From Ideonella azotifigens (GTDB taxonomy: Bacteria > Pseudomonadota > Gammaproteobacteria > Burkholderiales > Burkholderiaceae_C): a stretch of 40,719 nucleotides of DNA. Positions 1 to 40,719 of the stretch are shown here, in pieces. Where the stretch lies: assembly GCF_006519715.1 (NCBI RefSeq), contig NZ_VIDT01000002.1:1-40719 (forward strand). The letters run 5' to 3'. Both the position numbers and the translations under genes were made by a program. How positions within the stretch are numbered: position 1 is the first letter of the stretch; every line of letters begins with the position of its first letter. The notes under the pieces were generated by a model that was not told the origin of the DNA, did no database searches, and was given only the letters and a program-made list of their open reading frames with translations.

Positions 1-336
1 CGCGGCCAGCGCGTTCAGGATGTCCTGCCGGCTGCAGCCGCAGGGGTAGGCCAGGCCGGCGGTCACCAGTTGCTGCAGCGCCGCCGCATAAGCCTCGCCA
101 CGGCGCGACTGCCACCACACCTGGCCATCCGGCAACAGCCTGCAGGCCGCCAGTTGGGCCAGGATGGCCTCGCCTGCACCCGCGATGCAGCGCGGCGTGT
201 CCACATCTTCGATGCGCACGCGCCACTGGCCGCCATGTGCGCGTGCGTCCAGCCAGCTGGCCAGCGCGGCCACCAGCGAACCGGCGTGCAGCAGGCCGGT
301 GGGTGAGGGCGCAAAGCGACCGATGTAGCCCGACAT
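1..336 (-). CDS. gluQ: Glutamyl-Q tRNA(Asp) synthetase, 3' part cut by the window edge
   Basis: This minus-strand reading frame starts at ATG 336-334 and stays open to base 1, giving 112 codons without a stop. The N-terminus contains the Rossmann signature [14 protein letters not shown], in which HAGS is the HIGH-type motif. RIEDVDTPR follows near residue 45. Near residue 100 there is a Cys-x-Cys pair (YPCGCSR), the start of the zinc-binding insertion. These features match GluQ (YadB), a truncated GluRS paralogue that glutamylates queuosine in the tRNA(Asp) anticodon and lacks the anticodon-binding domain. The KMSKS-like region and C-terminus lie outside the window. The LysR gene lies immediately upstream on the same strand, and its stop is only 2 nt from this ATG, so the two may be co-transcribed. 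Confidence 0.9.
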
Positions 337-338
337 GT

Positions 339-1388
339 TCAATCCACGTCGGAAACCAGGCCGCTTTGCGGATTGAGCAGCGCATGCCGAGTGGCAGGGC
401 TCTCCAGCTGCTGCAGCCACCACTGCAAGGCCAGCCCCTGCGGCGCCTTGCGCGGCTGGGTGACCGACGCCGCGCGCCAGGCGTAGGCCATGGTCGCCAC
501 GCGCTGCTGGCGCTGCACCTGCTTGACGACCAGCCGGCCCAGGCGGATGTGGTCGCGCACGAGCGGCTCGGGCACGAAGCCGCAGCCCAGGCAGCGCAGC
601 TGGGCCTCGATCTTGGTGTGCATGGTGGGCACGGTCAGCACGTCCTGGCCGGGCAGCAGGTTGACCGTCATGGGCGACAGGCGTTGGGCCGAGTCGGCCA
701 CGGCGACCGCGCGGTGGCGCAGCAACTCGGCGTCGTCAATGGGGCCGTCGAAAGTGGCCAGCGGGTGATGCGGCGCGACCGCGAAGACAAACGCCATGTC
801 GCCCAGCGGCCTTAGTTCGATGCCCGAGGCCAGCACGCTGTCGCCCGGCACGCCAATCGCCAGGTCCGCCTGGCCCGACACCAGCGCCTCCCAGGTGCCA
901 GCCAGCACCTCGGTGCGCAGCCGCAGCCGCGTGCCTGGGCCGTCCTGGCCGCCGTTGGGGCGCATGGCGTAGAAGGCTTCGCACAGCTCCAGGATGGTCA
1001 GCCGGGACAGCACGCCGTCGACCGCGATCGTCAACTGGGTTTCCCAGCCGGTGGATACGCGGCGCACCCGGTTGGCCACCGCGTCCATCTGCGCAAGCAG
1101 TCGCCGGCCTTCCTGCAGCAGTTCCTCGCCAGCGGCGGTGAGCTGGGCCTGGCGCGAGCGGCGGTCGAACAGCAGCACGTCCAGCGCGTCTTCCAGCTGG
1201 CGCACGCTGTAGGTCAGCGCCGAAGGCACCTTGCCCAGCTCGCGCGCTGCAGCGGCAAAGCTGCCGGTGCGGGCGATGGTGTCCATCATCGACAAGGCGT
1301 CGGGCGTGAGGGCTTGGCGGCGGTCTGTCATGGCGGCGGCGTTTTGGGGAGGCGTAAAGACTGAATGCAGAAGCGCTTGGGCATTCAT
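339..1388 (-). CDS. LysR-family transcriptional regulator
   Basis: The protein has an N-terminal winged helix-turn-helix. Its core, [20 protein letters not shown], is followed by the recognition-helix region ([15 protein letters not shown]) and the wing ([20 protein letters not shown]). An effector-binding domain occupies the rest, and the total length of about 300-350 aa is usual for the family. The first Met gives 349 aa. A Met 19 codons later (position 1331) gives a more family-typical N-terminus. Neither has a convincing ribosome binding site, so the start is uncertain. The gene is divergent from a pirin gene, and LysR regulators commonly control a divergent neighbour, so pirin is the likely target. 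The effector is unknown. Confidence 0.88.
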
Positions 1389-1393
1389 CTTAT

Positions 1394-1410
1394 TTGAAAG
1401 CTCGCTTCAA
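1394..1410. promoter_or_regulatory. Palindrome TTGAA-N7-TTCAA between the lysR and pirin genes
   Basis: A 5-bp perfect inverted repeat with a 7-bp spacer lies just upstream of the LysR ATG at 1388, in the 120-bp divergent intergenic region. Its position suits an autoregulatory LysR operator. The strict T-N11-A spacing of the classical LysR box is not met, so the assignment is an inference. Confidence 0.35.
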
Positions 1411-1508
1411 GCCACCGCCGCCGCACAAGAGGGTCCCAGACCTACATTGGATTCACCGCGACGCAAGGCCTTTCGCCTCCACCGCCGCTTCACACGGAGA
1501 TGCTCACC

Positions 1509-2210
1509 ATGATCACCCTGCGCAAGTCTGAAGACCGCGGCTATGCCGACCACGGCTGGCTGAAGAGCTTCCACACCTTCTCCTTTGCCGACTATCACGA
1601 CCCGGCCCACATGGGCTTTGGCAACCTGCGTGTCATCAACGAAGACCGCATTGCCCCGGGCACCGGCTTCGGCACCCATGGCCACCGCGACATGGAAATC
1701 GTCAGCTACGTGCTGGAAGGCGGCCTGGGCCACAAGGACAGCCTGGGCACCGGCGCCACCATCCAGCCTGGCGAAGTGCAACGCATGACGGCCGGCACCG
1801 GCGTGCGCCACAGCGAGTTCAACCACGCCGAAGGCCAGACCACGCACTTCATGCAGATCTGGCTGCTGCCCAAGGCCGCAGGCCTGGCACCGGGCTACGA
1901 GCAGAAGGCTTTCAGCACCGAGGAAAAGCGCGGCAAGCTGCGCCTGGTGGCCTCGCCGGACGGCCGCGACGGGGCGGTGACGCTGAACGCCGACGCCGCG
2001 ATCCGCGCCGGTCTGTTCGACGGTGACGAATCGGCCGAGCTGGCGCTGAACCCGGCCCGCAAGACCTGGGTGCACCTGGCCCGCGGCAAGCTGACGGTCA
2101 ACGGCCAGCAGCTCTCGGCGGGCGACGCCCTGGCGCTGACCGGCGAGCACCAGCTGGAGATCAGCGGCGGGCAGGGCGCCGAGGTGCTGGTGTTCGACCT
2201 GGCAGCCTGA
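1509..2210 (+). CDS. Pirin family protein
   Basis: This bicupin protein has an N-terminal cupin carrying the pirin metal ligands His57, His59, His101 and Glu103 (THGHRDME and VRHSEFN). Members bind iron and act as quercetinase-like enzymes or as redox-sensing cofactors, and the exact substrate here is unknown. I chose the second ATG at 1509, not the one at 1500. GGAG at 1495-1498 sits 10 nt before ATG 1509 but only 1 nt before ATG 1500, too close to serve it. MITLRKSEDRG is also the usual family start. The 233-aa length is normal. The divergent LysR gene is the probable regulator. Confidence 0.9.
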   Translation: MITLRKSEDRGYADHGWLKSFHTFSFADYHDPAHMGFGNLRVINEDRIAPGTGFGTHGHRDMEIVSYVLEGGLGHKDSLGTGATIQPGEVQRMTAGTGVRHSEFNHAEGQTTHFMQIWLLPKAAGLAPGYEQKAFSTEEKRGKLRLVASPDGRDGAVTLNADAAIRAGLFDGDESAELALNPARKTWVHLARGKLTVNGQQLSAGDALALTGEHQLEISGGQGAEVLVFDLAA

Positions 2211-2356
2211 TCGCCTGAGCGCGGGCAACGGCGGCCCTGATGTCGCCAGGCAACAAACGCATCTGCATGTTGCCGGGCGACCGGAAACACCTGCTGCCGC
2301 CCGGACCAAGCATGAGAATCCGGCTTTCGCCCCGCTGAGGGGTTGCCGGAGACCTC

Positions 2357-3595
2357 ATGCCCCCGCTGCGTCGCTCGTCACTCGTCCTCTTTGCTGCCCT
2401 GGCGGGCGCTGCCGCCCACGCCGGCAACCTGCCCGCCGGCTACGCCAAGTGCGCCACCGAAGGCCAGACCTGCAGCTTCAAGGGCGCCCGCCAGGTCGCC
2501 TATGGGGCGGCCGGCAAGTTCGCCTACGGCACCTACGTGGGTGGCGTGGCCTGCACGCTGGCCAGCTTCGGCGGCGTGGATCCGAACCCTGCCAAGCCCG
2601 CCAAGGTCTGCTCCTACAACAAGCAGAAGATCAACACCAGCAGCCCGGTGCCGGCCTACCGCGGCGTGAGCCTGGCCGGCGCCGAGTTCGGGGCGGACCC
2701 GTGGGGTGGCGGCTCGCTGCCCGGCACCTACGGCGTCAACTACACCTACCCGACGCAGGGCGAGGTCGGCTACTTCGCCGGCAAGCAGATGAACACGGTA
2801 CGGTTGCCATTCCGATGGGAGCGGCTGCAGCCCACGCTGAATGCCGCGTTCGACAGCGCCGAGTGGGGCCGGCTCAACGGCTTCGTGGCCGCCGCCACCG
2901 CCAGCGGCGTCACCGTGGTGCTGGACCCGCACAACTACGCCCGCTACTACAGCAACGTCGTCGGCGCCGGCGTGTCCAATGCCGCTTTTGCCGACCTCTG
3001 GTCGCGCCTGGCCACTGCCTACAAGGGCAACGACAAGGTCGTGTTTGCGCTGATGAACGAGCCGCACGACATGCCCACCGAGCAATGGCTGGGCGCGGCC
3101 AATGCCGCCATCGCGGCGATCCGCGCAGCCGGTGCCGGCAACCTGATCCTCGTACCCGGCAACGGCTGGACCGGCGGCCACAGCTGGAGCGACACCTGGT
3201 ACGGCACGTCCAACGCCACCGTGATGCTTGGCGTGGTGGACCCGGCGGACCGCTACGCCTATGAGGTGCACCAGTACCTGGACAGCGACAGTTCCGGCAA
3301 TTCGGCCAACTGCGTCAGCACCACCATTGGCGTCGAGCGCCTGAGCGGTTTCACCGCCTGGCTGCGCAGCCACGGCAAGCGCGGCTTCCTCGGCGAATTC
3401 GCCGGTGGCAACAACGCCACCTGCCAGGCCGCCGTCACCGGCATGCTGGACCACCTCGGCGCCAACCGCGACGTGTGGAATGGCTGGACCTGGTGGGCGG
3501 CCGGCCCGTGGTGGGGCAGCTACATGTATTCCATCGAGCCGCAGAACGGCGTGGACGCGCCGCAGATGGGCTGGCTGACGCCTTACCTGCCTTGA
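2357..3595 (+). CDS. Secreted glycoside hydrolase family 5 (endoglucanase-like)
   Basis: The protein has a Sec signal peptide (residues 1-22, cleavage after AAAHA). A Cys-containing module follows at about residues 25-100, of the form CAxEGxxCxFxGxxxVxYG, which accompanies many secreted polysaccharide hydrolases. From about residue 105 there is a GH5 TIM barrel. The acid/base is Glu235 (ALMNEPHD) and the nucleophile is Glu347 (LGEFAGG). The sequence pattern is closest to the fungal-EGII-like cellulase branch (GH5_5), so beta-1,4-glucan hydrolysis outside the cell is likely. GGAG 5 nt before the ATG supports the start. The gene stands alone, with no other cellulolytic genes visible. Confidence 0.88.
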   Translation: MPPLRRSSLVLFAALAGAAAHAGNLPAGYAKCATEGQTCSFKGARQVAYGAAGKFAYGTYVGGVACTLASFGGVDPNPAKPAKVCSYNKQKINTSSPVPAYRGVSLAGAEFGADPWGGGSLPGTYGVNYTYPTQGEVGYFAGKQMNTVRLPFRWERLQPTLNAAFDSAEWGRLNGFVAAATASGVTVVLDPHNYARYYSNVVGAGVSNAAFADLWSRLATAYKGNDKVVFALMNEPHDMPTEQWLGAANAAIAAIRAAGAGNLILVPGNGWTGGHSWSDTWYGTSNATVMLGVVDPADRYAYEVHQYLDSDSSGNSANCVSTTIGVERLSGFTAWLRSHGKRGFLGEFAGGNNATCQAAVTGMLDHLGANRDVWNGWTWWAAGPWWGSYMYSIEPQNGVDAPQMGWLTPYLP

Positions 3596-3619
3596 CGGCA
3601 GGCTGAAGAAGCGGTGGCT

Positions 3620-3637
3620 GCCCGGTAAAGTCCGGGC
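3620..3637 (+). other. Small hairpin directly before the DUF599 start codon
   Basis: GCCCGG and CCGGGC form a 6-bp stem around the loop TAAAGT. The stem ends 2 nt before the ATG at 3640 and encloses the only ribosome-binding-like bases. It may modulate translation. There is no U-tract, so it is not an intrinsic terminator. Confidence 0.3.
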
Positions 3638-3639
3638 CC

Positions 3640-4350
3640 ATGAGAACTTCGCTGTTGGATGCGCTGAGCCTGCTGTCCGGGCTCGACTGGCTGGCCCTGC
3701 TGGTGTTCTTCGGCGGCTGGGCCGGCTACGCCAGCTTCGCCCGCCGCCGCGCCACCACCCGCGCCTCGGTGCTGGGCAGCACCAACCATGAGCGCCGGCT
3801 CTGGATGCGCCGCACCACGCAGCGCGAGAACCGCATCCTCGACGGCATGGTCACGCAAAGCATGTCCAGCAGCCCATCGTTTTTCGCGTCCACCACCATC
3901 CTGATCATTGGCGGCCTGTTGGCCGTGATCAGCGCAGGCGTGGAGCGCACCGAAGAACTGGTGCGCGACCTGCCGTTTGCCGCCCACACCAGCGCGCTGG
4001 TGCTGGAGATGAAGCTGGTGCTGCTGCTGGGCATCTTCATCTACGCCTTCTTCCGCTTCACCTGGAGCATCCGCCAGTACAGCTTCGGCGCCTTGCTCGT
4101 CGCCTCCGCCCCGCTGTTCGACGAACCCTGGACCGAAGCCGAACGCGACGCCTTCGCCGACCGCGCCGGCGGCGTCATGGCCCTGGCCGCCGAAGCCTTC
4201 AACGACGGCCTGCGCGGCTACTACATGGCCTTCGCCGTCGTCGGGTGGTTCTTCTCGCCGTGGATCTTCGTGGCCGCCACCGTCGGCGTCATCTGGGTGC
4301 TGTTCCGCCGGGAGTTCCATTCGGAGGTGCTGGCACTGCTGGCGAGGTAG
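3640..4350 (+). CDS. DUF599 family membrane protein
   Basis: This 236-aa protein has hydrophobic segments at about residues 15-30, 85-102, 125-145 and 200-225. The hallmark stretch reads NRILDGMVTQS...SPSFFASTTILIIGGL, with the conserved WMRRTTQREN upstream. The function of DUF599 is not established. It appears to be a single-gene unit after the GH5 gene, and the toxin-antitoxin pair begins about 100 bp later. Confidence 0.85.
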   Translation: MRTSLLDALSLLSGLDWLALLVFFGGWAGYASFARRRATTRASVLGSTNHERRLWMRRTTQRENRILDGMVTQSMSSSPSFFASTTILIIGGLLAVISAGVERTEELVRDLPFAAHTSALVLEMKLVLLLGIFIYAFFRFTWSIRQYSFGALLVASAPLFDEPWTEAERDAFADRAGGVMALAAEAFNDGLRGYYMAFAVVGWFFSPWIFVAATVGVIWVLFRREFHSEVLALLAR

Positions 4351-4413
4351 GGCCCGCTGGGGCTGATGGTTGCTGCACGCGACCACGCCTGGCCTCAGGG
4401 GGCAAAGAGGCGT

Positions 4414-4452
4414 ATTCTTACCGAATGGTGATCGATATTTACGGAGTAAGAA
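4414..4452. promoter_or_regulatory. Inverted repeat TTCTTAC / GTAAGAA in the vapBC leader
   Basis: TTCTTAC (4415-4421) and its exact complement GTAAGAA (4446-4452) bracket the region just before the antitoxin ATG. Inside it there is also an ATTC-N5-GAAT half-palindrome (4414-4426). AbrB- and VapB-type antitoxins usually repress their own promoter through such palindromes. The downstream arm overlaps the ribosome-binding region (GGAG 4443-4446). Confidence 0.4.
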
Positions 4453-4453
4453 A

Positions 4454-4666
4454 ATGACAGCTACCGCCACCTTGTCCAGCAAATTCCAGATTTCCATTCC
4501 CAAGGGCGTGCGCGAGGAACTGCACTGGCAGGCCGGGCAAGAGTTCGTGTTCATCCCCAAGGGCAAGGGGGTGCTGGTGATGCCCGTGCCGGAACTCGAA
4601 CAACTGGCTGGCATCGCCAAGGGCGCGCAGACAGACGGCTACCGCGACCGTGGGGATCGCTACTGA
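4454..4666 (+). CDS. vapB: AbrB/MazE-fold antitoxin
   Basis: This 70-aa protein is a SpoVT/AbrB swapped-hairpin DNA-binding domain. The core is TLSSKFQISIPKGVREEL, followed by GQEFVFIPKGKGVLVMPV. The short C-terminal tail would neutralise the toxin. An ATG preceded by GGAG at 7 nt fixes the start. Its stop TGA overlaps the ATG of the PIN toxin by one base, the usual translational coupling of toxin-antitoxin pairs. Confidence 0.85.
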   Translation: MTATATLSSKFQISIPKGVREELHWQAGQEFVFIPKGKGVLVMPVPELEQLAGIAKGAQTDGYRDRGDRY

Positions 4667-5052
4667 TGGCAGCCATGCGCGTGGTCGACACATCGGCATG
4701 GATCGAGTGGTTGATCGGCAGCACGCTCGGCAAGCAACTTGGCCAGCAGTTCCCCGACAAGTCGCAGTGCATCGTCCCCACCATCGTGCAGCTCGAACTG
4801 TCGAAGTGGCTGGTGCGCGAGCTCGGCGAAGAACAGTCGGATCAAGTGATCGCCTACACGCAGAAGTGTGTGGTCGTGCCGATGGACACCTCCATCGCCC
4901 TGCTCGCGGCAGACCTGCACCGCGAACACAAACTGGCTACCGCCGATGCCATCGTCTACGCAACGGCTCGGCACGCCGGCGCGGACTTGCTGACCTGTGA
5001 CGCGCATTTCGATGGCCTGCCCGAGGTGGTCTTGTTCTCGAAGTCGCCTTGA
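4666..5052 (+). CDS. vapC: VapC-family PIN-domain ribonuclease toxin
   Basis: This 128-aa PIN domain has the four acidic residues in order: Asp8 (RVVDTSAW), a Glu in VQLELSKW, an Asp in TADAIVYATA and an Asp in LLTCDAHF. The active site therefore looks intact. VapC toxins are Mg-dependent endoribonucleases that cut tRNA or rRNA and are inhibited by the cognate antitoxin. A second in-frame ATG at 4675 is an alternative start, but the stop/start overlap favours 4666. The RNA target cannot be read from the sequence. Confidence 0.88.
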   Translation: MAAMRVVDTSAWIEWLIGSTLGKQLGQQFPDKSQCIVPTIVQLELSKWLVRELGEEQSDQVIAYTQKCVVVPMDTSIALLAADLHREHKLATADAIVYATARHAGADLLTCDAHFDGLPEVVLFSKSP

Positions 5053-5061
5053 GCGCCAGCT

Positions 5062-5082
5062 GCTTGCGGCTGAAGTGCAAGC
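5062..5082. terminator. Possible bidirectional terminator between vapC and the VOC gene
   Basis: GCTTGC (5062-5067) pairs with GCAAGC (5077-5082) between two convergent genes. The stem is 6 bp, and only a weak CATTCCTT tract follows on the plus strand. Position favours a shared terminator and strength does not. Confidence 0.3.
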
Positions 5083-5109
5083 CATTCCTTGGGCACGGAA
5101 GCAGGTTCG

Positions 5110-5532
5110 TCAGAGCGACGAGAAGCTCGGGTTGAACGCCACTTCCCACAGGTGCCCGTCCGGATCCTGGAAGTAGCCGGCGTAGCCGCCGTAGAAGGTC
5201 GCCTGGGCCGGTTTCACGATGTTCGCGCCAGCGGCAGTTGCCTGGCCCATCACCGCGTCGACCTCTTCGTTCGAGCCCACGTTGTGCGCGAGGGAGATTT
5301 CCAGAGCACTCGTGGCCTGCTGCATTGGCAGCCCGCTGTCGGCCGCCATGCTCTTGCGCGGCCACAGGCCCAGCTTCAAGCCATTCTCCAGATCGAAGAA
5401 GGCCACCGCGCCATTCTCGATTTCCGTGCCGACGATGCCCTTGGTCGGCAATCCCAGCCCGTCCCGGTAAAACGCGACCGCCCGTTCCAGGTCCGAAACC
5501 CCGAGGGTCAGCAATGTGATGCTTGGCTTCAT
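5110..5532 (-). CDS. VOC family (glyoxalase/bleomycin-resistance fold) protein
   Basis: This 140-aa protein has the paired beta-alpha-beta-beta-beta modules of the vicinal oxygen chelate family. It opens with TLGVSDLERAVAFYRDGLG and ends with GYFQDPDGHLWEVAFNP, whose Glu is the usual metal ligand. The start is the ATG at 5532, because GGAGG lies 5 nt upstream. A longer frame to 5550 lacks a site. The substrate is not predictable. It is convergent with vapC. Confidence 0.88.
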   Translation of the reverse strand: MKPSITLLTLGVSDLERAVAFYRDGLGLPTKGIVGTEIENGAVAFFDLENGLKLGLWPRKSMAADSGLPMQQATSALEISLAHNVGSNEEVDAVMGQATAAGANIVKPAQATFYGGYAGYFQDPDGHLWEVAFNPSFSSL

Positions 5533-5798
5533 GTGCGCCTCCGAATCCACCAGATCTGACCGGCAGCAAACGGCACGCCCGCTCTGTCAGGAACGGGTTC
5601 AAACCATATGTCCCTGATGTCTTCACCGTCGTAGCCCATACACCCAGAGCGTGTCGCATCGCCAGCTGGCAGTGCGATTGCCAGCCGTGCCGGGCTCGGG
5701 CATCTCGTCCAGCTGCCAGCGAACGGCGCCGCACTGACAGTGCCTTCAAGTGTCGGTGGTCTCCTGTGCGGGGGTGAGCAACGCTGGTTTCGGCAGCT

Positions 5799-6260
5799 TT
5801 ACCGTGGCGGGTCTTTTACCGCGGCGAGTTGCAACTCGGGCGCAAATCCCAATTCACGCGCATAAACCTCGATCTGACTCAAGACCGAACGCCCAAGCTC
5901 GTTCTTGGGCGGCAAATGGACCAGCAGTACCAGTGGCGCCTTGTCGCGCTTCGCCTGTGGAAAGTTGGTGGTGAACTTTGGATCGTCGAGCCATTGCCGA
6001 TAGCCGCGCAGTTTTCGCTGCGCGCTGGGCTTGGTCAGGCCGTCTTCCAGCGGCCGGTCAATCACCAGCAACAGTTTGACCTGACCGGTGGCGTCATCGA
6101 CACGAACGTCGTCCACCTGTCGTCTGTCGTTGGCACCCAAACCGGCCGGCATTGCCGTCACGGAGATTGCAAGGAGCAGCGCGGCGAGTGGTGCAGTACG
6201 CAAAGCCAACTTTTCAGCCAACCTGTTGACCCTCTTGCCAAGCCAGGGCGAGTGCTTCAT
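5799..6260 (-). CDS. Small exported protein, possibly DUF6572-like
   Basis: A basic N-region and a hydrophobic stretch (TAPLAALLLAISVTAMPAG, about residues 23-41) suggest export or membrane anchoring. The remainder of about 110 aa has the outline DATGQVKLLLVIDRPL...KLRGYRQWLDD...VLLVHLPP...GFAPELQL. This resembles a small single-domain family I know as DUF6572, but the match is from memory and tentative. The first codons overlap the end of the GrpB-like gene by 47 nt, so the pair is translationally linked. ATGs at 6278 and 6287 are alternative starts, and none has a clear Shine-Dalgarno sequence. Confidence 0.55.
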   Translation of the reverse strand: MKHSPWLGKRVNRLAEKLALRTAPLAALLLAISVTAMPAGLGANDRRQVDDVRVDDATGQVKLLLVIDRPLEDGLTKPSAQRKLRGYRQWLDDPKFTTNFPQAKRDKAPLVLLVHLPPKNELGRSVLSQIEVYARELGFAPELQLAAVKDPPR

Positions 6261-6741
6261 GGTGTTTGACGAACGCATTCTTGCCATCCATATAACCCTG
6301 GATGTCGTCTGGAAAGCTGATCGCCAAGCGCTGTTTCAGAGCGCTGTAAGCTTGCGCCGCTTCGGCATGCGCGTTCATGTAGTCGCGAAAAGCAAGATGG
6401 CGGCTTGCGCCCTCGCTGCCGCGCTCGAATGCATGCACTTGATGCGTGCGAATACCGTCTGGTGAATTTTTTCGGAAATAGCGCCGGCCCGGAATGCCAA
6501 ATTCGCCCATCGCTTCGTAGCCCAGTGCCTGCATGGCCTGTGCGTTGTCGTCCACTGTGGCGAGACTGGGCACCGTCAGCAGCATGTCGATGATTGGCTT
6601 GGCGAAGACGCCGTGGATCGCGGTACTGCCAATGTGATGGACTTCGATGTCCAGATTGGCCAACGCAGCATGAATCTGTGCCGCCTCAGAATCAAACTCG
6701 ACGCGCCAATCTGGATTGGGCGGTAAGACGCGAACCTTCAT
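6214..6741 (-). CDS. GrpB/UPF0157 family protein (nucleotidyltransferase fold)
   Basis: This 175-aa protein has the family signature DIEVHHIGSTAIHGVFAKPIIDMLL, in which the GSTxxxxxxxKPIIDxL stretch matches a polymerase-beta-type nucleotidyltransferase core. It is followed by YFRKNSPDGIRTHQVHAFERGS and HLAFRDYMNAH. GrpB relatives occur alone or fused to dephospho-CoA kinase, and the true substrate is not established. Its ATG overlaps the stop of the upstream kinase gene by 4 nt (ATGA), so the two are co-translated. Confidence 0.88.
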   Translation of the reverse strand: MKVRVLPPNPDWRVEFDSEAAQIHAALANLDIEVHHIGSTAIHGVFAKPIIDMLLTVPSLATVDDNAQAMQALGYEAMGEFGIPGRRYFRKNSPDGIRTHQVHAFERGSEGASRHLAFRDYMNAHAEAAQAYSALKQRLAISFPDDIQGYMDGKNAFVKHHEALALAWQEGQQVG

Positions 6742-7262
6742 GGCTGGCGATCCGCCCCGTCGGACTGGTTCGCGCTCGGCGCATACTTCCGCACATTGAA
6801 GCCTTCATCCGGCAAAGGCGGCTGGAAATACGAGGTGACGAGGTTGAAGGTCGCCTCGTCCAGTTCGTGCGAGCCTTCCGGGCGTTCAACGTTGCGTTTG
6901 GCAATGCGCTGCAGGCACAGCTGGTTGCTGGCGTCCAGATGGTGCAAGGTGTGGGCGCAATTCGCCTGCTCGAAGATCGAGCGGAACCAGTTGCGCCCGT
7001 CCCGCGTATTCGCCGGAAAGTCCAGTACCACCGATTGCCTGGCCAACAGTTCCACCACCAGCGGCGCCACCACGAGCTTGATGCGTTTCGAGTACTTGAT
7101 GTAGTCCGCAAAAGTGGCGAGCTCGTCAGGAAAAAGCCGCGCCAGCCAGATGTCCTCGCGCAGCAGTACTGCGTCGTGTTGCCGCGCAAGCGATGCCGCC
7201 AAAGTGCTTTTCCCGGCCCCCGCCTTGCCGCACATGAAGTGCAATTCCTTCTTGCCGATCAT
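6738..7262 (-). CDS. P-loop kinase-like ATP-binding protein (AAA_33/zeta-like)
   Basis: A Walker A motif GKAGAGKST lies at residues 12-20, right at the N-terminus. It is followed by LLREDIWLARLF, then a Walker B-like VVLDFPAN and an RNVERP element, as in small ATP-dependent kinases of the zeta-toxin/AAA_33 group. The 174-aa length suits a stand-alone kinase. It is the first gene of the operon with the GrpB-like gene and the small exported protein. The start is taken at 7262 (MIGKKELHF). A longer frame reaches 7295, and neither has a strong ribosome-binding site. A kinase paired with a nucleotidyltransferase-fold protein suggests a small-molecule modification pair, which is inference. Confidence 0.8.
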   Translation of the reverse strand: MIGKKELHFMCGKAGAGKSTLAASLARQHDAVLLREDIWLARLFPDELATFADYIKYSKRIKLVVAPLVVELLARQSVVLDFPANTRDGRNWFRSIFEQANCAHTLHHLDASNQLCLQRIAKRNVERPEGSHELDEATFNLVTSYFQPPLPDEGFNVRKYAPSANQSDGADRQP

Positions 7263-7467
7263 TTCGTGTTCACGGGGATTTGCTATTGAATTCAATCATT
7301 GTGGATGATAATGGGACGCTTGATCTAAGCTCTGCCCAATAATTTTCTTGCAAATTTCAAACAGCGGATTCCATAAGAATCAACAACTTAGCGAAATATA
7401 CACGATAGAAAAACTCTTCGAAAAGCCTGGACCTTGGTTTCGCCGCGGCGCCTGATCTTCTCTACTC

Positions 7468-7505
7468 GTGCCTGATCCACAAACCTATCTATGTGCATCA
7501 GGCAC
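7468..7505. promoter_or_regulatory. 9-bp inverted repeat GTGCCTGAT / ATCAGGCAC upstream of the PLD-like gene
   Basis: Perfect 9-bp arms at 7468-7476 and 7497-7505 flank 20 nt. A further GCCTGATC copy in direct orientation occurs at about 7450. The set lies 65-120 bp upstream of the PLD-like ATG in a 275-bp, AT-rich divergent region, which also contains the 12-bp palindrome ATTGAATTCAAT (7285-7296) near the kinase gene. The layout fits an operator cluster, and the binder is unknown. Confidence 0.4.
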
Positions 7506-7570
7506 AATGAGGCGATCTCATTTACGATCTCCCACTACCGCCTGCCTTCCACAACGCACACAACGTAAAC

Positions 7571-8281
7571 ATGCCAAACCTTAGTCGCGAACAGTTGCTC
7601 TCAGAAATTGAGGATTTGCTGAGAACAATGCCTGAACGGTCAAAGCTGAGACACCCGCTTGAAGAAAACTACTCGTGGTTTGGGCGGGCGCTTGCATTGG
7701 TGGCTCAATGGGATGAGGCGCAATCGCTTGTCCTTAACGGGTACATTAATTCGTTGGCATCGCCTACCGGAGACCTTTACATGGCTCTTGCGGGAATGAT
7801 GACAATTATCAACCAAGCGAGGTTCGATCTGCGGATGAGGACTACCGGTCCGCTATCTGTTGTGGTAGGTGGTGGGAATGTTTTCGATTATTTTGATGAG
7901 CTCAGGAAAATAATTGAAGAGGCCAAAGCAAGTCTATTTTTTGTTGATCCCTATCTCGATGCTGAGTTTGTTTCCAGATACGCTCCTCATATCAAGTCGG
8001 GAGTCAGCGTCCGTCTTCTTGCAAATAAGACAATTCAATCCCTCCTCCCGGCGGTACAAGCCTTTTCTCAGCAAAGTAAATTAGCTATTGAAGTGCGTTC
8101 CACAGCGCAACTACACGACCGCTTTCTCTTCGTTGACAACGCTAACTGCTATCAATCCGGAGCATCATTTAAAGATGGCGCAAAGAAGGCGCCGACGACA
8201 CTTACGCAAATAGCGGATGCATTCATTCCTGTGAGGGATACATTCGAGCAGCTTTGGAAGTCCGCCTCCGTGCACATATGA
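7571..8281 (+). CDS. Phospholipase D-fold hypothetical protein
   Basis: This 236-aa protein has an all-alpha N-terminal half of about 110 residues. A single PLD-like domain follows: SLFFVDPYLDAEFV, VSVRLLANK, then LHDRFLFVDNANCYQSGASFKDG, with His182 and Asp188 in the place of the HxK(x4)D motif (HDR in place of HxK). One HKD-type half suggests a dimeric active site or a degenerate enzyme. Related proteins usually sit in genomic islands and are sometimes linked to defence. No partner nuclease or helicase is adjacent here. Codon use is clearly lower in GC than the flanks, pointing to transfer. Confidence 0.7.
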   Translation: MPNLSREQLLSEIEDLLRTMPERSKLRHPLEENYSWFGRALALVAQWDEAQSLVLNGYINSLASPTGDLYMALAGMMTIINQARFDLRMRTTGPLSVVVGGGNVFDYFDELRKIIEEAKASLFFVDPYLDAEFVSRYAPHIKSGVSVRLLANKTIQSLLPAVQAFSQQSKLAIEVRSTAQLHDRFLFVDNANCYQSGASFKDGAKKAPTTLTQIADAFIPVRDTFEQLWKSASVHI

Positions 8282-8553
8282 TGTGACATTATTAAGCTTT
8301 GCAAATTTCCGATGGTGGGATTTGCTGGCTCGATAACTAGTCAACTTGTACTATTTTGTGTCTATGGCCCGCTCAAGCAGCCGTTATGTACAGAATTGAA
8401 GCTGCTTCCGGCGTTGGGGTTGTGGCGGCATGCGTTCTGATTTGGTAGGTAATTCTGGAGTCGAATCTTGTATTGCATCATCTCAGAGTCAGAACTGAGT
8501 GTGATTGAATCATACTGTATAACACAAAATTTTCTCTCGCCGAGGCGCTGATG

Positions 8554-9072
8554 TTAGCCATTATTTGCGGACTGTAGGCGAGTGATTTCGTCAAAAGCGG
8601 CGAGTTTTGCTTGATTCATGGTTGGATAGTTTCGCCTGCCGTGTATAACTCCAGATCCGCCCATCGGCGATACGGTTGCTGCCCAGCCATTGCTGCGCTC
8701 GTATACAGTAACCCTAAACCCATCCGCCTTGATCGTTGGGTTGCCATTCTTTGATATTTTCCATTTTCGAGTAGTCCAACGGCTACGCTTGGATGCTCGG
8801 CTCTGCATTGATGCATCACGACTCCGCGCGGCATCCAAATCCCCTTCCATGTGACCGGCGCAAACGCAGCCCACGGCTAGAATCGTTGAGTAATCCGGAT
8901 GCTCCATGTGATGAACGTAGCGAATGGTCCGAGATTCACACATTTCACATTCGGTCTGAGGCTCGCCAAGGTCTTCGATATCAATGCAAACCCAACCTTT
9001 GTGGGGCACGCCTGGCGCTGACCATTTTCCCCTCCCTGCTGCAACTAGCTCTTCCTCGGTTGTGTTCGACAT
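8554..9072 (-). CDS. Conserved Cys-rich hypothetical protein (zinc-binding-like)
   Basis: This 172-aa protein begins at ATG 9072, preceded by GGAG with a 5-nt spacer. The longer frame to 9210 runs through a structured element and is not used. The central block WVCIDIEDLGEP...CEMCE, then IRYVHHMEHPDY and VGCVCAGHME, contains CxxC and CxC groups that could hold zinc. A Trp/Arg-rich middle (RWTTRKWKISKNGNP) and a C-terminal beta region follow. I know this as a recurring uncharacterised family. No function is assigned. The stop codon lies within GGCTAAC, a form seen at integron cassette ends. Confidence 0.75.
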   Translation of the reverse strand: MSNTTEEELVAAGRGKWSAPGVPHKGWVCIDIEDLGEPQTECEMCESRTIRYVHHMEHPDYSTILAVGCVCAGHMEGDLDAARSRDASMQSRASKRSRWTTRKWKISKNGNPTIKADGFRVTVYERSNGWAATVSPMGGSGVIHGRRNYPTMNQAKLAAFDEITRLQSANNG

Positions 9073-9095
9073 GAGTACTCCAAGCGACGAGAAAA

Positions 9096-9160
9096 GGCCA
9101 ACTAAGCCGAGTGCGAGCGACGGCTTGCCGACGCGAGTAGGATCCAATAACTTGTTGGGC
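9096..9160. repeat. Nested inverted-repeat element, attC-like
   Basis: Outer arms GGCCAAC (9096-9102) and GTTGGGC (9154-9160) pair at 6 of 7 positions. Inner arms AAGCCG (9104-9109) and CGGCTT (9121-9126) pair perfectly. GTTGGGC fits the attC 3' core GTTRRRY, and AAGCCG/CGGCTT are familiar inner boxes. The inner boxes are placed asymmetrically, unlike a canonical attC, and no integron integrase is seen. It could equally be another dispersed extragenic repeat. Confidence 0.35.
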
Positions 9161-9301
9161 ACCGTTGCCATCCTCTGTTGAGAGCTTCTTGAGGCGCTCC
9201 TCGAGTGCAATGCCGTCTACCAGGTCCAAACGGTAGGGAATGTGTCGGGCAATAAATACGCTAGGATCAAGTCCTGTATCGCGGCATCGCTCAGCAACTA
9301 G
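9158..9301 (-). pseudogene. C-terminal fragment of an unidentified gene
   Basis: Read on the minus strand from 9301, 48 codons are open and protein-like, with the motifs RCRDTGLDPSVFIARHIPYR, LDLVDGIALEERLKKL and STEDGNGA. There is no start codon or ribosome-binding site, and a stop precedes it. The frame reaches the attC-like element at GCC-CAA-C, where a canonical cassette end would read GCC-TAA-C. A single T-to-C change would therefore have removed the stop. The family was not recognised. The remaining stretch 9302-9454 shows nothing I can name. Confidence 0.35.
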
Positions 9302-9454
9302 CTAAACGAGCCGTCGTCGCGCATGAAAAGGAATACATGAATACAAAATTTTACCTCGTTATCCCTGTTTTTTACGAATAATGTCGAAGCTCAGCAGAAG
9401 ATAAAATTCGCAGAGTTTTGGCGGTCCTCTTCAGTACCAGGTTGGTCTTCTTTT

Positions 9455-10102
9455 TTATACCGCTGTTGCTTGGGCTGAAAGTGCACTCTCAATTTCCGAG
9501 AGGGCTGCCAACGTGACGTTTGGGTCTTTCTCCGCCATTGTCAGGAATAGGGCACCCTCGCGAAGGAACAGACGGGCACAGAATACTTTGCGCAGAGACT
9601 TGTTTGTGTGCCGTAAGTCCTTGCGAATTGCGAGTAAAAAATCCTCTGTGAGGAAGATTGACTTTGCGTCAGGATTTCCCTTGGCAAGGTGATCTTTCCA
9701 GGCGACGAACGCTTCAATCACATCTGGGCCGCTCCACAAAACAAGCTTGCGGGTGAACTCTCGAAGGAAGGGAACCAAATCCTTCTCTGTCCTCGGGCTG
9801 TCTTCGCCACCGTTGAAGAAGAGGGTGAAAAACTCCTTGAGAAACTCATCATAGATTTCGGTCTTCTTGTCGCGGTAAAGCGCATCGAGTTCCTTCTTTC
9901 TCTCGTAGTACCGACCCACCATGACCGTTGCCGTTGCAACGAACACCGTGGCTGACGCGGCTATTAGCGGCGCGGCAAGCTCCTTCGGAATGGTGCTGAG
10001 ATACTGGAAAAAGGCGTACACCCCCCATACAACGAGGCCTGTGCATCCCGCGAAGAATGCCAAGCCTGTGAGAACGAGTGCTAAAGACTTGAGACGGCGC
10101 AT
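9455..10102 (-). CDS. Two-helix membrane protein of unknown function
   Basis: This 215-aa protein starts at ATG 10102 (MRRLKSLALVLTG). Two transmembrane helices lie at about residues 6-32 and 42-64. A charged region follows (YYERKKELDALYRDKKTEIYDEFLKEFF), then a helical cytoplasmic domain. This two-helix plus YxxRKE linker layout is common in island-borne membrane proteins of unknown role. A TTG-started extension to 10150 has no support. Base composition is near 50% GC, lower than the core genome. Confidence 0.65.
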   Translation of the reverse strand: MRRLKSLALVLTGLAFFAGCTGLVVWGVYAFFQYLSTIPKELAAPLIAASATVFVATATVMVGRYYERKKELDALYRDKKTEIYDEFLKEFFTLFFNGGEDSPRTEKDLVPFLREFTRKLVLWSGPDVIEAFVAWKDHLAKGNPDAKSIFLTEDFLLAIRKDLRHTNKSLRKVFCARLFLREGALFLTMAEKDPNVTLAALSEIESALSAQATAV

Positions 10103-10539
10103 GATTGAGGCAGCTAACGCGATGTAGCAGTAAAACCCGTCGCGAGACAAGACTCATCGTCAGAGACCAACACTCGCGGTATTTAAGGCAAGTTCTCGAT
10201 GGGCTTGATTTTTGGTCCGTCGCTCCAGCGTATCACCGCGGTATCGATCATGGAAAGAGGCGACTTCCTCTACCTTAAGGATTAAAGCCCCTGGGAAATG
10301 GAGCGGGCTGGGCGCTGGGCTTCAAACCTGAGACTGCTCGACCTTTTCCCTTTGGTCGCTCAACCGCCGCTCGGTCGGAGTCGGCCGCGCCTCTCCGCCC
10401 CCAATAGCCCCCAAAACCCCCCTCTACTCCCCGGAATGCAGACACCTCTCGCTCGGTAAGGTCGCTGTGTCCAGATTGGTGCTCGTGTCGAGGCTTGACC
10501 CGACCGGTTCCGAGGCTGGCGCAGCGTCAAGGAACCGAG
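10103..10539. other. 437-bp intergenic region before the glycosyltransferase operon
   Basis: No credible coding frame is seen. The left half is moderately AT-rich, and the right half returns to high GC and contains the C-run cluster annotated separately. It marks the end of the low-GC patch and must contain the promoter of the downstream operon. I could not identify a convincing -35/-10 pair. Confidence 0.6.
10398..10432 (-). other. Putative G-quadruplex (four G-runs on the minus strand)
   Basis: C-runs of 5, 5, 6 and 4 bases occur at 10398-10402, 10408-10412, 10417-10422 and 10429-10432, with spacers of 5, 4 and 6 nt. On the minus strand this is a canonical G4+ loop-short quadruplex pattern. 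It lies about 110-140 bp upstream of the glycosyltransferase ATG. Confidence 0.6.
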
Positions 10540-11292
10540 ATGAGTGACCCGCAGCAACTGACGATCTACCAGACCTTTCACAAGGACTACGTGCGCAATG
10601 CCGATTGCCCGTGGATCCAGCCTGTGGGGGTCAACGGCTACCAGGCCGAGGGCTTCAAGAGTGACGGGGAGGGTGACGACAACATCTCGTCGCTGAACTC
10701 GTTCTATTGCGAGCTGACGGCCCAGTACTGGGCCTGGAAGAACGCCACGGCCGACGTGGTGGGCTTCTATCACTACCGGCGCTACCTGAACTATGTGTTC
10801 GACGCGACCTGGCAGTACCAGACCACCGTGGGCGTGCCGGGCGATGCCTTTTTCCTCTCGTACCTGACGGCCGACGGCCAGCGCAGCAAGCTCGACGAGA
10901 TCCTGGACGTGGCCGACGCCATCGTGCCCAAGCGCGCCGGCTCGAACCGCTCGATCGAGGCGCATTACCTGGCGCATCACCCTGCAGAAACCTGGGAAGC
11001 CTTCCTGGAAGAGCTGCACGACCAGCATCCCGAATACCGCAGGTTCATCCCGCTGTTCAAGCTGAACAGCACGATGTCGAACTGCAACATGGTCGTCATC
11101 CGCCGCGAGCAGTTCAACGCGTACTGCGAAGAACTCTTTCCGCTGATCGACGCGGTGTACGCGCGCATCGGCGCGCCTTACGACACCTACAACAACCGCT
11201 ACCCGGGCTTCCTCGCCGAACGCTTCCTGGGTTTCTGGCTGCACGCCCGCGGGCTGCGCACTTTCGAAGTGCCGCTGATCCAGCTGACCTGA
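10540..11292 (+). CDS. DUF4422-domain glycosyltransferase-like protein
   Basis: This 250-aa protein begins at ATG 10540, with AAGGA 6 nt upstream. An upstream TTG frame from 10495 is rejected. The DUF4422 hallmarks are in order: LTIYQTFHKDY near the N-terminus, GEGDDNISSLNSFYCELTAQYWAWKN split by the domain core, then VVGFYHYRRYL with His78 and Arg80-Arg81. DUF4422 proteins belong to capsule and exopolysaccharide glycosyltransferases of a GT-A-like fold. The acceptor and sugar are unknown. It heads a three-gene unit (46-nt then 14-nt gaps) directly before the giant repeat-protein gene. This suggests a role in modifying that protein or a surface glycan, which is inference from context. Confidence 0.82.
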   Translation: MSDPQQLTIYQTFHKDYVRNADCPWIQPVGVNGYQAEGFKSDGEGDDNISSLNSFYCELTAQYWAWKNATADVVGFYHYRRYLNYVFDATWQYQTTVGVPGDAFFLSYLTADGQRSKLDEILDVADAIVPKRAGSNRSIEAHYLAHHPAETWEAFLEELHDQHPEYRRFIPLFKLNSTMSNCNMVVIRREQFNAYCEELFPLIDAVYARIGAPYDTYNNRYPGFLAERFLGFWLHARGLRTFEVPLIQLT

Positions 11293-11338
11293 CTGAACAC
11301 CCGCCGCCACAGGCATTCCAGAAGAGGGAGACAACCCA

Positions 11339-12205
11339 ATGATCTACATCATGGGCATGAGCCACATCCTGCCGGTGCTTGACGCCTGCAGCGCAGACGG
11401 GCTCAAGGCGCAGCTGGGCCGCATTTCCAACGACCAGGCGCCGCAGTTTGTCGACTGGCACACCGATCCGGCGCAGATCGCCGTGCCGGTGCAGGTGGCC
11501 AACCTCTACATCCGCCAGATCGCCCCGCACTGGGGCCCGACGCTGGCGCTGCAAAGCTCGCCCAGCGTGATCAGCATGGCGCCGGGCTTCCAGAAGATGC
11601 TGGCTGGCATGAACGGGGAAGGCGGGCAGGGCGGCAACGTGCTGTTCACCTTCATTCACGGCGAGGAGCACATCCACCTGGCGCTGCGCGAGCAGCCGCA
11701 GCCGCTGGACTTCTGGCTGCCAGAGCGGCCGGACCTGGCGCCGCTGCCGGGCCGGCAGATCGTGCCGCTGTACGTCATCGAACTGCAAGTGGCCGCGCAG
11801 ATCGCCAAGGCCCAGGCCATCCTGCTGGCCATCCGCGCGATGCAGCCTTCGATGCCGGTCTTCAACGTGGTGTGCCCGCCCACGATCCCTGGCGAGCGCT
11901 GGGACCCGGGCCCCGGCGTGGTGGACCCGGAAGCGGTGGACATGAGCCCGCTGTCGGTGCGGCTCAAGTACTACCTGGTCTACGCCCGGCAGATCCGCGA
12001 ATCGGCGCGCGCCTGCGGCATCAACAGCCTGCTGCCGCCCGCAGAAGCCATGGACCCGCAGGGCTACCTGGCCGCTGAGTTCGCCGGCGATTCGGTGCAT
12101 GGCAACAAGCGCTACGGCGCGCTGGTGCTGCGCCAGATGGCCGAGATCGCCGAGAAGACCGGCCAGCGCCGCGTGCCGGCCGAGTTGCTGGCGCAAGCCG
12201 CCTGA
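11339..12205 (+). CDS. SGNH-hydrolase-like protein of unknown specificity
   Basis: This 288-aa protein starts at ATG 11339 behind GGAG at 8 nt. The N-terminus MIYIMGMSHILP places Ser8 in a G-x-S context like SGNH block I, without the usual Asp. Near the C-terminus, AGDSVHGN gives Asp251 and His254, matching the DxxH block V. In between there are VLFTFIHGEEH and FNVVCPPTIPGERW. Together these suggest an SGNH-fold esterase or acyl-transfer enzyme with a variant nucleophile block. The family is not one I can name. It is second in the operon with DUF4422 and GSCFA genes. No signal peptide is seen, so a cytoplasmic role is expected. Confidence 0.6.
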   Translation: MIYIMGMSHILPVLDACSADGLKAQLGRISNDQAPQFVDWHTDPAQIAVPVQVANLYIRQIAPHWGPTLALQSSPSVISMAPGFQKMLAGMNGEGGQGGNVLFTFIHGEEHIHLALREQPQPLDFWLPERPDLAPLPGRQIVPLYVIELQVAAQIAKAQAILLAIRAMQPSMPVFNVVCPPTIPGERWDPGPGVVDPEAVDMSPLSVRLKYYLVYARQIRESARACGINSLLPPAEAMDPQGYLAAEFAGDSVHGNKRYGALVLRQMAEIAEKTGQRRVPAELLAQAA

Positions 12206-12219
12206 ACGGAGAGATCGAC

Positions 12220-13308
12220 ATGCATCCCTATTCGAATCTCCCCCCGCGGGCCTTCTGGAAGAAGTTCGTGTCCGACGTGGCCTGGCGCGACCTGCCGCTC
12301 AACGACACGCCGAAGTTCCAGCTGCTGCGCAGCGACAAGGTCGCCACCGCCGGCAGCTGCTTCGCGCAGCACATCGCCCGCTACATGAAGAAAGTGGGCA
12401 TGGCGCCGTACATCGCCGAGCCGGCCCACCCGCTGATGCACCAGTTCGGCGGCGAGGTGGAGAGCTACCAGCAGTTCTCCGCCCGCTACGGGAACATCTA
12501 CACCACACGCCAGTGCCTGGAGCTGTTCCAGCAGGCCTTCGGCCAGCGCCCCATGATCGAAGACTTCTTCGAGCAGGACGGCCGCTGGTACGACCTGGTG
12601 CGTCCCAGCGTCGTGAAGGCCGGTTTTGCCAGCCTGGAAGAAGCCAGGGCAGACCGGGCCTACCACCTGGGCCGCGTCAAGCACATGTTCGAGACGGCCG
12701 ATGTGTTCATCTTCACGCTGGGCCTGACCGAATGCTGGCTCAACACCGAGACCGGCCACACCTACCCAGCCTGCCCGGGCACGGTCAAGGGCGAGTTCGA
12801 TCCTGAAAAGCACGTCTTCCGCAACCTGACCTGCACCGAAGTCGTGGCCGACCTGGAAGCCCTGGTTGCCGCGCTCACCGAGGTGAACCCGGCGCTGAAG
12901 ATCATCTTCACCGTTTCACCGGTGCCGCTGGTCGCCACTCGCAGCGAGCGCAACGTGCTGGTGGCGTCCTCGTATTCCAAGTCGGTGCTGCGCGCCGCGG
13001 TGGGCGAGGTCGAAGCGCGCCATGCGCAGGTCGCCTACTTCCCGTCCTTCGAAATCATCAGCCACGCGGCGTCGTTCGGCCAGTACCTGGCTTCGGACCT
13101 GCGCGAGGTCACCGAACGCGGTGTCTCGCACGTGATGGGCTGCTTCCTGTCGAGTTTCTATCCGGAGCTGGCTGCCGCCGGCTCGTCGTCTTCCACCGCC
13201 GCAGCGCCTGCGGCTTCGGTGGCCTCTTCTTCACCGGCCGCTGCGGCCACTCCGGAGCTGGCGCCCCCGGTGGAATGCGATGAGCTGTTCAACGATGTAC
13301 GCGCTTGA
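12220..13308 (+). CDS. GSCFA-domain protein
   Basis: The eponymous motif is at residues 45-49 (ATAGSCFAQHIARYM), with Ser46 the predicted nucleophile of this SGNH-related family. ADVFIFTLGLTECW and IIFTVSPVPLVATRS follow as later family blocks. A Ser/Ala/Pro-rich low-complexity tail (about residues 310-350) ends in ECDELFNDVRA. GSCFA proteins are uncharacterised hydrolase-like proteins often found beside polysaccharide genes, where O-acyl editing is plausible. GGAG before the ATG and the 14-nt gap show coupling to the upstream gene. The 362-aa length is slightly longer than usual because of the tail. Confidence 0.85.
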   Translation: MHPYSNLPPRAFWKKFVSDVAWRDLPLNDTPKFQLLRSDKVATAGSCFAQHIARYMKKVGMAPYIAEPAHPLMHQFGGEVESYQQFSARYGNIYTTRQCLELFQQAFGQRPMIEDFFEQDGRWYDLVRPSVVKAGFASLEEARADRAYHLGRVKHMFETADVFIFTLGLTECWLNTETGHTYPACPGTVKGEFDPEKHVFRNLTCTEVVADLEALVAALTEVNPALKIIFTVSPVPLVATRSERNVLVASSYSKSVLRAAVGEVEARHAQVAYFPSFEIISHAASFGQYLASDLREVTERGVSHVMGCFLSSFYPELAAAGSSSSTAAAPAASVASSSPAAAATPELAPPVECDELFNDVRA

Positions 13309-13328
13309 CCACCCCTCCGCGTCGGCCT

Positions 13329-13349
13329 GCGGGTTAACCCGCGGAATTT
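13329..13349 (+). terminator. Weak intrinsic terminator after the GSCFA gene
   Basis: The 14-bp palindrome GCGGGTTAACCCGC (5-bp GC stem, TTAA loop) is followed by GGAATTTT. The T-tract is short, so termination would be partial, allowing some read-through into the giant gene. Confidence 0.35.
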
Positions 13350-13450
13350 TGCGGGGCCGTGAACGGCCGACGCCCAGGAAGCCCCGGTTTGCCAACTCTT
13401 CGGCAAGAAGAGGGGGTTTTCGGGCCCTGTTTGCTGCCTCCGGCGGCTTA

Positions 13451-13480
13451 AGTCGTTCGTCCACGGGACGAAAACCGACT
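13451..13480 (+). other. Bulged hairpin in the 5' leader of the giant gene
   Basis: An inner stem TTCGTCC/GGACGAA with loop ACG is extended, past a 3-nt bulge AAC, by an outer stem AGTCG/CGACT. Twelve base pairs in 30 nt is unusually ordered for a leader. No U-tract follows, so it is more likely a regulatory or stabilising RNA element than a terminator. Confidence 0.4.
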
Positions 13481-13655
13481 GAGAGATCGGAATTCCACCG
13501 ACGTCGCTGCCCTGCGACCGGCTGCTGCCCTGATCTCGGCGCAAGGCGAGGAGCCTCGGTTCAGCCCCTTGCGCACCGTTTGAAGTTTCTGGGTAGCAGT
13601 CGCGCCGCGACGCCGGCTCGTTCCATTTGAGATCACAAGTTAAAGGACATCTGTC

Positions 13656-16600
13656 ATGGCCACCACTGTTCCGACCCTGACCACTGATCAGATCGCAGCT
13701 CTCTCGACCGCTGCCGTCGCCGCGCTGACCACCGAAGACTGGGCCGCGTTCAGCAATGCGCAGATCCAGGCCCTGGGCACCGCGCAGGCCGCCGCCATCT
13801 CCAGCAGCGGCATTGCCGCCATGAGCGGCAGCCAGCTCGCCGCCTTCGGCACGGCAGATTTCTCGATGCTGAAGACCGCCGCCATCAAGGCGCTGACGGA
13901 CGCGCAGCTCGCCGCCCTGACGACCGACCAGTTCGTCGCCATGTCCACCGGCCAGGTGGCCGTGCTGACCAGCTCGCAGATCGCCGGCCTGGCCACGAAC
14001 CAGCTTGACTCGCTGAGCACCGGCCAGTTCGCCGCCATGACCAGCCTGCAGGTCGCCTCCATGACCGCCACCCAGGTGGCCGCGCTGGAAAGCGTGGACG
14101 TGGCTGCGCTGAGCACCGCCGCGATCAAGGGCATGACGGCCGACGCCGTCACCGCGCTGACCAGCACCCAGGCTGCCGCGCTGACCAGCGCGCAAGTCGC
14201 CTCGCTGAGCAGCACCCAGATCGCCGCGATGGACGTGGTGGACCTGCAGCAGCTGAGCGCCGACAAGATCCGCGCCATCGGCACCGCCGCCATCAAGGGC
14301 CTCAGCGCTGACCAGGTCGGTGGCCTGACCAGCGTCCAGGCCGCCGCGCTGGGCACCGCCCAGCTGGCCGCCATCGGCTCTGACCAGCTGAGCTCGCTGA
14401 GCACCGCCAACGTTGCTGCCCTGAGCTCGACCCAGATCGGCGCGCTGAGCAGCGCGCAAGTCGCCGCGATGAGCAATGCGCAAGTCGCCGCCATCGAAAC
14501 CGCTGACGTCGTCGCGCTGGGCACGGCCGCCGTCAAGGCCTTGAACGCCGACCAGCTCGGCGCCATGACCACCGCGCAGTACGCCGCGCTGAGCACCGCC
14601 CAGACGGCAGCGCTGAGCACCACCCAGCTGCAAAGCCTCTCCACCGACCACCTGAACGCACTGGGCACCGCCCAGTTCGCCGCCATGAGCAGCGCCCAGG
14701 TGGCTTCGCTGTCGGCCGACCAGGTCGCCAAGCTCGAAACCGCCGACGTCGCTGCGCTGAGCACCGCCGCCGTCAAGACCCTGGGCGCCGATGCGCTGGG
14801 CGCATTGACCACCGCGCAAGTGGTGGCCATGAGCTCGGCCCAGCTGGCCCAGCTCGCCAGCAACCAGCTCGCCGCGATGAGCAGCGCCGCCATTGGCGCC
14901 ATCGAAACCGCCGACATGGCCGCCATCAGCGTCACCGTGCTGAAGGGCCTGTCGGCCGACCAAGTCGGTGCGCTGAAGACCGCCCAGATCGCCGCCTTGA
15001 GCACCGCCCAGGTCGCCGCCTTGAGCGCTGACCAGGTCTCCGGCCTGAACACCGCCAACATCGCCGCACTGAGCTCCACCCAGGTCGGCACGCTGACCTC
15101 GGCCCAGCTCGGCGCGCTGAGCAGCACCCAGCTGGCCGCGATTGACACTGCCGACATCGGCGCCATCAGCACCGCGGTGCTGAAGACCCTGTCGGCCGAC
15201 CAGTTCGCCACGCTGGGCACCGCCCAGCTGGCCGCGCTGAGCACCGCGCAAGTCGCCTCGCTGAGCGCCAACCAGCTGGCCGCGCTGGACACCGCCCACC
15301 TGGACGCGCTGACCACGGTTCAATACGCCGCGATGGGCAGCGCCCAGGTGGCCGCCATCACCGCCACCCAGGCCGCCAAGCTCGAAACCGCCGACCTGGC
15401 CGCGATCAACACCGCCGCCATCAAGGGCCTGAGCGTTGACGCCATCGGCGCGCTGACCACCGACCAGGTCAAGTACATGACTTCCGCCCAGGTGGCACAG
15501 CTGTCCAGCACCCAGCTGGGCGCGCTGACCGCAGGCGACGTGGGCGTGCTGAGCACCGCTGACATCACCGCCATCAGCACCGCCGCGATGAAGGGCCTGT
15601 CGGCCGACCAGATCGGCGGCCTGAACTCCCAGCAAGCCGCTGCGCTGAGCACCGCGCAAGTCGCGGCTTTGAGCAACGACCAGATCGCCGGCCTGTCGAC
15701 CGCCAACATCGCCGCCCTGGGTTCCAACCAGATCGGCACGCTGAGCAGCGGCCAGTTGGCTGCGCTGAGCAGCACGCAGCTGGGCGCCATCGAGACGGCC
15801 GACATCAAGGCCATCTCCACCGCCGCGCTGAAGGCCTTGAGCCCGGACGTGCTGGGCAGCATGACTTCCGGCCAGCTGGCCGCGCTGACCACCGCGCAAG
15901 TCGCGGTGCTGAGCAACCAGCAGCTCTCCGGCCTGGCCACCGACGACCTGAACGCGCTGACCACGCTGCAGTTCTCCTCGCTGAGCAGCGGCCAGGTGGC
16001 CGCCTTGTCGGCTGACCAGGTGGCCAAGCTGGAGACGGCCGACGTGGCCGCCCTCGGCACCGCCGCGCTGAAGGGCCTGGGCAACGACGCGATGAACGCG
16101 CTGACCGCAGCGCAAGTCACGGCCATGGGCTCGGCCCAGCTGGCTGCGCTGAGCAGCGGCCAACTGGCGCAGATGAGCACCGCCGCTGTCGCCGCAATCG
16201 AGACCTCCGACCTGAAGAACATGGGCACGGCCACGCTGGCCGGCCTGACGGCTGACCAGCTGTCGCACCTGACGACCGCCCAGGTCGCCGCGCTGACCGC
16301 CGGCCAGATCGGCGCCCTGAAGGCCGAGCAGGTCGCCAACCTGACCGCAGGTGACGTGACCGCGCTGAGCTCCACGCAAGTGGGTGCGCTGACCAGCGCC
16401 CAGCTGGGCGCGATGAGCACCGCGCAGCTGGTGGCCATCGACTCGGCCGACATGAAGGCCCTCTCGACCGCCGCGCTGAAGGGCCTGAGCGCTGACCAGA
16501 TCGCCTCGCTGACCACCGCGCAACTGGCCGCGATGAGCACTGCCCAGAGCGCCGCCCTGGGCAGCGCCCAGCTCGGCAGCCTGAGCAGCGACAACCTGAA

Positions 16601-19600
16601 CTCGTTGAGCACCTCGACCTTCGCCAACCTGACCAGCGCGCAAGTCGCCGGCCTCACGGTCAGCCAGGTCGCCAACCTCGCGACCAAAGACCTCGCCGCC
16701 ATCGGCACCGCTGCGCTGAAGGGCCTGAGCAACGACGACATGGCTGCGCTGACCACCGGTCAGGTGGCTGCCATGACCAGCAACCAGATCGCCGCGCTGA
16801 GCACCGGCCAGCTGGCTGCGCTGAACACGGCCGACATTGCGGCCATCGAGACCATCGACATCAAGGCGCTGGCCACCGGCGCCCTGGCCGGCCTCACGGC
16901 AGACCAGGTCGGCGCGCTGACCGGCGCGCAAGTGGGTGTGCTGAGCACCAACCAGATCGCCGCGCTGACACCCGGCCAGATGTCCGGCATGAGCACCGCC
17001 GGCGTGGTTGGCCTGACTTCGGCGCAAGTCGCCGTGCTGACGACCGCGCAAGTCGCCGCGATGGGCACGGCCCAGGTGGCCGCCATCGAGAGCGGTGACC
17101 TGAAGGCCTTGTCCACCGCCGCCATCAAGGTGATGAGCGTCGACCAGGTCAGCCACCTCACCAGCGGCCAGCTCGGCGCGCTGACGACCGACCAGGTCGC
17201 CGTGCTGAGCGCCGACCAGCTCGGCTCGCTGGGCTCCACCGCGCTGAACGCGATGGGCACCAGCCAGTTCGCCACCCTCACCAGCGCCCAGGTCGCAGGC
17301 CTCACCGCCGCGCAAGTGGCCAAGCTGGAAACGGCCGACCTGGCCGCACTGAACACCACCGCGCTGAAGGGCCTGAGCGCTGACGGCATGGCCGGCCTGT
17401 CGACCGCCCAGGTCGCCGGCCTGACCAGCACCCAGGTGGGCGCGCTCAGCAGCACCCAGCTGGCCGCGCTGACGCCCGCCAACATCGCGATCATCGAAAC
17501 CGTCGACATCAAGGCCCTGAGCACCGCCGCCCTGGCCGGCCTCAGCTCGGCCCAGGTCGATGCGCTGACTTCCACCCAGCTGGCCGTGCTGAGCTCGGCC
17601 CAGATCGCCGCGCTGACGGTGGACCCGTCCTCGCTGGGCGGCCTGTCGACCGCCGACATCGTGGCCATGACCTCGACCCAGGTCGGTGGCCTGACCTCGG
17701 CCCAGGTGGCCGCGATGAGCACCGCCCAGCTGGCGGCCATCGAGACCGCCGACATCAAGGCCCTCTCGACCGCCGCGCTGCACGCGCTCAGCGCCGACCA
17801 GCTGAACAACCTGACCACCGCGCAGATGGCCGCGCTGAGCTCCGGCCAGATTGCCGGCTTCAGCAACGACCAGCTGGCCGCCCTGTCCACCGCCAACCTG
17901 AACGCGCTGGGCACCGCCCAGTTCGCTGCGCTGACCAGCGCCCAGGTGGGCGCGCTGACGGCCGCGCAAGTCGCCAAGCTGGAGACCGCCGACCTGGCGG
18001 CCATCGGCACGGCTGCGCTGAAGGGCCTGAACATTGACGACATGGCTGCGCTGACGACCGCACAGGTCGCCGGCCTGACCAGCACGCAAGTCGCGGCGCT
18101 GAGCAGCGGCCAGGTCAACGCACTGACCACCGCTGACGTGGCAGCCATCGAAACCGTGGACCTGAAGGCGATGGGCTCGGCCCAGCTGAAGGGCTTCTCG
18201 GCTGACCAGATCGCTGCGCTAACCAGCACCCAGGTGGGCGCCCTGGCCACCAGCCAGCTGACCGCGCTGAGCTCCGACCAGGTCGCAGGCCTGTCGGCCG
18301 CCAGCCTGGCCGGGCTGACCTCCACGCAGGCTGCTGCGCTCTCCGGCGCGCAACTGGCCGCGATGAGCTCGACCCAGCTCGACGCGATCCCGACCGGCGA
18401 CATGAAGTCGCTGAGCACCGCTGCGCTGAAGGCACTGAGCGCCGACCAGGTCGGCTCGCTGACGACGGCCCAGCTGGCCGCGCTGAGCACCGACCAGATC
18501 GCCGTGCTGGGCACCGCCGCACTGGCAGGCTTGTCGACGAGCAACCTCGACGCGATGAGCACCGCGCAGTTCGCCACGCTGAACAGCGCCCAGATCGCTG
18601 CGCTGACGCCTGACCAGGTGGCCAAGCTGAGCACGGCCGACCTGGCGGCGATCAACACCGCCGCCATCAAGGGCCTGAGCGCCGACGGCATGGCCTCGCT
18701 GAGCTCCACGCAAGTGGCGGCCATGACGTCCAACCAAGTGGGCTCGCTGAGCAGCACCCAGGTGGGCGCGCTGACGAACGCCGCCATCGCCGGCATCGAA
18801 ACCGTGGACATCAAGAACCTGTCGACCGCCGCACTGAAGGGCCTCACGGCCACTCAGGCTGGCGCGCTGACGGGTGCCCAGGCCACCGCGCTGGGCACCG
18901 CCCAGGTCGCCGCGCTGAGCAGCGACCAGGTCGCCGGCCTGTCCACCGCCGCCGTGGTCGGCCTGACCTCGGCCCAGTTCAACACCCTGGGCAGCGCCCA
19001 GCTGGGTGCGATGAGCACCGCGCAGCTGGCCGCCATCGAAACGGCCGACATCAAGGGCCTTGCCACTGCCGCGCTGAAGGGCCTGAGCGCTGACCAGCTC
19101 AACAGCTTCGGCACCGGCCAACTGGCCGTGCTGACGACCGACCAGGTCGGCGCGTTGACCACCGCCCAGCTGAGCGGCCTGAACAGCACCCACCTGAACG
19201 CGCTGAGCACCGCCCAGTTCGCTGCGATGAGCAGCGCCCAGGTGGCGGGCCTCTCGGCCGACCAGGTCGCGAAGATGGAGTCCGCTGACCTCGCGGCCCT
19301 GAACACCGCTGCACTGAAGGGCCTGAGCAACGACGCGATGGCCGCGCTGACCACCGCCGAAGTGGCCGGCCTGAGCTCCAACCAGGTCAGCGCACTGGGC
19401 AGCGGCCAAGTGGCTGCACTGACCACCGCCGGCATCGCCGCCATCGAAACGGTTGACCTGAAGGCGCTGGGCACCGCGGCGCTGAAGGGCCTGTCGGCCG
19501 ACCAGATGGGCGCGCTGACCAGCGTGCAGGTCGCCGCCTTGACCACCGGCCAGCTGGCCGCGCTGGGCAGCGACCAGGTCGCTGGCCTGTCGGCCGCCGG

Positions 19601-22600
19601 CATCGCTGGCCTCACCTCGACCCAAGCCGCGGCGCTGACCGGCTCGCAACTGGCCGCGATGAACAGCGCCCAGCTGGACGCCATCGCCACCGGCGACATC
19701 AAGTCCATCACCACCGCTGCACTGCATGCGCTGAGCGCCGACCAGGTGGCCACGCTGACGACGGCCCAGCTGGCTGCCCTGAGCACCGACCAGATCGCCT
19801 CGATGGGCTCGGCCGCACTGGCCAACCTGTCCACCGCCAGTCTCAACGCACTGGGCAGCAGCCAGTTCGCGGTGCTGACCAGTGCCCAGGTCGCCGCGAT
19901 GACGGCCGACCAAGTCGCCAAGCTCACCACCGGTGACCTGGCCTCGATCAACTCGGCCGCCATCAAGGGCCTGAGCGCGGACGGCGTGGCCGCACTGAGC
20001 ACCGACCAGGTTGTGGCCCTGACCTCCGGCCAGATGGGCGCGCTGGGCAGCAGCCAACTGGCCGCGATGACGACCGCCGGCATCCGCGCGATCGAGACCG
20101 TGGACCTGAAGAACCTTTCCACCGCTGCGCTGAAGGGCCTGTCGGCCGACCAGGTGGGCGCACTGACGGGGGCACAAGCCACCGCGATGACGACCGCCCA
20201 AGTGGCCGCGCTGAGCGCTGACCAGGTCTCCGGCCTGGGCACCGCCGCAGTCGTGGGCCTGACCTCGGCCCAGATCAACACGCTGGGCAGTGCCCAGCTG
20301 GCTGCGATGAGCACCGCGCAACTGGCGGCCATCGAAACCGGCGACATGAAGGGCATTTCCACCGCTGCGCTGAAGGCCTTGAACGCCGACCAGCTCGGCG
20401 GCCTGGGCACCGCCCAGATGGCTGCGCTGTCGACCGACCAGGTCGCCGCGCTGACGACCGCCCAGCTGAACGGCCTGAGCTCGACCAACCTGAACGCCCT
20501 GACCAGCGCGCAATTCGCCACGCTGAGCAGCGCCCAGGTGGCCGCGCTGACGCCGGACCAGGTGGCCAAGATGGAGAGCGCTGACCTCGCCGCCCTCAGC
20601 ACCGCCGCACTGAAGGGCCTGAGCGCTGACGCGATGGCCGTGCTGACCACGGCCGAAGTCGCCGGCCTGACCTCCAACCAGGTCGCCGCACTGAGCACCG
20701 CCCAGGTGGCGGCGCTGACGACGGCTGACGTGGCGGTCATCGAGACGGTGGACATCAAGGCCCTGAGCACCGGCGCCTTTGCCGCGCTGAGCGCCGAACA
20801 GGTCGGCGCGCTGACGGCTGGCCAGATCGGTGCGCTGAGCACCGGCCAGATCGCCGCCATCGGTGCCAACCAGTTCGCTGGCATGAGCACCGCCGGCATC
20901 GTCGGCCTGAGTTCCAACCAGGTTGCCGCGCTGTCCACCGCGCAAGTCGCGGCGCTGAGCACCGCGCAGCTGGCCGCCATTGAATCGGGCGACATCAAGG
21001 CCCTGTCCACCGGCGCGCTGAAGGCGCTGAGCGTGGACCAGTTCGGCGCCTTGACCAGCACCCAGCTGGGCGCGCTGACCTCCGCGCAAACCGCAGTGCT
21101 GAGCTCTGACCAGCTCGGCGTGCTGGGCACGGCCGCGCTGAACGCGATTGGCAGCGCACAGTTCGCTGGCATGACCAGCGCCCAGGTGGCCGGGCTGACC
21201 GCCGGCCAGGTCGCCAAGATGGAGACCGCCGACCTTGCCGCCATCGGCACCGCCGCCCTGAAGGGCCTGGGTGTGGACCAGATGGCCGTGCTGACGACTG
21301 CGCAAGTGGCAGGCCTGGGCTCGGCGCAAGTGGCCGCGCTGAGCAGCGCCCAGATCGGCGCCTTGAGCACCGCCAACATTGCCGCCATCGAGACGGTGGA
21401 CCTGAAGGCGATGAGCACCGCCGCACTGGCCGGCCTGAGCTCGGCGCAAGTGGACGCGCTGACCTCCTCGCAGCTGGCCGTGCTGAGCTCCGCCCAGATC
21501 GCCGCGCTGCCGTTCGACCCGGTGGCCTCGCTGGCCGGCCTGAGCACGACCGACATCGTCAACCTGACCTCGACTCAAGTGGGCGCGCTGACCTCCGGCC
21601 AGATCGCCTCGCTGACCAGCACCCAGCTGGACGCCATCGAGACGGCCGACATCAAGGCCTTGTCCACCGCCGTGCTGCGCGCCATGAGCGCTGACCAGCT
21701 GAACACGCTGACGACGGCACAGATGGCCGCGTTGACGACCACCCAGGTTGGCGCGCTGAGCACCGACCAACTGGCCAACCTGAGCTCGACCAACCTCAAC
21801 GCGCTGACCACCGCGGACTTCGCGAACATGGGCAGCGCCCAGATCGCCGCGCTGTCTGGCGACCAGATCGCCAAGCTGGAGACGGCCGACCTGGCCGCGC
21901 TGAGCACCGCCGCGCTGAAGGGCCTGGTTGCAGACGACATCAACCAGCTGTCCACCGCGCAAGTGGCCGGCCTGACGAGCACGCAAGTGGGCGCGCTGAG
22001 CTCGGCCCAGCTGAGCGGCCTGACGACGGCCGCCGTGGCCGCCATCGAGACCGTGGACATCAAGGCGCTGAGCACCGGCGCACTGGCCGGCCTGTCGGCT
22101 GACCAGGTCGGTGCCCTGACGGCGGCGCAAGTCGGCGTGATGGCCACCGAGCAGGTGGCGGCGCTGTCGCCCAGCGTGTTCGCCGGCCTGAGCACGGCCG
22201 CCATCGTCGGCCTGACCTCGAACCAGGTCGGCGCGCTGAGCACCGCGCAAGTCACAGCGCTGAGCAACGCCCAGCTGGCCGCGATTGAAACCGCGGACCT
22301 GAAGGCCATGTCCACCGCCGCGGTCAAGGCCCTGACGGCCGACCAGTTCGGCAACCTGACCAGCAGCCAGCTGGCCGCGCTGACGACCGCCCAGGTCGCC
22401 GTGCTGGGCACTGCCCAGCTGTCCAACCTGAGCAGCACCAACCTCAACGCGATGGGCACCGCCCAGTTCGCCGCCATGGGCAGCGCCCAGGTGGCCGGGC
22501 TGACGGGTGACCAGGTCGCCAAGATGGAGTCCCAGGACCTGGCCGCGCTGAGCACCGCCGCGATGAAGGGCCTGTCGGCCGACGCGATGGCCATGCTGGG

Positions 22601-25600
22601 CACGACGCAGGTCGCAGGCCTCAGCTCGCTGCAGGTCTCGGCGCTGACCAGCACCCAGCTGGGCGCGCTGACCACCGCCGGCATCGCCGCGATGGAAACG
22701 GTTGACGTCAAGCAGCTCAGCACCGCCGCGCTGGATGGCCTGTCGGCCGACCAGGTCGGTGCGCTGACCGCGGGCCAGATGGCCGCGCTGAGCACCGCCC
22801 AGATCGCCTCGCTGGGCAGCAGCCAGCTGGCCGGCCTGAGCACCGCGGCCGTGGCCGGCATGAGCTCGGCCCAGATCGGCACGCTGAGCAGCACCCAGAT
22901 CGCCAGTCTGGGCACCGCCCAGATCGCCGCGATCGAAACCGCCGACATCAAGGCCCTGGGCACTGCCGCACTGCATTCGCTGAACGTTGACCAGATCGGC
23001 GCGATGACCAGCGGCCAGTTCGCTGCGCTGACGACCGACCAGGCCACCGCGCTGACCTCCGAGCAGCTCAATGTGCTCGGCACCGCGGTGCTGAACGCCC
23101 TGGGCAGCGCGCAGTTCGCCGCGATGAACAGCGCGCAGATCAGCGGCCTGACCGCCGCGCAAGTGGCCAAGATGGATACTGCCGACGTGGCCGCCATCAG
23201 CACCGCTGCGCTGAAGGGCCTGGGCGTTGACGGGATGGCCGCGCTGACCTCCGACCAGGTCGTCGCGCTGAACACCGCGCAAGTCGGCTCGCTGAGCAGC
23301 GTGCAGCTGGCAGCGCTGACGACCGGCGACGTGGCCGCCATCGAGACCGTGGACCTGAAGGCCATCGGCACCGCAGCATTGCGCGGTCTGACGGCTGACC
23401 AGATCGGCGGCCTGACGGCCGGCCAGGTCGGCGCGATGACCACCGCGCAGATCAACTCGCTGACCGCCGACCAGGTGGCCGGCATGACCACCGCTGCGGT
23501 GCATGGCCTGACCTCCACCCAGCTGGGCGTGCTGACCAGCGACCAGATCGCCGCGATGAGCTCGGCACAGCTGGCCGCGATGGACACCAGCGACATGAAG
23601 TCGCTGAGCACCGCCGCGCTGCATGCGATGTCGCCGGACCAGATCGCCCAGTTCTCGACCTCGCAGATGGCCAGCCTGAGCACGGCGCAAGCCGCGGCGC
23701 TGACCTCCGACCAACTCGCCGCCCTCGGCACCGCCAACCTGAACGCGCTGGGCACGGGGCAGTTCGCTGCACTGAACAGCGCCCAGGTGTCGGCACTGAC
23801 CGGCGCGCAAGTGGCCAAGATGGAGACCGCCGACCTGGCGGCCCTGTCGACCGCAGCGGTCAAGGGCCTGAGCGCTGACGCAATGGCCGCACTGACCACC
23901 GACCAGACCGTGGCGCTGACCAGCGCCCAAGTCTCGGCACTGGGCAGCGCGCAGATCGCCGCCATCACCACGGCCGACATCGCCAAGATGGAAGCGGTGG
24001 ACTTCAAGGCCATCGGCACCGCCGCGATGGCCGGGCTGACCCCTGAACAGGTCGGCGCGCTGACGACCGCCCAGGTCGCCGGCATGACGACCGACCAGGT
24101 CAAGGCACTGAGCGCCGACCAACTGGCCGGCCTGACGACGGCCAACCTGGCCGTCCTCGGCTCGGCCCAGTTCAACGCCATCCCGACCGCCCAGCTCGTC
24201 ACGCTGACGACTGCGCAAATCGCCGCGATCACCACCGCCGACGTGAAGGCCATGACCACCGCCGCGGTGCATGCGCTGGACCCGTCGCAAGTGGCCGCCA
24301 TGACCACCGCGCAGATCGACGCGATCACCACGGCGCAAGCCGCGGCGCTGACCGCCGACCAGCTGAGCGGCCTGGCCACGGCCAAGCTGAACGCCTTGGG
24401 CTCGGCCCAGTTCGGCGCGCTCAACAGCGACCAGGTGGCTGCCCTGTCGGCTGCCCAGGTCGGCAAGCTTGAAACGGCTGACCTGGCCGCGCTGAGCACC
24501 ACCGCACTGAAGGGCCTGACCGACGTGAGCTTCGCCGCGATGAGCAGCGACCAGATCGTCGGCCTGAGCTCCATCCAGGTGGCTTCGCTGAGCAGCACCC
24601 AGCTGGGTGGCATCACCAGCGCCGCGATCGCGAAGATGGAAATCGTCGACGTCAAGGCCCTGAGCACTGCCGCGATGGCCGGCCTGCTGGCCGCCCAGGT
24701 CGGCGCACTGAGCTCCGACCAGGTCGCCGCGCTGAGCACGGCCCAGGTGCATGCCCTGAGCGTGGACCAGTTCGCCGGCCTGAGCACCGCCGGTGTGGCC
24801 TCGCTGACCTCGGCCCAGGCTGCGGTGTTGACCAGCGACCAGATCGACGCGCTGGGCACCGCACAGCTGCTCGCGCTGAGCACCAACGCCATCAAGACCC
24901 TGACCACGGCCGCGCTGACCGCGCTGGTGGCTGGCGACGTGGGCGCCCTGTCCACCGACCAGGTGCAGGCGCTGACGACCGCCCAGCTGCACAGCATGGG
25001 CAGCGACCAGGTCGCCGGCCTGACGACCGCCGGTGTCGTGGCCCTGACGTCCGCGCAAGTGGGCGCCATGACCTCGGATCAGCTCAACGGGCTGTCCACC
25101 ACCCAGCTGACCAAGCTGGAAGTGGGTGACATCAAGGCGATTGCCACCGAAGCCATCGCCGGCCTCGCCGTGGCCTCGGTTGCCGCACTGACGACAGACC
25201 AGGTCGTCGGCCTGAGCACCCAGCAAGCCTACGCGCTGACCAGCGACCAACTCGGCGGCATGACCTCGACCCAGCTGGGCGCGATCGAAACCGCCGATGT
25301 CAAGGCACTCAGCGTGGGCGCACTGGCAGGGCTCAGCTCGGCCGACGTGGCCGCACTGGGCGCCACCCAGGTCGCCGCGATGACCACCGCGCAGATCCAC
25401 GCACTGACCAGCGACCAGGTCCCTGGCCTGAGCACCGCCGCCCTGGTGGCCATGACCTCCAGCCAGTTCGCCGCGATGACCAGCGAGCAGCTGAACGCGT
25501 TGACCAGCACCCAGATCAGCAAGATCGAGGCAGCGGACATCAAGTCCATCGCCACCGACGCGCTGCACGGCCTGGGCAGCACCGCGATCAGCGGCCTGAC

Positions 25601-27527
25601 GACCGACCAGATCGTCGCCATCAGCACGGTGCAGGCAGCAGCGCTGACCAGCGACCAGCTGGGCGTGATGAGCTCGGTGCAGCTGGCTGCCATCGAATCG
25701 GCCGACTTCAAGGCCATCGATGCAGGCGCACTGGCAGGCCTCAGCTCCGCTGACCTGTCGGCCCTGACGGCCGGCCAGGTCGGCGCGATGACCACCACGC
25801 AGATCGACGCCATCGGCACCGCGCAGATTGCCGGCCTGAGCAGCGACGCGATCATTGCGCTCACGTCGACCCAGATCGCCGTGCTGAGCAGCGACCAGGT
25901 CAACGCGATGAGCACCGCGCAGATCGCCAAGATCGAGCTGGGCGACATCAAGGCCCTGAGCGCCGACACGCTCAACGGCCTGGACGCCACCCACCTGCAT
26001 GCACTGACGACCGACCAGATCGTCGCCCTGAGCACCACCCAGGCCGCCGCGCTGACCAGCACCCAGCTGCATGCGATGAGCTCGGACCAACTGGCCGCCA
26101 TTGAAACGGTGGACCTGAAGGCCATGGTCGGTGGTTCGCTGGACGGCCTCAGCTCGGCCGACGTGGCTGCCCTGGGCACCCACGTTGCCGCACTGAGCAC
26201 GGCACAGTTCGCCGGTCTGGATGCGACCCAGATCGCCGGCCTGACGACGGACGCCGTCATCGCCCTGAACACCGCTCAGCTCAACACGCTGGACGCCGCC
26301 CACCTCAACGCCCTGAGCACCGCTCAGCTGGCCGCGATCGAAGCCGGTGACATGCGCGGCCTGTCGCTGGACGCCATCGGTGCGCTGACCTCGGGGGATC
26401 TCGCCTCGCTGAGCAACGCCCAGATCACCGGCATGACCTCGACGCAGATCCAACACCTGGATGCGACGCAGATCGCCGGCTTCACCAGCAGCCAGATCGC
26501 GGCCATCGACGTTGCGGACCTGAAGACGCTGGACGCCACCACGCTGGACGGCCTCAGCTCGACCCAGGTGGCAGGCTTCAACGCGGCGCAGATTGCCGGT
26601 CTCACGACCGACCAGTTTGTCTCGCTGTCTGCCGCCCAGATCGCCGGCCTGACGACGGACCAGGCGCAGTCCCTGACCAACGCCCAGATCCATGCGATGA
26701 CTTCCGACCAGATCTCCGGTCTGTCCTCGGCGGACATCGCGGCGATGAGCGCCAGCCAGGCCTCGGCCTTCACCCAGGCGACCAAGGACGCCATGGACGC
26801 CGGCCAGACCACCGCACTGGCCTCGACCCCGATCGTCTTTGACCTGAACGGCGACGGCGTGCACACCACCGCGGCTGCCAACGGTGTCAACTTCGACCTG
26901 GACGCGACCGGCACCGCGCACAAGGTCGGCTGGGTGGATTCCACCGACGGCCTGCTGGCCATGGACCGCAACGGGGACGGCACCATCAACAATGGCTCCG
27001 AACTCTTCGGCTCGGCCACGCAGACGGCCACCGGCAAGGCCACCGACGGCTTCGCCGCCATGAGCTCGATGGACAGCAACAGCGACGGCCTGCTGAACGC
27101 GTCGGACATCAACTTCGACAAGCTCAAGCTGTGGGTCGACGCCAACCACGACGGCGTGAGCGAAGCGGGTGAACTGAAGAGCCTGTCCGACTACGGCATC
27201 GTCTCGATCAACCTGCACGCCCAAACCGGCACGGTGACCGACAACGGCAACTTCCTCGGCCTGACCTCCAGCTACACCACCACCGACGGCAGCAAGCACG
27301 ACGTGGCGGACGTCTGGTTCAACAAGGACAACGGCAAGAGCACCACGGGCACGGCGTCCACCACGCCGACCCTGAACGACCTGCTCGCGTCCCCGGCCGA
27401 TGCACTGCCCGGCGGTGTCGGCGACGCTGGCACCAGCCACGCCGCCACCACCAACGTGGCCGCCAGCGTCCTGCACCACAAGTCGCTGGAAGACGAACTG
27501 CGCGCCAACAGCACCCCGCTGATCTAA
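13656..27527 (+). CDS. Giant octapeptide-repeat protein with C-terminal calcium-binding domain
   Basis: This 4623-aa protein has a good ribosome-binding site (AAAGGA, 8 nt) and no signal peptide. Residues 8 to about 4388 are almost uninterrupted octads of consensus L-[ST]-[TSA]-[AD]-Q-[VIL]-[AG]-[AG], about 547 copies. Three-octad anchors of the type (I/L)ETxDxKA, LSTAALKG, LSADQVGA recur in a 10+10+7 rhythm, giving a 216-aa super-repeat. The last about 235 residues are non-repetitive. They carry acidic DxNxDG loops at DLNGDGVHT, DRNGDGTIN, DSNSDGLLN and DANHDGVSE, a domain usual in secreted RTX-type and adhesin-like giants. Export by a type I system is plausible but no transporter is in the window. 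Ser/Thr occur about twice per octad. The S/T-x-x-[DQE] pattern would suit capped short helices, though a beta-solenoid is not excluded. The upstream glycosyltransferase and GSCFA genes suggest modification. A function as a surface or extracellular structural protein is inferred. Confidence 0.85.
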   Translation: MATTVPTLTTDQIAALSTAAVAALTTEDWAAFSNAQIQALGTAQAAAISSSGIAAMSGSQLAAFGTADFSMLKTAAIKALTDAQLAALTTDQFVAMSTGQVAVLTSSQIAGLATNQLDSLSTGQFAAMTSLQVASMTATQVAALESVDVAALSTAAIKGMTADAVTALTSTQAAALTSAQVASLSSTQIAAMDVVDLQQLSADKIRAIGTAAIKGLSADQVGGLTSVQAAALGTAQLAAIGSDQLSSLSTANVAALSSTQIGALSSAQVAAMSNAQVAAIETADVVALGTAAVKALNADQLGAMTTAQYAALSTAQTAALSTTQLQSLSTDHLNALGTAQFAAMSSAQVASLSADQVAKLETADVAALSTAAVKTLGADALGALTTAQVVAMSSAQLAQLASNQLAAMSSAAIGAIETADMAAISVTVLKGLSADQVGALKTAQIAALSTAQVAALSADQVSGLNTANIAALSSTQVGTLTSAQLGALSSTQLAAIDTADIGAISTAVLKTLSADQFATLGTAQLAALSTAQVASLSANQLAALDTAHLDALTTVQYAAMGSAQVAAITATQAAKLETADLAAINTAAIKGLSVDAIGALTTDQVKYMTSAQVAQLSSTQLGALTAGDVGVLSTADITAISTAAMKGLSADQIGGLNSQQAAALSTAQVAALSNDQIAGLSTANIAALGSNQIGTLSSGQLAALSSTQLGAIETADIKAISTAALKALSPDVLGSMTSGQLAALTTAQVAVLSNQQLSGLATDDLNALTTLQFSSLSSGQVAALSADQVAKLETADVAALGTAALKGLGNDAMNALTAAQVTAMGSAQLAALSSGQLAQMSTAAVAAIETSDLKNMGTATLAGLTADQLSHLTTAQVAALTAGQIGALKAEQVANLTAGDVTALSSTQVGALTSAQLGAMSTAQLVAIDSADMKALSTAALKGLSADQIASLTTAQLAAMSTAQSAALGSAQLGSLSSDNLNSLSTSTFANLTSAQVAGLTVSQVANLATKDLAAIGTAALKGLSNDDMAALTTGQVAAMTSNQIAALSTGQLAALNTADIAAIETIDIKALATGALAGLTADQVGALTGAQVGVLSTNQIAALTPGQMSGMSTAGVVGLTSAQVAVLTTAQVAAMGTAQVAAIESGDLKALSTAAIKVMSVDQVSHLTSGQLGALTTDQVAVLSADQLGSLGSTALNAMGTSQFATLTSAQVAGLTAAQVAKLETADLAALNTTALKGLSADGMAGLSTAQVAGLTSTQVGALSSTQLAALTPANIAIIETVDIKALSTAALAGLSSAQVDALTSTQLAVLSSAQIAALTVDPSSLGGLSTADIVAMTSTQVGGLTSAQVAAMSTAQLAAIETADIKALSTAALHALSADQLNNLTTAQMAALSSGQIAGFSNDQLAALSTANLNALGTAQFAALTSAQVGALTAAQVAKLETADLAAIGTAALKGLNIDDMAALTTAQVAGLTSTQVAALSSGQVNALTTADVAAIETVDLKAMGSAQLKGFSADQIAALTSTQVGALATSQLTALSSDQVAGLSAASLAGLTSTQAAALSGAQLAAMSSTQLDAIPTGDMKSLSTAALKALSADQVGSLTTAQLAALSTDQIAVLGTAALAGLSTSNLDAMSTAQFATLNSAQIAALTPDQVAKLSTADLAAINTAAIKGLSADGMASLSSTQVAAMTSNQVGSLSSTQVGALTNAAIAGIETVDIKNLSTAALKGLTATQAGALTGAQATALGTAQVAALSSDQVAGLSTAAVVGLTSAQFNTLGSAQLGAMSTAQLAAIETADIKGLATAALKGLSADQLNSFGTGQLAVLTTDQVGALTTAQLSGLNSTHLNALSTAQFAAMSSAQVAGLSADQVAKMESADLAALNTAALKGLSNDAMAALTTAEVAGLSSNQVSALGSGQVAALTTAGIAAIETVDLKALGTAALKGLSADQMGALTSVQVAALTTGQLAALGSDQVAGLSAAGIAGLTSTQAAALTGSQLAAMNSAQLDAIATGDIKSITTAALHALSADQVATLTTAQLAALSTDQIASMGSAALANLSTASLNALGSSQFAVLTSAQVAAMTADQVAKLTTGDLASINSAAIKGLSADGVAALSTDQVVALTSGQMGALGSSQLAAMTTAGIRAIETVDLKNLSTAALKGLSADQVGALTGAQATAMTTAQVAALSADQVSGLGTAAVVGLTSAQINTLGSAQLAAMSTAQLAAIETGDMKGISTAALKALNADQLGGLGTAQMAALSTDQVAALTTAQLNGLSSTNLNALTSAQFATLSSAQVAALTPDQVAKMESADLAALSTAALKGLSADAMAVLTTAEVAGLTSNQVAALSTAQVAALTTADVAVIETVDIKALSTGAFAALSAEQVGALTAGQIGALSTGQIAAIGANQFAGMSTAGIVGLSSNQVAALSTAQVAALSTAQLAAIESGDIKALSTGALKALSVDQFGALTSTQLGALTSAQTAVLSSDQLGVLGTAALNAIGSAQFAGMTSAQVAGLTAGQVAKMETADLAAIGTAALKGLGVDQMAVLTTAQVAGLGSAQVAALSSAQIGALSTANIAAIETVDLKAMSTAALAGLSSAQVDALTSSQLAVLSSAQIAALPFDPVASLAGLSTTDIVNLTSTQVGALTSGQIASLTSTQLDAIETADIKALSTAVLRAMSADQLNTLTTAQMAALTTTQVGALSTDQLANLSSTNLNALTTADFANMGSAQIAALSGDQIAKLETADLAALSTAALKGLVADDINQLSTAQVAGLTSTQVGALSSAQLSGLTTAAVAAIETVDIKALSTGALAGLSADQVGALTAAQVGVMATEQVAALSPSVFAGLSTAAIVGLTSNQVGALSTAQVTALSNAQLAAIETADLKAMSTAAVKALTADQFGNLTSSQLAALTTAQVAVLGTAQLSNLSSTNLNAMGTAQFAAMGSAQVAGLTGDQVAKMESQDLAALSTAAMKGLSADAMAMLGTTQVAGLSSLQVSALTSTQLGALTTAGIAAMETVDVKQLSTAALDGLSADQVGALTAGQMAALSTAQIASLGSSQLAGLSTAAVAGMSSAQIGTLSSTQIASLGTAQIAAIETADIKALGTAALHSLNVDQIGAMTSGQFAALTTDQATALTSEQLNVLGTAVLNALGSAQFAAMNSAQISGLTAAQVAKMDTADVAAISTAALKGLGVDGMAALTSDQVVALNTAQVGSLSSVQLAALTTGDVAAIETVDLKAIGTAALRGLTADQIGGLTAGQVGAMTTAQINSLTADQVAGMTTAAVHGLTSTQLGVLTSDQIAAMSSAQLAAMDTSDMKSLSTAALHAMSPDQIAQFSTSQMASLSTAQAAALTSDQLAALGTANLNALGTGQFAALNSAQVSALTGAQVAKMETADLAALSTAAVKGLSADAMAALTTDQTVALTSAQVSALGSAQIAAITTADIAKMEAVDFKAIGTAAMAGLTPEQVGALTTAQVAGMTTDQVKALSADQLAGLTTANLAVLGSAQFNAIPTAQLVTLTTAQIAAITTADVKAMTTAAVHALDPSQVAAMTTAQIDAITTAQAAALTADQLSGLATAKLNALGSAQFGALNSDQVAALSAAQVGKLETADLAALSTTALKGLTDVSFAAMSSDQIVGLSSIQVASLSSTQLGGITSAAIAKMEIVDVKALSTAAMAGLLAAQVGALSSDQVAALSTAQVHALSVDQFAGLSTAGVASLTSAQAAVLTSDQIDALGTAQLLALSTNAIKTLTTAALTALVAGDVGALSTDQVQALTTAQLHSMGSDQVAGLTTAGVVALTSAQVGAMTSDQLNGLSTTQLTKLEVGDIKAIATEAIAGLAVASVAALTTDQVVGLSTQQAYALTSDQLGGMTSTQLGAIETADVKALSVGALAGLSSADVAALGATQVAAMTTAQIHALTSDQVPGLSTAALVAMTSSQFAAMTSEQLNALTSTQISKIEAADIKSIATDALHGLGSTAISGLTTDQIVAISTVQAAALTSDQLGVMSSVQLAAIESADFKAIDAGALAGLSSADLSALTAGQVGAMTTTQIDAIGTAQIAGLSSDAIIALTSTQIAVLSSDQVNAMSTAQIAKIELGDIKALSADTLNGLDATHLHALTTDQIVALSTTQAAALTSTQLHAMSSDQLAAIETVDLKAMVGGSLDGLSSADVAALGTHVAALSTAQFAGLDATQIAGLTTDAVIALNTAQLNTLDAAHLNALSTAQLAAIEAGDMRGLSLDAIGALTSGDLASLSNAQITGMTSTQIQHLDATQIAGFTSSQIAAIDVADLKTLDATTLDGLSSTQVAGFNAAQIAGLTTDQFVSLSAAQIAGLTTDQAQSLTNAQIHAMTSDQISGLSSADIAAMSASQASAFTQATKDAMDAGQTTALASTPIVFDLNGDGVHTTAAANGVNFDLDATGTAHKVGWVDSTDGLLAMDRNGDGTINNGSELFGSATQTATGKATDGFAAMSSMDSNSDGLLNASDINFDKLKLWVDANHDGVSEAGELKSLSDYGIVSINLHAQTGTVTDNGNFLGLTSSYTTTDGSKHDVADVWFNKDNGKSTTGTASTTPTLNDLLASPADALPGGVGDAGTSHAATTNVAASVLHHKSLEDELRANSTPLI
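17613..17642 (+). other. Octad-breaking insertion 1 (decapeptide with Asp-Pro)
   Basis: Instead of an octad, ten residues LTVDPSSLGG are encoded, adding 6 bp to this super-repeat. It follows LTSTQLAVLSSAQIAA. Asp-Pro occurs at only a few sites in the whole array. A matching insertion lies 3894 bp downstream. Confidence 0.85.
21507..21539 (+). other. Octad-breaking insertion 2 (undecapeptide with Asp-Pro)
   Basis: Eleven residues LPFDPVASLAG replace an octad, adding 9 bp. The preceding octads LTSSQLAVLSSAQIAA match those before insertion 1 almost exactly, and the position is six super-repeats later. The two insertions are therefore probably copies of one ancestral loop. Confidence 0.85.
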
Positions 27528-27608
27528 GGCACAAGCCCGGCGGGCAAAGGCAGGGCAGGGCACAAGCCCCGTCCTCCACTTGCCCACCAGGCCTCACCCG
27601 CAGACCCC

Positions 27609-27638
27609 AAAACTCGCCGCTGGCGGGTTTTGTTTTTT
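27609..27638 (+). terminator. Strong rho-independent terminator of the giant gene
   Basis: A 10-bp stem (27609-27618 with 27622-27631, AAAACTCGCC against GGCGGGTTTT, one wobble pair) has loop GCT and is followed by G and six T. It lies 82 bp after the stop codon. An A9 run at 27675-27683 followed by CCAGC is roughly complementary to the GCTGG...T-tract, so a larger alternative structure is possible. Confidence 0.9.
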
Positions 27639-27764
27639 GGGCTCGCGCGGCGCGTTGGCCGGGCGAGCGTTTTCAAAAAAAAACCAGCGCCAGGCGTCCG
27701 GAATCCTCAGCGAGAATCCAATGGCTTTTCAGATGTTGGGGCAGGCGCCGCCTCGTCAGGCACT

Positions 27765-27793
27765 TTGGCGATGTCTGAAGCGTGATTTATAGT
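27765..27793 (+). promoter_or_regulatory. Sigma70-type promoter of the serine-hydrolase lipoprotein gene
   Basis: TTGGCG (27765-27770) and TATAGT (27788-27793) are separated by exactly 17 bp. Transcription would begin near 27800, giving a leader of about 25 nt with ATGGATATAA just before the ATG at 27826. Confidence 0.55.
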
Positions 27794-27825
27794 TAAGCTT
27801 CAAGCTCGAACGGCAATGGATATAA

Positions 27826-29304
27826 ATGCACGCAGCAGCTCAGAAACGCGTTGTTGGCGCAATCATCGGTTCGGCCTTGTCTGGCTGTGCATTTGTTCAG
27901 GTTCCTTCCGTCAGCCCACACACGCGCTACGACAACGCCTTGCGGCAGGCGGTTGCGTTCGAAGGTGCGGCGGAAGCAAAGATGTCGCTGGCCGACCGGA
28001 TGGCACGCTGGAAGGTGTCGGGGGTGAGTGTCGCCATCATCGACGACTGCCGCATCGTTGAAATCAAAGGCTTCGGGGTCGCTGGTGCAAACGGGCATGC
28101 AGTCAGTACACAAACCATATTCCAGGCAGCTTCCGTCACCAAACCCGTGGCGGCCTTCGCCGCATTGCGTTTGGTCGATAAAGGCGTCCTCTCGCTCGAC
28201 GAAAACGTGAATCTCCATCTGCAAGCGTGGAAGGTTCCGGACACCCCGCTGCTGGCTGGCCATCCAGTCACCCTGCGGAGCATCCTCAGTCACAGTGCCG
28301 GCCTCGTTCCCGGTGGCTATGGTGGCTATAAGAAGGGGTCACCGATGCCGACACTGCTCCAGACCCTGGACGGAATCGAACCGGCACGCCCCAAACCGGT
28401 CGAGGTTGCCTATACGCCAGGTTCCGAGTGGCGCTACGCTGGCGGCGGCTACCTTGTCGCACAGCTTCTCATGACAGAGAAGACGGGTAAGAGCTTCGAT
28501 AGCCTCATGCGAGACGAGGTGTTCGTGCCCACCGGCATGCACCACAGCGGCTTCGAGACTCCAGACGGGCAGGATGTGGCGGTCGGCCATGTCGCGGATG
28601 GATCGGAAGTCCCGGGGGGCTGGCACATCTATCCCGAGCTAGCGGCGGCAAGCCTGTGGACCACCGCGCCCGATCTCGCCCTGTTCGGCGTGGTGGCAAT
28701 GAAGGCCGCGCGCCATGACCGCCACGCTCTTCTATCGCCGGGGATTGCCGACCTGATGACGACGGCGCAGATCGGCTCACGCAGTCTCGGCTTTGTTGTC
28801 GGCGGCGAAGGCCAAAATCGCCATTTCGGACATGACGGCACGAACGTAGGGTACAACTCCTCACTGATCCTCTACCCCGCGACCTGCCAAGGGGCCGCGA
28901 TACTGACCAATTCCGACAATGCCAAACCCCTGATCGCCGAACTGCTGCGCGGGATCGCCGACGCGTATGGCTGGCCAGACGCCATGGCCACGCCGGTCGT
29001 GGTGCGCACAGAAATCACTGCCTCAGTTTCCGAGAGGTTTGTTGGGACCTATGCGTTCGCCGACATTCAGGGCGTCGATCCATTCAGGATCATTCACGGC
29101 CAGGCAGGCGAAGACCTGATCTTCGACCGCGGCGACGGCCACCGTGAACCTCTTTACGCCACGGCGGAAGGTCTGGTGGGCCCGGACAGCGGCATCACCA
29201 TCAAGGCGGTCACGACCGGAGAAGGCCCGGCTCGGACGATCACCTACACCCGCATCGGCAGGAGCGGTGGCGCGAAAGCGAACCGGCTTCCGACGCCGAA
29301 CTGA
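27826..29304 (+). CDS. Serine hydrolase lipoprotein (class C beta-lactamase/penicillin-binding fold)
   Basis: A short lipoprotein signal ends at the lipobox LSGC (Cys21). The beta-lactamase-type domain has the catalytic SVTK (Ser103, Lys106), TLRSILSHSAGL, and WRYAGGGY in place of the YxN motif. GHDGTNVGYNS lies near the HxG box. The last about 100 residues form a beta-rich C-terminal domain (FVGTYAF...). Such proteins are esterases, D-aminopeptidases or peptidases, and true beta-lactam hydrolysis is not implied. The 492-aa length is usual for the two-domain form. It has its own promoter after the giant-gene terminator. Confidence 0.85.
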   Translation: MHAAAQKRVVGAIIGSALSGCAFVQVPSVSPHTRYDNALRQAVAFEGAAEAKMSLADRMARWKVSGVSVAIIDDCRIVEIKGFGVAGANGHAVSTQTIFQAASVTKPVAAFAALRLVDKGVLSLDENVNLHLQAWKVPDTPLLAGHPVTLRSILSHSAGLVPGGYGGYKKGSPMPTLLQTLDGIEPARPKPVEVAYTPGSEWRYAGGGYLVAQLLMTEKTGKSFDSLMRDEVFVPTGMHHSGFETPDGQDVAVGHVADGSEVPGGWHIYPELAAASLWTTAPDLALFGVVAMKAARHDRHALLSPGIADLMTTAQIGSRSLGFVVGGEGQNRHFGHDGTNVGYNSSLILYPATCQGAAILTNSDNAKPLIAELLRGIADAYGWPDAMATPVVVRTEITASVSERFVGTYAFADIQGVDPFRIIHGQAGEDLIFDRGDGHREPLYATAEGLVGPDSGITIKAVTTGEGPARTITYTRIGRSGGAKANRLPTPN

Positions 29305-29378
29305 TGCAGGCGAGATGATTTCTATAGGCCAGGGTACCAATCGGGACGGGGAAGTCCCTTTCATTCGTTAGACGTCGC

Positions 29379-29801
29379 ATGTCAGCACCCCCGAAATTCA
29401 CCGGTTCGATCTGGTTTGCAACCGTTGTGGCCCTGTTGGTCTCATTGGGAGCACAAGTGCTGATCGACAACTTGGTGCCTATCGCTGCACTCGAGTGGCT
29501 CTACGACAAGCCACCGTCTGAAAATGTTGTGCTCATCGCCGGCCAAACATCTTTCTGGCGCGTAGACACTTTGTTTCGTGCGGTGTCCTTTGGTCTTGGC
29601 GCGTTCATCGCTTGCCTTCTCTCTGGATCGCATTCATGGTCGTTGCGGGGAAGCCTTGTGGCAAGTGCTGTTTTTGCTACGGCATTTGCTCAGTTCCCAA
29701 GACCGGCAGCTCCGTGGCAGTTGGCCATATGGTCCCTAGCAGCTCCCGTGGGCGCGCTTCTTGTGAGCGTCCTCTTTCGGGTACGGAGGGCCCACGCCTA
29801 A
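29379..29801 (+). CDS. Small multi-pass membrane protein of unknown function
   Basis: This 140-aa protein has hydrophobic segments at about residues 11-35, 64-82, 88-104 and 111-130 and an Arg-rich C-terminus (FRVRRAHA). No family was recognised. No clear ribosome-binding site precedes the ATG. Ten nucleotides upstream lies GTTAGAC, and the stop codon is embedded in GCCTAAC. Both are forms of the core sites that bound integron gene cassettes. Confidence 0.6.
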   Translation: MSAPPKFTGSIWFATVVALLVSLGAQVLIDNLVPIAALEWLYDKPPSENVVLIAGQTSFWRVDTLFRAVSFGLGAFIACLLSGSHSWSLRGSLVASAVFATAFAQFPRPAAPWQLAIWSLAAPVGALLVSVLFRVRRAHA

Positions 29802-29802
29802 C

Positions 29803-30000
29803 ACCGCCTCTCCGAGCATTTTTGTCACTGGCCTTGCGGCAGCAGTTCTGGTCTGCAGGTTTCATGCTGCTGGCACGCTTCTCGTTCCCTCCGTCAATGA
29901 GCGCCACCCACTCAAGTTCGTGGGTGCTTTAGGCACATACTTTTGCTTGTTCGCGCTGGCCGGAGCATTGTTCTGGCACTGGGCTCGCGGCGGCGCATGA
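29803..30000 (+). pseudogene. Membrane-protein remnant without a start codon
   Basis: An open frame of about 65 codons runs to TGA at 29998-30000. It is protein-like, with two hydrophobic stretches (SIFVTGLAAAVLVCRF and GALGTYFCLFALAGALFW) and ends HWARGGA. No ATG, GTG or TTG stands at a sensible place, and the preceding in-frame stop is at 29764. It overlaps the start of the region after the upstream membrane-protein gene. I read it as a truncated second membrane-protein gene. The rest of the gap to 30132 shows nothing identifiable. Confidence 0.35.
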
Positions 30001-30132
30001 AGTTCCGCCCAACCCGTGAAGAACCTCCTAGCGCGGCAAGTCCTACGTTTGATTGAGTCGCCATTCGGGCTCCTTCAATGCCGAATTGCACCGAGCCGCT
30101 GCCACGCAGCTGAATTTTAAATTTAGGTTTCC

Positions 30133-30843
30133 ATGAGCCGTCGACTGCTGGTTGCCATCTTATTCTCCACTGCTCTCAATTTTTGCCTTGTGGCTGGTGC
30201 GGTGAGCAACGAAACCCCAGGGGGATCCGTGCCTATGTCCGTTGTCAGCGATACGAGGCAAGCGCTCGAACGCTTTTTAGCGTTACCGAAATTTCGAGAG
30301 GAAGGGTTGTATCGCCCGCCAAGCGAGGCCGCACGCCTGGAATACGAGGCGCGAGTGAACGCTCTTGCCAACCGTCTGCTTGCTCGACTGAGCGCTCTGC
30401 CGTCGAAGGCCGAAGTGCTCGACGAGTTCAAGCCTACGTTGAAGGAGTTCGAGAACACAGACAGCGAAGACCGAGACCAATTGCTTCAATACATCGAGAA
30501 CATCATGGACATCTTTGGCATCCAGAGTTCCGACAGTCTTCTCAACAAGTGGCGCTACGGCTTCGACCCCAATCAAACCCAGGAAGAGCAGAACGCTGAT
30601 GCGCTGGCCCAAATGACTGCAAGCGAAAGAGCGCTGTTGGTCAAGCTGGAATCAGTGCAGAAGGAGACGGCCCTTGCGGCCATGATCCAGTTGCTGGGTT
30701 CGCCCTCCATGAGCAGTGCTGGCATGCATACTTGGTTTCTGGACAAGGACCACTCCAGCGCAGTCTCGCTCGGCTCCCGGAGCGGTGCCCAGATCATCAT
30801 TTGGCTGTGCACAGGGCGCTTTTCGTATGCGCGCAAGCTGTAG
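30133..30843 (+). CDS. Secreted protein, DUF4844-like
   Basis: This 236-aa protein has a signal peptide (residues 1-23, cleavage near LVAGA). The domain at about residues 40-145 has ALERFLALPKFREEGLYRPP, LARLSALPSKAEVLDEFKPTL and YIENIMDIFGIQSSDSLLNKWRYGFDP. This matches my recollection of DUF4844 proteins, but I cannot confirm it without a search. A second small region (TWFLDKDHSSAVSL...IIIWLCTGRFSY) ends the protein. The role is unknown. A repeated 12-bp sequence begins at the stop codon. Confidence 0.65.
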   Translation: MSRRLLVAILFSTALNFCLVAGAVSNETPGGSVPMSVVSDTRQALERFLALPKFREEGLYRPPSEAARLEYEARVNALANRLLARLSALPSKAEVLDEFKPTLKEFENTDSEDRDQLLQYIENIMDIFGIQSSDSLLNKWRYGFDPNQTQEEQNADALAQMTASERALLVKLESVQKETALAAMIQLLGSPSMSSAGMHTWFLDKDHSSAVSLGSRSGAQIIIWLCTGRFSYARKL

Positions 30844-30864
30844 ACCCTTCAATCAACCTGACTT
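30843..30864 (+). repeat. Direct repeat, copy 1 (GACCCTTCAATC-N4-TGACT)
   Basis: A perfect 12-bp match, then TGACT at the same distance, recurs at 31898-31919. This copy begins in the stop codon of the DUF4844-like gene. The two copies flank the GNAT remnant and SnoaL-like gene. Confidence 0.5.
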
Positions 30865-30910
30865 GCCGCATCAAGCTGGGTCGCTCAGATTGAACTTCCG
30901 CAGCAAGTCA
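30848..30910 (+). other. Possible H-type pseudoknot in the intergenic RNA
   Basis: TTCAATC (30848-30854) pairs with GATTGAA (30888-30894). TGACTTGC (30859-30866) pairs with GCAAGTCA (30903-30910). The order a-b-a'-b' is that of a pseudoknot. Stem lengths are 7 and 8 bp, with connectors of 4, 21 and 8 nt. It lies just before the broken acetyltransferase gene. Confidence 0.3.
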
Positions 30911-30955
30911 ATATTGGTACTTCGATACCAATCCAGGACTGGGTGATTCCTTCGT

Positions 30956-31443
30956 ATGCAACCTCTTCTCCGTAAGGCTGTGAACGACGATGCATCGGCA
31001 GTAGCCGAAGTTATTATCTCGTCTCGCAAGGCATTCATTCCATATGCGCCGATGGCGCACAGCGCAGTCGAAACCCACCACTGGGTACGGAATATTCTCA
31101 TGCCTTCTTGTAGAGTTTCGGTTGCCTGTATGGCGGAGGCCGTGGTTGGCATTCTGGCCACCTCCGAGGCCAAGGGCATTTCCTGGATTGATCAGCTGTA
31201 TGTGCTGCCGGGCTTTGTTGGCCAGGGCATGGGCTTGCGTCGCTTCCCCGGCCCGTCAGGCTCTATACATTCCAGGCCAATGCAGGCGCACGCCGCTTCT
31301 ACAAGCGGCACGGCTTCAGCGCGATAGAGTTCACAGACGGCAGCTTGAACGAAGAGCGCTGCCCGGATGTCCTGTTGGAACTGGCTGCGGCCCGTCACCA
31401 GCCGCAACGATCAATCGTCAATGGAAGGACTCACCATGAGTGA
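30956..31443 (+). pseudogene. GNAT acetyltransferase disrupted by an internal deletion/frameshift
   Basis: Frame 2 from ATG 30956 gives a good N-terminal GNAT half. It opens LLRKAVNDDASAVAEVIISS, then has WIDQLYVLPGFVGQGMG, whose VGQGMG is the acetyl-CoA loop. From 31231 the coherent protein continues in frame 1 (LASLPRPVRLYTFQANAGAR, then RFYKRHGFSAIEFTDGS) to a stop at 31441-31443. In intact homologues about six to eight residues of helix lie between GMG and the LASLPRP segment. A small deletion that also shifted the frame therefore explains both facts. The C-terminal frame overlaps the next ATG, as in a coupled pair. Confidence 0.8.
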
Positions 31444-31876
31444 TCCCGAGAAGCAGGTTCTGCAAAAGCTCGACACCTACAAGTCCGCTGTCCTGGCGAA
31501 GAACGCCGAGACCTTCATGCAGCTTTACGACGCCGAGGTCCGGGTATTCGACACTTGGGGAACCTGGTCATACGAAGGTGCCGCGGCTTGGCGAATCGCC
31601 GTGGAGGGGTGGTTCTCTTCGCTCGGAGACGAGACCGTCAGGGTGACGTTCGAAGACGTGAAAATCACGGCGGAGCCCAGCTTCGCCGCAATGACCGCCT
31701 TCGCCAGGTACGCTGCCTTTTCGGCTCAAGGCGAAGAACTTCGGGCCATGCAAAACCGCATCACCTGGGTGCTCAAAACCCGCGGCCATGTTTTACGCAT
31801 CGTCCACGAGCACACATCCGCCCCCATCGGGTTCGAAGACACGAAGGCGATGTTCAAACGGGAAGGGAAGTCATGA
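31436..31876 (+). CDS. SnoaL-like/NTF2-fold protein
   Basis: This 146-aa protein starts at ATG 31436 behind GGAAGGA with a 6-nt spacer. A longer frame to 31367 is not supported. The single cone-shaped domain has VLQKLDTYKSAVLAKNAETF, then LYDAEVRVFDTWGTWSYEG and a C-terminal TWVLKTRGHVLRIVHEHTS, typical of the ketosteroid-isomerase-like superfamily. Members are small-molecule isomerases, hydrolases or binding subunits, and the ligand is unknown. The overlap with the broken acetyltransferase suggests the two once formed an operon. Confidence 0.8.
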   Translation: MSDPEKQVLQKLDTYKSAVLAKNAETFMQLYDAEVRVFDTWGTWSYEGAAAWRIAVEGWFSSLGDETVRVTFEDVKITAEPSFAAMTAFARYAAFSAQGEELRAMQNRITWVLKTRGHVLRIVHEHTSAPIGFEDTKAMFKREGKS

Positions 31877-31897
31877 ACGCACGGTCGAGCGTTGCTT

Positions 31898-31919
31898 GAC
31901 CCTTCAATCGAGGTGACTG
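31898..31919 (+). repeat. Direct repeat, copy 2 (GACCCTTCAATC-N4-TGACT)
   Basis: This is the second copy of the sequence at 30843-30864, 1055 bp away in the same orientation. Here it lies 21 bp after the SnoaL-like gene. It does not have the extra complementary arms seen near copy 1. Confidence 0.5.
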
Positions 31920-31968
31920 GCTTCGGCAGCCCCTCGTGTCTGGAGATCCTTGTTCTGGAGGCCAAGAC

Positions 31969-32289
31969 ATGCACGACATCAACTGGTCAAACTCGGAGAA
32001 GCGGGTCGCGCGAGCGGTCTTTGAATCTGCGTTGCAGAAGGAACTCTCGGACATCATCACCGAGTTCAAGCGTGCGGCTGCATCCATATCCGAACCTGAT
32101 GAACTGTGGTCTCTCATCAAGCGCACCGATCAGAGGCGCAGGGAGATTGACTTCAAGTACGACTACCGGTACTCGCAGCTGCTGCACGTCTTTGGGCGTC
32201 TGCTGCGCGAAGGTCGCATTGCCGAAGAAGATCTTCAGGGCCTCGATGAGAAGAAAGTCGCCATCATTCTGACCATCGCCGAGCTTTGA
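31969..32289 (+). CDS. Conserved small hypothetical protein
   Basis: This 106-aa, largely helical and charged protein starts at ATG 31969, with GGAGG 7 nt upstream. The frame from 31936 is rejected. Recognisable blocks are WSNSEKRVARAVFESAL, DQRRREIDFKYDYRYSQL and HVFGRLLREGRIAEEDLQGL. I recall similar small proteins in proteobacteria but no name or role. It is 22 nt upstream of the DUF1801 gene and probably co-transcribed with it. Confidence 0.7.
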   Translation: MHDINWSNSEKRVARAVFESALQKELSDIITEFKRAAASISEPDELWSLIKRTDQRRREIDFKYDYRYSQLLHVFGRLLREGRIAEEDLQGLDEKKVAIILTIAEL

Positions 32290-32311
32290 AAACCCTGCCA
32301 GGATTCCCGCC

Positions 32312-32749
32312 ATGCCAGAAGCCAAGACCAAGCCGACAGATGCAAGCGTCGATGACCACATCGCCGCGAAGGCAAGCGAGGCGCAGCGAGCCGATTGCAA
32401 GGCCCTGATGGCCCTGCTCAAGAAGGTCACCGGGCAAGGCCCGAAGATGTGGGGGCCGAGCATCGTGGGTTATGGCGCCTACCAGTACACCTACGCATCC
32501 GGCAGGACCGGCACTTCATGCCTGGTCGGCTTCGCGATTCGAGGGCGCGAGATCGTGCTCTATCTGGCGCCGTACTGGGATGGCGCAGCCGAGTTGCTGT
32601 CCAGGCTGGGCCCGCACAAGATGGGCAAGGGTTGCCTCTACTTCAAGCGCCTCGCGGATCTGGACCCGTCCGTCCTGGCGCAACTCGTCATCGGTTCAGT
32701 CGCCGAAATCGAACGCCGCCATGGCCCTGTTCACACAGGCGGCGAATGA
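32312..32749 (+). CDS. DUF1801 (YdhG-like) domain protein
   Basis: This 145-aa protein has the family core MALLKKVTGQGPKMWGPSIV, GYGAYQYTYASGRTG and HKMGKGCLYFKRLADLD. The YdhG/DUF1801 fold resembles frataxin-like and PRTase-neighbour proteins of unknown activity. AGGA about 9 nt before the ATG supports the start. It is the second gene of a short pair with the preceding hypothetical. Confidence 0.85.
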   Translation: MPEAKTKPTDASVDDHIAAKASEAQRADCKALMALLKKVTGQGPKMWGPSIVGYGAYQYTYASGRTGTSCLVGFAIRGREIVLYLAPYWDGAAELLSRLGPHKMGKGCLYFKRLADLDPSVLAQLVIGSVAEIERRHGPVHTGGE

Positions 32750-32917
32750 CGCTTCCTAGTTTGGCCGACGAGCCTGCGCTTGAGGACGATCCTGAATGCG
32801 GTTCGGCGCTGGTGGGTTGCCTGGCCCCGGGGCCAAGTCCAGGGCCTGTGCTGAGCCTGAGCCTCGCATGCCACTGGCAGAATCTTTGGGATCAGCAGTG
32901 ATTTCAGGGAGGAATGG

Positions 32918-33679
32918 ATGAAGAGTGCGATGGCATTTTCCCTGCTCGCGGCGGCACTGGGTGCGTCGGCGGCACGGGCCGAGGAGGTTGCGGCCACCAT
33001 CGAAATGGTGCGTGTGCCGGGTGGTTGCTACAAGATGGGCACGCAGGGCTACGAGAAACACGAGCAACCCATCCACAACGTTTGCGTCAGCGACTTCGAG
33101 ATTGGCAAGTACGAGGTCACGCAGGCGCAGTGGCGGGCGGTGATGGGCGTGAACCCGTCGAAGTTCGCGGGCTGTGGCGACAATTGCCCGGTGGACAAGG
33201 TCTCATGGCTGCAGGCGCAGGAGTTCGTGCAGAAGCTCAGCGCGCAAGGCAAGGGCATGTTCCGCTTGCCGACCGAGGCCGAGTGGGAATACGCCTGCCG
33301 CAGTGGCGGCAAGGACGAGACCTGGCCTGGCGGCGTGGGTGCGAGCGAACTGGGTGAGGTGGCCTGGTTCAACAAGGCGGAAGCGGGCAAGCAGACCCAC
33401 CCGGTCGGCACCAAGAAGGCCAATGGCCTGGGCCTGCATGACATGGCTGGCAACGTGTGGGAATGGGTGCAGGACAAGTTTGTGTCGCCTTACCCGACGG
33501 CGGTGGAAAACAACCCGAAGATCGAATCCGGCGGCGAGGAGAAGCGGGTGATGCGCGGAGGCTCGTGGGACGGCAAGGCACCCTACGTGCGCTGCGGCAT
33601 CCGCAATCGCTACGACATCAACTTCGTCGACTCGGACGGCCGCGTCGGCGTGCGCGTGTTGCGCGAGATTCCGCGCTGA
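32918..33679 (+). CDS. Exported formylglycine-generating-enzyme-like (SUMF1) protein
   Basis: A signal peptide (residues 1-21, cleavage after SAARA) is followed by one FGE/sulfatase-modifying-factor domain. The domain has VRVPGGCYKMGTQGYE, FEIGKYEVTQAQWRAVMG, FRLPTEAEWEYACRSGG, LHDMAGNVWEWVQD and RGGSWDGKAPYVRCGIRNR. The C-terminal block has only one Cys where copper-binding true FGEs have a pair. It is therefore more likely a structural or peptidoglycan-associated relative than a sulfatase activator. No sulfatase is nearby. The 168-bp gap upstream is empty apart from the promoter it must hold. Confidence 0.87.
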   Translation: MKSAMAFSLLAAALGASAARAEEVAATIEMVRVPGGCYKMGTQGYEKHEQPIHNVCVSDFEIGKYEVTQAQWRAVMGVNPSKFAGCGDNCPVDKVSWLQAQEFVQKLSAQGKGMFRLPTEAEWEYACRSGGKDETWPGGVGASELGEVAWFNKAEAGKQTHPVGTKKANGLGLHDMAGNVWEWVQDKFVSPYPTAVENNPKIESGGEEKRVMRGGSWDGKAPYVRCGIRNRYDINFVDSDGRVGVRVLREIPR

Positions 33680-33806
33680 ACTGCGGGGCCTGGCCGACTG
33701 GCAGTGTGTGGTCGGCTTGCTGCTGCCGGGTGTGCCGGTGATGGCGGTGTTTGCCATCGCGGGCTCCCGCGGGTAGGCTGGCGCTGCTCCAATTTCGCCA
33801 CGCACC

Positions 33807-34316
33807 ATGACCCCCATCGAAGGCGGCTGTGATTGCCGCATGATCCGATACCGGTTGAACCTTGCGCCCTTGTTCGTGCACTGCTGCCATTGCCGCTGGT
33901 GCCAGCGGGAATCGGGCGCTTCGTTTGCGCTGAACGCGATGATCGAAAGCGATGCGGTGGATTCGCTGGGTGGCGAAGTGGCGCTGGTGCACATGCCTTC
34001 CGAGAGTGGCGAGGGCCAGCAGATCGCGCGCTGTCCGCGGTGCCAGGTGGCGGTGTGGAGCCACTACGCGGGTGCGGGGCCGCTGGTGAAGTTCGTGCGC
34101 GTGGGCACACTGGACAACCCCGATCTGCTGCCGCCGGACATCCACATCTTCACGGCCTCGAAGCAGCCTTGGGTGCTGTTGTCCGGCGACGTGCCGGCAG
34201 TGCCCGAGTATTACGACCGGGCGCAGCATTGGCCTGCGTCAAGCCTGCAGCGCCGGGAATTGCTGTTGCCGAGGATTCAGGCTTACCAGGCCTCGCTGAA
34301 GGATGTTGGCGCCTGA
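33807..34316 (+). CDS. GFA-family zinc protein
   Basis: This 169-aa protein carries the Gfa/CENP-V zinc-binding cysteines: Cys8 and Cys10 (GGCDC), Cys26-Cys27-x-Cys29-x2-Cys32 (HCCHCRWCQRESG) and RCPRC near residue 77. A later TLDNPDLLPPDIHIFTASKQPW block is typical. The namesake binds glutathione in formaldehyde detoxification, but most members have no proven reaction. It is probably transcribed alone; DUF2214 begins 62 nt later. Confidence 0.88.
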   Translation: MTPIEGGCDCRMIRYRLNLAPLFVHCCHCRWCQRESGASFALNAMIESDAVDSLGGEVALVHMPSESGEGQQIARCPRCQVAVWSHYAGAGPLVKFVRVGTLDNPDLLPPDIHIFTASKQPWVLLSGDVPAVPEYYDRAQHWPASSLQRRELLLPRIQAYQASLKDVGA

Positions 34317-34378
34317 GATTCAGGCGCCGCCGACCCGCTTGGGCGGGGCATGACCGAAGATCATTGAAGAGGACATCC

Positions 34379-34831
34379 ATGACCATCAGCGCGGTGTTTG
34401 CCTTCCTTCATTTCCTCGCCGTCTTCGGCATCGTGGGCGCCGTCTTCCTGGAGTGGCAGACCATGAGCCCCGCGCCGACCTTGGCGGAGGCGAAGCGGCT
34501 TCAGGCTAGCGACCGGTGGTATGGCACCTTTGCCGGGCTGGTGCTGATCATCGGTCTGGTGCGCGTGTTCTATTTCGAGAAGGGCAGCGGCTTCTATCTC
34601 GCCAACCCGTTTTTCCACGCCAAGCTCACGCTGTTCGTGCTGGCGGGTCTGCTGTCGATCTACCCGACGATTCGCTTCATCAAGTGGCGCCCGCAGACCA
34701 GCCAGGGCATGGCGCCTTCGGTTTCGGCGCAGGAGTACCGGCGCATCATGCTGGCCCTGCGGCTGGAAGTCGTGCTGCTGCTGGGCGTGGCCTTGTGCGC
34801 CAGCCTGATGGCGCATGGTGTGGGCATGTGA
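34379..34831 (+). CDS. DUF2214 family membrane protein
   Basis: This 150-aa protein has four predicted transmembrane helices at about residues 4-24, 47-67, 80-99 and 125-148. The family stretch HFLAVFGIVGAVFLEWQ and the loop GLVRVFYFEKGSGFYLANP identify it. GAGGA 5 nt before ATG 34379 fixes the start inside a longer artefactual frame. The function is unknown. It is 18 nt before the VOC gene, so the two probably share a transcript. Confidence 0.85.
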   Translation: MTISAVFAFLHFLAVFGIVGAVFLEWQTMSPAPTLAEAKRLQASDRWYGTFAGLVLIIGLVRVFYFEKGSGFYLANPFFHAKLTLFVLAGLLSIYPTIRFIKWRPQTSQGMAPSVSAQEYRRIMLALRLEVVLLLGVALCASLMAHGVGM

Positions 34832-34849
34832 CCCCGGAGGACTGCACGA

Positions 34850-35275
34850 ATGGCCACACTCGATCACATCATCCTGAAGGTCAACGACCTGGCCGCCAGC
34901 ATCGCGTTCTACACGCAGGTGTTGGGTTTCACCTTGCAGGGGCAGGACGGACCGTTCACCGTGCTCAGGGCAGGGCCAGAATGTCAGCTGCAGTTGGCGC
35001 CTTGGGGCACGCCCGGATTCGAGCACTACGCGTTTGCGGTGAGCAGCGAGGAATTCGAGCAGATCTTCGTGCGCATCAAGGCGGCCGGCATGGCCCACGG
35101 CCCGACCTTCGATTCGGTGGGAACCAACACCGGGCCAGGCGAGGAAAGCGGTGCACGCGGGCCAGCGCCCACGCTTTATTTCAACGATCCGAATCAGCAT
35201 TTGCTGGAGATCCGGGCATATCCCGGGCCACCAGCGGTAGCCTGGTGCGCTGAAACAACCCATGTGAATTCATGA
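34850..35275 (+). CDS. VOC family protein
   Basis: This 141-aa glyoxalase-fold protein opens ATLDHIILKVNDLAASIAFY, with His6 a probable metal ligand. It ends LYFNDPNQHLLEIRAYP, with Glu as the last ligand. It has a GGAG ribosome-binding site. Its stop overlaps the next ATG by four bases (ATGA), linking its translation to the exported amidase. The substrate is unknown. Confidence 0.87.
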   Translation: MATLDHIILKVNDLAASIAFYTQVLGFTLQGQDGPFTVLRAGPECQLQLAPWGTPGFEHYAFAVSSEEFEQIFVRIKAAGMAHGPTFDSVGTNTGPGEESGARGPAPTLYFNDPNQHLLEIRAYPGPPAVAWCAETTHVNS

Positions 35276-36582
35276 ATCGAACCGGAACCTGCTTGATGTT
35301 GAAACGTGTTGCCTTGCTGTTTTGCCTGATCCCCGGGGCCGCGCTGGCGCAGGCGACCGAGCAGTGGGTCGTGACGACCGATCTCTGGGGCAATCCTGTC
35401 TATCAAACCCTCACCTTGAAACAGGATGGCGAGGCGATTGCGGGGGACATGGACGGCGACAAGGTCACGGGGCGTCGCCATGGCTCGACCATCACGTTCG
35501 AGGAAACCGGCGCGAACAACGCGAGGTATTCGTTTGCCGGCACGATCAAGGGCGGACGCATCGATGGCATTGCCGACTTTCCGGACAGCAACAACCCGGC
35601 CAGGCGTGCCAAGCATGGCTTTTCAGCGCGCCGCATTCCCGATCGACCGGCAGGACCGCCGCGCCGCCACGAGTTCGAGCCAACGGAGTATTCCAACGAG
35701 TTCAGTCCGCACCGCGCGCCAGTCCTGACTATCTGGCCGGGCGACACCGTGCACACCAAGACCATCGATTCAGGTGGCGTGGACGAAAACGGCGTCACCC
35801 GCGCCTTGTTCGGCAACCCGCAGACCGGCCCGTTTTTTGTCGCGACAGCCTCGCCTGGCGACACGCTGGTGGTGCGGCTCAACCGCCTGCGCCTGAACCG
35901 GGACCATGCCGACAGCCTGGATACCATCGTGGGTAGGGCGCTGGGTGCCAGCCTGGTTGGCAAAGCGGCGGACCTGGGCCAGCCGGTGCGCTGGAAGCTG
36001 GATCGGATGCGCGGTTTGGCAAGCCTTGAAACGCCGACCGAGCGCTTGAAGGAGTTTGTCGTACCGGTTCGCCCGATGCTGGGCGGGCTTGCGGTTGCAC
36101 CGGGTTTTGGATCGGCTCCCATTTCCACCGGAGACACCGGAAGGTTTGGCGGCAACATGGATTTCAACGAAGTAGTGGAAGGCAATGTGGTCTACCTGCC
36201 CGTCCAGCAGCCGGGCGCCTTGCTTTACCTGGGCGACGCCCATGCCCTTCAAGGCGATGGCGAAACCTCGCAGTACGCGCTGGAAACCTCGATGGATGTC
36301 GAATTCACAGTGGAGGTGATCAAGGGGAAATCGATCGCGATGCCGCGGGTTGAATCCCCGACGCAGATCATGGTGCTGGGCCAGGCGGGTTCTTTGGACG
36401 AAGCGCTGCGCTCGGCCACGACAGGACTCATTCAATGGCTGCAGCAGGACCATGGATTCACGCTGTCCGAATGCGCCATCATCCTTGGCAGTTCGGCACA
36501 CTACAGCGTGCCCAATCTTGCGGGCCGAAGTGTCGGGGTGGCCATCAAGCTCGACAAGGCACGCCTCCGTCCAGGTTCGTAG
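35272..36582 (+). CDS. Exported acetamidase/formamidase family protein
   Basis: A signal peptide (LKRVALLFCLIPGAALAQA) precedes a short beta domain of about 90 residues (LTLKQDGEAIAGDMDG...). The FmdA_AmdA domain follows, with TIWPGDTVHTKTIDSGGV, GGNMDFNEVVEGNVVYLPV and the diagnostic GDAHALQGDGE. The family hydrolyses short-chain amides to ammonia and the acid. Export to the periplasm is unusual compared with cytoplasmic FmdA but known for this branch. ATG 35296 is an alternative start that would give the same signal peptide without eight residues. Confidence 0.85.
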   Translation: MNRTGTCLMLKRVALLFCLIPGAALAQATEQWVVTTDLWGNPVYQTLTLKQDGEAIAGDMDGDKVTGRRHGSTITFEETGANNARYSFAGTIKGGRIDGIADFPDSNNPARRAKHGFSARRIPDRPAGPPRRHEFEPTEYSNEFSPHRAPVLTIWPGDTVHTKTIDSGGVDENGVTRALFGNPQTGPFFVATASPGDTLVVRLNRLRLNRDHADSLDTIVGRALGASLVGKAADLGQPVRWKLDRMRGLASLETPTERLKEFVVPVRPMLGGLAVAPGFGSAPISTGDTGRFGGNMDFNEVVEGNVVYLPVQQPGALLYLGDAHALQGDGETSQYALETSMDVEFTVEVIKGKSIAMPRVESPTQIMVLGQAGSLDEALRSATTGLIQWLQQDHGFTLSECAIILGSSAHYSVPNLAGRSVGVAIKLDKARLRPGS

Positions 36583-36670
36583 GTGAATGGCCGCCGTGTC
36601 GCACGCGCTGCCTCGCATGTCTTTCAGGAATGGCTTGATGAACCGTCGCACCACAACGGAGCCAGCAACG

Positions 36671-37846
36671 ATGAAGCCAGGTTGGCGGTGGATGGGGGCT
36701 TGTGCATGGGCTGCGGGGGCGATGCTGCTGGGCGCGTGCGCCGGCCCTCCGTCGGCTCCGCTGGCCAGCGCTTCGCTGGACGACGCGGTGCGCCAGTTGA
36801 TGCAGCGCGAGCAGGTCAAGGGCCTGGCACTGGCGGTGATCGAACACGGCCAGGTGGTCAAGGTGGCCGCCTACGGGCAGCGCAATGTGGCCAAGGCTTT
36901 GCCGCTCACGCCGGACACGGTGATGTATGGCGCCTCGCTGACCAAGGCGGCTTTCGGCTACATGGTGATGCAACTGGCGGACGAGGGCCGGCTGTCGCTG
37001 GACGCGCCGCTGGCGCAGCTGCTGCCGCAGCCCTTGCCGAAGTACGGCGATGCCAAGCGCGGTTACGCCGACCTGGCTGGCGACGAGCGCTGGCGCCAGC
37101 TCACGCCTCGCATGCTGCTCACGCACAGCAGCGGTTTTGCAAATTTCCGATGGGTCGAGGCGGACCAGCGGCTGCAGTTCCACTTCGATCCCGGCAGCCG
37201 CTATGCGTATTCCGGCGAAGGCATCAACCTGCTGCAGTTCGTGCTGGAAAAAGGCCTGGGCCTGGACGTGGGCCAGGAAATGCAGCGCCGCATCTTCGAC
37301 CGTTTCGGCATGACCCGCACCAGCATGCGTTGGCGGCCGGACTTTGCCAACAACCTGGCCGACGGCTACCAGCTGGACGGCAGCGAGCTGCCGCATGACG
37401 AGCGCAGCAATGTGCGCGCCGCCGGTTCGATGGACACGACGATTGCCGACCAGGCGCGCATGTGGGCCGGCTTCATGCGAGGCGACGGCCTGAGCCCGGC
37501 AGCGCGCGCCGAATGGATCAAAGGGCAGTTGCCCATCACCTCCGCGCACCAGTTCCCGACCTTCCTGCCACCCACCGAAACGCGCTACCAGGCCATCGGC
37601 CTCTCCGCTGCCTTGGGCGTCGTGCGCTTCGACGATGCCAGCGGCCCAGCCTGGCTCAAGGGCGGCCACGACGACGCCACCGGCAACATGGCCTTGTGCC
37701 TGGAAGCTGGCCAGCGCTGCATCGTGCTGCTGGCCAACGACGTGCGCGCCGAGCGGCTCTACCCGGCGCTGGCCGAGCGGGTGCTGGGCGCCACCCGCAT
37801 GCCGTGGCAGTGGGAATACGACTGGTGGCAGCCGCCTGCGCCTTGA
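36671..37846 (+). CDS. Serine hydrolase lipoprotein (beta-lactamase-related)
   Basis: The start is set at ATG 36671, because GGAG lies 9 nt upstream and the resulting N-terminus is a clean lipoprotein signal (MKPGWRWMG...LLGAC, Cys23). A longer frame to 36587 has no site. The domain has SLTK (Ser89, Lys92), PRMLLTHSSGFANFRW and YAYSGEGINLLQ in the YSG/YxN position. GGHDDATGNM follows as the HxG-like box. The 391 aa are one domain. It is a distant paralogue of the lipoprotein at 27826. Hydrolysis of a cell-wall or ester substrate in the periplasm is likely. Confidence 0.85.
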   Translation: MKPGWRWMGACAWAAGAMLLGACAGPPSAPLASASLDDAVRQLMQREQVKGLALAVIEHGQVVKVAAYGQRNVAKALPLTPDTVMYGASLTKAAFGYMVMQLADEGRLSLDAPLAQLLPQPLPKYGDAKRGYADLAGDERWRQLTPRMLLTHSSGFANFRWVEADQRLQFHFDPGSRYAYSGEGINLLQFVLEKGLGLDVGQEMQRRIFDRFGMTRTSMRWRPDFANNLADGYQLDGSELPHDERSNVRAAGSMDTTIADQARMWAGFMRGDGLSPAARAEWIKGQLPITSAHQFPTFLPPTETRYQAIGLSAALGVVRFDDASGPAWLKGGHDDATGNMALCLEAGQRCIVLLANDVRAERLYPALAERVLGATRMPWQWEYDWWQPPAP

Positions 37847-37939
37847 CGCGGGTACTCGGTTTGCCTGGCAGAAGCTGGTGCGAGGCTTGCGTGGCACTGT
37901 GCACCGTCGCAACTGCAACGGCGTTCAGCTTCGTCGGCA

Positions 37940-37967
37940 TTGAATCCATTCGCAACAATGGATTCAA
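37940..37967. promoter_or_regulatory. Perfect 11-bp inverted repeat upstream of mprF
   Basis: TTGAATCCATT (37940-37950) and AATGGATTCAA (37957-37967) are exact complements around a 6-nt centre. It lies 13-50 nt before the mprF start and 94 bp after the preceding stop. There is no T-tract, so a protein-binding operator for a dimeric regulator is more likely than a terminator. Confidence 0.6.
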
Positions 37968-37979
37968 AACCGACAGAAT

Positions 37980-40628
37980 GTGCCTGACCCGGCCACCCAG
38001 AAAGCAAGAAGACCTGTGTCCGTTCCCGAACCCCCGTTGATTGTGCAGCCCCGTTCGCCTGTGGCCAGGCTTGGTGAGTGGTGGCCCCGCCTGCGGCCCT
38101 GGCTGCTGGCCGCGTTGGGGCTGGTGCTGGCGGGCGCCGTGGGCTTCGCACTGCAGGGGCTGTTGCGCGAGGTGCGCTATGCCAGCGTGATGGCCGCCGT
38201 CTCGGCCACGCCCAACATCGACATCTTCGCCGCGCTGCTCGCCACCGCCGCCAGCTATCTTGCGCTGACCCAGTACGACGCCTCCGCGCTGCGATATGCC
38301 GGGGCCAAGGTGCCGCGCAGCACCGTGCTGCTGACTTCCTTCGTTGCTTATGCGCTGTCCAACACCATCGGCCTCGGACCTTTGTCGGGCGGTGCGGTGC
38401 GCATGCGGCTGTATGCCGCGGCGGGGCTGGAGCCGCCTCAGATCGCGCGGGTCATCGGCTTCAATGCAGCGGCCTTTGCGCTGGGCATGATGGTGTTCGG
38501 TGCCATGGGCCTGCTGTGGGGCGCGGCGGACGTCGCGCCGCTGCTGCACAGCCGGGCCTGGTGGCTGCGCGTGCTGGCGCTGGCCATGCTGCTGGCGCTT
38601 GCCGGCTTCCTGTGGCTGTGCAGCCGCCAGCACCTGCTGCAGGTGGGCCTGGGCCGCGGCCGGCGATGGACGCTGCGCCTGCCTACGCTGAACCTGGCGC
38701 TGCGCCAGCTGCTCATTTCCGCAGTGGAGCTGGCCGCTTCGGCCGCAGCGCTCTGGTTCCTGCTGCCGACCAACCACATCGGCCTGCCGACCTTCATCGC
38801 CTTCTATGCGATTGCCATCGCCGCCAGCATCATCAGCCACGTGCCGGGCGGCGTGGGCGTGTTCGAGGCGGTGATGCTGCTGGCCAGCGGCACCGGGGTG
38901 CCCAGTGACGCGATGCTGGGCGCGCTGCTGCTGAACCGCGGCATCTACTACGTGCTGCCGCTGCTGCTGGCCACCGGCACCCTGATCGCCTACGAGTTGC
39001 GCTCAGGCGTGGCCGCACCTGTGAGCCGCATGGCCGTGCACCTGAGCCCGCGCCTGATGGCGGCACTGACGATGGTCGCCGGCCTGTGGCTGCTGGTCTC
39101 CGGCGTCACCCCTTTCACCGAAGACGCGCGCGAGGTGCTGGCCACGCTGCGTGTGCCGCTGCCGCTGATCGAGGCCTCGCACTTTCTCGGCAGCGTGGCC
39201 GGCCTCGGGCTGCTGCTGGTGGCGCGCGGGCTGCTGCACCGGCTGGACGCGGCCTGGTGGGCGGCGCTGGGGCTGTCGATGGTGGCTGCGCTGCTGGCGC
39301 TGCCCAAGGGCATTGCGCTGAACGAGGCGGCCTTCCTCAGCATGCTGGTGCTGCTGCTGGTGATCTCGCGCAAGCAGTTCAACCGGCCGTCCTCGCTGTT
39401 CGCCCAGCGGCTGGAGCCGGAGTGGCTGCTGGCGCTGCTGGGCGTGGTGCTGGCCTGTGTGTGGGTGCTGTTTTTCGCCTACCAGGAAGTGGCCTACAGC
39501 AACCACCTGTGGTGGCAGTTCGAGCTGGACGGGCAGGCCCCGCGCTCGCTGCGCGCGCTGATGGGCGTGGCCTTGATGGCATTGGCGTTTTTCCTGTGGC
39601 AGCTGATGCGCCAGCCAGCCGGCGTGCTGAGCCGCACCACGCCCGAGCAGATCGCCCGCGCGGCGGCCATCATCCGCGCCAACCCCTCGTCCGACGGCTG
39701 CTACGCGCTGATCGGCGACAAGCAGCTGATGTTCTCGCCGTCCGGCAGGAGCTTCCTGATGTACGGCAAGCAGGCGCGCAGCTGGGTGTCCTTGTACGGC
39801 CCGTTTGGCGACAGCCGCGAGTGGGCCGACCTGGTGTGGCAGTTCATCGAGCTGGCCAACGCCCATGGCGGTCGTGCGGCCTTCTACCAGGTGCGGCCAG
39901 TGGCCCTGCCGCTGTACCTGGATTGCGGCCTGCAGGCGCTGAAGCTGGGCGAATATGCGCATGTGAACCTGCCTGACTTCAGCCTCAAGGGCGCCAAGCG
40001 CGCCAACCTGCGCTCCGGCGTGAACCGCGGCGAGCGTGAAGGCCTGAGCTTCGAGGTGCTGCCCCCGGCCCGCGTGGCCGAGTTGCTGCCGCAGCTGCGC
40101 GAGGTTTCGCAGGCCTGGCTCACGCACCAGCGCGGCCGTGAAAAAGGCTTTTCCGTTGGCCGCTTCGACGAGGCCTACCTGCAGCAGCTGCCGGTGGCCG
40201 TGGTCTGGCGCGAGGGCAAGGTCATCGCCTTTGCCAACCTGCTGAGCACCGCTGCGAAGCAGGAAGCCAGCGTGGACCTGATGCGCTACCTGCCCGGCGC
40301 CCCGCCCGGCACCATGGACTTCCTGTTCGCCAAGGTCATGCTGCACCTGCAGGCCGAGGGTTACCAGCGTTTCGGGCTGGGCATGTCGCCCATGGCGGGC
40401 ATGGCCGAGCGTCGCAAGGCGCCGCGCTGGCAGCAACTGGGCCGGCTGCTCTACAAATACGGGGACCGCTTCTACAACTTCCGCGGCCTGCACAGTTTCA
40501 AGGACAAGTTCGAGCCCGAATGGGAAGCCCGCTACCTGGCGGCACCCGGCGGGCTGGCGCCGTTTTTCGTGCTGGCCGACGTGGCCGCGCTGATTGGCGG
40601 TGGCATGAAAGGCGTGGTGACGAAGTGA
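37980..40628 (+). CDS. mprF: MprF: bifunctional phosphatidylglycerol lysyltransferase and flippase
   Basis: This 882-aa protein has an N-terminal flippase part with about 14 membrane helices (about residues 30-540), including the conserved SNTIGLGPLSGGAVRMRLY and HVPGGVGVFEAVML. A cytoplasmic DUF2156 aminoacyl-transferase domain (about 560-860) has RSFLMYGKQARSWVSLYGP, FYQVRPVALPLYLDCGL and FLFAKVMLHLQAEGY. It transfers lysine or alanine from tRNA to phosphatidylglycerol and flips the lipid, giving resistance to cationic peptides and acid. The start is uncertain: GTG 37980 is used, and GTG 38016 is equally possible. It is preceded by a striking operator-like palindrome and overlaps the next gene. 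Confidence 0.92.
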   Translation: MPDPATQKARRPVSVPEPPLIVQPRSPVARLGEWWPRLRPWLLAALGLVLAGAVGFALQGLLREVRYASVMAAVSATPNIDIFAALLATAASYLALTQYDASALRYAGAKVPRSTVLLTSFVAYALSNTIGLGPLSGGAVRMRLYAAAGLEPPQIARVIGFNAAAFALGMMVFGAMGLLWGAADVAPLLHSRAWWLRVLALAMLLALAGFLWLCSRQHLLQVGLGRGRRWTLRLPTLNLALRQLLISAVELAASAAALWFLLPTNHIGLPTFIAFYAIAIAASIISHVPGGVGVFEAVMLLASGTGVPSDAMLGALLLNRGIYYVLPLLLATGTLIAYELRSGVAAPVSRMAVHLSPRLMAALTMVAGLWLLVSGVTPFTEDAREVLATLRVPLPLIEASHFLGSVAGLGLLLVARGLLHRLDAAWWAALGLSMVAALLALPKGIALNEAAFLSMLVLLLVISRKQFNRPSSLFAQRLEPEWLLALLGVVLACVWVLFFAYQEVAYSNHLWWQFELDGQAPRSLRALMGVALMALAFFLWQLMRQPAGVLSRTTPEQIARAAAIIRANPSSDGCYALIGDKQLMFSPSGRSFLMYGKQARSWVSLYGPFGDSREWADLVWQFIELANAHGGRAAFYQVRPVALPLYLDCGLQALKLGEYAHVNLPDFSLKGAKRANLRSGVNRGEREGLSFEVLPPARVAELLPQLREVSQAWLTHQRGREKGFSVGRFDEAYLQQLPVAVVWREGKVIAFANLLSTAAKQEASVDLMRYLPGAPPGTMDFLFAKVMLHLQAEGYQRFGLGMSPMAGMAERRKAPRWQQLGRLLYKYGDRFYNFRGLHSFKDKFEPEWEARYLAAPGGLAPFFVLADVAALIGGGMKGVVTK

Positions 40629-40719
40629 GTGTGCGTACCTGGGCAACGCGGGGGCGGGTGGGCCTGCCGCTGCTGATGGCCATGCTGCCGGGGCTGCTGC
40701 TGGCGCAGACGGCCAAGCT
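40625..40719 (+). CDS. Start of an exported protein, probably AcvB/VirJ-like (cut by the window edge)
   Basis: GTG 40625 overlaps the mprF stop (GTGA) and opens a frame to the end of the window. Its first 31 residues form a signal peptide: a basic start (SVRTWATRGRVG) then a hydrophobic core (LPLLMAMLPGLLLAQT). The gene coupled to mprF/lpiA in alpha- and betaproteobacteria is usually acvB/virJ, a periplasmic hydrolase that cleaves aminoacyl-phosphatidylglycerol. The assignment rests on position and signal peptide only. Confidence 0.6.
   Translation, partial: MSVRTWATRGRVGLPLLMAMLPGLLLAQTAK

Follow-up and report, generated by a model that had tools for sequence, protein, structure and literature searches.

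An extended inverted repeat upstream of mprF in Ideonella azotifigens, at best an ordinary candidate for local control

Near the end of a stretch of 40,719 nucleotides from Ideonella azotifigens (contig NZ_VIDT01000002.1, positions 1 to 40,719, analysed as a whole and called here the window), an inverted repeat lies in the 169-bp intergenic gap between two genes of the + strand, the second of which is mprF. The features of the locus are the following:

36587..37846, + strand, upstream gene, a PF00144 beta-lactamase-fold serine hydrolase of 419 aa (Pfam)
37933..37974, no strand, extended dyad with 18-nt arms, 16/18 complementary, 42 nt in total
37940..37967, no strand, perfect 11-6-11 dyad, TTGAATCCATT-CGCAAC-AATGGATTCAA
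37940..37968, + strand, possible weak promoter within the dyad, TTGAAT - 17 nt - TTCAAA, 7/12 to the sigma-70 consensus by eye
38016..40628, + strand, mprF, aminoacyl-phosphatidylglycerol synthase/flippase (NF033480, E 1.2e-270; PF09924, E 3.2e-96)

The extended dyad begins 86 nt past the stop of the hydrolase gene. The longest mprF frame opens at GTG 37980, where no ribosome-binding site is evident. The likelier start is predicted to be GTG 38016, because it is preceded by AAGAAG (38006-38011) and because the 29 N-terminal residues counted from it align without gaps, 17 of them being identical, with those of the homologue at locus L042, where the stop of the preceding gene lies, by eye, 31 nt before the equivalent start. 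With translation beginning at GTG 38016, the dyad would be placed 41-48 nt upstream of the start codon. An earlier note, made from the sequence alone, had located a palindrome directly before a gene for membrane-charge modification; the NF033480 and PF09924 matches bear out the identity of this gene, and the start at GTG 38016 refines the distance. A second PF00144 serine hydrolase is encoded in the window at 27826-29304, and a + strand open frame of 4623 aa (13656-27527) is made throughout of repeated 24-nt (8-residue) units, one 72-nt family being found at 273 places with at least 60% identity. A Pfam scan of 22 window proteins recognised one transcription factor, of the LysR family, which is encoded at 339-1388 and thus 36 kb from the dyad. 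No regulator gene adjoins mprF in the visible DNA, which ends with the contig 91 bases after mprF, so that a regulator encoded downstream of it would go unseen.

The sequence of 37933-37974 reads GTCGG-CA-TTGAATCCATT-CGCAAC-AATGGATTCAA-AA-CCGAC, that is, an outer GTCGG/CCGAC stem and an inner 11-bp stem separated by a 2x2 mismatch. The exact palindrome at 37940-37967 was described in the earlier note as the longest in the intergenic DNA of the window; its positions and its 11-bp arms are correct, and the runners-up among gapped inverted repeats of the whole window (gap of at most 20) have arms of 9 bp, although the element is larger than had been stated. The dyad forms the AT-rich part of the gap, with 36% GC against 64% in the flank 37847-37932 (45% for the extended dyad), within a genome of 65% GC. 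As RNA, the 76 nt from 37915 to 37990 fold stably in both orientations, with z = -3.7 and -26.7 kcal/mol for the + strand and z = -4.6 and -33.9 kcal/mol for the - strand. When 40 copies of the window were simulated with a first-order Markov model, 20 of them contained perfect arms of 11 bp or longer (gap of at most 20; mean 0.6); hence the perfect arms alone are not beyond chance for 40 kb, and the feature as first described is not significant by itself. The extended dyad, unlike the bare arms, is rare by first-order chance, since dyads of at least 16/18 (gap 3-10) appeared in only 6 of 300 such copies. A second strong dyad of the window, at 7466-7507, pairs GTGCCTGATCCACA with TGTGCATCAGGCAC at 15/18 arm positions and lies about 64 nt before an open frame (7571-8281) that has no Pfam match.

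Further copies of the palindrome, as the members of a regulon would carry, had been suggested by the earlier note as one way to check a dedicated regulator. The draft genome (6.26 Mb in 1219 contigs, 95.9% complete) holds a single copy at up to 3 mismatches, for the 22-base as well as for the 18-base version, and exact inner arms with other spacings do not occur in it; thus no regulon is visible and the notion of one was rejected. A blastn search of 37900-38010 against the same genome gave, beyond the region itself, matches at E 0.09 or worse, so that a repeat of the REP or MITE type, which must be multi-copy, was discarded too. Weaker matches were surveyed in 971,286 bases of the genome, the window plus 60 stretches, amounting to about a sixth of it. 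Within 8/22 mismatches 40 places were counted, the dyad included, while 100 sets of shuffled arms gave a mean of 17.3 (sd 10.7); the best match besides the dyad has 6/22 mismatches, a value equalled or bettered by 22 of the 100 shuffled arms. This slight excess of very weak matches leans towards the view of the earlier note, and it is not counted as a regulon.

The same 971,286 bases served for a survey of other dyads. They contain 25 dyads of at least 15/18 (gap 3-12) and three of at least 16/18, the two besides the mprF dyad having 64-67% GC and lying between convergent genes as called by a rough GC-based gene caller. Fourteen of those reaching at least 15/18 fall outside called genes, and the mprF dyad is the only one listed among these between two + strand genes; eight of the 14 lie between convergent genes, a base rate that favours transcript ends. 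Perfect AT-rich dyads with arms of at least 9 bp number 20, of which five are in called genes, four carry A/T terminator tails, and 11 remain, the mprF dyad among them. One of the others (L112:7011) separates a TetR gene from a divergently oriented short-chain dehydrogenase gene, both Pfam-supported, and another (L148:15859) stands 111 nt before groES, also Pfam-supported; the latter we take to be the CIRCE element bound by HrcA. As both came out of the same scan, AT-rich dyads devoid of a T-run can be operators in this genome, although the class appears to be mixed. Another of the 11, at L146:11872, is flanked by what look like genes for a ribosomal protein and SecY, and an RNA hairpin would be as likely there as an operator. 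The perfect AT-rich dyad GATACTGTATGTTCATACAGTATC (L128:2962-2985), between convergent genes according to the rough caller, resembles a LexA box; CATATTTGCTGTGCAGCAAATATG at L115:3745-3768 is a further AT-rich perfect dyad.

The gene itself is patchily distributed, being present in 27 of 399 family genomes (E 1e-150) and in five of the 16 genomes of the genus, own genome included in both counts. The Ideonella MprF has more in common with homologues from other genera (78% identity for g85, 77% for g143) than with those of the four genus mates (72-73%), and the gene tree sets it apart from these mates with modest local supports of about 0.8; the tree and the identities hint that the gene was transferred horizontally or duplicated long ago. 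Conservation of the dyad was sought in relatives, its lack having been named in the earlier note as evidence against a regulator. Within 1 mismatch the 18-base version is absent from the 398 other family genomes; within 2 mismatches 16 of the 399 match, own genome included, the 15 others with one match apiece at 2/18. Upstream of mprF the dyad was found in none of 30 usable homologous loci (L003-L007, L042-L056, L058-L066 and L116), in which the best match has 9/22 mismatches; L057, whose contig stops just short of the aligned start, and L008-L011, which match part of MprF, were left out. Since the closest homologue compared has 78% protein identity, a site of recent origin would have escaped this comparison. 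The only exact match in genome contigs comes from a Victivallales MAG (L012), and it was taken as chance given its AT-rich setting beside an unrelated gene. In genus g143 (L044, L045, L116) a well-conserved block, ATACCATTT ... GTGAAAGTGGTAATGGTTTGTGC, in which incomplete inverted repeats unlike the Ideonella dyad in sequence occur, is located upstream of mprF, between it and a divergent gene that reads, by eye, like a chitinase. The block looks like a control region for the chitinase-like gene; for its different sequence and that neighbour it was rejected as an mprF operator.

Three explanations other than an operator have to be considered for the dyad. It may act as RNA, either as a 3'-end hairpin protecting the upstream transcript from exonucleases or as a stem in the mprF leader, a possible though doubtful reading. 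The stable + strand fold, the closeness to the upstream stop and the base rate of dyads in gaps between converging genes, the places at which transcripts should end, speak for such a hairpin, and a symmetry of 42 nt, which exceeds that of most operators, suits a hairpin equally well. The upper stem, however, is AT-rich, the - strand fold is the stabler of the two, which would be unexpected if RNA of the + strand had been selected, and the dyad does not follow the hydrolase gene in any of 11 loci that carry a homologue of that gene (L085-L095, best 9/22 mismatches). In a tblastn comparison with the mprF loci and their 1.5-kb flanks, the hydrolase accompanies mprF at the Ideonella locus only. 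Two classes of RNA element were rejected outright: an intrinsic terminator, as there is no T-run and no terminator-like site on either strand of 37700-38100, and a catalogued RNA or riboswitch, as 37600-38300 gave no Rfam match up to E = 1.

That the dyad is an intergenic sequence of no present function, having arisen by chance or by a mutational process such as quasi-palindrome template switching, seems somewhat unlikely. Half of the simulated windows have arms as long, conservation is absent in the loci examined, and the best palindrome of the window had been chosen by the earlier note, all of which would agree with this origin; it is harder to reconcile with the rarity of the extended dyad, with AT-rich symmetry in a GC-rich genome and with a position immediately ahead of a gene, intergenic gaps being few. 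Highly improbable, finally, is the core site of a tyrosine recombinase (Xer/dif-like) left behind where DNA was exchanged near mprF. The 11-6-11 layout resembles Xer/dif, and the patchy occurrence of mprF in the genus and its separation from the four genus mates in the tree would be consistent with such an exchange. Against it, a second copy is absent from the genome, viral contigs contain no exact match, and matches in phages and plasmids are short and weak. There was also no match to a dif-type consensus within 3/18 mismatches, and a dif site was rejected on this basis, although the search is a weak yardstick, as the rest of the draft gave no dif site either.

The operator reading is slightly favoured over both the RNA hairpin and the absence of function. 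In this tentative reading, for which the odds are judged to be less than even, the dyad would be a lineage-specific operator with a single target, overlapping a candidate mprF promoter. The dyad, the place where it lies, its occurring once in the draft and the mprF gene downstream are observed; the mechanism that we infer is repression. A regulator of the helix-turn-helix class, acting as a dimer and with its gene at some other place in the genome, would recognise the dyad and, as this possibly overlaps the mprF promoter (TTGAAT-17-TTCAAA), would block mprF transcription. A distance of 41-48 nt to the start codon GTG 38016 is a usual one for a repressor site and counts towards an operator; the low chance expectation of the extended dyad, its AT-richness against the flank and the weak excess of poor matches point in the same direction. 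On the other side stand the single copy, even if a single-target operator would need no further sites, the absence from the 30 loci and the lack of an adjacent regulator gene; moreover, the promoter scan of the mprF upstream region gave no sigma-70-like site, the TTGAAT-17-TTCAAA candidate scoring below its threshold.

The proposal of the earlier note, that a dedicated regulator controls aminoacyl-phosphatidylglycerol synthesis, thus stands in part: an operator is possible, as illustrated by the tailless AT-rich dyads beside the TetR gene and groES, and neither a regulon nor conservation accompanies it. The wider interpretation fails where it is testable, namely in copies and conservation, and the dyad would be at best an ordinary, candidate local control site. 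The stronger version is improbable; in it a dedicated regulator would have mprF as its only target, acting through an operator of its own that was taken on when the gene entered this lineage or changed its place, so that membrane-charge modification would be switched apart from any wider envelope-stress regulon. If the operator were real, it would suggest local rewiring of the control over membrane-charge modification among mprF-carrying lineages; as the evidence stands, the dyad is one of the 20 perfect AT-rich dyads counted in roughly one sixth of the genome.

The closest parallels are found in the same genome. The TetR-type and CIRCE-type dyads (L112:7011 and L148:15859) are, like the mprF dyad, perfect, AT-rich and free of a T-run. 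They differ from it in that the former has a regulator gene at its side and the latter belongs to a widely conserved sequence, neither of which holds for the mprF dyad. A literature search brought up no paper on an operator of mprF from this group of bacteria, and the dyad is not described in the available parts of PMC5936775, PMC3972451 and PMC7916210. According to those texts, lpiA of rhizobia is induced at low pH (PMC5936775, PMC3972451), and in Pseudomonas aeruginosa PhoP controls the alanyl-PG synthase operon PA0920-PA0919 through (G/A)TTCAG repeats (PMC7916210). The latter case resembles the present one in that a Gram-negative MprF-type gene is placed under a stress regulator, but its motif differs from the Ideonella dyad. 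In Staphylococcus aureus the palindrome ACAAA-TTTGT, located before mprF, is common to mprF, dlt, vraFG and 29 predicted targets of GraR, and mutations in the corresponding vraFG site showed that it matters (available text of PMC3128592). Hence a palindrome acting before mprF is already known in principle, and the likeness to GraR lies in a palindrome upstream of mprF; as far as the available text of PMC3128592 goes, the GraR site is unrelated in sequence and has many targets, whereas the Ideonella dyad is single, with no regulon and no known regulator.
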